A stretch of 45,510 nucleotides of DNA from a virus. The stretch is taken from positions 1-45,510 of IMG/VR virus record IMGVR_UViG_3300029319_000103. The stretch is one strand, 5' to 3'. The first letter of the stretch is position 1. Each line of letters begins with the position of its first letter. The translations under genes were made by a program, and so were the position numbers. Of the stretch, positions 1 through 45,510 are shown in pieces. The notes under the pieces are model-generated. The model was not told the origin of the DNA. It saw nothing but the letters and a program-made list of their open reading frames with translations, and searched no databases.

Positions 1-1
1 T

Positions 2-163
2 TTACTCGTCTCCATCTTTCTTCCCCCTATTGATTAAAATAATTTCCTCTGCTTTACACACAAACGTCTTGCCATGAATGTCAATAAGTCTCACCTGCAC
101 CTGACCGCTTTCGTCTTTCGCTAAAGGTTCATCAGTGTCGAGAACTATCCAATATCTTTTCAT
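2..163 (-). CDS. Small hypothetical protein, 53 aa, last gene of the leftward operon in the window
   Basis: I do not recognise this gene. It encodes 53 residues starting MKRYWIVLDTDEP and ends in a charged tail (NRGKKDGDE) with a TAA stop at 2-4. Its ATG overlaps the TGA stop of the upstream 138-aa gene by four bases (ATGA), the coupling seen repeatedly in this operon. That overlap is the main support for it being real. The middle alternates hydrophobic and polar residues (VQVRLIDIHGKTFVC), which suggests a small beta-rich fold. No signal peptide or membrane segment is seen. Function unknown. Confidence 0.7.
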   Translation of the reverse strand: MKRYWIVLDTDEPLAKDESGQVQVRLIDIHGKTFVCKAEEIILINRGKKDGDE

Positions 164-576
164 GTTGGAAACACCTCTAAGTTTGTATCTACATTTACAA
201 GATTTTCTAACACTTTATTGTAAGGGAAAAAATGAGTAGTTGTTAAAACCCTATATCTACCTATTTCATCTTCCCAATTATCTATGTACTCACCAAACAT
301 TGTTTCATAGTCTAATTTGTCCATAGCTAAAATGTCTTCTTTCTTGAACTTGCCCGCATCTGGCATGTATGTTTCTACATCGTTAGCATCCATATGAGAA
401 AGTACTTTATCTCTTTCTTCGTATGGGGGCATACCATCCGCTTCAAAAAATATTTCATCCCAAACATACTCCCATGCTCGTTGTATGTCAAAATACTCTG
501 TGTGCATACATTCATCTACATGATCGCACTCTTTGTATACATTACACTCTATTAGTTTTAATTTTAATTCTTTCAT
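160..576 (-). CDS. Hypothetical protein, paralogue of the next gene (138 aa)
   Basis: Acidic protein of unknown function. It is clearly related to the product of 573-1004. Both begin MK-[ED]-LKLKLI, share HTEY-[FY]-D followed by AW-x-YV, share MPPY-x-ERDK, and end with the shared stretch VLENLVN-x-D. I place the start at 576, although the frame is open to an ATG at 588. At 576 the ATG overlaps the upstream stop (ATGA), a purine-rich ribosome site AAGGGTGG lies upstream, and the N-terminus matches the paralogue. No membrane segment or known catalytic motif is visible. The stop overlaps the start of the 53-aa gene. Confidence 0.8.
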   Translation of the reverse strand: MKELKLKLIECNVYKECDHVDECMHTEYFDIQRAWEYVWDEIFFEADGMPPYEERDKVLSHMDANDVETYMPDAGKFKKEDILAMDKLDYETMFGEYIDNWEDEIGRYRVLTTTHFFPYNKVLENLVNVDTNLEVFPT

Positions 577-1004
577 GATGGTAGCCACCCTTTTGCATCT
601 GTGTTGACAAGATTCTCCAACACAGTGTCGTAAGGTATGAGATTAGTGTTACGCACAACCCTAAACTTTGGTATCTCACTATTCCACCAACCTACATATT
701 CACTAAACTTATCGTTATATTCTTTTTCGGACATAGCCATAACTTGTTCGTATGTGTGAGAGGAAATATCACTAGAGATACCATGTTGCTCCTTATCAAA
801 CAACCATTTATTCTTAGGTAAGATTTTATCTCTTTCATCATAAGGGGGCATGCTATCACCTCGCTCTAATATTTCTGAGCAGACATAATCCCATGCACCT
901 TGTTCGTCATAATACTCTGTATGTAGTATATCTTCCCTATCATAATGGTCGTCATCTTTCCAATACACATCATACGCTATTAACTTTAATTTTAAGTCTT
1001 TCAT
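573..1004 (-). CDS. Hypothetical protein, paralogue of the preceding gene (143 aa)
   Basis: Acidic, Tyr/Asp/Trp-rich protein of unknown function. With the neighbouring 138-aa protein it forms a tandem paralogous pair. The conserved blocks are the N-terminal LKLKLI, HTEYYDEQGAWDYV, MPPYDERDKIL and the C-terminal PYDTVLENLVNTD. The spacing of the blocks is similar in both, apart from an insertion in the middle of this copy (around residues 65-80). It overlaps the upstream 96-aa gene by four bases and its own stop overlaps the next start. Tandem duplication in a phage early operon is compatible with small host-interaction proteins, but nothing here proves that. Confidence 0.8.
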   Translation of the reverse strand: MKDLKLKLIAYDVYWKDDDHYDREDILHTEYYDEQGAWDYVCSEILERGDSMPPYDERDKILPKNKWLFDKEQHGISSDISSHTYEQVMAMSEKEYNDKFSEYVGWWNSEIPKFRVVRNTNLIPYDTVLENLVNTDAKGWLPS

Positions 1005-1291
1005 TCTTCATCTCCAAATATCCAAAAGGTTAAGGCATCAATCTTCCTACCAACAGTGTCTATGGCATCTCCATCTTTACAACCCATAAGTACAGCGATC
1101 TTATCTTGCAACCACTTGGGTAGGTCATCAACGCTATCATATACATCAAACAATTTTTTATCAACACAATTCATACCTACACACACGATTTCTACACGAC
1201 CACTATATTCATCTATGCAAATACCATAGAATGGATCGTGTGTTGTAAACCAATCGTCAAGTGTAGGTTTTAGTCTATGAGTTATAGACAT
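1001..1291 (-). CDS. Hypothetical protein, 96 aa
   Basis: Unknown function. The reading frame extends upstream to 1369, but that part is the out-of-frame 3' end of the 312-aa gene and reads like shadow sequence. I choose the ATG at 1291 (protein MSITHRLKPTLDDWF...), which has GAGGTG a few bases upstream. The product has an ICIDEYSGRVEIVC strand-rich centre, a helical section around LPKWLQDKIAVLMG, and an acidic end (FGDEE). The start overlaps the 3' end of the upstream gene by 17 bases, and its stop overlaps the next start by four, so translation is probably coupled. Confidence 0.7.
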   Translation of the reverse strand: MSITHRLKPTLDDWFTTHDPFYGICIDEYSGRVEIVCVGMNCVDKKLFDVYDSVDDLPKWLQDKIAVLMGCKDGDAIDTVGRKIDALTFWIFGDEE

Positions 1292-2213
1292 AGTACACCT
1301 CATCACAGAACTTGTAACCAATGTCCTCAAGGAACTTGTCTTTGTCCATAGGCATAAGAACAGACACACGTGACAACAAGTGATCAGTCAGCTCACTACT
1401 TGTCCCCAGCTCGGACTCGACATCTATCAACTGAGCCTCGTTAAGGTAACTTAAGCGATCTGTTAAATCTTTCGTTGATAATGTGTAAATCTCTTGGTCG
1501 TTACCAACACCTTTGACATACACAAACGTGTACTCTTGTTTTGCTAGAGTATCTTCTTGCTCTTTCTCTAAGGTAATGTATTTTTCAAGGTCTTCTTTGA
1601 AGGTCGGGTCGATAAAACTATGACCACTTGCCACTAGGTGTTTTAGTTCATCAAACAATCTTTTTGGTCTGCTAGAGCTACCCGATATTTCTCTGGATTG
1701 TTTATCTATTGCAGTCCCAAGCTCTAACAACGAGCCACTTCTGGCGGAACGAAAGTTCTCATAACTTGCAAACAACACGTTTGTAGGTGAATACTCACGC
1801 AAGTGCTTGACGGCATTACGAACAGCAGTCTTCATGTTGACAGACGACAGTTTGTAGTACACTTCTCTGTTGTATTTATCGGACTTGTTGTTCTGTATGA
1901 ATGGCGACCACACGTTGTATGTCCGTATTGTTTCGCCAACGCTATCGGAATAGCGACGATCACTAAAGTCTATCCTACCACGTGCAAACAACTCGTCTGG
2001 ATAGTATACCCATAGTACATTCCCCCTAGAAGTTGTGAAAGGGGCAAACTTAATGCCACGCAACTTGTTAGCAATAGCCAAAGCAAACTTCTTCACCTTA
2101 CCAGATTCCTCTCCAAAATCATCTGGTAAGTCTTTAGCGTTGACACCTTTACTTTCTATACTTGATACTAACTTGTGGTTAAACTTCTCCATTGAATAAT
2201 ATTCATTACACAT
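1275..2213 (-). CDS. Hypothetical protein of the MoxR/VWA operon, 312 aa
   Basis: I do not recognise a domain. The start is uncertain. The frame opens at 2228, but an ATG at 2213 (MCNEYYSMEKF) has GGGGGA at a suitable distance, and that purine run sits in the end of the upstream gene. The protein is soluble and mixed alpha/beta, with a Ser/Arg-rich patch near the middle (ISGSSSRPKRLFDELKHL) and a charged helical part (DLEKYITLEKEQEDTLAKQE). It lies directly downstream of the 88-aa gene and the HECKH/VWA gene, overlapping the former by 8 bases, so it is probably made with the MoxR/VWA set. A role as a further partner is inference from position only. Confidence 0.7.
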   Translation of the reverse strand: MCNEYYSMEKFNHKLVSSIESKGVNAKDLPDDFGEESGKVKKFALAIANKLRGIKFAPFTTSRGNVLWVYYPDELFARGRIDFSDRRYSDSVGETIRTYNVWSPFIQNNKSDKYNREVYYKLSSVNMKTAVRNAVKHLREYSPTNVLFASYENFRSARSGSLLELGTAIDKQSREISGSSSRPKRLFDELKHLVASGHSFIDPTFKEDLEKYITLEKEQEDTLAKQEYTFVYVKGVGNDQEIYTLSTKDLTDRLSYLNEAQLIDVESELGTSSELTDHLLSRVSVLMPMDKDKFLEDIGYKFCDEVYYVYNS

Positions 2214-2472
2214 CGTACATTCCCCCATTCTTTTTGGTTAATAAACAATCTACTTCTTCTTGCGACAAACTTGCACCCAACTCTTGACATACATCATTGA
2301 TACCCTCTATGACATTAGTCGGTACGGACTCTGAAGCCAGTGCCTTGTCACTGAACTCACGTAAACGTATTATCACGTCGTCATACGTGTAGTCTTTGTT
2401 GACAGCGTTGTCGCCAAATGCTATCTCAAACACGTCTTCAATGAACTCCACTGTTTGTAATCGCTCTTTCAT
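2206..2472 (-). CDS. Small hypothetical protein downstream of the VWA gene, 88 aa
   Basis: Acidic 88-aa protein of unknown function, predicted mostly helical (MKERLQTVEFIEDVFEIAFG near the N-terminus, LSQEEVDCLLTKK near the C-terminus). Its ATG overlaps the TGA stop of the VWA gene by four bases, and its last codons carry the ribosome site of the following 312-aa gene. The tight coupling to the VWA gene suggests it is made in proportion to that protein. No known motif is visible. Confidence 0.75.
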   Translation of the reverse strand: MKERLQTVEFIEDVFEIAFGDNAVNKDYTYDDVIIRLREFSDKALASESVPTNVIEGINDVCQELGASLSQEEVDCLLTKKNGGMYDV

Positions 2473-3692
2473 ACATCACCCCCTTTGATATGTAGTACCT
2501 TGCCAACGTCTGGCTTGGCATGTTTGTTGTCGATAATGCACCATAACAATGGGCATGACCATTTACCCCAACCACCCCACACTTCGCCATCTGTCAAGTT
2601 GACAACAGCTTGTGGTGTGATGTTGTTCGCTTTGAGATATTCGGGTACACACTCAGCATTAGTGCCACCACCATCTGTGACTTTGGTAGCTTTGAGAATG
2701 TTAGGTATCTCGTGTTGCTTGTACACCTCATCACGCACGACCTCACTGCCCCAATACAGTATGCGTACAGTATTCGGCTTGGTAACGTCACACGCAGATT
2801 TGACCTCAGACATGAACTTTGTAAGAACACGTTGACTGATAGAGCCACTAGTGTCGATGGCAATACACAACTCGTCAACTGTCTCGGACACACCACTCGG
2901 CACGTACATACGTAATGGTAGATACTTGCGGTTTGGTGTTCGCCATGTTGAGTAGTCATTACCACGACAAGTAGTAGTAACAAACTCACGTAGTGCATCT
3001 CGCCAATTAATTTGCGGTTTAAGTAACTCGTCAAGGTTGCGGTTGTGTCCACCCTTGCCCATCTTGCTTGCGGACAAGACACCTTGACGTATGGCTTCGT
3101 CAACCTCACGCTGTAGGGCATCTTGTTCATCTTGCGACAACGATGATGCTCCTTCCCAATCGTGTTCATCAAAGCCACCCGACGTGTTGTCAGATGAACC
3201 ATGACCTTGTCCTTCGCCTGTTTGGCTTTGTGACGACTCATTGTCTTGCTCTTGTTGTAACGCTTTGAACACTTGAGCTGTGTCCATGTCACGATACTTC
3301 TCGTCAAGCAAGCCACCATCTGGGAGTTTGCAAAACCCATCTTGGTTTTCGTCAACAATCTCAAGATTGATAACATAGTCCATAGCCATGTTGGCTAGTT
3401 GTGCATCTTGGTCAGCAAGATGTTTCCACGTGATTAGATGGCGATACATCTTGTGCTTGCACTCGTGAATGATAAGACCACGTAACTCGGGATCAGTCAG
3501 TTTGTCCACGAACGCACGACCATACATTTCATCACGACCATTGGTACATGCAGTGGGTATGTCATCACGAACAGTACGATCACCGATCATGAGTACACTT
3601 GCCAACGCGATATACCTATCGTCGTTCATCAGCTTGACAACAGCTTTTTGTAAGCGTTGCTCGGCTGTCAGTTGTTTACCTATTGCTAACAT
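2469..3692 (-). CDS. Metallopeptidase-like/VWA-domain protein (DUF2201-type), 407 aa
   Basis: Two domains are visible. The N-terminal half has the zinc-metallopeptidase signature HExxH as H76-E-C-K-H80 in GLIIHECKH, followed by AMDYVIN near residue 105, as in the predicted metal-dependent peptidase family (DUF2201/COG3864 type). An acidic, Gln/Ser/Gly-rich linker (about 145-200) leads to a C-terminal VWA domain. That domain has a complete metal-ion-dependent adhesion site: D280-T-S-G-S284, Thr344 in GGGTNAE and Asp368 in LTDGE. Such VWA proteins usually work with a MoxR-class AAA+ ATPase, and one is encoded just upstream with a 10-bp gap. A ribosome site AGGGGG precedes the ATG. Its target is unknown; whether the peptidase-like domain is active cannot be told from sequence. 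Confidence 0.88.
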   Translation of the reverse strand: MLAIGKQLTAEQRLQKAVVKLMNDDRYIALASVLMIGDRTVRDDIPTACTNGRDEMYGRAFVDKLTDPELRGLIIHECKHKMYRHLITWKHLADQDAQLANMAMDYVINLEIVDENQDGFCKLPDGGLLDEKYRDMDTAQVFKALQQEQDNESSQSQTGEGQGHGSSDNTSGGFDEHDWEGASSLSQDEQDALQREVDEAIRQGVLSASKMGKGGHNRNLDELLKPQINWRDALREFVTTTCRGNDYSTWRTPNRKYLPLRMYVPSGVSETVDELCIAIDTSGSISQRVLTKFMSEVKSACDVTKPNTVRILYWGSEVVRDEVYKQHEIPNILKATKVTDGGGTNAECVPEYLKANNITPQAVVNLTDGEVWGGWGKWSCPLLWCIIDNKHAKPDVGKVLHIKGGDV

Positions 3693-3702
3693 GTTGTACC
3701 CC

Positions 3703-4794
3703 CTATGAATTTTTGTCAGCTGTGAACATGTGAGTATTCTCAGTCATGAACTTGGTAAATGCGGGATTAGTGACAACGTCTTTACGTGCGAAGTAGTTGT
3801 CATTGTAAACACCATTGGCGAACATGCCTTGTGCCTCTGGCGATAGGCGATTGAGATATGTCATAAATGGTGTGACATAATCTTTAGTCATACTTGTTAG
3901 TGTACGATATATCACCATACATACCGCAGACGCATTGTCTGGCACGATAGCAGTCTTGGGATTGTCCTTGATACTGTCGCGTGATGGCAACTGTGAAGCC
4001 AGTTTGTGAAATGCCATTAAGTCCAAAGCACCGCGAGAACCAATACAACCCACAAGAGCAGACGTTAGTGTGTGTTCATCAATGTCACCACTTGCGTCAA
4101 GGATATGTGAAGCCTTGTGTAGCGAACGCGGTGTACAGAATGATGTGCGACCAACAGCTTGTGGGTGAAAGATGTACTGATTTTCTTCTGGGTCTTTGAC
4201 ATCTCGCCAATCTGCCATGACTTGTGGATTGTCTTTAACCCAACCCAACATAGTAGCATTGAGTCCGTTGTTGATACCCCACTCAATCCATGCCATGTGA
4301 TCGGGCTTGGCAAGCTCAACGATTGTGATGCGGTTACAAGCGTGTGCGGGTAACAAGTCGCCAACTCCCTCACCATCAAGGTTAGTTGTTAGGAACACGA
4401 TACTGTCTGGGTGCAACGTTCTGTTACCCATTTTGCCTTCTAGTATAAGACGTAACAACATAAGTTTGACACTTGGATTTGATTTGCCGAACTCGTCGAG
4501 CATGAGAATAATCGGCTTGTCTAAGTGCAACCCCAATGCCTCGTTGTAGATAAAGTTTAGGCTCTCACTACTGTTGTTGATGTCATACATAGCAACGTCT
4601 GGAATATCCATAGTGCTACAATCTGCGTAGAAAGGTGTGTGTGTCGGTAAACGCTCGGCGATCATAGGTAACAGTGATGTCTTACCTACCCCCATGTTGC
4701 CACGTACCAATACTGATACGTGCTTACCAACTTTTGCAATAAAGTCCGCACATTGTGTGTGGTTTTGAGCATACATACGTTCTGCTGTGTTCAT
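3703..4794 (-). CDS. MoxR/CobS-type AAA+ ATPase, 363 aa
   Basis: AAA+ ATPase with Walker A GNMGVGKT (about residues 32-39), Walker B IILMLDEFGKS (about 95-105), sensor 1 FLTTNLD, a likely arginine finger in NRITIVE, and a CTPRSL segment resembling the sensor-2 region of MoxR proteins. MoxR ATPases remodel or load metal into partner proteins together with VWA proteins. The adjacent downstream gene encodes exactly such a partner. The frame is open to a TTG at 4809, but I choose the ATG at 4794 because GGAG lies just upstream, at the spacing seen in the other leftward leaders. The leader contains a 30-bp repeat shared with the 195-aa gene and one copy of the 18-bp palindrome. Confidence 0.9.
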   Translation of the reverse strand: MNTAERMYAQNHTQCADFIAKVGKHVSVLVRGNMGVGKTSLLPMIAERLPTHTPFYADCSTMDIPDVAMYDINNSSESLNFIYNEALGLHLDKPIILMLDEFGKSNPSVKLMLLRLILEGKMGNRTLHPDSIVFLTTNLDGEGVGDLLPAHACNRITIVELAKPDHMAWIEWGINNGLNATMLGWVKDNPQVMADWRDVKDPEENQYIFHPQAVGRTSFCTPRSLHKASHILDASGDIDEHTLTSALVGCIGSRGALDLMAFHKLASQLPSRDSIKDNPKTAIVPDNASAVCMVIYRTLTSMTKDYVTPFMTYLNRLSPEAQGMFANGVYNDNYFARKDVVTNPAFTKFMTENTHMFTADKNS

Positions 4795-4801
4795 AATAAT
4801 A

Positions 4802-4831
4802 TTCTCCAATATAAATAATAAATAAGTTAAT
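4802..4831 (-). repeat. 30-bp leader repeat, copy before the MoxR gene
   Basis: Identical over 30 bases to 7548-7577, the leader of the 195-aa gene. It contains the GGAG ribosome site at its gene-proximal end and an A/T-only upstream part that would stay unpaired in the mRNA. Confidence 0.8.
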
Positions 4832-4838
4832 TAGGAAG

Positions 4839-4856
4839 TGGGGTAAATTTACCCCA
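4839..4856. promoter_or_regulatory. 18-bp perfect palindrome, copy 1
   Basis: TGGGGTAAATTTACCCCA. It lies between the DUF3150-like gene and the MoxR gene, and contains the TAA stop of the former. Probably an operator. Confidence 0.75.
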
Positions 4857-5760
4857 AATCCAAAGATGGTAATGTCTTGATAACATCATCAATCTTACGC
4901 TTGGTTGTTGCACGCAAGTGGCTACTGTCACGCAACGCATCTGGCGATACACCACGCAACGCTTTCTCAACCGCTTCGGCTTGGGCAGTCATCTGCGTGT
5001 CATTGGTAAGGTTACAAGTCTTCATCAACTCGACAACCTCAAAGACATTTTCAAGTAGCGTATCTCGAAATATCTTTTTGTCATGCTTGCCCGCGTAGTC
5101 GATACGTTCGGACATACGTGACAACACGTCATGCAGTCGATTGTGTATATCGCCCATAGCGGTTTGGATTTGCTCTTGGAATATAGATGAATAATCATTG
5201 ATAGCATCATCAACATACGCTTGAGCATCTTTACCAACATCAAGTCGCCAATCGCTAACATCGGTGATCGGGTAAGGTTTGATACGACAATCGAACTTGC
5301 TACGTACCGCATTGACATCTGGGTACTCGTCGTCGTCAAACAGATCGCCTAAGTTCGCTTGGGCTACCATAATGTGATCTTCGTAATCACGTAAGAACTC
5401 GTCGACAAGTATGTTGAACTCGTCTTGCATGGCAGACATACAATCAATGTAGTCTGGAAAACCTAGCGTTGACACGATACGTGTACCATTGTCAGTCCAC
5501 GGGCAAGTCATAGCGTAGTGTTTTGAGCGTATCTCATTCGCCTTAGTCTTGATGGCGGTCAGTTGCGAACAACCAGACAACAAGTTCTTGTGTACCGCAC
5601 TTGCATCTTTCGATGCACTGTTGGCAGAGTTGACTTGAGCAGATGCACGCTTGTCTTTCTTACGAGCAGTCCATTGACTAATGTTTAGGTCAACAAGTAT
5701 TGCTCGGTCGGATAGTTTAGGCACTTCGACAGTCGGTGCGTTTTGTAATAGATCGTTCAT
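4849..5760 (-). CDS. DUF3150-like protein, third member of the MoxR/VWA set, 303 aa
   Basis: Helical protein with no catalytic motif. The N-terminal pattern (ILVDLNISQWTARKKD), a following LLSGCSQLTAIKTKANEIR segment, a T-x-PW-x-D-x-G motif and a later FL-x-x-Y helix resemble the DUF3150 family as I remember it. That family is often found beside CobS/MoxR-like ATPases and VWA proteins in phages and integrative elements. The assignment is from memory and needs a profile search. The ribosome site AAGGAG lies in the last codons of the 113-aa gene. Its TAA stop is inside the 18-bp palindrome at 4839-4856, an unusual overlap of a coding end with a putative operator. Confidence 0.7.
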   Translation of the reverse strand: MNDLLQNAPTVEVPKLSDRAILVDLNISQWTARKKDKRASAQVNSANSASKDASAVHKNLLSGCSQLTAIKTKANEIRSKHYAMTCPWTDNGTRIVSTLGFPDYIDCMSAMQDEFNILVDEFLRDYEDHIMVAQANLGDLFDDDEYPDVNAVRSKFDCRIKPYPITDVSDWRLDVGKDAQAYVDDAINDYSSIFQEQIQTAMGDIHNRLHDVLSRMSERIDYAGKHDKKIFRDTLLENVFEVVELMKTCNLTNDTQMTAQAEAVEKALRGVSPDALRDSSHLRATTKRKIDDVIKTLPSLDLG

Positions 5761-5761
5761 T

Positions 5762-6103
5762 TCATTCTCCTTTACATGCTTTTATGTATGCCATTTTCAT
5801 AGCGTTCGATGCTAGGTCAAGATGACCCAACGCGGTATAGTAATGAGTGCAAGACTCAACTAATCTTTGACCACCTCGATCTGATATATCCTCTAGTGCT
5901 TCGGTGCATAGTAGAACTTGTTTGAGTGTGTAGATATAGTCATGCATCTCACGCAATTCCATGTTCTCGGTTCTATTACTAAGCTCATCAAAGATACTGA
6001 TTGATTCTTTCTTTCTTTCACGCTCTTTCCTCTCAGCCATTTGTTGGTGATAAGCATGCAGTTGTTCATGCTTTTCGATTGCCATTTTTTCTTTATCGTT
6101 CAT
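5762..6103 (-). CDS. Hypothetical coiled-coil protein, 113 aa
   Basis: Charged helical protein of unknown function. The first 35 residues are very rich in Lys, Glu, His and Arg (EKHEQLHAYHQQMAERKERE) and probably form a long helix. A second helical part (DYIYTLKQVLLCTEALEDIS) and a C-terminal helical part (HLDLASNAMKMAYIKACKGE) follow. The start has AGGAGAG upstream. Only one base separates its stop from the start of the DUF3150-like gene, whose ribosome site lies inside this gene's end. Confidence 0.75.
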   Translation of the reverse strand: MNDKEKMAIEKHEQLHAYHQQMAERKERERKKESISIFDELSNRTENMELREMHDYIYTLKQVLLCTEALEDISDRGGQRLVESCTHYYTALGHLDLASNAMKMAYIKACKGE

Positions 6104-6117
6104 ATCATTCTCTCCTG

Positions 6118-6300
6118 CTAGTTGTGGGTTACTGTTTTTGTGATAATACGTTTCTCTTTGTTGCTTTCGGCTAGCTGTTGCTCTAGCACGTCAACCATAT
6201 TGCTCCACTCTTTGCGGTGCAGTTGTTGCTCATTTGTTCTTGCCACAAACATACGAGCGTACGCGTTCCACTCGCTGTTGCGTTGCTTACGTTTTTTCAT
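6118..6300 (-). CDS. Small basic protein, 60 aa, first gene of leftward unit 3
   Basis: Lys/Arg-rich 60-aa protein (begins MKKRKQRNSEW) with a helical, Gln/Glu-rich second half (VDVLEQQLAESNKEKR). The frame stays open upstream to 6357, but that extension would translate the 18-bp palindrome at 6331-6348 and has no good ribosome site. The ATG at 6300 has GGAG upstream (TTGGAGTATACAGTATG). It is the first gene after the consensus promoter at 6386-6414. A small basic DNA-binding role is possible but unproved. Confidence 0.65.
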   Translation of the reverse strand: MKKRKQRNSEWNAYARMFVARTNEQQLHRKEWSNMVDVLEQQLAESNKEKRIITKTVTHN

Positions 6301-6330
6301 ACTGTATACTCCAATATAGGTTATTGATTT

Positions 6331-6348
6331 TGGGGTAAATTTACCCCA
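6331..6348. promoter_or_regulatory. 18-bp perfect palindrome, copy 2
   Basis: Identical copy of TGGGGTAAATTTACCCCA, centred about 40 bases downstream of the predicted start of unit 3 and before the first gene. A bound protein here would act as a roadblock. Confidence 0.75.
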
Positions 6349-6385
6349 CTTAGCCAAAAAAAATGTCTTTTTTCAGCCTACACAT

Positions 6386-6414
6386 ATTATAGCAAATCGG
6401 TCAATACGTGTCAA
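6386..6414 (-). promoter_or_regulatory. Consensus sigma-70 promoter of leftward unit 3
   Basis: On the minus strand TTGACA (6409-6414) and TATAAT (6386-6391) are separated by exactly 17 bases: a perfect consensus. The predicted start is near 6379, followed by a leader that contains the 18-bp palindrome (6331-6348) before the 60-aa gene. It should drive the MoxR/VWA operon. The -35 region overlaps a 20-bp sequence repeated, inverted, in the unit 2 promoter. Confidence 0.85.
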
Positions 6415-6420
6415 TACGTT
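6401..6420. repeat. 20-bp inverted repeat, left copy (unit 3 promoter)
   Basis: The plus strand matches the minus strand of 7621-7640 at 19 of 20 positions. It contains AATACGT twice and overlaps the -35 of the unit 3 promoter. A TATAAT on the plus strand (6420-6425) starts at its right end. Confidence 0.75.
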
Positions 6421-6649
6421 ATAATAGATAGTTAGAAGTATTTAATATGAGCCAAAAGTGTCTATATGTGTGTAAATGTGTAATGTTCCATAATGTTCTG
6501 TAGTGTGGTCGTGTATGTCATTGATAATACTCGAATGTTCCAAAGTTACTTTTTTAAAGAAATTGGAGAGGGTGAAGAATGAGCGTAAAGCGTTTGGAAC
6601 AATAGGTTGTTCTCAATAATCGGATAGTAATTTTCTTCTAAAAAGTAAC

Positions 6650-6677
6650 ATTATAAAATAGTATAGTATATAAACAA
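6650..6677 (-). promoter_or_regulatory. Possible minus-strand promoter inside the repeat region
   Basis: TTGTTT (6672-6677), 16-base spacer and TATAAT (6650-6655). It lies between the two TGGAACATT clusters in very AT-rich DNA, where such matches arise by chance, and no gene follows directly. Confidence 0.3.
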
Positions 6678-6761
6678 AAATGGGTTAGGGGCTTATGCGT
6701 ATTACAACGAAACAACACGTTTTACTAAGTTTTACTTTGTAACTTTTAAAAGTAACATTCG

Positions 6762-6790
6762 TGGAACATTATGGAACATTATGGAACATT
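6762..6790 (+). repeat. Three tandem TGGAACATT repeats with 10-bp period
   Basis: Units at 6762-6770, 6772-6780 and 6782-6790 are identical. The period matches one helical turn, so a protein could bind all three on the same face. Minus-strand copies lie at 6482-6490 and 6534-6542. Confidence 0.8.
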
Positions 6791-6796
6791 ACAAAG

Positions 6797-6814
6797 TGGG
6801 GTAAATTTACCCCA
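6797..6814. promoter_or_regulatory. 18-bp perfect palindrome, copy 3
   Basis: Identical copy next to three tandem TGGAACATT units (6762-6790) and 11 bases left of a 32-bp repeat. It is not next to a gene start. Confidence 0.75.
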
Positions 6815-6825
6815 ATCTCTTGCGT

Positions 6826-6857
6826 GTGGCGTTACGCTGAGCGGGAACTGGTCTCAA
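6826..6857 (+). repeat. 32-bp repeat, copy A
   Basis: Pattern G-[AT]-GGCGT-[AT]-AC, five variable bases, then GCGGGAACTGGTCTCAA. The last part holds a near-palindrome GGAACTGG-TYTC. It is 45 bases from copy B. Confidence 0.7.
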
Positions 6858-6870
6858 CATGTTTGTACGT

Positions 6871-6902
6871 GAGGCGTAACACAAGGCGGGAACTGGTTTC
6901 AA
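6871..6902 (+). repeat. 32-bp repeat, copy B
   Basis: GAGGCGTAAC, five bases, GCGGGAACTGGTTTCAA. It lies just beyond the unit 2 terminator. Confidence 0.75.
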
Positions 6903-6914
6903 AAGTTTTGGGCG

Positions 6915-6946
6915 AAAAAAAAGCCCGACTACCGAAGTAGCCGAGC
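6915..6946 (-). terminator. Intrinsic terminator of leftward unit 2
   Basis: On the minus strand a 10-bp stem (two G-U pairs; arms 6937-6946 and 6923-6932) closes a TTCG tetraloop and is followed by eight Ts. It starts nine bases after the stop of the 195-aa gene. Confidence 0.92.
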
Positions 6947-6954
6947 CTTTTAGA

Positions 6955-7542
6955 TTAAGCAGATTTTTTCTTATCTGCGACTCCTGCATAATATTCATCC
7001 AAGAGATTTTGTCCCTCTTGTAACAACTCTGCACATCTTTTATGTACTGTAGTTTGGGGAGCATTTTCTGCAAAGAACGCGGTCAGATTTGACCACTTCT
7101 TACAAAAATCGGGTTCTTGATTTACCGATTTGGTTTTCTCTCTTGAAGCCATAGCGGATCGAAAACACTTGAGGATATTTTGTTTACGATCTTTAAGAGT
7201 GCCACGTTTTTGAGGATATATAAAGTTCTTATATTCCATATCGGATATGTCATGTTTCTCTATATATTCCTTTTTACTTAGAGTAAGAATTTCTACTTGC
7301 TCGTCAGTAAATATGGACATAGCGACCGCTTGCACGTCTTTCCAAGAGGCTTTGCTTGCACATGATTTACCACTCTCAAGATTCGCGGGAGTAGGCTCGT
7401 AGAAATGCCCAACTCGCATGCCGTCTTTGAACATAGCATCATATAGCGGTTTATGCTTTGTATACATTTCGTCTTGATCCTTAGCTATAGATAGTAATGA
7501 ATTAACGTGAGTTTCACGATTTTTTATAGATTTAACTTTCAT
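6955..7542 (-). CDS. Hypothetical protein, 195 aa, sole gene of leftward unit 2
   Basis: I do not recognise this basic 195-aa protein. It begins MKVKSIKNRETHVNSLL and ends DKKKSA, is predicted mostly helical, and has a basic, aromatic centre (KNFIYPQKRGTLKDRKQN). Its lysine-rich character and monocistronic unit between a promoter and a strong terminator would suit a DNA-binding regulator, for instance of the palindromes nearby, but I see no clear helix-turn-helix. The leader has a promoter, a terminator-like hairpin right after the predicted start point, and the ATTGGAGAAATATTATG ribosome site used by its neighbours. Confidence 0.75.
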   Translation of the reverse strand: MKVKSIKNRETHVNSLLSIAKDQDEMYTKHKPLYDAMFKDGMRVGHFYEPTPANLESGKSCASKASWKDVQAVAMSIFTDEQVEILTLSKKEYIEKHDISDMEYKNFIYPQKRGTLKDRKQNILKCFRSAMASREKTKSVNQEPDFCKKWSNLTAFFAENAPQTTVHKRCAELLQEGQNLLDEYYAGVADKKKSA

Positions 7543-7547
7543 AATAT

Positions 7548-7577
7548 TTCTCCAATATAAATAATAAATAAGTTAAT
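7548..7577 (-). repeat. 30-bp leader repeat, copy before the 195-aa gene
   Basis: Second identical copy of the leader at 4802-4831. Here it directly follows the leader terminator hairpin. Confidence 0.8.
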
Positions 7578-7602
7578 AAAAAAAGCCGATCGGTTTATCG
7601 CT
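7578..7602 (-). terminator. Terminator-like hairpin in the unit 2 leader
   Basis: Just after the predicted start point (near 7609) the minus strand has arms AGCGAT and ATCGGCT (one bulged G) with a 6-base loop, followed by a run of Ts. A 5'-leader terminator at this place would act as an attenuator. Weaker than the two end terminators. Confidence 0.5.
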
Positions 7603-7615
7603 CGACTTGGAACAC

Positions 7616-7643
7616 ATGATAACGTATTGACACGTATTTACAA
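7616..7643 (-). promoter_or_regulatory. Promoter of leftward unit 2
   Basis: Minus-strand TTGTAA (7638-7643) and TATCAT (7616-7621) with a 16-base spacer. The same hexamers and spacing occur at 8641-8668, and the 18 bases from the -10 onward (7604-7621) are identical there. That repetition supports function. An 18-bp palindrome lies about 25 bases upstream of the -35. Confidence 0.7.
7621..7640. repeat. 20-bp inverted repeat, right copy (unit 2 promoter)
   Basis: It fills the spacer of the unit 2 promoter. Inverted relative to 6401-6420, about 1.2 kb away. Confidence 0.75.
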
Positions 7644-7667
7644 TAGATTATCTGACACTAGGTAAAC

Positions 7668-7685
7668 TGGGGTAAATTTACCCCA
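7668..7685. promoter_or_regulatory. 18-bp perfect palindrome, copy 4
   Basis: Identical copy centred about 68 bases upstream of the predicted start of unit 2, a position typical of activator sites. Confidence 0.75.
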
Positions 7686-7734
7686 CTTTCAAAATCGTAC
7701 CACTACGGGCAAACTTACCGCTCTTATATAAGAC

Positions 7735-7766
7735 GAGGCGTAACGCTACCGAGGAACTGGTTTCAA
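7735..7766 (+). repeat. 32-bp repeat, copy C
   Basis: GAGGCGTAAC, five bases, CGAGGAACTGGTTTCAA. It lies just beyond the unit 1 terminator, the same relation as copies A and B to the unit 2 terminator. Confidence 0.75.
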
Positions 7767-7769
7767 AGC

Positions 7770-7796
7770 AAAAAAAGGGAGAGCCGAAGCCCTCCC
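7770..7796 (-). terminator. Intrinsic terminator of leftward unit 1
   Basis: Minus-strand GGGAGGGC (7789-7796), TTCG loop and GCTCTCCC (7777-7784), followed by seven Ts. It lies just after the stop of the 74-aa gene. It has the same UUCG design as the terminator at 6915-6946. Confidence 0.92.
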
Positions 7797-7802
7797 AGTG
7801 TG

Positions 7803-8027
7803 TCACTCTTCCAAAGTAAAGCGCCTTTTAAGTTGTACATGATCAACTTTAAGACAGTTCCAAGCATCATGAGATGGAGTTTCTTCATCCATTACCATCC
7901 ATATTAACTGGCGTTTTATTGATTGCTCGTAATAATCGAGTTCATCATTTAACTTACTCAAGTCATCCTTGAGCTTATCCCTAGCATGTAGTAATTTACC
8001 CATGCTTTTATCTTTTAACTTACTCAT
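7803..8027 (-). CDS. Small coiled-coil protein, 74 aa
   Basis: Basic N-terminal half with a probable coiled coil (LLHARDKLKDDLSKLNDELD), followed by a hydrophobic/aromatic segment (IKRQLIWMVMDEE) and a C-terminal part ending FTLEE. Function unknown. The start has the TTGGAGAAATATTATG leader. It is the last gene of unit 1, and its stop is seven bases before the terminator hairpin at 7770-7796. Confidence 0.7.
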   Translation of the reverse strand: MSKLKDKSMGKLLHARDKLKDDLSKLNDELDYYEQSIKRQLIWMVMDEETPSHDAWNCLKVDHVQLKRRFTLEE

Positions 8028-8063
8028 AATATTTCTCCAATGTTATGGACGTCCCTGTCCGTT
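8025..8063 (-). repeat. Leader module of the 74-aa gene with small hairpin
   Basis: Matches 8233-8271 at 36 of 39 bases. It includes the GGAG ribosome site and, upstream of it, GGAC and GTCC arms forming a small hairpin. Confidence 0.7.
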
Positions 8064-8070
8064 AGTAATC

Positions 8071-8235
8071 CTAGTCATCATGAGTATGAGTAGTCTCAGC
8101 CTCAATCAACTCCCTACATAATCTCCTAGCTTTATCAAGAGCATCGCTAGCCATCTCGTCCCGACCAGCTTGATACATCATAATAAAGAAGTCGATGTTA
8201 TGTAGTATGCGACGTGCATGTGATTTTTCTTTCAT
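8071..8235 (-). CDS. Small hypothetical protein, 54 aa
   Basis: A short gene with good signals. The ATG at 8235 is preceded by TTGGAGAAATATT, and it sits between two other leftward genes in a space that would otherwise be empty. The product begins MKEKSHARRILHNIDFF, has a helical middle (EMASDALDKARRLCRELIEA) and a His/Thr/Asp-rich end. The 39-bp leader with its small GGAC/GTCC hairpin is nearly identical to the leader of the 74-aa gene downstream. Function unknown. Confidence 0.65.
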   Translation of the reverse strand: MKEKSHARRILHNIDFFIMMYQAGRDEMASDALDKARRLCRELIEAETTHTHDD

Positions 8236-8271
8236 AATATTTCTCCAATGTTGTGGACATCCTTGTCCGTT
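8233..8271 (-). repeat. Leader module of the 54-aa gene with small hairpin
   Basis: Second copy of the leader module. Here the arms are GGACA and TGTCC with an AGGA loop, so the hairpin is retained although bases differ. Confidence 0.7.
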
Positions 8272-8279
8272 AAGTTTAA

Positions 8280-8579
8280 TTAATCGTTCTTTGTCCAGTC
8301 TTCGAATGATGCATCTCTATCATCTGGATTGTTATGCCATTCCTCACCCACCAATTTACCCGTGCGGTCTTCTATGAAGTGAATCCCATAATGATAGCCG
8401 TCATTGTAATGGTTGAGTTCTTTATGAAATCCCTCTTTTAACCAATGTACTTTATGCTTGGTCACTTTAGGGACAGCATGTCGTTTATCATACTTGACTA
8501 CATGTGATTGTATTACCTTGTCAAGATTAGGTACTTCATGCTTGAACAATTTAAATGCAAATAACTTTAGTTGTTCCAT
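8280..8579 (-). CDS. Hypothetical protein, 99 aa, first gene of leftward unit 1
   Basis: His/Lys/Trp-rich protein of unknown function (MEQLKLFAFKLFKHEVP at the start, WHNNPDDRDASFEDWTKND at the end). The ribosome site GGAG precedes the ATG. It is the leftward gene closest to the divergence with the late arm, and is transcribed from the promoter at 8641-8668 through a terminator-like leader hairpin. An opposite-strand frame overlaps it but has no ribosome site or start signals. Confidence 0.7.
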   Translation of the reverse strand: MEQLKLFAFKLFKHEVPNLDKVIQSHVVKYDKRHAVPKVTKHKVHWLKEGFHKELNHYNDGYHYGIHFIEDRTGKLVGEEWHNNPDDRDASFEDWTKND

Positions 8580-8609
8580 AATGTTTTACTCCAATGTTAG
8601 GGTTAAATT

Positions 8610-8630
8610 AAAAAATCAGATTTGCTCTGA
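8610..8630 (-). terminator. Terminator-like hairpin in the unit 1 leader
   Basis: Minus-strand TCAGA, loop GCAAA, TCTGA, then six Ts, beginning about four bases after the predicted start point near 8634. The stem is short (5 bp), but it has the same position relative to the promoter as the hairpin at 7578-7602 despite a different sequence, which supports function. Confidence 0.5.
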
Positions 8631-8640
8631 CTTGGAACAC

Positions 8641-8668
8641 ATGATAGCAAGTTTAGATAAGATTACAA
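8641..8668 (-). promoter_or_regulatory. Promoter of leftward unit 1
   Basis: Minus-strand TTGTAA (8663-8668), 16-base spacer, TATCAT (8641-8646). Together with the copy at 7616-7643 it forms a repeated promoter module. The spacers differ in sequence but not in length. It would transcribe the 99-, 54- and 74-aa genes. Confidence 0.7.
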
Positions 8669-8857
8669 TAGATTTACTGACAGATACTATATTTAATCAC
8701 GTTTCACCATTTCTCGATATGGCGACCATACCCCACCCCTATGCACCCTTTTGTGCGTATGTGTGTAGTAGTATATATGTATACCAATTTACTCAAATAA
8801 ATCTGGTTTTTTTGAAATCCGTATATAGGAAACACCCCCCTTTGTGTTTTAAGTACC

Positions 8858-8885
8858 TAGACAAAAAAATTTTTTGTGTTATATT
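8858..8885 (+). promoter_or_regulatory. Candidate promoter of the rightward late arm
   Basis: TAGACA (8858-8863), a 16-base spacer made mainly of an A7-T6 tract, then TATATT (8880-8885) preceded by TGT (extended -10). It lies about 32 bases before the first late gene. The A/T tract should bend or melt easily. No other good rightward promoter is seen in the 338-bp gap. Confidence 0.5.
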
Positions 8886-8917
8886 TTTAAAAACTGGTTG
8901 ATAACCTGCGGAAAAAC

Positions 8918-9529
8918 ATGGCTTTAGCTATAGAACCTGAACTAAATGTCCCTATAACGGACGACAATCCTTTCACTGACCTAACAATTTCGGCGAACGG
9001 GGCGGCTAACTCTGCATTATACCTTGCAGAACATGGACTTAACTTAGAACCTACCAAAGAAGATAAGGACATAGCGGCAGCTCTAGCTACTGCATATGCA
9101 GATAATCCAGAAAATACGTCAAAGAAAGCTACTGCCAAGCGTATGGCAGCCCTAACACCCGCGTCGTTGGTGCTAACTAACAGCATATTGACTGAATTTG
9201 GGCAGTCTGTGGTAGAAAGTGCCACTCAAATAAGGCATTTGGTGACTAACAAACTGCTTTTAGAGACAGAAAACGACGATGCAAAGATAAGAATACGTGC
9301 TTTGGAGCTGTTGGGTAAGGTTTCTGACGTTGGTTTGTTCGCAGAGAAGTCAGAAGTGACCATCACCCACCAATCTAGTGATGATTTACGTGCAAAACTA
9401 CGTGGTAAGTTAGAAAAATTGGTCAACCCACCCAAAGATATAGAAGAAGCGGTGGTAATCGACGCAGAACCTATAGACGTTGAGGCAGAATTAGGTAAAG
9501 AAGAGGACATACCGTATGACGACGACTAG
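8918..9529 (+). CDS. Terminase small subunit-like protein, 203 aa
   Basis: Likely TerS, the DNA-recognition subunit of the packaging motor. Position is the main argument: it is the first late gene and lies two genes before TerL. The central helical region (around residues 68-150: LTPASLVLTNSILTEFG, then AKIRIRALELLGKVSDVG) resembles small terminase proteins of related marine phages as I remember them. The C-terminus is very acidic (GKEEDIPYDDD). The ribosome site is weak (CGGA). The predicted promoter at 8858-8885 lies just upstream. It overlaps the following gene by 14 bases. Confidence 0.65.
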   Translation: MALAIEPELNVPITDDNPFTDLTISANGAANSALYLAEHGLNLEPTKEDKDIAAALATAYADNPENTSKKATAKRMAALTPASLVLTNSILTEFGQSVVESATQIRHLVTNKLLLETENDDAKIRIRALELLGKVSDVGLFAEKSEVTITHQSSDDLRAKLRGKLEKLVNPPKDIEEAVVIDAEPIDVEAELGKEEDIPYDDD

Positions 9530-9815
9530 AAAGAAGAAAGATCCGAAGGTAGGTACAGGCAAAAAACCAAAAGGTTCAGGGCGTAGGTTATATACTGACG
9601 AAAATCCTAAAGACACAGTGCCTATAAAGTTCGCTACAGAGAAAGATGCACGAGAAACAGTGGCTAAAGTAAAGAGAGTGAACAAACCGTTCGCTAGAAA
9701 GATACAGATACTCACTGTTTTAGAACAAAGAGCCAAAGTACAAGGTAAAACTAAACAAGCAGCCATAGCAAAACGCGGAAAAGAAGCCATACGACGCCAA
9801 CATGGAAAATCTTGA
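9516..9815 (+). CDS. Small highly basic protein between TerS and TerL, 99 aa
   Basis: Lys/Arg-rich protein (KKKDPKVGTGKKPKGSGRRL near the N-terminus, IAKRGKEAIRRQHGKS at the C-terminus). It probably binds DNA or RNA and may be a packaging accessory given its position. The middle contains VPIKFATEKDARETVAKVKR and RKIQILTVLEQRAKVQGKT, predicted helical. It overlaps both flanking genes by 14 bases, so the three are translationally linked. The exact role is unknown. Confidence 0.75.
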   Translation: MTTTRKKKDPKVGTGKKPKGSGRRLYTDENPKDTVPIKFATEKDARETVAKVKRVNKPFARKIQILTVLEQRAKVQGKTKQAAIAKRGKEAIRRQHGKS

Positions 9816-11355
9816 TACGTTTACAGAGGAAGAAGTCCAGATAATGCTGGACAATCTTGATGTTTACTCAGATGAAGAGCTTACTGAGATAAATAAAATC
9901 GTAGATGAGTTAGAAACACGCAAAGTAAACGAGGCTGCATACAACGATCTTATAGAATTTGCTAAATTGATGATGCCTGAGTTCTTAGTAGGTAAGCATC
10001 ACCGCATATTGGCAGATCAGTTAATGGCGATTGAGGCAGGAAACAAAGATAGGATATGTGTCAACATACCCCCACGCCATGGTAAGTCACAATTAGTATC
10101 TATTTTCTATCCTGCGTGGTTTCTAGGTAGAAATCCGGGTAAAAAAGTTATGATGGTGTCCCATACCACCGATTTGGCGGTAGATTTCGGTCGTAAAGTG
10201 CGAAATCTCATTAGTCTTGACCAATATAAGGCTATATTCCCTACAGTTAGCCTTGCAGTAGACTCCAAGTCAGCCGGACGGTGGAATACGAACGTCGGAG
10301 GCGAATATTATGCCTGTGGTGTGGGATCAGCACTAGCAGGTCGTGGTGCTGACTTACTTTTGATTGACGATCCGCACTCAGAGCAAGATGTTATCAACGG
10401 AAACTTTGTTGTATTTGAAAAAGCATACGAATGGTATACATTCGGTGCTCGAACACGTCTTATGCCCGGTGGTAGAGTAGCTATAATACAAACAAGATGG
10501 CATATGGATGACCTAACGGGACGTGTTATACGTGATATGACACAAAATCAGCGTGCTGACCAGTTTGAAGTTGTAGAGTTTCCTGCTATATTAGACGTAA
10601 TAGATGAAAAGACTAATAAAGAAGTACAAAAACCACTGTGGCCTGAGTTTTTTGATTTAGAAGCGTTGTTACGTACCAAAGCATCCATGCCTAATTTCCA
10701 ATGGAATGCACAGTATCAACAAGAACCCACAGCAGAAGAAGCGTCGATAGTAAAACGTGAGTGGTGGCAGGTATGGGGTAAAGAAAGACCACCCGCATGT
10801 GAATATATAATTATGTCGTTAGACGCGGCAGCAGAAACACATAACCGAGCAGACTACACAGCATTAACAACTTGGGGTGTGTTTCTAAATGAAGAAACAG
10901 ATGCGTATAATATCATCCTGTTGAACAGTATAAAAAAGAGACTTGAGTTTCCCGAGCTAAAAGAACTATGTATGGAAGAATATAGTTCGTGGGATCCTGA
11001 TGCGTTTATTGTAGAAAAGAAAAGTGCGGGTACAGCTGTGTACCAAGAGATGCGAAGAATGGGTTTACCTGTATCAGAATATACCCCACATCGTGGTTCT
11101 GGTGATAAACTAGCTAGACTAAACTCTGTCACAGACATTGTAGCTTCACAGTTATGTTGGGTTCCTCCAACTAGATGGGCAGAAGAACTTGTAGATGAGA
11201 TTGCAGGTTTTCCATTTATGAGTAATGATGACTTAGTTGACTCAACGGTTATGGCGTTGATGCGTTTTAGACAAGGTGGGTTCATACGATTACCAACAGA
11301 TGAACCAGATGAATTACAATATTTTAAGTCGCGTAGGGGCGACAGATTCTACTAG
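9802..11355 (+). CDS. terL: Terminase large subunit (TerL), 517 aa
   Basis: ATP-driven packaging motor and nuclease. The N-terminal ATPase domain has Walker A PPRHGKSQ (P90-Q97) and Walker B LLLIDD (185-190) followed by PH. The adenine-binding and coupling region follows (VAIIQTRWHMDDLTGR). The C-terminal RNase H-like nuclease domain begins near SLDAAAETHNRADYTAL (first catalytic Asp about 341), with VEKKSAG and DDLVDSTVMAL holding further acidic residues. Length is normal for the family. The first 45 residues are an acidic helical extension. It follows the basic protein with a 14-base overlap and precedes the portal gene. Confidence 0.95.
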   Translation: MENLDTFTEEEVQIMLDNLDVYSDEELTEINKIVDELETRKVNEAAYNDLIEFAKLMMPEFLVGKHHRILADQLMAIEAGNKDRICVNIPPRHGKSQLVSIFYPAWFLGRNPGKKVMMVSHTTDLAVDFGRKVRNLISLDQYKAIFPTVSLAVDSKSAGRWNTNVGGEYYACGVGSALAGRGADLLLIDDPHSEQDVINGNFVVFEKAYEWYTFGARTRLMPGGRVAIIQTRWHMDDLTGRVIRDMTQNQRADQFEVVEFPAILDVIDEKTNKEVQKPLWPEFFDLEALLRTKASMPNFQWNAQYQQEPTAEEASIVKREWWQVWGKERPPACEYIIMSLDAAAETHNRADYTALTTWGVFLNEETDAYNIILLNSIKKRLEFPELKELCMEEYSSWDPDAFIVEKKSAGTAVYQEMRRMGLPVSEYTPHRGSGDKLARLNSVTDIVASQLCWVPPTRWAEELVDEIAGFPFMSNDDLVDSTVMALMRFRQGGFIRLPTDEPDELQYFKSRRGDRFY

Positions 11356-11364
11356 GAGTAGACC

Positions 11365-13854
11365 ATGGCCGTAGAAAAAAGCATATTACAAGCACCACAG
11401 GGTATGACTGATGAAGACTTACCTGAAGGTGTAGATTTAGAAATAGAGATTGTCGATCCAGAAGAAGTCACGTTAAGTGATGGTAGTGTAGAAATTACAC
11501 TTATACCTGAAGACGAAGAAATGGAAAACAAGTTTGAAGATAACCTAGCTGAGAAGTTAGACGAAGAGGATTTAGAAAAACTTTCTTCTGACATAATGGA
11601 AAGCGTACAAGCAGACATAGATAGTCGTAAAGAGTGGGCTGATACTTATGTAGAAGGATTAGATGTTCTTGGTTTTAAATACGAAGAACGCACAGAACCA
11701 TGGGAAGGAGCATGTGGTGTGTACTCAACTGTGCTTGCCGAAGCAGCTATAAGATTTCAAGCAGAAGCCATGGCAGAGACATTTCCTGCCGCGGGGCCTG
11801 TAAAGACTAAGATATTAGGTGAAGAAGACGAAGAGAAAGTAGAAGCTGCTGAACGTGTAAGAGCAGATATGAATTACGAGTTGACTGAGAACATGGTGGA
11901 GTACAGACCTGAGCATGAGCGTCTACTCTATAGCCTAGGATTATCAGGGTCTGCGTTCAAGAAAGTTTATTACGAACCAAACATGGATAGAGTATGTGCT
12001 CACTACATACCAGCAGAAGAAGTGATTGTACCTTATGGTGCGTCAACTATTGAGACAGCAGAGCGTGTTACTCATGTCATGCGTAAAACCAAGAATGAGT
12101 TAAGAAAGCTACAAGCTATGGGCTTTTATCTTGATGAAGACCTAGGTGAACCCAAATCATTCCATACCGATATTGAAGAACGCAAAGCAGAAGAAGGCGG
12201 GTATTCTGTAAGTGATGATGACCGCTACACTATATACGAAGTACATGCTGACTTGTTTATAGATAAACTAGACAAGGACAAGGATGAGATAGCTAAACCT
12301 TATGTGGTAACTATCGAGCGTGGTACAGGACAAATATTAGCCATACGACGTAACTGGGACGAAGATGATGACATGCACATGAAACGTCAGCATTTCGTGC
12401 ATTACAACTACGTGCCCGGATTTGGGTTCTATGGGCTAGGTTTGATACATATAATAGGGGGGTACGCTAGAGCTGGAACCTCTCTCATACGACAACTTGT
12501 TGACGCAGGTACATTATCTAACCTTCCGGGTGGTTTGAAGTCCCGTGGTCTACGGATCAAAGGCGATGACTCACCGATAGAGCCGGGAGAATGGAAAGAT
12601 GTTGACGTACCATCAGGTGCAATTAAAGACAACATCATGCCGTTGCCATACAAAGAGCCAAGCCAAACACTACTTGCGTTACTTAATCAGATAACTACAG
12701 AAGGTAGACGTCTAGGTGCTATAAGTGATATGGACATATCTGATATGTCAGCTAATGCACCCGTTGGCACAACTCTTGCGATACTTGAACGTACGCTGAA
12801 ACCGATGGCGGCAGTGCAAGCACGTGTTCATTACTCTATGAAACAAGAGTTTAAATTACTCAAAGAGTTGATGGCAGAGTATGCACCCAAACAATATAAA
12901 TACGTTCCACATCGTGGGCAGATAGCAGCAAAACAATCTGATTATGAGATGTTAGAAGTGTTACCTGTAAGCGACCCTAATAACACAACTATGGCACAAC
13001 GTGTTGTTCAGTATCAGACTGTATTACAAATGTCTGCACAAGCACCACAGATATATGACTTACCACAACTACATAGGCAAATGATCGAAGTGTTAGGTGT
13101 TAAGAACGCTGAGAAGTTAGTACCAACTGTAGATGATGCTAAACCTGTTGATCCTATAAGTGAAAACATGGCTATATTAATGGGTAAACCTGTAAAAGCA
13201 TTTATCTACCAAGACCACCAAGCACATATAGATTGCCACAAAGCATTCATAGAAGATCCTATGATCGCACAGATGATAGCTCAAAACCCACAAGCCAAAC
13301 GTATTGTGGCTTCTGTACAAGCACACATAGCAGAGCATTTAGGTTTCTTATACCGACAGCAGATGGAAGAAAAGATTGGTGTTCCATTACCAATACCAAA
13401 TGCAGAGCTAACAGAAGACCTAGAACTAAACCTAGCTCGTATGGCGGCAGAAGGTGGCAAGCAATTAAATCAACAACACAAACAAAATGCGGCACAGAAA
13501 CAAGCACAGAAACAAGCACAAGATCCTGTGTTCCAGTTACAACAAAAAGAAGTACAAGCCAAGCTACAAGAAGTGCAGCGTAAAGCACAGAAAGATCAGT
13601 TAGATGCACAAGCAAAACAAGCTGAAGCACAACGTAAGATGATGAAAGATCAAACAGATGCACAGCTTGCACAACAAAAACTAGAGCTAGAGTCTCAACT
13701 TGCTCAGATGAAAATGCAAATAGAACAAGCTGAGTTAGAGTTAGATGAGCGTAAAGCTGGTGCACAACAAGCTGCACAACGTAGAAAGGACACTACACAG
13801 TTAGACCTTGATCTATTAAAAATGAGACAGCCTAATAAACCAAAAGGTAATTAA
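11365..13854 (+). CDS. Portal protein, 829 aa
   Basis: Dodecameric portal subunit, identified by length, position after TerL, and sequence features. There is a core with WEGACGVYSTVLAEAAIRFQ and RPEHERLLYSLGLSGSAFKK, followed by the wing/stem-like region, and a long Gln/Ala/Lys-rich coiled coil at about residues 695-825 (many AQKQAQ-type segments). The size and C-terminal helical barrel-like tail recall P22-type portals. The first 90 residues are acidic. GAGTAG precedes the ATG. The repetitive C-terminus makes long open frames in other phases that are not genes. Confidence 0.9.
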   Translation: MAVEKSILQAPQGMTDEDLPEGVDLEIEIVDPEEVTLSDGSVEITLIPEDEEMENKFEDNLAEKLDEEDLEKLSSDIMESVQADIDSRKEWADTYVEGLDVLGFKYEERTEPWEGACGVYSTVLAEAAIRFQAEAMAETFPAAGPVKTKILGEEDEEKVEAAERVRADMNYELTENMVEYRPEHERLLYSLGLSGSAFKKVYYEPNMDRVCAHYIPAEEVIVPYGASTIETAERVTHVMRKTKNELRKLQAMGFYLDEDLGEPKSFHTDIEERKAEEGGYSVSDDDRYTIYEVHADLFIDKLDKDKDEIAKPYVVTIERGTGQILAIRRNWDEDDDMHMKRQHFVHYNYVPGFGFYGLGLIHIIGGYARAGTSLIRQLVDAGTLSNLPGGLKSRGLRIKGDDSPIEPGEWKDVDVPSGAIKDNIMPLPYKEPSQTLLALLNQITTEGRRLGAISDMDISDMSANAPVGTTLAILERTLKPMAAVQARVHYSMKQEFKLLKELMAEYAPKQYKYVPHRGQIAAKQSDYEMLEVLPVSDPNNTTMAQRVVQYQTVLQMSAQAPQIYDLPQLHRQMIEVLGVKNAEKLVPTVDDAKPVDPISENMAILMGKPVKAFIYQDHQAHIDCHKAFIEDPMIAQMIAQNPQAKRIVASVQAHIAEHLGFLYRQQMEEKIGVPLPIPNAELTEDLELNLARMAAEGGKQLNQQHKQNAAQKQAQKQAQDPVFQLQQKEVQAKLQEVQRKAQKDQLDAQAKQAEAQRKMMKDQTDAQLAQQKLELESQLAQMKMQIEQAELELDERKAGAQQAAQRRKDTTQLDLDLLKMRQPNKPKGN

Positions 13855-13856
13855 GT

Positions 13857-14054
13857 ATGGCTAAAACCGTCTTTGACGTGCTAAAAGATAAGATCACAGA
13901 GGACAAAACTTCTGTGCAAGAATTTCTCAGTGGGGGTGGTGCTAATGACTACTCTGAATACCGAGAACTAACAGGTAAAATCCGAGGATATGATGCCTGT
14001 ATAAATCACATCAATGACCTCGCTAAAAATTACATGGAAGACGACGATGAGTAA
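13857..14054 (+). CDS. Small hypothetical protein after portal, 65 aa
   Basis: Acidic 65-aa helical protein (MAKTVFDVLKDKITEDKTS; GYDACINHINDLAKNYMEDDDE). It resembles small ORFs that commonly follow the portal gene in related phages. It overlaps the GroES-like gene by a few bases. Function unknown; a head-assembly role is inferred from position only. Confidence 0.75.
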   Translation: MAKTVFDVLKDKITEDKTSVQEFLSGGGANDYSEYRELTGKIRGYDACINHINDLAKNYMEDDDE

Positions 14055-14448
14055 ACCAACCCTTGCTGTACCTGAGCATGTGCGAAAACAGATAGATGAA
14101 GAAACTTTTGAAGCACAACTCCCTAAACCTGTAGGCTATCGCGTATTAGTAGCCCTACCTGAAGTGGAAGAAGAATATGAAGGTGGGATTATTAAGGCTG
14201 AGAGCGTACGTAAACGTGAATACATTATGTCCATCATGGGTCTTGTCTTAGACATGGGTGACCAATGTTATAAAGATAAAGAACGTTTTGGTGAAAATGC
14301 TGAACCTTGGTGTAAGGTTGGTGATTATGTAATGTTTCGTATGAACACTGGTACTCGTTTTACTGTATCTGGTAAAGAGTATCGTTTGATGAACGATGAT
14401 TCCATTGAGGCAGTAATTGCTGACCCTCGTGGTATCACGCACGCGTGA
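14047..14448 (+). CDS. GroES-like co-chaperonin, 133 aa
   Basis: Homologue of GroES/Cpn10, the heptameric lid of the GroEL folding chamber. Visible features are PVGYRVLVALPEVEEEYEGG at the start of the fold, a mobile-loop region with GGII as the likely GroEL-contacting tripeptide, then MGLVLDMGD, WCKVGDYVMFR and a C-terminal strand-rich part around SGKEYRLMNDDSIEAVI. Phages such as T4 (gp31) use their own co-chaperonin with host GroEL to fold capsid protein. The position between portal and scaffold fits that. The start at 14047 (MSKPTLAVPEH) is preferred over an in-frame ATG at 14014, which lies deep in the upstream gene. No GroEL gene is in the window. Confidence 0.85.
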   Translation: MSKPTLAVPEHVRKQIDEETFEAQLPKPVGYRVLVALPEVEEEYEGGIIKAESVRKREYIMSIMGLVLDMGDQCYKDKERFGENAEPWCKVGDYVMFRMNTGTRFTVSGKEYRLMNDDSIEAVIADPRGITHA

Positions 14449-14456
14449 GGTGAGTT

Positions 14457-15437
14457 ATGGGCTTTGAAAAAGTAGAGTTTGAGTTTCCACACGAAACTGA
14501 AGAAAAGATAGAAATAGAAGAAACTAACTCAGTAGAAATTGACCTTAGTGGTAAGAAAACTGAGGAAGATTATGCTAAGGAAATTGAACCTGAAGCAGAA
14601 ACTGAACTGGATATTGAGGTTGTAGATGATACACCTAAAGAAGATCAAGGGCGTAAAGCATCTGAACCTCCTGAAGATGTAACTGATGAAGAACTTGAGG
14701 GTTATTCTGCTAAAGTTAAAAAACGTATAAATAAAATACAAAAAGGTTATCATGATGAACGTAGAGCCAAAGAAGCGGCTGAACGTGAACGTCAAGAGGC
14801 TATTAGAGTTGCTAAACAATTAGCTGAAGAAAACAAAGCATTAAAAGGCGATGTGTTTAAAGGTCGCGAAGCGATGCTAGAACAGGCTAAAAAACAATCA
14901 GCCGATGAATTAACAGCAGCAAAAGGCGAATATAAGGCCGCTTATGAGGCAGGTGACTCTGAAAAAGTGCTAGAAGCACAGGATAGATTGACTGCTGCTA
15001 GGGTTAGAGCAGAAAAATTAAAAGATTTTAAATTAGAGCCTTTACAAGACACTGAAGATAGTGTAACAATGGCGGATAACGACTCACAACAAGTTGATAC
15101 GAAAGCTCAAGAATGGGCTTCGCGCAATACTTGGTTTGGTAAAGATCAAGAAATGACTCAACTTGCGTATGGATTACATCAAAAACTCGTAGAGCAAGGT
15201 GTGGATCCATCGAGTGATGAATATTACGAGAAGATAGATTCTCGCGTACGTGAACTCTTCCCCGATAATTTCGAGGATGCACCAAAAAAGAAACGAGCCA
15301 ATGTAGTTGCACCCGCTACGCGGAGCACATCACCTAAAAAGGTCACATTAACGCAAACACAAGTACGGCTTGCCAAACGTTTGGGATTAACAAACGAACA
15401 ATACGCTAGGCAACTAGTAGAAGACATGAGGAAATAA
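14457..15437 (+). CDS. Scaffolding protein, 326 aa
   Basis: Likely internal capsid scaffold. The N-terminal third is strongly acidic. Residues about 80-200 form a long charged coiled coil (RRAKEAAERERQEAIRVAKQ). The C-terminus is a basic helix-turn-helix-like tail (TQTQVRLAKRLGLTNEQYAR), as expected for the coat-binding end of a scaffold. It lies directly before the two head proteins. No protease motif is seen, so self-cleavage is not suggested. Confidence 0.75.
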   Translation: MGFEKVEFEFPHETEEKIEIEETNSVEIDLSGKKTEEDYAKEIEPEAETELDIEVVDDTPKEDQGRKASEPPEDVTDEELEGYSAKVKKRINKIQKGYHDERRAKEAAERERQEAIRVAKQLAEENKALKGDVFKGREAMLEQAKKQSADELTAAKGEYKAAYEAGDSEKVLEAQDRLTAARVRAEKLKDFKLEPLQDTEDSVTMADNDSQQVDTKAQEWASRNTWFGKDQEMTQLAYGLHQKLVEQGVDPSSDEYYEKIDSRVRELFPDNFEDAPKKKRANVVAPATRSTSPKKVTLTQTQVRLAKRLGLTNEQYARQLVEDMRK

Positions 15438-15439
15438 TA

Positions 15440-15889
15440 ATGGCTGAGAATAGAATCAAACGAGATCAAGAAACCCGTGAAAAAACTACGGCTACAAGAC
15501 AATGGGAACAACCAGACATCTTACCTATGCCTGAAAAAGAACCGGGCTACCGTTTTAAATGGGTTCGTATTAGTACGTTAGGTGAAACTGACGCCAGAAA
15601 TATATCCTCTAAGCTACGTGAAGGTTGGGAACCTGTCAAAGCTGTAGACCATCCTGAGATTACTATGGTTGTTACTGAGAGCGATAAGTTCAAAGACAAC
15701 ATTGTAATTGGTGGTTTGATGTTATGTAAGATGCCTGAAGAAATGGTTTTACAACGTAAAAAATACTTCGAGCAAATGACTAAAGATCAAATGGAAGCAG
15801 TGGACAACAACCTAATGCGTGAAAATGATCCACGAATGCCTATCTTTAATGATAGGAAATCAACCACTACCTTTGGTAAAGGTAGTTAA
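15440..15889 (+). CDS. Conserved head-region protein of unknown function, 149 aa
   Basis: Soluble 149-aa protein, two bases after the scaffold stop. It has a basic N-terminus (MAENRIKRDQETREKTTATR), a compact centre (GYRFKWVRISTLGETDARNI; MVVTESDKFKDNIVIGGLML) and a helical KMPEEMVLQRKKYFEQM segment. Genes of this type sit between scaffold and capsid in related marine phages, in my recollection. Role unknown. Confidence 0.7.
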   Translation: MAENRIKRDQETREKTTATRQWEQPDILPMPEKEPGYRFKWVRISTLGETDARNISSKLREGWEPVKAVDHPEITMVVTESDKFKDNIVIGGLMLCKMPEEMVLQRKKYFEQMTKDQMEAVDNNLMRENDPRMPIFNDRKSTTTFGKGS

Positions 15890-15915
15890 CATTAATTTTT
15901 TAGAGGTGATCTAAG

Positions 15916-16569
15916 ATGGCTACTACAGCTTCTCCCTTTGGCCTCCTACCAGTAAATATGATTGGTGGCGGGCCATATCAAGGTGGTACTCTACGTCGGT
16001 TTGATGTAAAAGCAAACGTGAGCACTGCTATTTTTAATGGGCAGATGGTGGTTCTAAGCACAGCGGGTTTACCTGCGGGTGTTACGGCTTCTCCAACAGC
16101 TCAAAATCTTGCGGCTACATCTACTCAACCCAACACACCGGGCATGGTTGGTGTTATGCAAGGGTGTGAATACATCAGCGCAGAAGGACAACTTTTATTT
16201 AAAAACTATCTTCCAGCAGACATCATTGATGGTGGCGCTAAGGAAGTTAGAATTTATGTAAATGATGACCCTAACGTTGTATTTAAAATCCAAGGTGACC
16301 AAGCACTTGGTTCCTTTAACAGTAGTAATCCTACAGGTGCAATAGGTATGAATGCGGCTGTTAAAACCTTTACAGGTAGCACCACTACTGGCAAATCTAA
16401 CATGGTTTTAGACGTAGGTAGTAACGGCGGTAATCTTGGCGCTACAGCAACACTTGGGTTTAGGATTATTGGTTTGGTTCCGGGAACTGAAAGTGATACT
16501 TATCCTGAGTTCTTGGTTAAATATAACGTTGGCGTACATTCGTACAACAACTCACTTGGCTTAGCATAA
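15916..16569 (+). CDS. Probable capsid decoration or accessory head protein, 217 aa
   Basis: Gly/Thr/Ala/Asn-rich, beta-type protein with few charged residues (starts MATTASPFGLLPVNMIGGG). It lies immediately before the major capsid gene, the usual place of a decoration protein or minor head protein. The ribosome site AGAGGTGAT is one of the strongest in the window, which suggests high-level expression. No enzymatic motif. An alternative is a second shell protein. Confidence 0.6.
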   Translation: MATTASPFGLLPVNMIGGGPYQGGTLRRFDVKANVSTAIFNGQMVVLSTAGLPAGVTASPTAQNLAATSTQPNTPGMVGVMQGCEYISAEGQLLFKNYLPADIIDGGAKEVRIYVNDDPNVVFKIQGDQALGSFNSSNPTGAIGMNAAVKTFTGSTTTGKSNMVLDVGSNGGNLGATATLGFRIIGLVPGTESDTYPEFLVKYNVGVHSYNNSLGLA

Positions 16570-16582
16570 GGAGTATTAAATC

Positions 16583-17491
16583 ATGGCTATTTCACGATCC
16601 CAGCTCCTTAAAGAGCTATTACCCGGCCTCAATGCCTTATTTGGTTTAGAGTATGCTAAATATGGTGAAGAACATAAAGAAATCTATGAATTAGAGACTT
16701 CTGACCGTTCTTTTGAGGAAGAAACTAAATTGTCAGGCTTCGGAGCCGCCCCTACTAAAACAGAAGGTGCTGCAATCGAGTATGACACTGCACAAGAAGC
16801 GTTTACTGCACGCTACACACACGAAACTGTTGCTATGGGTTTCTCAATCACTGAAGAAGCGATTGAAGATAACTTGTATGACTCTTTATCGGGTCGTTAC
16901 ACTAAAGCATTAGCTCGTGCTATGGCGTACACTAAACAAGTAAAAGCTGCGGCTATTTTGAATAACGCATTTGACTCAAACCACACTTATGGAGATGGCG
17001 TTACATTAATAAATGATAGTCACCCATTAGTATCTGGAGGTACTAATTCAAACCTCCTTGGTGATGTTGATCTCAACGAAACTTCTCTTGAGAATGCTGT
17101 TATCCAAATTGGCAAGTGGACTGATGAGCGTGGTTTAAAAATCGCTGCTCGACCTAAAAAACTCATTATCCCATCTGATTTGCAATTTACTGCAACTCGT
17201 TTGTTGGAAACTGAAGGTCGCGTAGGATCTGCGGACAACGACATCAACACCATTAAAAACAATGGTGTAGTTCCAGAAGGCTACACAATTAACCATTACC
17301 TAACTGATACAGGTAACTGGTTCCTCACCACTGATATTCCAAATGGCTTGAAGCACTTCACTCGTGCTCCAATGACTACTGGAATGGACGCGGACTTTGA
17401 CACTGGTAACAGTCGTTATAAAGCTCGTGAGAGATACTCTTTCGGTGTCTCTGATCCATTAGCGATCACAGGTGCAGGTGCTGACTCTTAA
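16583..17491 (+). CDS. Major capsid protein, HK97-like, 302 aa
   Basis: Main coat protein by position (after scaffold and accessory head gene), strong ribosome site (AAGGAG) and sequence pattern. The N-terminal helix-rich part precedes KYGEEHKEIYELETSDRSFE. The beta/E-loop-like region is followed by TARYTHETVAMGFSITEEAI. A DERGLKIAARPKKLIIPSDL stretch is typical of the A/P-domain region of Mu-F/HK97-type coats, and the C-terminus ends YSFGVSDPLAITGAGADS. There is no long N-terminal delta domain, consistent with a separate scaffold. A strong terminator follows at 17514-17543. Confidence 0.88.
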   Translation: MAISRSQLLKELLPGLNALFGLEYAKYGEEHKEIYELETSDRSFEEETKLSGFGAAPTKTEGAAIEYDTAQEAFTARYTHETVAMGFSITEEAIEDNLYDSLSGRYTKALARAMAYTKQVKAAAILNNAFDSNHTYGDGVTLINDSHPLVSGGTNSNLLGDVDLNETSLENAVIQIGKWTDERGLKIAARPKKLIIPSDLQFTATRLLETEGRVGSADNDINTIKNNGVVPEGYTINHYLTDTGNWFLTTDIPNGLKHFTRAPMTTGMDADFDTGNSRYKARERYSFGVSDPLAITGAGADS

Positions 17492-17513
17492 TTGACCAGC
17501 AAAATAAAGATTG

Positions 17514-17543
17514 AGAGGGAGCCTTGCGCTCCCTTTCTTTTTG
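17514..17543 (+). terminator. Intrinsic terminator after the major capsid gene
   Basis: A perfect 7-bp stem AGGGAGC (17516-17522) and GCTCCCT (17528-17534) with the 5-base loop CTTGC is followed by the T-rich tract TTTCTTTTT. It begins about 25 bases after the capsid stop. It would stop or reduce transcription from the packaging/head unit. Confidence 0.85.
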
Positions 17544-17550
17544 GTATACT
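17542..17550 (+). promoter_or_regulatory. Possible extended -10 promoter for the genes downstream of capsid
   Basis: TGG followed by TATACT makes an extended -10 element directly after the capsid terminator. A weak -35-like TTGCGC (17524-17529) lies inside the terminator stem, at a short 15-base spacing. It is the only promoter-like site in the 125-bp gap between the capsid and the next virion gene, whose ATG is at 17617 behind a CAGGAG ribosome site. Tentative. Confidence 0.4.
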
Positions 17551-17616
17551 CTTTATATGTCCCTGACTACCAATCACAATCCCGTGGGTAGACATTAGCC
17601 AAGACAGGAGAACAAC

Positions 17617-18246
17617 ATGGCGAATACAACTTTTCAAGGGCCAGTCCGATCTGAGGGCGGCTTTCAAACTATTACTAAAAATACTACTACAGGTGCTATT
17701 ACGACTAACATGTCTATTAGCTCTTCTGGTGTTGCTGATTTCAGTGCAAATACACTTACTACTGAAGCAGGAACTGGTATAACTGGTGGCACAAACACAG
17801 TTTATCGTAGTTCTATAATTCAAGAAGGCGGTATTATCACTACTAGAATTATGATTGATCTTACAGGTTTACGCTCACCCGGTACAGCAGGAGATATTAT
17901 TGGTGTTGATGGCACATCAAACCCTTGCCACATTGGTAGAATCTTAACTTCTGAGAGTGGCGAACTTTTTGGTGGCCGCATGACTTGTTTTGAAGCTCCG
18001 GGAGCAGGTGATCCAGACATTAACGTGTTTGCTGCTGATGAAGCTACAGGCGTAGAAAATGGTGCTATAGGTGACTTGACAGAAACACAACTTGTTGATG
18101 CAGGTGATGCAACAGTAGGTGCAGTTGATGTCTTTACAGCACTACCCGCTGATGGGCAATATTTGTACCTTACAATAGGTGATGTCACTGAGAATACGTA
18201 CAACGCAGGTAGATTACTTATTGAATTTTTTGGTTACGACGCTTAA
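17617..18246 (+). CDS. Virion structural protein, 209 aa
   Basis: Thr/Gly/Ala-rich, acidic, beta-type protein starting MANTTFQGPVRSEGGFQTIT. It resembles head- or tail-associated structural proteins of marine phages placed just after the capsid gene. It has no catalytic motif and no membrane segment. It has its own strong ribosome site (CAGGAG). Exact role unknown; a head-fibre or secondary decoration protein is possible. Confidence 0.6.
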   Translation: MANTTFQGPVRSEGGFQTITKNTTTGAITTNMSISSSGVADFSANTLTTEAGTGITGGTNTVYRSSIIQEGGIITTRIMIDLTGLRSPGTAGDIIGVDGTSNPCHIGRILTSESGELFGGRMTCFEAPGAGDPDINVFAADEATGVENGAIGDLTETQLVDAGDATVGAVDVFTALPADGQYLYLTIGDVTENTYNAGRLLIEFFGYDA

Positions 18247-18265
18247 TAATTAGGAGGTATAACTC

Positions 18266-18700
18266 ATGGCTATTACAGTCACAGAACAAGTGTTAGCCAA
18301 TACCGACCGTAAATTAGTTATTAAACGCGGTGTGACTATGGGTGGCACAGAGGATGAATCTGCTGCTACGGTATTAGATGTAAGTGATTCTGAGTACGAG
18401 AGTTCTGGTGGTAAAACCATGACTGGCGTTGCTATAGAACGTATCATTCTTAAAACTGTCAATATAGCTTCTAATAATCTCACTGTTTCATTACTATGGG
18501 ATGCCGATACAGATGTACGGATAATCACTAGTAATGAAGCAGGTGCAGGTGCAGGTGCATTAGATATTGATGTCGGGTCAGAGTGGGGTGGTTTAACCAA
18601 AGATGGTACTAACGCCACAGGTGACATACTTGTTACCACTACTGGTGGTACGGCAGGTGAAGGGTACGACCTAATTTTAGTAATGCGGAAGATATTCTAA
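18266..18700 (+). CDS. Virion structural protein, 144 aa
   Basis: Beta-type protein (MAITVTEQVLANTDRKLVIK at the start) with many Thr, Val and Gly residues and an Asp-rich middle (LLWDADTDVRII). It follows the 209-aa protein by 19 bases behind AGGAGG, a consensus ribosome site. It may form a structural pair with that neighbour. Function not recognised. Confidence 0.6.
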   Translation: MAITVTEQVLANTDRKLVIKRGVTMGGTEDESAATVLDVSDSEYESSGGKTMTGVAIERIILKTVNIASNNLTVSLLWDADTDVRIITSNEAGAGAGALDIDVGSEWGGLTKDGTNATGDILVTTTGGTAGEGYDLILVMRKIF

Positions 18701-19017
18701 TGCGTAGATACTACAAACGTGGCGGTACAGTAAAGCGTAAGAAAGACGACATGAAAGGTATGTCGATTAAGAGTGGGGACAAGCGCCCCACTAAACAAGG
18801 CGCTGGAATGACAAAAAAAGGCGTCGAAAAATACCGTCGGAGAAATCCCGGCAGCAAACTACAAACGGCAGTAACTGAGAAGAAGCCTACAGGGAAACGA
18901 GCAGCACGTAGAAAATCCTATTGTGCACGTTCCGCAGGTCAAATGAAAAAATTTCCTAAAGCAGCTAAAGATCCAAATTCAAGGTTACGGCAAGCGAGAA
19001 GAAGATGGAGATGTTAA
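18700..19017 (+). CDS. Small, very basic DUF6321-like protein, 105 aa
   Basis: More than a third of the residues are Lys or Arg. The core motifs SGDKRPTKQGAGMTKKGVEK, YRRRNPGSKLQTAV, TGKRAARRKSYCARSAG and a Trp-Arg-Cys end match a small family common in marine phages that I recall as DUF6321. Nucleic-acid binding or DNA condensation in the head is a reasonable guess. The N-terminus MRRYYKRGGTVKRKK resembles that of the 62-aa protein at 20119. It overlaps the upstream stop by one base. Confidence 0.75.
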   Translation: MRRYYKRGGTVKRKKDDMKGMSIKSGDKRPTKQGAGMTKKGVEKYRRRNPGSKLQTAVTEKKPTGKRAARRKSYCARSAGQMKKFPKAAKDPNSRLRQARRRWRC

Positions 19018-19710
19018 ATGGCATATTTACAAAGCAATATACCTTACTTCAAATGTTGGGTAAGGAAGGAGTACACGCACAACCATGAAAAATACCATGG
19101 CGAATTTATACATGCCATGGCAATAGCTGTAACAACAATACCTGATAGGTGTCTAAGTTTTCAGGTTATGTTTACTGGATGTGAGTCCGATGATACAGAT
19201 GAGCCTAATGTGCACGGCGGTGCGATGTGGGCAAGAATGCCGATAACGGCGTTAGTAGGAGATACAGTTTTAGACGAATGGCCTGAACCAATGTTGACGC
19301 ATCTAGCACAACCTTGGGATTGTAGTTCAAGAAATCATCAGGTTCATGTGTATGATAGGACAAATTCAAGTCCGTGGCTTTGTAAAATAAATGGAGAGTT
19401 CTATACTGGTAAGTACATGTTTACAGTAGATTATACAGATAGCCATATATCTGATGATGCTGCCCAACATAAACAAAGCCATGTAATAGAATTAACAGAT
19501 GCGGGTGAGTGGACAGGGAACATTGTTGCACTACCCAATAACAGGGTAAGAGTTACGAACCCTGCGTTATGGGAAACTGGCGAAGGTGCCCCAGATTTTA
19601 AACCAAGCCAGTGGGTATTAAGTGCAGAGTGTGATGCAAGCTACATGGATCCTAGTATCACTTTTAACAATTTATATGCAGAGGATATAGACGATGATGA
19701 AGAAGAGTAA
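19018..19710 (+). CDS. Conserved hypothetical protein, 230 aa
   Basis: A globular protein rich in Trp, His and Asp (FKCWVRKEYTHNHEKYHGEF near the N-terminus, WPEPMLTHLAQPWDCSSRNH in the middle) with a very acidic end (IDDDEEE). The His/Cys/Asp content could suggest metal binding, but there is no recognisable motif. It is flanked on both sides by tiny Lys-rich proteins, and its 3' end overlaps the next gene by 17 bases. Confidence 0.7.
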   Translation: MAYLQSNIPYFKCWVRKEYTHNHEKYHGEFIHAMAIAVTTIPDRCLSFQVMFTGCESDDTDEPNVHGGAMWARMPITALVGDTVLDEWPEPMLTHLAQPWDCSSRNHQVHVYDRTNSSPWLCKINGEFYTGKYMFTVDYTDSHISDDAAQHKQSHVIELTDAGEWTGNIVALPNNRVRVTNPALWETGEGAPDFKPSQWVLSAECDASYMDPSITFNNLYAEDIDDDEEE

Positions 19711-20116
19711 AAAAGGCTACGCCAAAGGCGGTATGTCTAAAAAAGGCTACGCCAAAGGTGGTATGTCTAAAAAAGGTTTTGCCAAAGGCGGAAAATCTGA
19801 GTTTCCTGATCTAAATAAGGACGGTCAAGTAACACAAGCTGACATCCTTATGGGTCGTGGCGTAGGTGAAAAAGTAGGGGCGACTGAAGTAGCACCTCAA
19901 GGTAAGAAAGAAAATAAAAAAGAAGATAAGAAAGAAACAAAGAAAATGATGGGTGGCGGTATGGCCAAGAAAGGCTATGCCAAAGGTGGTATGGCTAAAA
20001 AAGGCTACTCTAAAGGTGGTGCTACCAAAAAAGGTTCTGCTAAAGGCGGTAAGAAGTCTAAAGTACGCGGAGCAGGTATTGCTAGAAAAGGTGTTCGTCC
20101 AGCTAAAATGAGGTAA
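19694..20116 (+). CDS. KKGYAKGG-repeat basic protein with a dockerin-like EF-hand loop, 140 aa
   Basis: Two clusters of a KKGYAKGGM repeat (three units near residues 6-32 and about four units near 93-118) flank a central calcium-loop motif, FPDLNKDGQVTQADILMGRG. In that motif the D-x-N-x-D-G-x-V-x-x-x-D pattern matches a dockerin/EF-hand loop. A Lys/Glu-rich linker follows it. The protein is extremely basic at both ends, and its repeats are also visible as 30-bp DNA repeats. Function unknown; a virion-internal or DNA-associated role is inferred. A second loop of the same type occurs in the 2703-aa protein. Confidence 0.75.
   Translation: MMKKSKKGYAKGGMSKKGYAKGGMSKKGFAKGGKSEFPDLNKDGQVTQADILMGRGVGEKVGATEVAPQGKKENKKEDKKETKKMMGGGMAKKGYAKGGMAKKGYSKGGATKKGSAKGGKKSKVRGAGIARKGVRPAKMR
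19709..19790 (+). repeat. Tandem 30-bp repeats encoding KKGYAKGGMS units
   Basis: Three near-identical units of 30 bases at the start of the 140-aa gene. Related units recur at about 19965-20050 in the same gene. Confidence 0.8.
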
Positions 20117-20118
20117 TT

Positions 20119-20307
20119 ATGCGCTCATATTACAATACAGGCGGTAAAGTTAGGTTTAAGTCTGGCGGTAAGATTTGCCCCAAAGGTAAAGCGTGGGCAA
20201 AACGCACGTTTGATACTTACCCCAGTGCTTATGCCAACATGGCTGCATCTAAATACTGTAAAGATCCTAACTATGCCAAAGGTGCAAAAGGGAAGAAGAA
20301 AAAATAA
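20119..20307 (+). CDS. Small basic protein, 62 aa
   Basis: Lys/Gly/Tyr-rich protein (MRSYYNTGGKVRFKSGGKIC; SAYANMAASKYCKDPNYAKG; ends GKKKK). It has two Cys residues, one in ICPKGKAWAKR and one in KYCKDP. The start MRSYYNTGGKV parallels MRRYYKRGGTV of the protein at 18700. It lies between two related basic genes and overlaps the next one by one base. Role unknown. Confidence 0.7.
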   Translation: MRSYYNTGGKVRFKSGGKICPKGKAWAKRTFDTYPSAYANMAASKYCKDPNYAKGAKGKKKK

Positions 20308-20636
20308 TGGGTGATCTAAAGAAATGGGTCAATCAAGACTGGGTTCGTATAGGCACTGACGGAAAGATAAAAGGTAAGTGTGGTACGTCGAAAGACAAAA
20401 AGAACCCAGACCGTTGTTTACCACGCAGTAAGGCTAACTCACTGAGTCAAAGCCAGAGAGCTGCTACTGCCAAGAAAAAGAAACGTGAAGGTTCTAAGGG
20501 GAAAACTGTGGTGAAAAATACAAAACCTGCTACTGTAAAAATGCGTTCTGGTGGTCTAGCCAGACGTAAACGTAAGATTGCAAAAGGTTGTGGCGTTGTT
20601 ATGAATAATCGCCGCAAAAAAACATTACATATATAG
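20307..20636 (+). CDS. Small basic protein, DUF5872-like, 109 aa
   Basis: Basic protein beginning MGDLKKWVNQDWVRIGTDGK. It has CGTSKDKKNPDRCLPRSKAN in the first half, a Lys-rich linker and an SGGLARRKRKIAKGCGVVMN motif near the end. The first half resembles, from memory, the DUF5872 family seen in marine phages and giant viruses. Cys pairs may bind metal. It is the fourth of the basic Lys/Gly proteins in this cluster. Confidence 0.65.
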   Translation: MGDLKKWVNQDWVRIGTDGKIKGKCGTSKDKKNPDRCLPRSKANSLSQSQRAATAKKKKREGSKGKTVVKNTKPATVKMRSGGLARRKRKIAKGCGVVMNNRRKKTLHI

Positions 20637-20643
20637 GTGATAA

Positions 20644-21378
20644 ATGGCTACTACAGGCACTACAAACTTTAATTTAGATTTTGCAGAGTTAGCCGAAGAA
20701 GCATTTGAGCGTGCAGGACGTGAAATGCGTACAGGTTATGATCTTCGTACAGCTCGTAGGTCTATGAATCTGTTAACTATCGAGTGGGTTAATCGTGGTA
20801 TAAACCTCTGGACTATTGATGAAGGGTCTATAGATTTAAGTAAAGGTGTATCTGGATATAGCTTACCTACCGACACTGTTGATGTATGTGAGATGAGTGT
20901 ACGTGAAAACCAAGGCGTTATTGCTACTCAATCGGACACAAATCTCAACAGGATTAGTGTTAGCACTTACGCCGCTATACCTAACAAACTAACTCAAGGT
21001 AAACCCGTGCAAGCATTAGTACATAGGTTAGGTACAGATGGTAGTTACAAAAGCACAGAGGTACCTTCAGGATCTACAGCCACACCATTTCTTACTGTAT
21101 GGCCTGTGCCTGATAAAGACAGCACGTATAAAATAAACTACTATCGTGTACGTCGTATTGAAGATGCAGGTAATGGTGTAGAAAATCAAGACATACCTTT
21201 TAGATTCCTACCTTGCGCAGTAGCTGGTTTAGCTTATTATATAGCTATGAAAATACCTGACTTGATGCCTAGAGTACAGATGTTAAAACAAGATTACGAT
21301 GAACAGTTTGCATTAGCTGCGGCAGAGGATAGAGAAAAGACTTCAGCACGTTTTGTGCCTAGTATAGGGTATCATTAA
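20644..21378 (+). CDS. Head-tail adaptor-like protein (P22 gp4-type connector), 244 aa
   Basis: Probable connector that binds below the portal. The pattern of N-terminal helices (LDFAELAEEAFERAGREMRT; RRSMNLLTIEWVNRGINLW), then a beta section around GVSGYSLPTDTVDV, and a C-terminal helix (LKQDYDEQFALAAAEDREKT) is typical of phage adaptor folds. Its place between the head genes and the tail hub supports this. Assignment to a particular family needs a profile search. Confidence 0.6.
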   Translation: MATTGTTNFNLDFAELAEEAFERAGREMRTGYDLRTARRSMNLLTIEWVNRGINLWTIDEGSIDLSKGVSGYSLPTDTVDVCEMSVRENQGVIATQSDTNLNRISVSTYAAIPNKLTQGKPVQALVHRLGTDGSYKSTEVPSGSTATPFLTVWPVPDKDSTYKINYYRVRRIEDAGNGVENQDIPFRFLPCAVAGLAYYIAMKIPDLMPRVQMLKQDYDEQFALAAAEDREKTSARFVPSIGYH

Positions 21379-21737
21379 TGGGTAACAAATTTGCATCTAT
21401 GAAACGTGCAGCGGCCATGTGTGATCGCTGTGGACAAAGATACAAGTTAAAAGAACTCAAAAGTGAAGTAGTTAGAGGTCGAGAAACTAATTTAAAAGTA
21501 TGCCCTGAATGCTACGATCCAGACCATCCGCAAAACAAATTAGGTGAAGTATTAGTAAAAGATCCACAAGCAATACGTAACCCACGTCCAGATAGAAGTC
21601 TGGGTATAAGTGGTAGAACTAGCAGTAGATTAACTCAGTATGGGTATAATCCTGTAGGAGGTGGTGATAACATACTAATACCTAACACTTTGGTAGGTAA
21701 CAGTAAAATAGGTACGGTTACGGTGACAATATCATGA
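21378..21737 (+). CDS. Zinc-ribbon protein, 119 aa
   Basis: The N-terminal part has two CxxC pairs (C15-DR-C18 and C42-PE-C45) in MCDRCGQRYKLKELKSEV and KVCPECYDPDHPQNK. These should bind one zinc in a ribbon fold. The C-terminal half is Gly/Asn/Thr-rich and predicted strand-forming (GYNPVGGGDNILIPNTL). Proteins of this layout occur next to adaptor genes in marine phages, in my recollection. It may be a structural component or an assembly factor. Confidence 0.7.
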   Translation: MGNKFASMKRAAAMCDRCGQRYKLKELKSEVVRGRETNLKVCPECYDPDHPQNKLGEVLVKDPQAIRNPRPDRSLGISGRTSSRLTQYGYNPVGGGDNILIPNTLVGNSKIGTVTVTIS

Positions 21738-22393
21738 GTATGACATATACAGAATTAAAAACTAACATAGAAGATATTACTGAAAACACGTTTACAGACA
21801 CACAGCTTGACCTATTTATAAAGCAAGCCGAAGAGACAATACTCACCGCAATAGAAATACCAGCACTTCGTAAATTAGATGCCGCAGAGGCTAGTGCAAG
21901 CCTAAACGTAGGTGAAGCTACTTTAGCTATGCCAACTGATTATCTACGTACTATTAGTATCGCTGTAAAAACCACTGCTGGTGTAGTATCACACCTTATA
22001 GCTAAAGATAACAATTTTTTACAAGAGGCTTATCCTTTTACTGGTGACACTGAAGCGGATGTAGCAAAAAGAGGGCAGCCAAAATACTATGCACAGTACA
22101 ATCAAGATACTTTAGCTTTTGCTCCCATACCCGATCAAGCCTATGAGTTAGTACATATTTATGCAGCGTATCCTACGTCTATAACCGAAGGAACCACGTC
22201 TTGGTTAGGTGACAACGCGTCTAGCTTACTTTTAAACGCGGCGTTAGTCGAAGCAGCACGTTTTATGAAAGCGGAACAAGATATTCAAGCAAACTACCAA
22301 CAAATGTATGCTATGTCATTACAATTATTTAAAGAAAAGAATGACAACAGTCAGTATACTGACCATTATAGATCAAGAGGGTTAGTTGGATAA
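21734..22393 (+). CDS. Phage adaptor protein, second connector-like protein, 219 aa
   Basis: Begins with helices (YTELKTNIEDITENTFTDTQ; LDLFIKQAEETILTAI). A strand region PTDYLRTISIAVKTTAGVVS follows, then a QPKYYAQYNQDTLAFAPIPD motif and C-terminal helices (LLLNAALVEAARFMKAEQD). This matches the general pattern of SU10/T7 gp11-like adaptors that join portal and tail. It overlaps the previous stop by four bases. Confidence in the adaptor class is fair; the precise family is uncertain. Confidence 0.7.
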   Translation: MSMTYTELKTNIEDITENTFTDTQLDLFIKQAEETILTAIEIPALRKLDAAEASASLNVGEATLAMPTDYLRTISIAVKTTAGVVSHLIAKDNNFLQEAYPFTGDTEADVAKRGQPKYYAQYNQDTLAFAPIPDQAYELVHIYAAYPTSITEGTTSWLGDNASSLLLNAALVEAARFMKAEQDIQANYQQMYAMSLQLFKEKNDNSQYTDHYRSRGLVG

Positions 22394-22812
22394 TGGCTAT
22401 TACACAAACAATGACAGACACGTGTAAAGAGGATCTCCTAACAGGAGATGTTCATTTTGATACAGATACGTTTAAAATAGCTTTGTTTACTAGTGATGCA
22501 ACACTAGATGCGTCAACCACTGCATACAGCACAACTAACGAAGTAACTAGTGCTAATTACACTGCTGGAGGTGAGGAATTGACAGGCGCTACTGTATCCG
22601 TTTCAGATAACATAGCCTTTATCGACTTCGCGGATGCTACTTGGTCTAACGTAACATTTACTGCTCGTGGAGCATTAATATACAATACTTCTAATTCAAA
22701 CGCTTCTATAGCGGTATTAGATTTTGGTTCGGACAAAACAGTAACTAATGGCACATTTACAGTCACGTTTCCTGCTGCGAGCGCGACCACAGCACTTATA
22801 AGGATAGAATAA
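22393..22812 (+). CDS. Conserved virion protein, 139 aa
   Basis: Beta-rich protein with the pattern FDTDTFKIALFTSDATLDAS, TTNEVTSANYTAGGEELTGA and TARGALIYNTSNSNASIAVL. I associate this with a small structural protein found widely in marine phages. It lies between the adaptor and a fibre-like gene, so a tail or fibre-base role is likely. It starts with one base overlap to the previous stop. Confidence 0.7.
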   Translation: MAITQTMTDTCKEDLLTGDVHFDTDTFKIALFTSDATLDASTTAYSTTNEVTSANYTAGGEELTGATVSVSDNIAFIDFADATWSNVTFTARGALIYNTSNSNASIAVLDFGSDKTVTNGTFTVTFPAASATTALIRIE

Positions 22813-23765
22813 TGGCGACGGCATATACAACTAGATTAGGGTTAGCAAAACCAGCTTTAGGTGAATTATCAGGTACTTGGGGTACTACTCTTAATACACA
22901 AGTAACTGATATGGTAGAAGAAGCCATAGCAGGGCTTGCTGTACATAACATGGCATCTGATGCTAATTACACGTTAACTACGGCTGATGGTTCTACATCT
23001 CAAGCTAGAGCCGCTATGGTAGAGATAACGGACACTAGCACTAATTTAACTGCTGGTAGGGACATAATAGTTCCCGGAAAACAAAAAATATATATATTTA
23101 AAAATTCTACTGCTCAAATACTTACAGTAAAGGTAAGTGGTCAGTCAGGTGTGGCTGTACCCGCAGGTAAAACAATGCTTTTACACTGTGACGGCACAAA
23201 TGTAGAAGAAGGAGTAAATGAAGTAGCAGGTAACTTAGGTATTGGTGGTACTCTAACTGTTGATGGTGCTACTACCATGAGTGGCGCACTAAGTGTAGTG
23301 GCGGGTAACTTCGCCCTTGGTGTAAACAAGTTTACTATAGCTGTCTCAGATGGAGATACAGCCATAGCTGGCACATTAGCTGTTGGAGGTGCCATAACAG
23401 GAGACAGTATAACCGCTAACCCAGCTTTAGCTTCTGGAGCAGTAGTGACAAGTGCTATAAATGCTCTTACTTTTAAAACTTATACAGGAAAACGAATTAT
23501 ATTTACTGGTGGTAGCAACGTAACGTTTGATTTACCAGATGCTACGAGCACCGTATCAGTAGGAGATACTTGGGTCATAATTAACGCCTCACAGAAAATT
23601 ATAACATTGGATCCAGATAGTAGTGACACTATAAAGATCGCTACAGGTAGCACTTATACAGGTAGTGCAGGGGCTAATACATCCATATCTAAAGGTGGTG
23701 TGGTTGAGTTAGTTGTTGTAGCTAACAATGAGTATGCAGTGTTTGGATCAGGGCTTAGTCAATAA
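22812..23765 (+). CDS. Fibre-like virion protein, 317 aa
   Basis: The N-terminal region (LGLAKPALGELSGTWGTTLN) looks like a common attachment module of short fibre proteins. The middle has Gly/Thr/Ala-rich triple-helix-like repeats (NLGIGGTLTVDGATTMSGAL; IAGTLAVGGAITGDSI). The C-terminal part is a small beta domain (FDLPDATSTVSVGDTWVIIN). It probably forms a trimeric fibre. It is smaller than the main fibre at 30377 and shares the GGTLxVxGxTT type of repeat with it. Confidence 0.65.
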   Translation: MATAYTTRLGLAKPALGELSGTWGTTLNTQVTDMVEEAIAGLAVHNMASDANYTLTTADGSTSQARAAMVEITDTSTNLTAGRDIIVPGKQKIYIFKNSTAQILTVKVSGQSGVAVPAGKTMLLHCDGTNVEEGVNEVAGNLGIGGTLTVDGATTMSGALSVVAGNFALGVNKFTIAVSDGDTAIAGTLAVGGAITGDSITANPALASGAVVTSAINALTFKTYTGKRIIFTGGSNVTFDLPDATSTVSVGDTWVIINASQKIITLDPDSSDTIKIATGSTYTGSAGANTSISKGGVVELVVVANNEYAVFGSGLSQ

Positions 23766-24247
23766 TGTCTTCTGGCGTAATAGCAGCATCAGGTGCAGGT
23801 GCAGGTAGCACGTCGACTGGCCCTATACTTACAGTTGGTTTTGCTAGCATAAAAACATCAAACCTATTTGGTTTTGAAAGACCTGCTCCCAATGAGTCAC
23901 AAGTAATTGCAGATGATGCAGCTGACAGAGAGGGTTATGGTGATTTAGCAGGAGGCACAATAGTTATAGGTGGTGTTAACTTTGAAATATTTAGATTTAC
24001 TACTCAAAGTGGTAATGCAAATTTTACCAATACGTTAAGAATTAAAAGGCAAGATGAAGGGACTGATTTTAGTATGGTATCTGCAACATCCATAACTTCT
24101 ATAACTACTAGTCTGGCTACATTAAATATGAGTAGCATGACCTTTAGTCTTCCTGCTTACTATGCTGAATGGACAGGGGGGCCTGTTACTAACATACTAG
24201 GCTCTACAGAAGGCGCTGAGATTGAATTAACTATAGTGCAGCCATGA
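23765..24247 (+). CDS. Hypothetical virion-associated protein, 160 aa
   Basis: Ser/Thr/Gly/Ala-rich protein, predicted beta, with no known domain (begins MSSGVIAASGAGAGSTSTGP). It contains FGFERPAPNESQVIADDAAD and a DLAGGTIVIGGVNFEIFRF stretch. It follows the fibre-like gene with a one-base overlap and is followed by a gene overlapping by four bases. A fibre tip or fibre cap is possible but unsupported beyond position. Confidence 0.5.
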   Translation: MSSGVIAASGAGAGSTSTGPILTVGFASIKTSNLFGFERPAPNESQVIADDAADREGYGDLAGGTIVIGGVNFEIFRFTTQSGNANFTNTLRIKRQDEGTDFSMVSATSITSITTSLATLNMSSMTFSLPAYYAEWTGGPVTNILGSTEGAEIELTIVQP

Positions 24248-24705
24248 TAACTTGTAGAGTAATAAAACCACAAGATGTGCATTTAAACATACTAAAACAC
24301 TTGTATGACAGTAACAAAAAAGTATTAGAAAACAACGCTAAATCTAATTATGAAACGGTACTAAGTTCATTTACAGAAAACGCAGACACACAACTAACTG
24401 CCGAAATGATAAGAGATAGTGATGGCACCATAGCTGGGTATACTACAGGTATAGTGATAAATGATGTATGGCACTGTAAGAATGTAATAGTAGATAATAA
24501 CAAAGTATTTATATTATCTGCTAAATCAGCACATGAAGAATTATCAAAAAGAGGGATAAAGTATATAAAAGGTCATGTTATACATGGCACACCCATGCAC
24601 AATTTTTTGGTAAACAACATGGGTAGAAATGACTTGTTTGATTCTGAATCTGGTAGTTTACAGAACGGGCATGATAACATTGTAGTCATGATGAAATTAT
24701 TGTAG
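24244..24705 (+). CDS. Hypothetical protein, possibly a divergent GNAT, 153 aa
   Basis: Soluble alpha/beta protein (MITCRVIKPQDVHLNILKHL at the start; DGTIAGYTTGIVINDVWHCK; LSKRGIKYIKGHVIHGTPM). The order of strands and helices and the final part recall a degenerate GNAT acetyltransferase fold, but the acetyl-CoA-binding Q/R-x-x-G-x-G/A motif is absent. I therefore leave the function open. It overlaps the previous gene by four bases. Confidence 0.5.
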   Translation: MITCRVIKPQDVHLNILKHLYDSNKKVLENNAKSNYETVLSSFTENADTQLTAEMIRDSDGTIAGYTTGIVINDVWHCKNVIVDNNKVFILSAKSAHEELSKRGIKYIKGHVIHGTPMHNFLVNNMGRNDLFDSESGSLQNGHDNIVVMMKLL

Positions 24706-24714
24706 GGTATTGGT

Positions 24715-24945
24715 ATGGAAAAACGTAAACGTGGAAGACCAAGAAATCCAAACACACCTGTTAGGGTTACTACCAAGGATTTACTTGCTAGGTTAGAAAA
24801 ACACGAGGCCGTGTGCACCGTGCAACTGGAGAATATCCAAAAACAACTAGATGAAGGATCAAAACGATTTGAATTCTTGCAGAATACAGTTTGGGGTTTA
24901 TACGCTATTATTGTCGCTACTGGGGTGCTTGCTCAGTTCGTATAG
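24715..24945 (+). CDS. Coiled-coil protein with C-terminal membrane anchor, 76 aa
   Basis: The N-terminus is very basic and contains KRGRPRNP, which resembles an AT-hook core. A heptad-rich helix (RLEKHEAVCTVQLENIQKQL) follows, and the protein ends in a hydrophobic stretch (VWGLYAIIVATGVLAQFV) that should span the membrane. This layout recalls XhlA-like haemolysin/holin partners. Its position at the head of the lysis group supports a membrane role in lysis. Its last 95 bases are shared, in another frame, with the signal peptide of the following gene. Confidence 0.65.
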   Translation: MEKRKRGRPRNPNTPVRVTTKDLLARLEKHEAVCTVQLENIQKQLDEGSKRFEFLQNTVWGLYAIIVATGVLAQFV

Positions 24946-25549
24946 TCACGGACAAACAGACAGTGGAAATACAAGTTCGCAAACTGGTGATTTAAACACC
25001 AATCAACAGGGGGCAACAGTAGATAGTAATAATACTACGACTACAAACACTAACCAATATAACGGTGCAGGGTCAGCCAGTGAGATACCCGTAGCAAGTG
25101 CCGTTGCTCCTAGCTTAATGTCAGGGGGTAATGACAGTTGTTTAAAAAGTACAGCAGGAGGAATATCAACCTTAAATGTTGGTATCAGTTCTGGTAAGTA
25201 CATACAAGACGAAGAATGTAATAGACGTAAAGATGCAGCAGTATTGTTTACGTTAAACATGAAGATTGCCGCTATAACTAGAATGTGTCAGTCTGATGAA
25301 GTTTGGCTGAGTATGTTTGATTCTGGTACACCATGCCCACTAGTAGTAAATGGTAAAGCGGTAGTGGGTAAGAACGCATACTTAATGATGAAAAGAAGAC
25401 CAGAGTTATTTATCAGAGGGTATGAGGAAAACAAAGAATATTTTAAAGTAGCTTTAGGTATAAATGGTGAAAATAGTGAAAACACGACATCTGAAAAACC
25501 TGACAATACTAAGTCTATTTCTCAGCGTTTCCGCACAACTAAGTGGTAA
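24851..25549 (+). CDS. Exported protein with N-terminal signal/lipobox-like sequence, 232 aa
   Basis: The first 35 residues contain a hydrophobic core (YTLLLSLLGCLLSS) followed by SHGQTD. This could be a signal peptide, or a lipoprotein signal with Cys26 in LLGC. A Ser/Thr/Asn/Gln-rich low-complexity stretch follows, then a globular part with several Cys (GNDSCLKSTAGGI; DEECNRRKDAA; ITRMCQSDEVWLSM; GTPCPLV) that may form disulfides, consistent with export. Proteins of this kind occur in large marine phages, in my memory. Its start lies inside the preceding gene and its end overlaps the next. Confidence 0.65.
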   Translation: MKDQNDLNSCRIQFGVYTLLLSLLGCLLSSYSHGQTDSGNTSSQTGDLNTNQQGATVDSNNTTTTNTNQYNGAGSASEIPVASAVAPSLMSGGNDSCLKSTAGGISTLNVGISSGKYIQDEECNRRKDAAVLFTLNMKIAAITRMCQSDEVWLSMFDSGTPCPLVVNGKAVVGKNAYLMMKRRPELFIRGYEENKEYFKVALGINGENSENTTSEKPDNTKSISQRFRTTKW

Positions 25550-26564
25550 CACCAATGCGGGTGTATATTATCCTCAATCTGTTACTTTTGGTTCTCTTAT
25601 TGACCCCAATATAAATCCACTACGCCCACAAGGCGATTTCGTTGAAATACAAGAACTTATCAACACGGCAGACTATATAAATACTCAAGTCAGTGATGCA
25701 ACTGCAAGTGTTGTAGAAATGCAAATGGGGTTGCCAACTTCCGCAGATAATATCGAAGGTTTGACTGTGCCAGTTGCAGGTAGAACCGATAGCCATAAGA
25801 TAGACCTCATTGAAGTTGCATATTATAATCAATCTATACTAGATACAGCAAACGCAAATTATTACTCAGCAGAACATTTATTGGTGGACTCCTATGAAGA
25901 AAATAAAGATGAAATGCAAGCAGCTATTGGCCTCTTTACAGACGCAGCTACAGAAATTAGTAAAGCAGAGCAAATTTACACTGAAGCTATTAATGCTCAA
26001 ACTGAAGATGAGCGTATTGAACTTCAAAATTACATTAGGGCAAATGATGTCCAAATTGATCAAGAAACTGTACAACAGTTTAACCAGTCTCTTGACGTTA
26101 TTGAAGACAAAGCTCAAGCAGCTACAGCGTCGCTTTGGGCTAGTCAAGACCAAGCAATCCTCGGAATGATAAACCACGATGCAATATCTACGTTATCTAA
26201 CATGACCAACTCTACAGTCGCATACGATGCTTGGACAGATCAAATGACGATTACATGGGATAACGCTACTGATACTGTATTACAAGGTGCTTTTTTCAAC
26301 AACGATGGGGCAATCGGTTGGACTCAAGCTGTTCAAGAAGTGTATGACGGTTTCTATGGTGACACACCCCCTGTTAGTCTTAATGACATGTATAGTGCAT
26401 ATGACTACGGTAGAGGTGAAACAGTGGCATCTATGGGTAGCGGATACGATATAAACGCTAAGTTGTATGATCCAGTGCAATTAGTGCAAGATGTGATAGA
26501 TGTAACTAATGAAAACCCAACAACTAACTACAATAATCAAAATGGCAATCTTGGTGGGTTATGA
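25464..26564 (+). CDS. Second exported protein, 366 aa
   Basis: The N-terminus has basic residues and then a hydrophobic run (MVKIVKTRHLKNLTILSLFL; SVSAQLSGNTNAG), a typical signal peptide with a likely cleavage after SAQ or NAG. The mature part is long, helical and acidic (SYEENKDEMQAAIGLFTDAA; SKAEQIYTEAINAQTEDERI) with an Asn-rich end. AGG lies five bases before the ATG. It overlaps the previous gene by 86 bases, so its signal peptide is encoded in the other gene's 3' end. It may be a virion or periplasmic protein; function unknown. Confidence 0.65.
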   Translation: MVKIVKTRHLKNLTILSLFLSVSAQLSGNTNAGVYYPQSVTFGSLIDPNINPLRPQGDFVEIQELINTADYINTQVSDATASVVEMQMGLPTSADNIEGLTVPVAGRTDSHKIDLIEVAYYNQSILDTANANYYSAEHLLVDSYEENKDEMQAAIGLFTDAATEISKAEQIYTEAINAQTEDERIELQNYIRANDVQIDQETVQQFNQSLDVIEDKAQAATASLWASQDQAILGMINHDAISTLSNMTNSTVAYDAWTDQMTITWDNATDTVLQGAFFNNDGAIGWTQAVQEVYDGFYGDTPPVSLNDMYSAYDYGRGETVASMGSGYDINAKLYDPVQLVQDVIDVTNENPTTNYNNQNGNLGGL

Positions 26565-26591
26565 GTTTTGATTTTTACAAAGGAAATGCTT

Positions 26592-27089
26592 ATGGCTCTT
26601 GAAGATATGGAACTTGATGTAGGTGGTACTAAATTCAAGGGTATCTACATCGCTATACTGTTCTCGTTTGCTACCACGATTGGTGGTGGTATATGGTGGG
26701 CTAGTGAGTTTGTAAGCCGAATAGGTCAATTAGAAGTCAGTTTTGATGAAGCTGTGCAAGTAATAAGCAAGATTGAGCCATTAGAGATAGAATTAGCTTC
26801 CATTCGTACGAAAATAGAGGATAATGATCTAGGGCATCTGCAAGGCAAGTTGGCGGAACTGGACACACTACTACTTAGCATAAAAGACCGTCAGACTGAA
26901 GTTTTGACAGATGCCTCTAATTCAACAGCCAAAGTCAACGCTATGGAAAAAGATTGGATAGAAGTTAGGAATGAGTACAAAAAGATGGCAGACGCTATTA
27001 AACAGTTTGAACAGGACGTTTTAAAATTTAAAAAAGAGGTTGATGACCTATGGAAAGGTCTTGATGCCGCATCATCACCGTTGGGGTAA
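26592..27089 (+). CDS. Membrane-anchored coiled-coil protein, i-spanin-like, 165 aa
   Basis: One membrane segment near residues 17-38 (GIYIAILFSFATTIGGGIWW) is followed by a long coiled coil to the C-terminus (LASIRTKIEDN; AIKQFEQDVLKFKKEVDDL). This topology matches inner-membrane spanins or other N-anchored lysis accessory proteins. I use the ATG at 26592 (MALEDMELDVGGTKFKG) because AAAGGA precedes it at good spacing. The frame itself is open to a TTG at 26568. It sits directly before the holin gene. No partner o-spanin is identified with certainty. Confidence 0.65.
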   Translation: MALEDMELDVGGTKFKGIYIAILFSFATTIGGGIWWASEFVSRIGQLEVSFDEAVQVISKIEPLEIELASIRTKIEDNDLGHLQGKLAELDTLLLSIKDRQTEVLTDASNSTAKVNAMEKDWIEVRNEYKKMADAIKQFEQDVLKFKKEVDDLWKGLDAASSPLG

Positions 27090-27092
27090 ATT

Positions 27093-27569
27093 ATGAATTT
27101 TGGTGCAATTAAAAACATAGTTGGTGCAGTCGCACCTACATTAGGCACAGCATTAGCGGGGCCACTAGGCGGTACGGCAGCCCAAGCAATTAGTGCTGTA
27201 TTAGGGTGCAAAAGTGACCCAAAATCTATATCTACAGCCATGCAAAATGCTACACCAGAGCAGTTAGCTGAAATTAAAAAAGCTGAACTAGACTTTGAAG
27301 CACAGATGAAAAAAATGGATGTGGATGTATTTAACTTGGAGACTAAAGATGTACAAGACGCTAGACAGGCTTTCAAAGGTGATTGGACTCCTCGTGTTTT
27401 CGGTCTTTTCAGCCTTTGTGGTTTCCTTGGCTATATTTTTCTCGTTACTATCCAACCACCCGATGCTAACAGTGACACTATCGTCAGCCTTGTACTTGGC
27501 TATTTGGGCGGGTTAGTTTCAGGTATTTCATCATTCTACTTCGGTGCAAGTCATAAAAAAGATGATTAG
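27093..27569 (+). CDS. Holin, GTA/3-TM holin family, 158 aa
   Basis: The N-terminal Gly/Ala-rich hydrophobic segment (APTLGTALAGPLGGTAAQAI) and two C-terminal membrane segments (VFGLFSLCGFLGYIFLVTI and TIVSLVLGYLGGLVSGISSF) enclose a charged middle with NATPEQLAEIKKAELDFEAQ. It closely follows the layout of the 3-TM holin family known from gene-transfer agents and phages. Holins form the membrane lesion that starts lysis. The gene overlaps no neighbour in a way that disturbs it, and the lysozyme gene follows after 13 bases. Confidence 0.8.
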   Translation: MNFGAIKNIVGAVAPTLGTALAGPLGGTAAQAISAVLGCKSDPKSISTAMQNATPEQLAEIKKAELDFEAQMKKMDVDVFNLETKDVQDARQAFKGDWTPRVFGLFSLCGFLGYIFLVTIQPPDANSDTIVSLVLGYLGGLVSGISSFYFGASHKKDD

Positions 27570-27582
27570 GGAAAGACGAAAA

Positions 27583-27999
27583 ATGATAGATTTAAAAAGA
27601 CTACAAGACCAACTTGTTGTGCATGAAGGTTTAGAGTTAAAACCGTATAGGTGCTCTGCTGACAAACTGACTATTGGTGTCGGGAGAAATATACAGGAAG
27701 TTGGAATTACCAAAGATGAGGCCATGATGCTTCTTGCCAATGATATAGCACGTTGCGCGGGCGAGTGTACGCGTGAGTTTCCTTGGTTTGTTAAATTAAC
27801 TCCATTACGCAAAGAAGCGATTATTAATCTTGTTTTTAATATGGGTATGGCTACATTTAAAAAGTTTAAAAAAACAATAGCTTTTATAGAAGCTGGTGAT
27901 TTTGAGCGTGCTGGTGTTGAATTACTAGACAGTAACTATGCTCGTCAAGTAGGACAACGTAGCCAAGATGTTGCGAATATGCTTGCTGATGGAGAATAA
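27583..27999 (+). CDS. Lysozyme (GH24 endolysin), 138 aa
   Basis: Muramidase that cleaves peptidoglycan in lysis. The catalytic Glu is E15 in HEGLELKPY. The T4 lysozyme Asp20 position is occupied by Cys24 in YRCSAD, and Thr30 in KLTIGVGRN matches Thr26. This Glu-Cys-Thr arrangement is known in natural GH24 enzymes. The C-terminal part (REAIINLVFNMG-type helix, seen as KEAIINLVFNMG) is also standard. There is no signal peptide, so export through the holin lesion is expected. I choose the ATG at 27583, behind AGGGAAAG, over an in-frame ATG at 27544 within the holin gene. Confidence 0.9.
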   Translation: MIDLKRLQDQLVVHEGLELKPYRCSADKLTIGVGRNIQEVGITKDEAMMLLANDIARCAGECTREFPWFVKLTPLRKEAIINLVFNMGMATFKKFKKTIAFIEAGDFERAGVELLDSNYARQVGQRSQDVANMLADGE

Positions 28000-28001
28000 G
28001 T

Positions 28002-30377
28002 ATGCCTCTGAGCAAGATACAACTAAAACCCGGTGTAAACAAAGAAGGCACACGTTACAGCACTGAGGGCGGTTGGAATGATTCTGATAAAGTACGATTT
28101 CGTAAAGGTTTACCGGAAAAGATAGGTGGTTGGTCACGTATAAGTGACAACAACTTTCTAGGTATAGCTCGTTCTATACATACATGGCGTACCCTAGCCA
28201 GTAAACTCTATGTTGGTGTAGGTACCCATCTAAAATTTTATGTAGAGGCGGGCGGTGCATATAATGATATTACTCCATTAAGAAGCACCGTAACTTTATC
28301 TAACAAGTTTATTACCACTTCTGGTAGTAACACCATGCGTGTAGTAGATACAAATGGCGGGTATATAAACGGTGATTTTGTAACTTTTTCAGGTGTGTCT
28401 ACGTTTAACGGCCTTACCAATACAAGTATTAATCAAGAATATCAAATATCTTATAACTCAGCTCAACAAGCCTCTACCACAATAAACGTACGAGTAAACA
28501 ATAGCACTACTGTAACACTTACCGCACCTACAAATGGCACCATAGCCATTGGTATGACCATGACGGGAACTGATGAAAGTGGGGCGGCTATAAGTGAAGT
28601 TGTAACAGCGGTGGGTAGCCAAACATCCATAACTATAGCTAATGCTAAAACAATAGCTGATGGAGCAGACGTGGCTTTTGCGTATTTAGATTCTTATACA
28701 GTTGACATAGTAGATACTAGTGGTAGCGCAGATAATGCCAGTGCTACTACAACTACATTAGGTCAAGGTGGTAGTGCTACATTGGCTTATCAAATAAACA
28801 CAGGTTCTGAAATTCAAACAGCACCAGATGGGTATGGCCAAGGTGATTGGAGTAGCGGTGCATGGAGTACGGGACTTTCTACGGATTTTGACATACGTTT
28901 ATGGAGTCAAGCTAATTTTGGTCAAGACTTAATATTAAGTGCCCGGGGGAATCCGCTGTTTTATTGGTTTGGTGACAACACGTTGACAACAAGAGCAGTA
29001 GATTTAGATAACAAAGACACCATAACAGCGACAAAAAATGGCGCTATAAATGACAGTGCAACATTTGTAATTAACGACCCTTCAGTAAGGGCTGGTAGTA
29101 ACGCGTTAATACGTGTCGGTATGATTGTAGGTGGTGTAACTGATATAAAAAACGCTGATGGTTCTGCTGCAACAGTAGCTCGTGTGCTTACTGTAACAGA
29201 CCAAAATAACTTAGTGTTAGATAAAACTGTTGATGCTGGGGATGGAGATTCATTAACTTTTAAAAATGATGTACCTGCTAAAGCTAACAGGGTACTGGTA
29301 TCAGACGTTAGTCGATTTGTATTTTGTTTTGGCACCACAGCATATTTAGATGATACGCACACCATGGATCCGTTATTAGTACGTTGGTCTGACCAAGAAG
29401 ATGCTACGCAGTGGGTTCCATCTCAAACTAACCAAGCAGGTAGTTTACGTTTGTCCAGAGGTGGTGAGATCATAACTGCCGTGCAAGCTAGACAAGAAGT
29501 ACTTGTTTGGACAGATTCTGCAATATATGCCATGCAGTATGTGGGTTATCCTGATGTATGGACTGCACAAATAGTGGGTGAGAACATATCCATAGTTAGC
29601 CCTAATGCGGCAGCTTATGCAAATGGAATATCTTTCTGGATGGGTTTAGATAAATTTTATAGTTATGATGGTAACGTAAAACCAATACCATGTAGTCTGC
29701 ACCGTCATGTATTTCTTAATCTAAATATAAACCAAATACAACAAGTTGTTGCGGGCACTAACGAAGCACACAACGAAGTGTGGTGGTTTTACCCAACAGG
29801 AAATTCTGAAGAAAATGATAGTTATGTAATATATAACTATTTAGAAAATATATGGTATCACGGTACGGGTATAAAACGCACAGCATGGGAAGACTCAGGA
29901 GTACGTGATTTCCCTCTAGCTGCTACTAGCACTAAAAATCTTGTGCATCATGAGTTTGGTGTAAACGATGCAGAAACAGCCACACCTACCGGGATTACAG
30001 CATCAATAACATCTTCTGAATTTGACTTACAAGATGGCCATAATTTTGCTTTTGTTTACCGAATGTTACCTGATATAACATTTGATGGCTCTCAAACAAA
30101 TGCACCTTCTGTGGTACTAACTTTAAATCCTTTGGATAGTTCGGGTTCTGGGTATAATGACCCTGCTTCTGAAGGTGGTTCTCTGGTTCCGGGAAATAAA
30201 GGTACAGTAACCCGCACACAAAAACCTACTACCACGTTAGTAGAAGCCTATACAACACATATAAACACTCGTATACGTGGTAGACAAATGTCATTTAAAA
30301 TAGAGTCAACCGATTTGGACGTTAAATGGCAACTAGGGTATCCTCGCATTGATATGCGTCCAGATGGGAGGAGATAA
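28002..30377 (+). CDS. Tail hub/nozzle protein, P22 gp10/T7 gp12-like, 791 aa
   Basis: Large beta-rich tail protein. The N-terminus holds SDKVRFRKGLPEKIGGW, a signature I associate with the podoviral tail hub (packaged-DNA stabilisation) family. The middle has Thr/Ser/Ala-rich, beta-type insertions (roughly residues 95-280 and 335-420). It then has conserved tail features such as YVGYPDVWTAQIVGENISI, ANGISFWMGLDKFYSYDG and NEVWWFYPTG. It sits after the lysis group and before the main fibre gene. Close packing to both neighbours suggests co-translation. Confidence 0.75.
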   Translation: MPLSKIQLKPGVNKEGTRYSTEGGWNDSDKVRFRKGLPEKIGGWSRISDNNFLGIARSIHTWRTLASKLYVGVGTHLKFYVEAGGAYNDITPLRSTVTLSNKFITTSGSNTMRVVDTNGGYINGDFVTFSGVSTFNGLTNTSINQEYQISYNSAQQASTTINVRVNNSTTVTLTAPTNGTIAIGMTMTGTDESGAAISEVVTAVGSQTSITIANAKTIADGADVAFAYLDSYTVDIVDTSGSADNASATTTTLGQGGSATLAYQINTGSEIQTAPDGYGQGDWSSGAWSTGLSTDFDIRLWSQANFGQDLILSARGNPLFYWFGDNTLTTRAVDLDNKDTITATKNGAINDSATFVINDPSVRAGSNALIRVGMIVGGVTDIKNADGSAATVARVLTVTDQNNLVLDKTVDAGDGDSLTFKNDVPAKANRVLVSDVSRFVFCFGTTAYLDDTHTMDPLLVRWSDQEDATQWVPSQTNQAGSLRLSRGGEIITAVQARQEVLVWTDSAIYAMQYVGYPDVWTAQIVGENISIVSPNAAAYANGISFWMGLDKFYSYDGNVKPIPCSLHRHVFLNLNINQIQQVVAGTNEAHNEVWWFYPTGNSEENDSYVIYNYLENIWYHGTGIKRTAWEDSGVRDFPLAATSTKNLVHHEFGVNDAETATPTGITASITSSEFDLQDGHNFAFVYRMLPDITFDGSQTNAPSVVLTLNPLDSSGSGYNDPASEGGSLVPGNKGTVTRTQKPTTTLVEAYTTHINTRIRGRQMSFKIESTDLDVKWQLGYPRIDMRPDGRR

Positions 30378-32731
30378 TGCCTGATAATGTTAAATTTAAA
30401 GCACCCGTAATACCAAACGCCCCCACAGAATATAACCAAAGCCTATTTCAACGTACATTTAATGTATTACGTATATACTTTAATCAATTAGACAACCACT
30501 TACGCGGAGAGCTAGGTAACACTACAATTAGTGGCACGTGCGATATAACAGGAAATACTACCGTAGGTGGTACGTGTGATATAACAGGTAATACAACTGT
30601 GGGTGGTACGCTCGATGTTACTGGAACTACTACGCTTAATAGTGACATGGAAATCAAAGGTACAGATGCAGGGTCTACTGGCCCTGAAATTGATTTTTAT
30701 CATTTATCTGCAAGCCCTGCTGATAGTGATAGAGTAGGTAAAATAGAATTTTATGGTAATAATGATGCAGATGAAAAAATTCTTTTTGGTGCTGTAGAAG
30801 GGTTATCTACTGATGTAAGCGATGGGACAGAACGAGGAAAAATTAGAATTAATGTTAAAGCCTCTGATGGTACTGGTGCTTCTGAAGTATTTTCTGTAGA
30901 GGGTCAAACAACTTCAGGAGAACCTTTAGTTGAAGTACAAAAAAACCTAAGACTTTACTCAGGCATAGCAGGTGGTTCTTTTGCAGGTGGCCCTACATTA
31001 ACATTATTAAGACAAGAATTATTTGAAGGTGTTGACAATGACGAATTTGGTGTAATTTCATTCCAAGCATTTAATGATCGGTCACTTAGTAGTGGTGGCC
31101 CTGAAGATATAGAATATGCTCATATACATGCAAAAATACTTGATGCATCAGATGGTACAGAAGATGGACAATTAGAGTTTGGTGCAATAACAGCAGGGTC
31201 GCTTGTAGAGCCTGTATTAACTATAAATGGTACAGAAGTTGAAACTAATAAACCTTTAAAAGTTAGTGCAGATTTTTTTGAAATTGCTTCTTCTACTGCA
31301 CCAACGACAGATAACCAATCTCACCCAGTCATATCTATTTATGATTCATCTGATAGGTCGCAAGCTACTTTAGGTAGTGATACAAGTCTTACAAATGGAC
31401 AAGAACACGCAGGTGCTATCCGTTGGTATTTCAATAATGATGCAGGTGATAAGTCGTTTTTAGGTGAAATAAGAGGTCTTGTTACAGATAGTGCAAATGG
31501 AGCAGAAAGAGGAAGTATAGAATTTACACTACCTAGTGGTGGTGCAGGTGATGTAGTTACAGATGTTACTGCTTCACACTCTAACATTGAAAGCCCAGTT
31601 ATGAGTATTCATAAATATGGACTTAGATTATATGCAAACAATGACATCATTCTTGGTCAAGCAGAAGATGTTATTCAATGGGACACTGGAAGTTATATTC
31701 AGCAATTAAGGGCTAGGTCAACAGAATCTACTGGTGCAAATAGCTTAATAGAATTACCAGATAAAAATGGCACTTTGATTGCTAATAATAATGGAGTTAT
31801 ATCTGAATCAGTAACATTGATGGAACTTTCATCTACTGATGCAGGTGCAGGAGAACTACCAGTATTATCACTTTATAGAAATTCAGCATCACCTGCTAAC
31901 AATGATGAGATGGGTAGTATAAGGTTCTTTGGAAACAATGGAGCAGGGACTCCAGAGAAGGTTTTTTATGCGGGTATTTATTGTGAAGCACCAAAAGTGG
32001 ATGATAGTGGAGCACATAAAGGATCTATAAGGTTTAATGTAGCTGATGGAAGTGGTGGTAGTGTTGGAATAACTGACCCAACCGCTGATGTTGCAGGAGA
32101 TGAAGATCCATCAATGATAATAACATCGTCACTTATAACTACTAAAAACCCTGTATTTATTGATAAAGCAGCAGAAGCATTACAAATTACAGATAGCACT
32201 GGTAGTTTAACTAGCAATATAAACCCCAGAACCACAATAGGAAATACAGAACTAGGCCAATCAAGTGCTGATGCTAGGGTAGCCATACCAGATGCTCAAT
32301 CAAATGCTAGTTTTGGCCCTGCTACATTAAGTGCTAACTTTTTGTTTGGTAATAACATACAAAGCGACAAAACCACTATGAGCCAAACCGAAGTTTGTTC
32401 CATGAGGGGTAGTGGTCTGTTTATATACAATGATTCTGATGGTATCACTGTGGATTTACCTGCGGCATCTTTTGGCATTGGCACTACCACTTTAAGACCC
32501 GGAGATGAACTTAAATTTGTTTCATTTGTAGGCACAATGACTTTTGATACAGATGCTAGTGGTACACAACAAACTATTTATAAAATAGGTAATACGACTA
32601 ACGGCACAGCGGCAGTGGCAGCTCTTACCTCTGGTGATTTTAGTTTACCTGCGGGTGGGTATATGACATTAAGAGCTGTGTTTACTAATATTTATATAAT
32701 TGTTGAGCATTGTGGGGTATCAGGTATATGA
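30377..32731 (+). CDS. Modular tail fibre, 784 aa
   Basis: Likely host-recognition fibre. A short N-terminal attachment part (APTEYNQSLFQRTFNVLRIY) precedes three units of a 12-residue repeat, GTCDITGNTTVG (residues about 53-88). At least four larger modules of roughly 75-100 residues follow. Each has a P-x-hydrophobic strand start, a D-x-x-G-x-I-x-F segment and a GNN or NND turn (for example VGKIEFYGNNDADEKILFG and MGSIRFFGNNGAGTPEKVFY). The C-terminus is a beta domain (FVGTMTFDTDASGTQQTIYK). It overlaps the chaperone gene by four bases, as is usual for fibre/chaperone pairs. Confidence 0.75.
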   Translation: MPDNVKFKAPVIPNAPTEYNQSLFQRTFNVLRIYFNQLDNHLRGELGNTTISGTCDITGNTTVGGTCDITGNTTVGGTLDVTGTTTLNSDMEIKGTDAGSTGPEIDFYHLSASPADSDRVGKIEFYGNNDADEKILFGAVEGLSTDVSDGTERGKIRINVKASDGTGASEVFSVEGQTTSGEPLVEVQKNLRLYSGIAGGSFAGGPTLTLLRQELFEGVDNDEFGVISFQAFNDRSLSSGGPEDIEYAHIHAKILDASDGTEDGQLEFGAITAGSLVEPVLTINGTEVETNKPLKVSADFFEIASSTAPTTDNQSHPVISIYDSSDRSQATLGSDTSLTNGQEHAGAIRWYFNNDAGDKSFLGEIRGLVTDSANGAERGSIEFTLPSGGAGDVVTDVTASHSNIESPVMSIHKYGLRLYANNDIILGQAEDVIQWDTGSYIQQLRARSTESTGANSLIELPDKNGTLIANNNGVISESVTLMELSSTDAGAGELPVLSLYRNSASPANNDEMGSIRFFGNNGAGTPEKVFYAGIYCEAPKVDDSGAHKGSIRFNVADGSGGSVGITDPTADVAGDEDPSMIITSSLITTKNPVFIDKAAEALQITDSTGSLTSNINPRTTIGNTELGQSSADARVAIPDAQSNASFGPATLSANFLFGNNIQSDKTTMSQTEVCSMRGSGLFIYNDSDGITVDLPAASFGIGTTTLRPGDELKFVSFVGTMTFDTDASGTQQTIYKIGNTTNGTAAVAALTSGDFSLPAGGYMTLRAVFTNIYIIVEHCGVSGI
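30533..30640 (+). repeat. Three 36-bp in-frame repeats in the fibre gene
   Basis: Units at 30533-30568, 30569-30604 and 30605-30640 encode GTCDITGNTTVG twice and a diverged GGTLDVTGTTTL-type third unit. They form the fibre's thin neck-like section. Confidence 0.75.
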
Positions 32732-32949
32732 GTAATCCACTACCAAATATATCTTTTTGGGTAAGTGTGCGACAAGAACGTGACTTACGTTTAAGAAATT
32801 GCGACTGGACACAAATGCCAGATACAGCATTGACTGATTCTAAAAAAGCAGAGTGGGCAACATATAGACAAGCCTTACGTGATGTACCTGCTAATAATAC
32901 TTCAGCATCTAATTTTGAAGGCGTAACTTGGCCGACCGAGCCAACCTAG
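32728..32949 (+). CDS. Tail-fibre assembly chaperone-like protein, 73 aa
   Basis: Contains the pattern RDLRLRNCDWTQMPDTALTD, then WATYRQALRDVP and the final VTWPTEP. This is the hallmark of the small phage tail assembly chaperone family (Phage_tail_APC type). Such proteins fold or assemble the adjacent fibre. I use the ATG at 32728, which overlaps the fibre stop (ATGA), instead of an in-frame ATG at 32710 in the fibre gene. Confidence 0.8.
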   Translation: MSNPLPNISFWVSVRQERDLRLRNCDWTQMPDTALTDSKKAEWATYRQALRDVPANNTSASNFEGVTWPTEPT

Positions 32950-32958
32950 GGGGTAACA

Positions 32959-33426
32959 ATGGAATTAGTAAACGGAAAACAAAAACAATTAACACCACCA
33001 GAAATAGTAATGCGAACTCTTCAAAACTTAGGTATTTTTGATGAGACAAGTATTTTAACTGTTGGTTCTTTTATGGCCAACCCTCTTACTACAACTGTTC
33101 AAGTAAACAACACTTTATTTGCTTATCTAAAAGGTAAAAGAAAAAGTAATAAAAAAGAAACAGGGGTAGTTGCGTATGTATATAGTTCAGATGTACAAGA
33201 AAACTTACATGAAAATATATTAAAATTTTTATCCGTTGTGCAAAAACGCGGAGAAAAAAGAATTATCATGATATGTAAAAACGAAGACTTCTTAGGTGCG
33301 TTTTTAAAGATAATACCTATACTTAAAAAATACGATATAAAACCAGCAATAGCTGAAAAACCAAGTAAAAAAATATTTATTGCAACCGTTACTTTTGGTA
33401 AAAAAATTATTGGTTCTAAAAAATGA
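32959..33426 (+). CDS. Conserved hypothetical protein, 155 aa
   Basis: Basic soluble protein (LTPPEIVMRTLQNLGIFDET near the N-terminus; ILTVGSFMANPLTTTVQVNN in the middle; Lys-rich end). I recall similar small proteins in other marine phages directly before a GNAT gene, but no function. A C-terminal alternating strand-helix pattern (RIIMICKNEDFLGAFLKIIP; KIFIATVTFGKK) suggests an alpha/beta fold. Its stop overlaps the GNAT start by four bases. Confidence 0.65.
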   Translation: MELVNGKQKQLTPPEIVMRTLQNLGIFDETSILTVGSFMANPLTTTVQVNNTLFAYLKGKRKSNKKETGVVAYVYSSDVQENLHENILKFLSVVQKRGEKRIIMICKNEDFLGAFLKIIPILKKYDIKPAIAEKPSKKIFIATVTFGKKIIGSKK

Positions 33427-33884
33427 ATATAACAGTAAGAGAAGCTCGTTTAACAGATGTAAAACCATTAGTAGATTTGGGCAAAATAATGCACGAAGAA
33501 ACAGCATTTGCAGACGTAACGTGGAATCCTGATAAAGTACACAAGTTTGGTATTATGGTTGTGCGTGATGATAATTTTTGTATATATGTAGCCAAAGATA
33601 ATGGTGTACCTGTAGGTATGATAATAGCAGAAGTAACACCTTATTATTTTAGTGATGAACTACGGCTATGTGACCATTTATGGTACGTAGCAAAAGAATA
33701 TAGAGGTACTTCTGTGGCAACAAAATTAGTAGAAAAACTAATAGAGTTTGCAAAAAGTAAAGGCGTTAAAGAAATATACTCTGGTGTATCTACAGCAGTA
33801 GATCAAGACAAGACTGGGGCATTGTTAGAAAAACTAAATTACCAACATCTCGGTGGTTTGTATAAATACAAGGTGCAGGAATAG
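33423..33884 (+). CDS. GNAT-family acetyltransferase, 153 aa
   Basis: Acetyl-CoA-dependent N-acetyltransferase. It has the usual strand order, starting NITVREARLTDVKPLVDLG. The acetyl-CoA pyrophosphate loop is in YRGTSVATKLVEKLIEFA (R-G-x-x-x-A), followed by SKGVKEIYSGVS and the C-terminal LNYQHLGGLYKYKV. Substrate unknown. GNAT genes in this place are frequent in marine podoviruses, as I remember; they may modify virion proteins or host targets. It overlaps the 155-aa gene by four bases. Confidence 0.85.
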   Translation: MNITVREARLTDVKPLVDLGKIMHEETAFADVTWNPDKVHKFGIMVVRDDNFCIYVAKDNGVPVGMIIAEVTPYYFSDELRLCDHLWYVAKEYRGTSVATKLVEKLIEFAKSKGVKEIYSGVSTAVDQDKTGALLEKLNYQHLGGLYKYKVQE

Positions 33885-33887
33885 ATT

Positions 33888-36800
33888 ATGTGTGGTGGTA
33901 AGTTCGGTGAGATAACAGGTTTAGACTGGGTATATGAAAATATATGGGATGATTTTCTAGGTATAGTGCCGGGAAGGGGCGGCATTATAGGTGATTTTTT
34001 AGACGACGTTAATGATTATTTTTTTCATGGTGGTTTTGAAGATGATCTGCGTAATGGGTTGCGTTGGATAGATGATGAAATAATACAGCCAGTGTACGAA
34101 TTCCAAAAAGGAATAGTAGACGGGATAATGAGAGATCCCGGCAAGTTCATAATGGATGTTGTGTTAACTGTGGCCTCTGGTGGAACTTACTTATATTTTA
34201 AACCTTTTGTAGATGCAGCTTGGGCGTACGGAATGGATCACGTCTCTACAGAAGATGCAATTAAGATAGGCGTAACTAGTTATGTAACTGCAAATTATGC
34301 ACCTCAATTTGCTAGTAATTTGGGTACAAACGCAGCAAATTTTGCATCCACTTTAGGTGCAAATGAGGCCATGCAAGAAGCCATAAATCAAATGATAACG
34401 CAGGGCGTAACAAGAGGCACGGTTGAGTTTGCTACAGGTGGTAATTTTGCTGAAGGGTTTGCAGAAGGAGTTCTTGTTTCAGGTGCATCACAAGGACTTT
34501 CTAAAGTAATGGGTTACATTGAAGATAAAGGCGGTTTTAGTTTTGAACAAGTAAAAACAGATGCAGAAGGCACTCCCATAGTATCAGGCACTTCTGTTGA
34601 TGAGGCAACTGGAGTTCAAACTATAGAATTTGAAACTGAATTAAAAGCCCTACCACAAGTAGCACAAGACCTTTTAGCTGTTTCTATAGCTGCTGAATTA
34701 CAAGGTAAAGAAATAACATCTGAGTTGTTAGCCGAAACAGCTACACAATCGTTACTTACAGCTAAAGTAATGAATGTAGCACTGGACAAAATACCCGGCG
34801 TAGATTGGGAAAGCGATGCTGGGCGTTCTATATCTTCTATATTGCTACCTGCCATGCAACGTTCTGTAGCTAATGTGTTAGTAAACGGTGTAAATTATGA
34901 ATCTGGTCTTGCGACATCAAACTTTTTATTAAATGAATTTCAACAAGCAGGTTCTGAGGCTTTAGTAGCCGGCGTATCACAATTTTTAAGTGAGTTCGAT
35001 ATAGTAGATTCGGCAGCTAATAAATTAAAAACATCAATAGATAAATTAACTGGTAGATATCAAGAAGCGGAAGAACTAAGTTTAGAAATAGAAATAGAAA
35101 AAGGAAAATATAATTTACTTGCTGCTGAAAGAAATGCCAAAGTAGAAGATTTACAACAAAGACAAGCAGAATACGAACGCCAACTAGAAATATTTGAAGC
35201 AGAAAATCCTTACTATGTAGAAGCAAGAAATCAATTTACAGCGGGTTTGACAGACCCTATATACGATGCTGATGGACAGATACTTGGTTATCGAGGTAGA
35301 ACGCCGGGTTTGGAAGAATTTGATAGTCCCGGAGAATTATATGAATATACTTTAGAGCAAAACCCAGAGTTTGAAGGTAAACCGTATTCAGAAATACAAA
35401 GACAAGAACAATATCTTAATGAGCTAGCTGCTGATTTGTTCTATCTAAATGAAGTATATTCTAATGATATAAGTAGTATAGATACACAACTAATAAGTAT
35501 TGAAGAAACGGTAGCAGATATAAGAACAGAATTAGATCCTATACTGGACTTAATGTATAACCCCGGAGGGTTAGTAGAAGACTTAACAAATAACTTAAAT
35601 CCTTTAATAGAAGAAACTAATAAATCTATGGTGGAAAGTTTAGCACCAGATTTTGATGTAGATGAATACAGATTTATAAACAACATACCCGCCGATGTAG
35701 ATGCTTATTCCCATTATTTAAATGAAGGCGCAAGAACAGGTGCATTTACTTCTGAAATACAAAGAGAGGCATACTCAGAACAAGCCATGACTATATTTAA
35801 AGATAATGTTATGAAAGTTGTGGGAGGAAAAAACGCATCCGTACAGCAACTCACTGATGCACAGTTAGCTAAGTTTAATGATCTTGTAGGTACTTACGCT
35901 AACAACAATTTTATGACAGATGGTAAGTTAGACCCAGATAAAATGGGTACTAAAACTTTTCTTGATGCAGACGGTAATGTAACTACAAAAGAAAATGCCG
36001 CAGCCGTACAGCTTGATTTTTCGCAAACCTTTTTAGATGGGCTTAGTTCAGTAGGTTCTCAGTTTGATACTATATTAAATGAAGACTTTAATGTAAGTGA
36101 TGCCATAGCGTATCTTGAGTCAGCCGATTCAAAAGCAATAGAGCTTGCCGATGGCGTAGATTGGATAGATGTAGTGAGTGGTGGTGGTATAGGCTACAAC
36201 GCAGTTACTGGTAGAAAAGAGTATGTGTCTAAATTAACCACTGATGAAGGTAAAAGTGTCACCATGTGGGATGTATTTAACGGTAATGTTACAACATATG
36301 CAGACGGTATATCACTACAAGAAATACGAGAAGAAAGCCCTAAAACATTTTGGGATACATTAGTAGATATAAAAGATAATTATATAGCTGGCGTAAAAGC
36401 CGATATGGAGCAACAACAAAAAACTATAGATGAAAGAAACCAACGAGCCGCAGAAGCATGGGATACGTTTAAAGAAGGCACAAAAAGGTTTATTGGCACA
36501 GCGGGTTATACGTTATTAAATATATACGAAGCAGGGCGCAAAAAAATGTACGAAACTGCTGAAAAAAGCACCGTGGAAAATTGGGCTAGTGCAATTAACA
36601 ATGTTTATGAAAGAGCTATGAATTATAGTGACGTTGATTTTCTTGTAGATATTTATAAAACTCAAACAACATTAGGTGCATTACGAGATGAAGCATATGG
36701 TGAATGGGGACAACATATTAATGGGGTGTTAGCTGTGTTCGGTGCTGACCCTGAATATGTAGAAAATACAAGATTAGCACAATGGTCTAATGAAACCATA

Positions 36801-39800
36801 CAATTAGCCATGAGTGCTAAAACACCAGAATGGAAAGCCAATGTAAAACGTATGGACGAACTAATGAGTAATCGTGGTGTAGACGATCCTAACACTCCCA
36901 ACATAAACGAAGCTCTCTGGGGTACTTTAGAAATTATAGGCGGCGCGTTTGCAGAACACCCCACAGAGTTTTTAGGTGAAATTTTATATAAAGAAGGTAT
37001 GCAAGAATTAATCCCCGCATTTATAGGGGGCTTTACTGGAATAGCTACTAAATTAACTATGAAAAACGCAAGTAAAGATGCGGCAACTGCGTGGGCTACT
37101 AGAGCAGGATTAGGCGCGGCAGGTGTAGCAGATATAGCTGAGAGTGCAGGTGGCACGGCTGCTTCGGCTTATGAAGAGTCTTTTAACATAATAAAAGGTG
37201 TATTAACTGAACGACGTGATGATGGATATATCGACTATACAAATGACCAAATTGACCAAATAACAAGTCATTATGCTGCGGATATAGCCCAACGTAATGG
37301 TCAATTTGCAGGTATGACCACTGCTCTACTGTTAGGCATGGGTGGACTTGCATTAGAAAAAGTAATGTTTGGTAGTAATGTTGGAAAAAGGTCAGAGGCT
37401 TTTGAAGCGTATGCCACTAAATTAAATGGTAAATATTCTAATTGGTTAACAAGCACAGGTAAGGTAGCAAGTAAAGAGTCAGTATCAGAGTATTTAGAAG
37501 AAGGTGCAATAGAAAACAATTTTTCAAGTCAAATACTTAAATGGCAACCTGACCGTAACGTAACTGGTGAAGTGTTATTTAATGCAACCATGGGGTTTAT
37601 TGTAGCGGGGCCTGTGTCAGGCACCATAGCAGGTGTATCTAGTTTTCCTTTTGACATGCCCTCTTATGAAGACTTAACTGGTAGAACCGAAATGGCTGAT
37701 ACTGGAGATGTTATGGCTAATCTACTACTTACGTTTAGCCCTGACATAAAACTTGCCGTTGGTAACATGAATCTAGTAGAAGATGGTGAAAGAAAACTAT
37801 ATGAGGCTTTTTCAGATTTAGGTCTTTCTTTCGACACTACTAATGAATTAATAAATGCGGCAAATGATGATTTTTACACAAGCACAATAGTGGACTTTCC
37901 TTCTAGTGAAGATAATGACTTTGGTGCTCTACCACCTCCAGACTTTGATACGTTTGAAGTGCGTGCTCAAGAAGATGTTGGTACTGCCAGAGGTATATAT
38001 TATGACCCTGTGAGTAGACAAAGTTACCAACAAATTGGCTCTGGTTCTGATGTTGCATGGATAAGTGTAGGTAACAGAAACATAGATTTATTTGAAGGCA
38101 ACAAAACCTTAACTGAAGGTAGTACATTTAGAGATAGGTTATCTAATGCTACTTGGGGAGTATTTAAATCTGATATTGCTGGCGAAGATAGATTGTACCT
38201 ATCACAAATTGTCACTGACCCTATGAACCCTGAGAGCACTATAGATTTATATAGTGCATTAAAAAGAGATACAACAATACTAGATAATCTTCAAACCTAT
38301 GTTAATAGATACAATAGTTACTATAACAGTCCTTTTGCTATAGCAGTTAGAGAGATGGAGGATGAGCGTAACCAAATGGATCCAGAGGATGTAGCTCGGT
38401 ATGTTAACACTTTAGAAGGGTTTAAAACTGATTATTTACAATACCCTCCGGGTTCTGGAAACGTATTATCCTATGAGGACTTTGCAGCCAGAGCAAAAGA
38501 AAACGCTCTTTCAAGATTTGAATTAGAACAAAAATTTATAAAACCAAATAAAGAAGGTAGAAAAGATTTACGAATTCATGAAAAAGATTTTATACATATA
38601 GACGGATCTATTACTACCGAAGAATTTATGTCTGAATTGTACGGAGATTTGTTGTTTGATGGCACAGGATATGTAAAGGATATGCCTTCGTTTGGCTCTA
38701 TTGCAAATAGTGTTCCCGGCCAATTTAACTGGGATGATACGAATGTAGGTCAGTTCGTAGATTTTGTAGTCGGTGATTCTATACTTAATGTTCCACAAAG
38801 TGATAGCAGTGAAGAATTTGATGAAGACACTATTAAAAGTCTACCTTTTTTCAAAGTAGGCCCTTCGTATCAAGCAGATGATTATTTTGGTACCTTTGGG
38901 TTTGTAGATCCACGTGATGGAGAACGGTACTTAATAAGACCTGAACAGCAGGGAATGGATTTAGGTAACGGCCAATATAGGCATATGATAAATTTATATA
39001 AGGTCATAGGTGGTAGTGGAAATACTTTTCAAGGCGATAGACTTAGTTCTAAAGGTCAAATATTTCTTGGGATATCTACCGAACAAAACAATACCACAAT
39101 ACTTAATGAACTTAAAAATGACGTTAATAAAATTAAAGAATTGTTTAAAGATGCTCTTTATTTGGCAGATGGTCAGGGTGATAGTTTTGGTATACCTGAT
39201 GCAGAAATAGTAGCCGCAGCAAATTTTACAGATGTCTTTAATATAGACAATTTTATACGGTCTGAACTTACAAAAGCAGGGCTTTCACGCGAACAAACTA
39301 GTGGGTATTTATATAGTAAATCGAAAGAAGACCATTTTACTGATTTTAATACAAACGGTGCTTCTACATTAGATGATATAAAAAATAAAGTAATAACTTT
39401 AGAAGAAGCACGTCAAAAATTTAAAGCTCTTGACCCAGATTACGAACCTACAGAAAGTGATTTAATGTCTGGTAGTACACAAAACTTTTCTTACCAAGAC
39501 TTAGTAGATAAAAGTGCCCTTAACATACAAAATGAAATAGATGGGAACATATTACAAATAGTCAAACCAGATGACCCAGAAAGTAAAATGACAATGGAAG
39601 AATTTAAACAGTATGTCATGTCTGAATCTGGTTGGACACAAGAGCAAGCCGACAACTATGTAAGTTTACATGGAGAACAATTACAAAGTAATTTAGATGA
39701 AGCAGGTACTCAGTCGCAGTTTAAAGCACGTTTTGGGCAAACACTACAAGATTTTGTAATTACAGAAGCAGAAGCTAGAGCAGCGTATGCAGAGTTATAT

Positions 39801-41999
39801 CCCGAATATTCACCTACCGCACAAGACATAGCAGATGTAATTACGGGTGCAGATGTAGGAGAAGGGCAACAAGCTGGGTTAATACCTTTACTACAAAGTG
39901 AGGCTATATCTAACAAAGTTGCTAGTGAAACAGCTCGCATAGCAGAAGAAATAGCAAACAGAGATGGTTCTATAAATGAAACATCTATTAACGATAAAAT
40001 ATTAGAAGCTGCAAATAAGTATATAAGTGGTATGTTTACTCAAGCCACTGGTATGACGTTTATAACTTCACAACTTGAAGGCTATTTATCTACTCAAGAA
40101 GGTATGGAAGTACAGGCACAATTATATGGTGATTTACAACGCCTATATGCCGAAAATCCAGAAAGATTTATGAGACAAAACATTATTCCAAACCCTAATT
40201 ATGATGATAGCATAGCAACTAACTGGGACACTAATTATCCTACTATTAAAGTTATTGAACCAACATTTTATACGTCTGATTTTAGTAATACGGTAGAAGA
40301 TTTAGTAAATCCAAACATAAAGTCAAACGCAAAAAGATATGCAAAGGCGGATGCCATAGCAAGCAGACTTGGTTATAGACAAATAAATGTTCCACAAGAA
40401 TATAGAAAATACCCAGAAGATATTTTTAGGAATCCTGAATGGGTATTAAATAATTTTGGTGACATTATAGATAATATGCCGTTAATAGACTACGAAGGTG
40501 GTAAGAACACACTTGGCGTATTTAAAATAGCAGATCAAGCCATAGCAGAATATGATGCACAACAAAAAGGTAAGTTGTCCGCCATACTATCTGATCCGGC
40601 ATACGAAGAAATTGTAGATGAGCTATATCGTATGAATGGCACAGAAGAAGAAGCACGGACAATCGCTAATATGGCAATCGAGTTTGAAAATAAATATGGG
40701 TATAAACCCTCTGCCTTTGACTTGTTTGCAATATCAGCCAGTGATATAAACAATGCAGATATAATAGGTAATGAATTTAATAAAGCCGCTAATTTTTATG
40801 TAAGTAGTTACGGAGGCATAGAAAATATATCTGATATAAACGTTGACGATTACAGACCCGCTAGTAATAAATTTCAACAAAATAAGTTTTATCTTAGAGA
40901 TGAACTTGGTTATGTGCCAAATGATGAGCAAGTAAGAGACTTCATAAGTACAGTTGATTCTGGCGAACAAACCAGAGAAGAATATGTAAATGCCCGTCAG
41001 CTTACAGAAGATGAAGTTAAAGATTTTATTACTATGTACTACGCAGAGGGGTCTGATGAATACAACAGGTACATACGAGATTACCTTGGTGACACTGGTG
41101 TTGCTACAGGCACAAGTGCTACGTTTGCAGCAGATACATTTGCTAGATTAAGAAGTGACCTGACTGAGGAGATAGAACAAGCGCAAGCCGAAGCTGATGC
41201 CGATGCTAATATAGACCAACCAGAACCACCTGTAGAACCACCTGTAGAACCACCTGTAGAACCACCTGTAGAACCACCTGTAGAACCACCTGTAGAACCA
41301 CCTGTAGAACCACCTGTAGAACCACCAGAAACACCACCCGAAGTACCGCCTGAAGTACCGCCCGAAACAGATGATATAGGTAGGCGTGCAGACATAGTTA
41401 CTCAGGAAGATATAACTGCAACAGAAGGCATACTTGCAAGAATTCTTAGGGACTTTTTACCTACGCAAACACCTACATTCCAAGAGAGTGATCTTGTTTA
41501 TGATGTGAACAAGGATGGTAGTGTAGACCAAGCTGATTTAGATTTATTAAATGAGTTGTATGCAGGGCCAGATGCCACATATAATAAGGCAGTAGAAGGA
41601 TTACCAGAAGATTCGAGATTTGCAAGCACAGGTATTTTTGCTACACTTGATGATGAAATGAGAGCTAGAGCTGATATACAAGCTCAGTTAGATGCTCAAC
41701 AAGAAATAAATCAAAATTTAGAAACAATCACAAAATTAAATACTGCCATACAATTAGCAGATTTAATAGCCGAAGAAGAAGCATTAGGTGGTAGTCAACG
41801 TATTGACGTAACATCCCCAGAAAAGAAAGATTTAAAATATCTATATGATTTTGAAAGTATTTTTGCTACACCTGAAGAAGAAAGTTTATACACTGATGTA
41901 TTTGGTGATGCCGCAACATTCGGCACACGTAAGAAAGCTGCCGCTACTGGTGGTTTAATAACCGATACAGATAAATTGATAGAACTACTAGGTAAATAA
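33888..41999 (+). CDS. Giant internal virion/ejection-type protein, 2703 aa
   Basis: Very long, mostly helical protein, probably packaged in the head and ejected with DNA, as large podoviral internal proteins are; this is inference from size and position. The N-terminus is Cys2-Gly-Gly and hydrophobic/aromatic. Gly/Ala-rich segments (AFIGGFTGIATKLTMK; AGVADIAESAGGTAASAYEE near residues 1045-1095) may insert in membranes. Further on there are charged helical parts. Near residues 2445-2495 lies a Pro-rich spacer of EPPV units, then a dockerin-like loop VNKDGSVDQADLDLL (about 2538-2552), and the end is TGGLITDTDKLIELLGK. I see no lytic transglycosylase motif. Its composition is like its neighbours. 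Confidence 0.75.
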   Translation: MCGGKFGEITGLDWVYENIWDDFLGIVPGRGGIIGDFLDDVNDYFFHGGFEDDLRNGLRWIDDEIIQPVYEFQKGIVDGIMRDPGKFIMDVVLTVASGGTYLYFKPFVDAAWAYGMDHVSTEDAIKIGVTSYVTANYAPQFASNLGTNAANFASTLGANEAMQEAINQMITQGVTRGTVEFATGGNFAEGFAEGVLVSGASQGLSKVMGYIEDKGGFSFEQVKTDAEGTPIVSGTSVDEATGVQTIEFETELKALPQVAQDLLAVSIAAELQGKEITSELLAETATQSLLTAKVMNVALDKIPGVDWESDAGRSISSILLPAMQRSVANVLVNGVNYESGLATSNFLLNEFQQAGSEALVAGVSQFLSEFDIVDSAANKLKTSIDKLTGRYQEAEELSLEIEIEKGKYNLLAAERNAKVEDLQQRQAEYERQLEIFEAENPYYVEARNQFTAGLTDPIYDADGQILGYRGRTPGLEEFDSPGELYEYTLEQNPEFEGKPYSEIQRQEQYLNELAADLFYLNEVYSNDISSIDTQLISIEETVADIRTELDPILDLMYNPGGLVEDLTNNLNPLIEETNKSMVESLAPDFDVDEYRFINNIPADVDAYSHYLNEGARTGAFTSEIQREAYSEQAMTIFKDNVMKVVGGKNASVQQLTDAQLAKFNDLVGTYANNNFMTDGKLDPDKMGTKTFLDADGNVTTKENAAAVQLDFSQTFLDGLSSVGSQFDTILNEDFNVSDAIAYLESADSKAIELADGVDWIDVVSGGGIGYNAVTGRKEYVSKLTTDEGKSVTMWDVFNGNVTTYADGISLQEIREESPKTFWDTLVDIKDNYIAGVKADMEQQQKTIDERNQRAAEAWDTFKEGTKRFIGTAGYTLLNIYEAGRKKMYETAEKSTVENWASAINNVYERAMNYSDVDFLVDIYKTQTTLGALRDEAYGEWGQHINGVLAVFGADPEYVENTRLAQWSNETIQLAMSAKTPEWKANVKRMDELMSNRGVDDPNTPNINEALWGTLEIIGGAFAEHPTEFLGEILYKEGMQELIPAFIGGFTGIATKLTMKNASKDAATAWATRAGLGAAGVADIAESAGGTAASAYEESFNIIKGVLTERRDDGYIDYTNDQIDQITSHYAADIAQRNGQFAGMTTALLLGMGGLALEKVMFGSNVGKRSEAFEAYATKLNGKYSNWLTSTGKVASKESVSEYLEEGAIENNFSSQILKWQPDRNVTGEVLFNATMGFIVAGPVSGTIAGVSSFPFDMPSYEDLTGRTEMADTGDVMANLLLTFSPDIKLAVGNMNLVEDGERKLYEAFSDLGLSFDTTNELINAANDDFYTSTIVDFPSSEDNDFGALPPPDFDTFEVRAQEDVGTARGIYYDPVSRQSYQQIGSGSDVAWISVGNRNIDLFEGNKTLTEGSTFRDRLSNATWGVFKSDIAGEDRLYLSQIVTDPMNPESTIDLYSALKRDTTILDNLQTYVNRYNSYYNSPFAIAVREMEDERNQMDPEDVARYVNTLEGFKTDYLQYPPGSGNVLSYEDFAARAKENALSRFELEQKFIKPNKEGRKDLRIHEKDFIHIDGSITTEEFMSELYGDLLFDGTGYVKDMPSFGSIANSVPGQFNWDDTNVGQFVDFVVGDSILNVPQSDSSEEFDEDTIKSLPFFKVGPSYQADDYFGTFGFVDPRDGERYLIRPEQQGMDLGNGQYRHMINLYKVIGGSGNTFQGDRLSSKGQIFLGISTEQNNTTILNELKNDVNKIKELFKDALYLADGQGDSFGIPDAEIVAAANFTDVFNIDNFIRSELTKAGLSREQTSGYLYSKSKEDHFTDFNTNGASTLDDIKNKVITLEEARQKFKALDPDYEPTESDLMSGSTQNFSYQDLVDKSALNIQNEIDGNILQIVKPDDPESKMTMEEFKQYVMSESGWTQEQADNYVSLHGEQLQSNLDEAGTQSQFKARFGQTLQDFVITEAEARAAYAELYPEYSPTAQDIADVITGADVGEGQQAGLIPLLQSEAISNKVASETARIAEEIANRDGSINETSINDKILEAANKYISGMFTQATGMTFITSQLEGYLSTQEGMEVQAQLYGDLQRLYAENPERFMRQNIIPNPNYDDSIATNWDTNYPTIKVIEPTFYTSDFSNTVEDLVNPNIKSNAKRYAKADAIASRLGYRQINVPQEYRKYPEDIFRNPEWVLNNFGDIIDNMPLIDYEGGKNTLGVFKIADQAIAEYDAQQKGKLSAILSDPAYEEIVDELYRMNGTEEEARTIANMAIEFENKYGYKPSAFDLFAISASDINNADIIGNEFNKAANFYVSSYGGIENISDINVDDYRPASNKFQQNKFYLRDELGYVPNDEQVRDFISTVDSGEQTREEYVNARQLTEDEVKDFITMYYAEGSDEYNRYIRDYLGDTGVATGTSATFAADTFARLRSDLTEEIEQAQAEADADANIDQPEPPVEPPVEPPVEPPVEPPVEPPVEPPVEPPVEPPETPPEVPPEVPPETDDIGRRADIVTQEDITATEGILARILRDFLPTQTPTFQESDLVYDVNKDGSVDQADLDLLNELYAGPDATYNKAVEGLPEDSRFASTGIFATLDDEMRARADIQAQLDAQQEINQNLETITKLNTAIQLADLIAEEEALGGSQRIDVTSPEKKDLKYLYDFESIFATPEEESLYTDVFGDAATFGTRKKAAATGGLITDTDKLIELLGK
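41223..41318 (+). repeat. Eight perfect 12-bp repeats encoding EPPV
   Basis: GAACCACCTGTA is repeated eight times without a mismatch, followed by decayed units. It encodes a stiff, acidic Pro-rich spacer in the giant protein. Perfect copies suggest recent or ongoing change in repeat number. Confidence 0.9.
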
Positions 42000-42001
42000 T
42001 T

Positions 42002-44059
42002 ATGGCACTTGAAGATTTAGTAAATAAAGGTATAGACGCTTTGCAAAATGTGGATGCAGGAAGGTTAGTTACTACGGCTGTATCGGGTTACTTAGCCAAT
42101 GAAGGTGTTTTTGATGATCAAATAGACCCTGCTGGGTTTCAAGGTAAAGTTGTTAAACAAACACCAGTGCGGTCACGATTAGATTTACCTGATGACCCTG
42201 AACGCCGTCCCGGAGAATATGGTAGAAGGTATTTTACTGATACTAAATTTTTAGCTGAACCTATAAAATCTACAGGTAAAGTAGCAAAAGAAGCAGAATT
42301 GGGCGATAAAGAAGTATTAGGTGCTTTTGTCCCCGGCCCTACCTATGGCACAAAACGTGTTCTAGGTGATGTAGTAGCTGAAGCAGATAAAGATCCAAAC
42401 AAATCATACACCACCAACAATAGAGAGATATTAATACCTGAAGGAGAAGAAGGTGGGTATGACCCTCTAGGAATTTATGATGAAAGAGGGTATCAAAGAT
42501 TAACTGAAGGAGAACGTGAAGCAGGTAAATCGTACACGGATGAAGGTAGATTAATACGAGATATAGATTTGTACGATCCAACCAAAGACTATAGTGAAGA
42601 AGGTTTTGAAATACTAAGCCCTGCCGAATATTACACCAATTTATATGCCCCTACTGAAGCTATGTTAGAGCAGAAAGAGGCATTAGAAGCAAAAAACCGA
42701 GCAATAGCAGAGAAATTTAGGGGTATACAATCATTTCAAGGTGTGAATGCTGTGCCTATTGAAGGTGCGAGTGCTAATACTAATGCTGCTATGGGGCCTT
42801 TTCCAGAAATAGAAGTAGCCACCGCAGCACAGGGCGGGTTAGCTAGGTTTGCCTCTCCCTATGAGAAAGCCGAAAAGGAAGAAGAAAATAAATATAATAC
42901 AGGCGGTATTACACAGTTATCAGGTGGTCGTTATTTAGACGGAATGACTGATGGTATGGCTGATAAAGTTCCAGCAAGTATAGAAGGCACACAACCTGCC
43001 GCATTAAGTGATGGTGAGTTTGTTATACCTGCTGACGTAGTTAGTGGTTTAGGTAATGGTAGCTCTAATGCAGGGGCTAAGGTGCTAAATAATATGATGA
43101 CTAAAGTACGTAAAGAACGCACAGGCAACCCGGAACAAGGGAAAAAGATTAACCCGCAACGTGTTATGGCAAAAAGTGGTATAGCCCAGTTCGCAAACGG
43201 TGGGCCTATACAGAAGTTTTCAACGGGTACCCCTAACCCAATAGACTCAGGTGCTGGTGGTGCAGCAGGTGCAGATGATCCTTTACAAACTCCAGATTTT
43301 ACCGCACAACAAACAGGTACAGAAGATACTCTACCTTCTTATCTATCAGACTATGTAACTGATTATCTCGGGCGTGCACAAGGTTTAGCCGACGCTGGAT
43401 ATGAAGCGTATTACGGCCCACTAACTGCGGGTGAGTCTGACTTACAACAAGAAGCATTTTCTTCGGCTATGGATTTAGACACTTCTGGTGCACAATTAGG
43501 TTCATTTGGTGCTTTAACACCAGAACAACGCAAAGCCTACATGGATCCTTACCTAGAAGCTACTATGGATCCTGAAATACGTAGAGCACAAGAGCGTGCC
43601 GAGATAGCTAGACTACAAAACGCTGCTCGTATGTCACAAGCGGGGTCATTTGGTGGTTCTCGACAAGCTATTATAGAAGGTATGATGGCACGTGATACAG
43701 CAACTGAGTTAGCAGATATTGAAAATAGAGCACGTAGTCAGGCTTTCCAACAAGCGCGTGATTCGTTTGATAAAGATAGAAGGTTTGGACTTGATGCACT
43801 ACAGACGCAAACCGATATGGGTGGTATACAACGTGATATAGAAGCTGAAGGTATTGCGGCAGATAAAGAACAGTTTGAAGAAGAACGAGATTTCCAATAC
43901 AAAATGCCTCAGTTCTTATCTTCGTTACTACAAAATTTACCTACACAAGCACAAAATGTTAGTTATTCAAAACCCAGCACTCTTTCTCAAATACCTGCGG
44001 GTGCATTAGGTATAGAGGGTTTATTTGACTTTTTAAAGGGTGACAGCGGTTCAAAATAG
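42002..44059 (+). CDS. Large virion protein with GG-motif region, 685 aa
   Basis: Probable internal or tail-associated virion protein, two bases after the giant gene. The first third is acidic and Tyr/Pro-rich. The middle (residues about 275-410) holds GG-type motifs (AAQGGLARFASPYEK; YNTGGITQLSGGRYLDGM; SGIAQFANGGPIQKFSTG) around a block with LSDGEFVIPADVVSGLGNGS. That block is one I recognise from many marine phage proteins of unknown function. The C-terminal third is helical and Gln/Ala/Asp-rich (SFGGSRQAIIEGMMARDTAT). Its partner is probably the next gene. Confidence 0.7.
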   Translation: MALEDLVNKGIDALQNVDAGRLVTTAVSGYLANEGVFDDQIDPAGFQGKVVKQTPVRSRLDLPDDPERRPGEYGRRYFTDTKFLAEPIKSTGKVAKEAELGDKEVLGAFVPGPTYGTKRVLGDVVAEADKDPNKSYTTNNREILIPEGEEGGYDPLGIYDERGYQRLTEGEREAGKSYTDEGRLIRDIDLYDPTKDYSEEGFEILSPAEYYTNLYAPTEAMLEQKEALEAKNRAIAEKFRGIQSFQGVNAVPIEGASANTNAAMGPFPEIEVATAAQGGLARFASPYEKAEKEEENKYNTGGITQLSGGRYLDGMTDGMADKVPASIEGTQPAALSDGEFVIPADVVSGLGNGSSNAGAKVLNNMMTKVRKERTGNPEQGKKINPQRVMAKSGIAQFANGGPIQKFSTGTPNPIDSGAGGAAGADDPLQTPDFTAQQTGTEDTLPSYLSDYVTDYLGRAQGLADAGYEAYYGPLTAGESDLQQEAFSSAMDLDTSGAQLGSFGALTPEQRKAYMDPYLEATMDPEIRRAQERAEIARLQNAARMSQAGSFGGSRQAIIEGMMARDTATELADIENRARSQAFQQARDSFDKDRRFGLDALQTQTDMGGIQRDIEAEGIAADKEQFEEERDFQYKMPQFLSSLLQNLPTQAQNVSYSKPSTLSQIPAGALGIEGLFDFLKGDSGSK

Positions 44060-44068
44060 GAATAGATT

Positions 44069-45510
44069 ATGGCAAATTATAGAGATGGTTTTGAAGGGAT
44101 GATAAGCGGTATAAACAATACTGTTGCTGCAAATATGAACAACCCAAATAAGATAAAACCTAAATCGGGTAAGGGGTCACAAGGAGTTACTCCTGACTTT
44201 GTTAATCTTGCCGCTTATACCGAAATAATGACTAAGAAAAATGCCGCACAACGTGCACAAGAAATGATGAATGCACAAAATCAAAAAGAAGGCACTGTGG
44301 CAGAACAAATAATTAGTTCAGTATCTAATACAGGACGAGACAATCAACAGGGTATAGCCAGTCAAATGGGTAATGTGTTAGCCCAACAAAAGAAAAATAT
44401 GGCTAACAAAAACCGTAAAGGAATTATGCCGCCACAAAGTATGCTAAGAAAACCCATGGTTGCACAAAACAGACCGCCTATGCCACAAGGTATGCCACCG
44501 CAAGGTATGCCACAAAGACCTCCTATGCCACCGCAAGGAATTATGCCACCACAAGGTATGCCACAAAGACCTCCCGTTATGAGAGCAGCACGAGGCGGTA
44601 TAATCGGCTTCCAAGCTGGTGGGGCAGTAGATCAGTTAAAAGCTCTTTTATCAGGGGGTAATGTAACAAAAGACATGTTACAAAGGCAGTTAGGTAATCT
44701 TGGCTTAGTAGGGATAGGAAATATAAATGAGTTAGTTGCATTTTTACAACGTCAAGGTGAGACAGACTTAGCTACACAAGTACAAAACGCACCTACACAA
44801 AGAAGTCCACAAACCTCTGCACAGTTAACAACGGATACTGATTTAAAAGACACATTACAAAATGTAGGTGCACCAGATGACAGCACTAAAAAAATTAAAA
44901 GAAAAAGAGGTGATCAAAGAAGTAACAGAGTCATTCCAGACGCCACAAAAGCCGAAATAGATGCTTTTAGAAGATCCGCTACTACGGGTAGACAACAAAT
45001 CGATGGTGTAGAAAATGAAACCGATGCACAAATAGCAGAAAGAATACGAAAAAGACGAGAAAATGACCCTTTTTATGGTGTGTTTTCTGGTTCGGGTATC
45101 CAAACTGGCGGTGAGGGGCAAATGGGTAGGAATAATAACACTGGAATACCTAGTGTTATAGGTACAGGTACAGGTGCTACTACAGGTACAGCTACAGGTA
45201 CAGGTGCTACAGGTACAGGTACAGGTACAGGTGCTACAGGTACAGGTGCTACTACAGGTACAGGTGCTACTACAGGTACAGGTGCTACAGGTACAGGTGC
45301 TACAGGTACAGATGCTACAGATACAGGTGGTATAAAATCTTTACGGCAACAAGTTGTAGACACCCTAGGTAATACAGTAGACGCAGGTAAAATGGATACA
45401 AGTACGCCGATTACTGATAAGTTTGCAGCAGCACCAGTCATAGATAAAGAAACAGGAGAAAATACGGGTGGTCTTGGTCTAATGGCAGCCGCTGTACAAG
45501 ACTCACAAAA
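44069..45510 (+). CDS. Partial virion-associated protein, Pro/Met/Gln-rich with Thr/Gly repeats (cut by window end)
   Basis: The frame opens at the ATG 44069, ten bases after the previous stop, with GGAATAG upstream, and stays open for 480 codons to the window edge. The N-terminal part is Asn/Gln/Met-rich, then MPPQGMPQRPP-type repeats (about residues 130-170), then RAARGGIIGFQAGGAVDQL, a GG motif like those in the 685-aa protein. A basic region (KKIKRKRGDQRSNR) and a long GTGAT-type low-complexity repeat encoded by ACAGGT units follow. Function unknown; probably a virion component. Its C-terminus is not in the window. Confidence 0.7.
   Translation, partial: MANYRDGFEGMISGINNTVAANMNNPNKIKPKSGKGSQGVTPDFVNLAAYTEIMTKKNAAQRAQEMMNAQNQKEGTVAEQIISSVSNTGRDNQQGIASQMGNVLAQQKKNMANKNRKGIMPPQSMLRKPMVAQNRPPMPQGMPPQGMPQRPPMPPQGIMPPQGMPQRPPVMRAARGGIIGFQAGGAVDQLKALLSGGNVTKDMLQRQLGNLGLVGIGNINELVAFLQRQGETDLATQVQNAPTQRSPQTSAQLTTDTDLKDTLQNVGAPDDSTKKIKRKRGDQRSNRVIPDATKAEIDAFRRSATTGRQQIDGVENETDAQIAERIRKRRENDPFYGVFSGSGIQTGGEGQMGRNNNTGIPSVIGTGTGATTGTATGTGATGTGTGTGATGTGATTGTGATTGTGATGTGATGTDATDTGGIKSLRQQVVDTLGNTVDAGKMDTSTPITDKFAAAPVIDKETGENTGGLGLMAAAVQDSQ
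45161..45330 (+). repeat. ACAGGT/GCTACT microsatellite-like coding repeat
   Basis: About 170 bases made mostly of ACAGGT hexamers mixed with GCTAC units. The reading frame is kept because units are multiples of three. It encodes a Thr/Gly/Ala low-complexity stretch. Confidence 0.85.

Follow-up and report, generated by a model that had tools for sequence, protein, structure and literature searches.

A DUF3150-containing three-gene module with a MoxR-like ATPase and a metallopeptidase-VWA protein in phages and conjugative elements

We found that a 45,510-nt viral sequence (IMG/VR record IMGVR_UViG_3300029319_000103, positions 1 to 45,510; referred to here as the window) carries on its minus strand, between positions 2206 and 6103, an operon encoding a MoxR-like AAA+ ATPase, a DUF2201-type protein that joins a metallopeptidase domain to a von Willebrand factor A (VWA) domain, and a divergent member of the DUF3150 family. 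The same trio recurs in phages and conjugative elements. Co-occurrence and co-orientation of the three genes, an intact ATPase, an intact MIDAS, conserved zincin residues and the genomic context are established at the level of sequence. An earlier note, made from the letters of the window, had described a co-oriented and tightly spaced operon here, and every open reading frame and motif that it named was recovered on the minus strand.

Gene layout and the three components

In the order of transcription, a 113-aa gene (6103 to 5762) is separated by 1 nt from the DUF3150-family gene (303 aa; 5760 to 4849), which is followed after 54 nt by the ATPase gene (4794 to 3703) and, 10 nt further on, by the VWA gene (407 aa; 3692 to 2469). 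The stop codon of the VWA gene is overlapped by an 88-aa gene (2472 to 2206), which in turn overlaps a 312-aa gene (2213 to 1275) lying beyond the interval delimited by the earlier note. Shine-Dalgarno-like sequences precede the trio and the 113-, 88- and 312-aa genes. The ATPase probably starts at ATG 4794 (363 aa), with GGAGAA immediately 5', rather than at TTG 4809. The gap between the DUF3150 and ATPase genes contains an 18-bp perfect palindrome, TGGGGTAAATTTACCCCA (4839 to 4856), which overlaps the DUF3150 stop codon and has further exact copies at 6331, 6797 and 7668; four exact copies of its core occur in the window, compared with 0.12 expected with up to three mismatches.

The VWA protein matched two Pfam families well above their cut-offs: DUF2201_N (PF13203; E = 6.5e-26, 92 versus 23.2 bits) and the DUF2201 VWA domain (PF09967; E = 2.9e-15, 56.9 versus 26.4 bits). 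The claim that HECKH and a full MIDAS reside in one protein is borne out. The N-terminal zincin-like metallopeptidase domain contains HECKH at residues 76 to 80 together with H85, N101 and D105, and the C-terminal VWA domain contains a full MIDAS (D280, S282, S284, T344 and D368, with DTSGS at 280 to 284). Across 86 VWA proteins from phages and plasmids, H76, E77, H80, H85, N101 and D105 were invariant, as were MIDAS residues D280, S282, S284 and T344; D368 was present in 85. The residues of the zinc metallopeptidase site are intact, and the site probably clips proteins extracted by the motor. A profile of the zincin domain touched selecase MJ1213 (E = 0.002) and, weakly, M48 peptidases. The protein also matched PHROG 1314 (E = 3.8e-90) and, in a search of phage records, 767 entries. 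The label "HNH endonuclease" attached to PHROG 1314 was considered and found to be unsupported, the Pfam architecture being that of a metallopeptidase plus VWA protein.

The ATPase carries the expected Walker A (GNMGVGKT) and Walker B (IILMLDEFGKS) motifs and matched PHROG 1297 ("ATPase"; E = 8.1e-44). In Pfam, AAA was barely above its cut-off and AAA_5 (PF07728) was below it (15.6 versus 22 bits). We use the name MoxR-like because the AAA_5 cut-off was missed and relatives in phage MinM2 and on pSYSA are annotated as MoxR. Residues G42/K43, D105/E106, N143, R160 and R228 (numbered from position 4809) were kept in 72 to 77 of 77 sequences; we take N143 to be the sensor-1 asparagine and the arginines to be the arginine finger, from general knowledge of AAA+ proteins. 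A genome scan with the window's ATPase as query returned no match.

The 303-aa protein by itself scored below the Pfam cut-off for DUF3150 (PF11348; E = 0.0064, 16.3 versus 24.9 bits). Nine of its 16 relatives match DUF3150 (best E = 1.3e-6); the L039 homologue scores above the cut-off. An hhalign comparison of its family with DUF3150 from conjugative elements and genomes gave a probability of 96.6 (E = 5.8e-10), and an AlphaFold2 model (pLDDT, 81.6) superimposed on an annotated DUF3150 phage protein with TM scores of 0.80/0.83. Relatives, profile comparison and fold together confirm that the protein belongs to the DUF3150 family rather than to an unrelated one. A fold search of solved structures (PDB) with the model found no match (best E = 0.71), and a PHROGs search with the DUF3150 and 312-aa families returned nothing consistent. 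Mycobacterium phage Dylan gp94, a candidate distant DUF3150 protein by fold (E = 4e-3, TM = 0.38), was rejected because its sequence gave no support. A literature search found no paper naming DUF3150.

Distribution and genomic context of the trio

Among the viral VWA loci with enough upstream sequence, a co-oriented MoxR gene was present in 63/63 and a co-oriented DUF3150 gene in 62/63, in the order DUF3150-MoxR-VWA in 57 and MoxR-DUF3150-VWA in 5. The trio is nearly universal, not patchy, in the sampled phage lineage. It is also present in cyanophages, in MinM2 and, in MoxR-DUF3150-VWA order, on plasmids of Burkholderiales (megaplasmids), Rhodovastum and Variovorax. Very divergent trios, CobS/CobT-like in character, were found in SXT/R391-type elements and other conjugative plasmids; an AAA-DUF3150-CobT-like VWA arrangement is present in R997, pQBR55, an Azospirillum plasmid and genome loci. 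DUF3150 and the ATPase of these conjugative-element trios are homologous by profile to those of the window; the Azospirillum VWA protein lacks HExxH. Canonical DUF3150 matched 1168 plasmid records. Among cultured phages only three records matched DUF3150, and the early regions of HTVC027P and 023Pt_psg01, the closest cultured relatives by terminase, contained no annotated trio.

The earlier note had also suggested that the 113-, 88- and 312-aa genes may define the target of the system. None of their products matched an informative family in Pfam or PHROGs, and they fared differently in the comparison of loci. A 312-aa homologue lies downstream of the VWA gene in 63 of the 65 loci with more than 4 kb of downstream sequence, and its conservation is confined to this phage group; the product has an alpha/beta model (pLDDT, 89.4) that matched no solved structure in the PDB (best E = 0.18). 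We rejected the other two as parts of the system, since the 88-aa gene has 2 homologues in 95 loci (L017 and L018) and the 113-aa gene none (phmmer). A 96-aa gene usually found 3' of the 312-aa gene (1291 to 1001, minus strand) has a homologue in 72 loci; its listed open reading frame is 122 aa (1001 to 1369), with an alternative ATG at 1291.

The recurrent context of the trio in phages and many conjugative elements is DNA replication and recombination. In phages, it lies on the early side, apart from the virion genes and heading the replication genes: among 42 phage loci, the downstream genes included PolA (40), a PD-(D/E)XK nuclease (40), an SNF2 helicase (39) and an Hjc-like nuclease (36). 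In three conjugative elements, ssb-bet/recT-exo is directly upstream of the trio. Several Burkholderia-type plasmid trios adjoin type IV secretion genes instead of replication genes. Pairwise distances correlate within the trio at r = 0.64 to 0.76, compared with 0.35 to 0.47 with TerL, although part of this correlation reflects linkage, as the trio genes are adjacent.

Possible functions of the module

The interpretation that we tentatively place first is that the trio is an ATP-driven remodelling and protease machine of mobile elements, with DUF3150 as its adaptor, at work while element DNA replicates or recombines. The MoxR-type ATPase would be the motor, presumably a hexameric ring, and the VWA protein would bind both motor and substrate via its MIDAS, with its zinc metallopeptidase site probably cleaving whatever the motor pulls out. 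DUF3150 would be the third subunit and most likely selects the substrate. Produced alongside the element's replication and recombination proteins, such a machine would most likely strip, remodel or cleave one or a few proteins, of host or element origin, on element DNA or recombination intermediates, allowing replication or recombination to proceed. The assembly of a complex, its proteolytic activity, the role of DUF3150 as adaptor and the kind of target are what we infer, and nearness to replication genes falls short of proving a DNA-linked function. Deletions of s067, s068 and s070 in SXT, which we assign to the trio region by gene order, reduce transfer only up to 10-fold (PMC2791158), so the machine would not be essential for conjugation.

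A role in host takeover or counter-defence, in which an early machine would unfold, release or cleave a host defence or regulatory complex picked by DUF3150 and the 312-aa protein, appears unlikely. It would fit the early-side position of the operon and the mobility of the trio among phages and plasmids, which is like that of many anti-defence genes; DUF3150 (44% mean identity) and the 312-aa protein (24% mean pairwise identity) also diverge far faster than the motor and VWA protein (about 60%), as expected of target-facing parts. However, searches of PADLOC and NCBIfam for a defence role gave weak, partial matches only, none convincing in PADLOC, and near-universality in the lineage and constant replication and recombination neighbours speak against this role. 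Of the machine that the earlier note envisaged, aimed at a host defence or a host complex, the conserved remodelling-type module has stood, and neither of the outcomes that the note named as refuting was observed, the 303-aa protein being DUF3150-like and the genes being conserved together. Its use against a host defence, for which PADLOC gave no convincing match, stays conjectural.

A chaperone-protease for virion assembly or maturation is less probable still. It has been proposed for the same pair architecture in group 2.2 jumbo phages (PMC7824862), and homologues of N4 gp24/25 lie near the second structural module of roseophage RPP1 (PMC4193335). Yet the trio is divergent from the terminase/portal module in 27 of 29 loci, N4 gp24/25 are middle transcripts, and homologous trios are found on conjugative plasmids, which produce no virions. 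Most characterised MoxR-VWA pairs serve enzyme maturation, and the conjugative-element proteins resemble CobS (TIGR01650, below cut-off), CbbQ_C and CobT, but cofactor or metal insertion into an element or host metalloenzyme (as by CobS/CobT, CbbQO, NorQD or CoxD) is very improbable here, as the window proteins match no CobS/CobT family model, no constant metalloenzyme gene was found in the phage or conjugative-element neighbourhoods and an invariant HExxH is unnecessary for such a role.

Relation to known systems and significance

The system had been put forward as a candidate for an undescribed one. Its ATPase/VWA pair is already catalogued as the gp24/gp25 pair of phage N4, and what matters is the third gene, DUF3150, which makes it a conserved three-gene module of the remodelling type. 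In N4, gp24 (PHROG 1297) is the homologous ATPase and gp25 (PHROG 1314) the homologous metallopeptidase-VWA protein; both belong to the core genes of Schitoviridae and are encoded side by side on one strand in the early/middle region, and the LUZ7 pair is directly upstream of a helicase and PolA; unlike the window, N4 has no detectable homologue of DUF3150, the 312-aa protein or f6. No DUF3150 was detectable in N4, LUZ7 or phage G (best E = 2.6), all of which have the pair, which suggests that other lineages can do without the third subunit. The group 2.2 jumbo phage pair has the same two-protein architecture but was described without a DUF3150 partner (PMC7824862), whereas the window has a trio beside replication genes. 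The trios of SXT/R391-type and other conjugative plasmids have the same three component types, with HExxH and MIDAS in most, but combine a CobT-like rather than DUF2201-type VWA protein with a CobS/CbbQ-like ATPase inside ssb-bet-exo operons. MoxR-vWA ternary conflict systems likewise join an AAA+ MoxR and a VWA protein to one further conserved protein, with the gene order fixed, but in them VMAP or iSTAND takes the third place, the effectors vary and the distribution is tied to multicellular bacteria (PMC7159879); the window's third component had no VMAP or iSTAND match in Pfam and is DUF3150-like instead. RavA-ViaA of Escherichia coli is a similar MoxR-VWA pair, set apart by its description as chromosomal and with no DUF3150 described.

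It is possible, if doubtful, that DUF3150 marks an undescribed and widespread three-subunit ATP-dependent metalloprotease with which phages, SXT/R391-type elements and other conjugative plasmids remove or process proteins on their DNA while it replicates or recombines. These comparisons correct the misleading label "HNH endonuclease", which PHROGs and many phage records give to the VWA family. They also place gp24/gp25, core genes throughout one phage family, in a wider setting, in which the distinct branch seen here represents one form of a three-part module. This module is tied to DNA replication and recombination and is also found on conjugative plasmids, among them families that disseminate antibiotic resistance. 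DUF3150 and the gp24/gp25 pair are thereby offered a concrete, testable role, with E77 a clear active-site residue to mutate (E77A), and the findings suggest an undescribed protein-remodelling step in the copying of mobile DNA.

Organization of the minus-strand operon

Minus-strand genes occupy the first 8.6 kb of this 45.5-kb virus contig from IMG/VR, and structural genes (terminase, portal, head, DNA ejection) run on the plus strand from about 8.9 kb. The operon extends from 6103 to 1001 on the minus strand and encodes, in order, a 113-aa protein (5762-6103), a 303-aa DUF3150-like protein, a MoxR-like ATPase, a 407-aa metallopeptidase-VWA protein, an 88-aa protein (2206-2472), a 312-aa protein and a 96-aa protein. 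The genes share a single orientation with almost no gaps, and a clear Shine-Dalgarno sequence precedes most of them. An earlier note had described a tight, co-oriented operon containing the ATPase, metallopeptidase-VWA and DUF3150-like genes, and the ORFs, motifs and Shine-Dalgarno sequences bear out that observation. The ATPase probably starts at the ATG at 4794, giving 363 aa, and the 312-aa gene probably at 2213.

An 18-bp palindrome (TGGGGTAAATTTACCCCA) is present in four exact copies, all within the minus-strand gene region (4839-4856, 6331-6348, 6797-6814 and 7668-7685). Near-copies were sought elsewhere in the window and in the related loci, and none was found; the palindrome probably serves this phage as an operator or as a transcript-end element. 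An identical 30-nt leader (TTCTCCAATATAAATAATAAATAAGTTAAT) lies immediately 5' of the ATPase gene (4802-4831) and of a 195-aa gene (7548-7577), with shorter versions at 8024 and 8232, and is possibly a shared promoter/RBS unit. Two tandem related minus-strand genes of 142 and 143 aa (160-588 and 573-1004; ~75% DNA identity over 99 nt) had no homologues in the related loci. On the plus strand, an Rfam Mu-gpT-DE RNA motif (17561-17619; 52.8 bits against a gathering threshold of 49) lies immediately 3' of the major head protein gene, and one 2703-aa ORF among the late genes (33888-41999) gave no convincing match in a Pfam search.

Identity of the three proteins

The VWA protein matched Pfam DUF2201_N (6.5e-26) and the DUF2201 VWA domain (2.9e-15), both past the cut-off, as well as PHROG 1314 (3.8e-90); the ATPase matched PHROG 1297 (8e-44). 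A tblastn search with the VWA protein matched 767 phage records, and the LUZ7 record names its copies N4 gp24-like and gp25-like. Both N4 genes, gp24 and gp25, belong to the core set of N4-like phages, are middle transcripts and have no known function (PMC4193335, PMC7650795). The ATPase/VWA pair is therefore already known, and both the metallopeptidase-VWA architecture and the pairing have been published. PHROG 1314 and many phage records label the N4 gp25 family "HNH endonuclease"; the actual architecture is that of a metallopeptidase-VWA protein, and the label seems to have spread by propagation among records.

Residue conservation was surveyed in 86 VWA proteins from the window phage group, N4, LUZ7, phage G, MinM2 and plasmids. 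H76, E77, H80, H85, N101, D105, D280, S282, S284 and T344 were invariant, and D368 was present in 85. Walker A, Walker B, N143, R160 and R228 of the ATPase (numbered from the TTG at 4809) were kept in 72 to 77 of 77 proteins. Judged from these residues, selection acts to preserve ATP hydrolysis, metal binding at the MIDAS and a zincin-like site. We infer that the VWA protein has peptidase activity; its zincin-domain profile weakly matched selecase MJ1213 (E 0.002), and M48 peptidases more weakly still.

Alone, the 303-aa protein scored 16.3 bits against Pfam DUF3150, short of the 24.9-bit cut-off. Nine of its 16 relatives matched the model (best, 1.3e-6), and profile comparison of its family with the DUF3150 of conjugative elements and genomes gave 96.6% probability (E 5.8e-10). 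An AlphaFold2 model (pLDDT 81.6, pTM 0.69) aligned at TM 0.80/0.83 to a phage protein annotated as DUF3150, and a search against solved structures found none with the same fold. These three lines agree that the protein is DUF3150-like, as the earlier note had proposed. A 275-aa protein of Mycobacterium phage Dylan, probably gp94 (32933-33760; gene beside that of the AAA ATPase gp95), was rejected as a remote DUF3150, the fold match being weak (E 4e-3, TM 0.38) and lacking sequence support.

Co-occurrence and spread of the trio

An HMM census covered 95 related viral loci and the window; both the VWA and the DUF3150 protein served as queries in gathering the loci, and the counts therefore hold for relatives of the window phage rather than for phages at large. 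All 63 VWA genes with more than 3.2 kb upstream had a same-strand MoxR gene, and 62 had a same-strand DUF3150 gene, the lone exception being locus L095. The order was DUF3150-MoxR-VWA in 57 and MoxR-DUF3150-VWA in 5, with median gaps between matched stretches of 123 and 37 nt. Among the additional partners proposed earlier, the 312-aa gene stands, its family lying downstream of the VWA gene in 63 of 65 loci; the 88-aa gene (two homologues in the census) and the 113-aa gene (none in the census) fall away. Homologues of the 96-aa protein were present in 72 loci. An uncharacterized gene of ~320 aa separates the VWA gene from the 312-aa gene in 42 of 65 loci (e.g., L073, 7762-8733) and was not found in the window or its closest relatives (survey of L002-L096). 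Pairwise distances correlated within the trio at r 0.64-0.76, with PolA at an intermediate 0.46-0.63, with the 312-aa protein at 0.44-0.50 and with TerL at 0.35-0.47, which supports the trio but is not proof, because neighboring genes are co-inherited. Mean identity was 61% for the ATPase, 59% for VWA, 44% for DUF3150 and 24% for the 312-aa protein.

DUF3150 homologues also occur in three cultured cyanophage records (MinM2, Pag-Yong1 and Pra-JY27), MinM2 carrying the complete trio. The DUF3150 protein of the window matched 44 plasmid records, with the order MoxR-DUF3150-VWA in every such locus inspected; in Simplicispira, the trio ATPase lies ~4 kb upstream. Surveyed with a profile of this DUF3150 branch, 369 genomes of one class and 398 of its phylum each gave a single convincing match, both times in the Rhodocyclus genome used as the center, whereas 61 of 185 genomes from the class scored above the DUF2201_N cut-off. 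The VWA type is thus common in bacteria, and the trio is rare outside mobile elements. Eight of the 398 genomes from the phylum carried canonical DUF3150; most of the seven neighborhoods inspected held genes for a CobS-like AAA protein and a CobT-like, MIDAS-bearing VWA protein, the latter usually with HExxH as well. Plasmid records with the canonical type numbered 1168, of which 978 were typed conjugative. R997, whose DUF3150 is 100% identical to the query, has the order ssb-bet-exo-AAA-(255 aa)-DUF3150-(146 aa)-VWA-radC. A similar arrangement is found on pQBR55 and on an Azospirillum plasmid, the Azospirillum VWA protein being without HExxH. Synechocystis plasmid pSYSA carries a MoxR/metallopeptidase-VWA pair without DUF3150 (5913-8191), near toxin-antitoxin-like genes.

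Genomic context and possible function

In the 42 phage loci with at least 8 kb past the VWA gene, PolA (40), a PD-(D/E)XK nuclease (40), an SNF2 helicase (39) and an Hjc-like nuclease (36) recur, and the trio and the terminase/portal module run divergently in 27 of 29 loci. Helicase and PolA genes lie directly 3' of the VWA gene in LUZ7, and recombinase genes lie directly 5' of the AAA gene in R997, pQBR55 and the Azospirillum plasmid. The ssb, bet and exo genes of SXT are s064-s066, and gene order suggests that the trio occupies s067-s070. Deleting s067, s068 or s070 lowers SXT transfer by no more than 10-fold (PMC2791158). Two very divergent versions, in phages and in conjugative elements, therefore have the same kind of neighbors. 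Some Burkholderia-type plasmid trios adjoin type IV secretion genes instead, which weakens this pattern without overturning it.

Because of these shared neighbors, and despite the type IV secretion cases, we tentatively favor an ATP-driven machine that would include a protease site, use DUF3150 as an adaptor and remodel proteins sitting on the element's DNA during replication or recombination. A role in counter-defense or host takeover would agree with the mobility of the trio and its fast-evolving parts, but a search of the PADLOC defense-system library gave no convincing match in direct support of it; such a role seems rather unlikely. Virion assembly, proposed for a jumbo-phage ATPase/VWA pair (PMC7824862), fits poorly with both the plasmid homologues and the gene position and is more doubtful again. 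Metal insertion would leave the invariant HExxH unexplained and is very improbable.

DUF3150 is named nowhere in the literature searched, which covered papers readable without a subscription, and within that same literature neither the trio, its DUF3150 link nor its spread across phages and conjugative elements is named. To the known ATPase/metallopeptidase-VWA pair, the window system adds DUF3150 as a third gene, in an arrangement spread over phages and conjugative elements.
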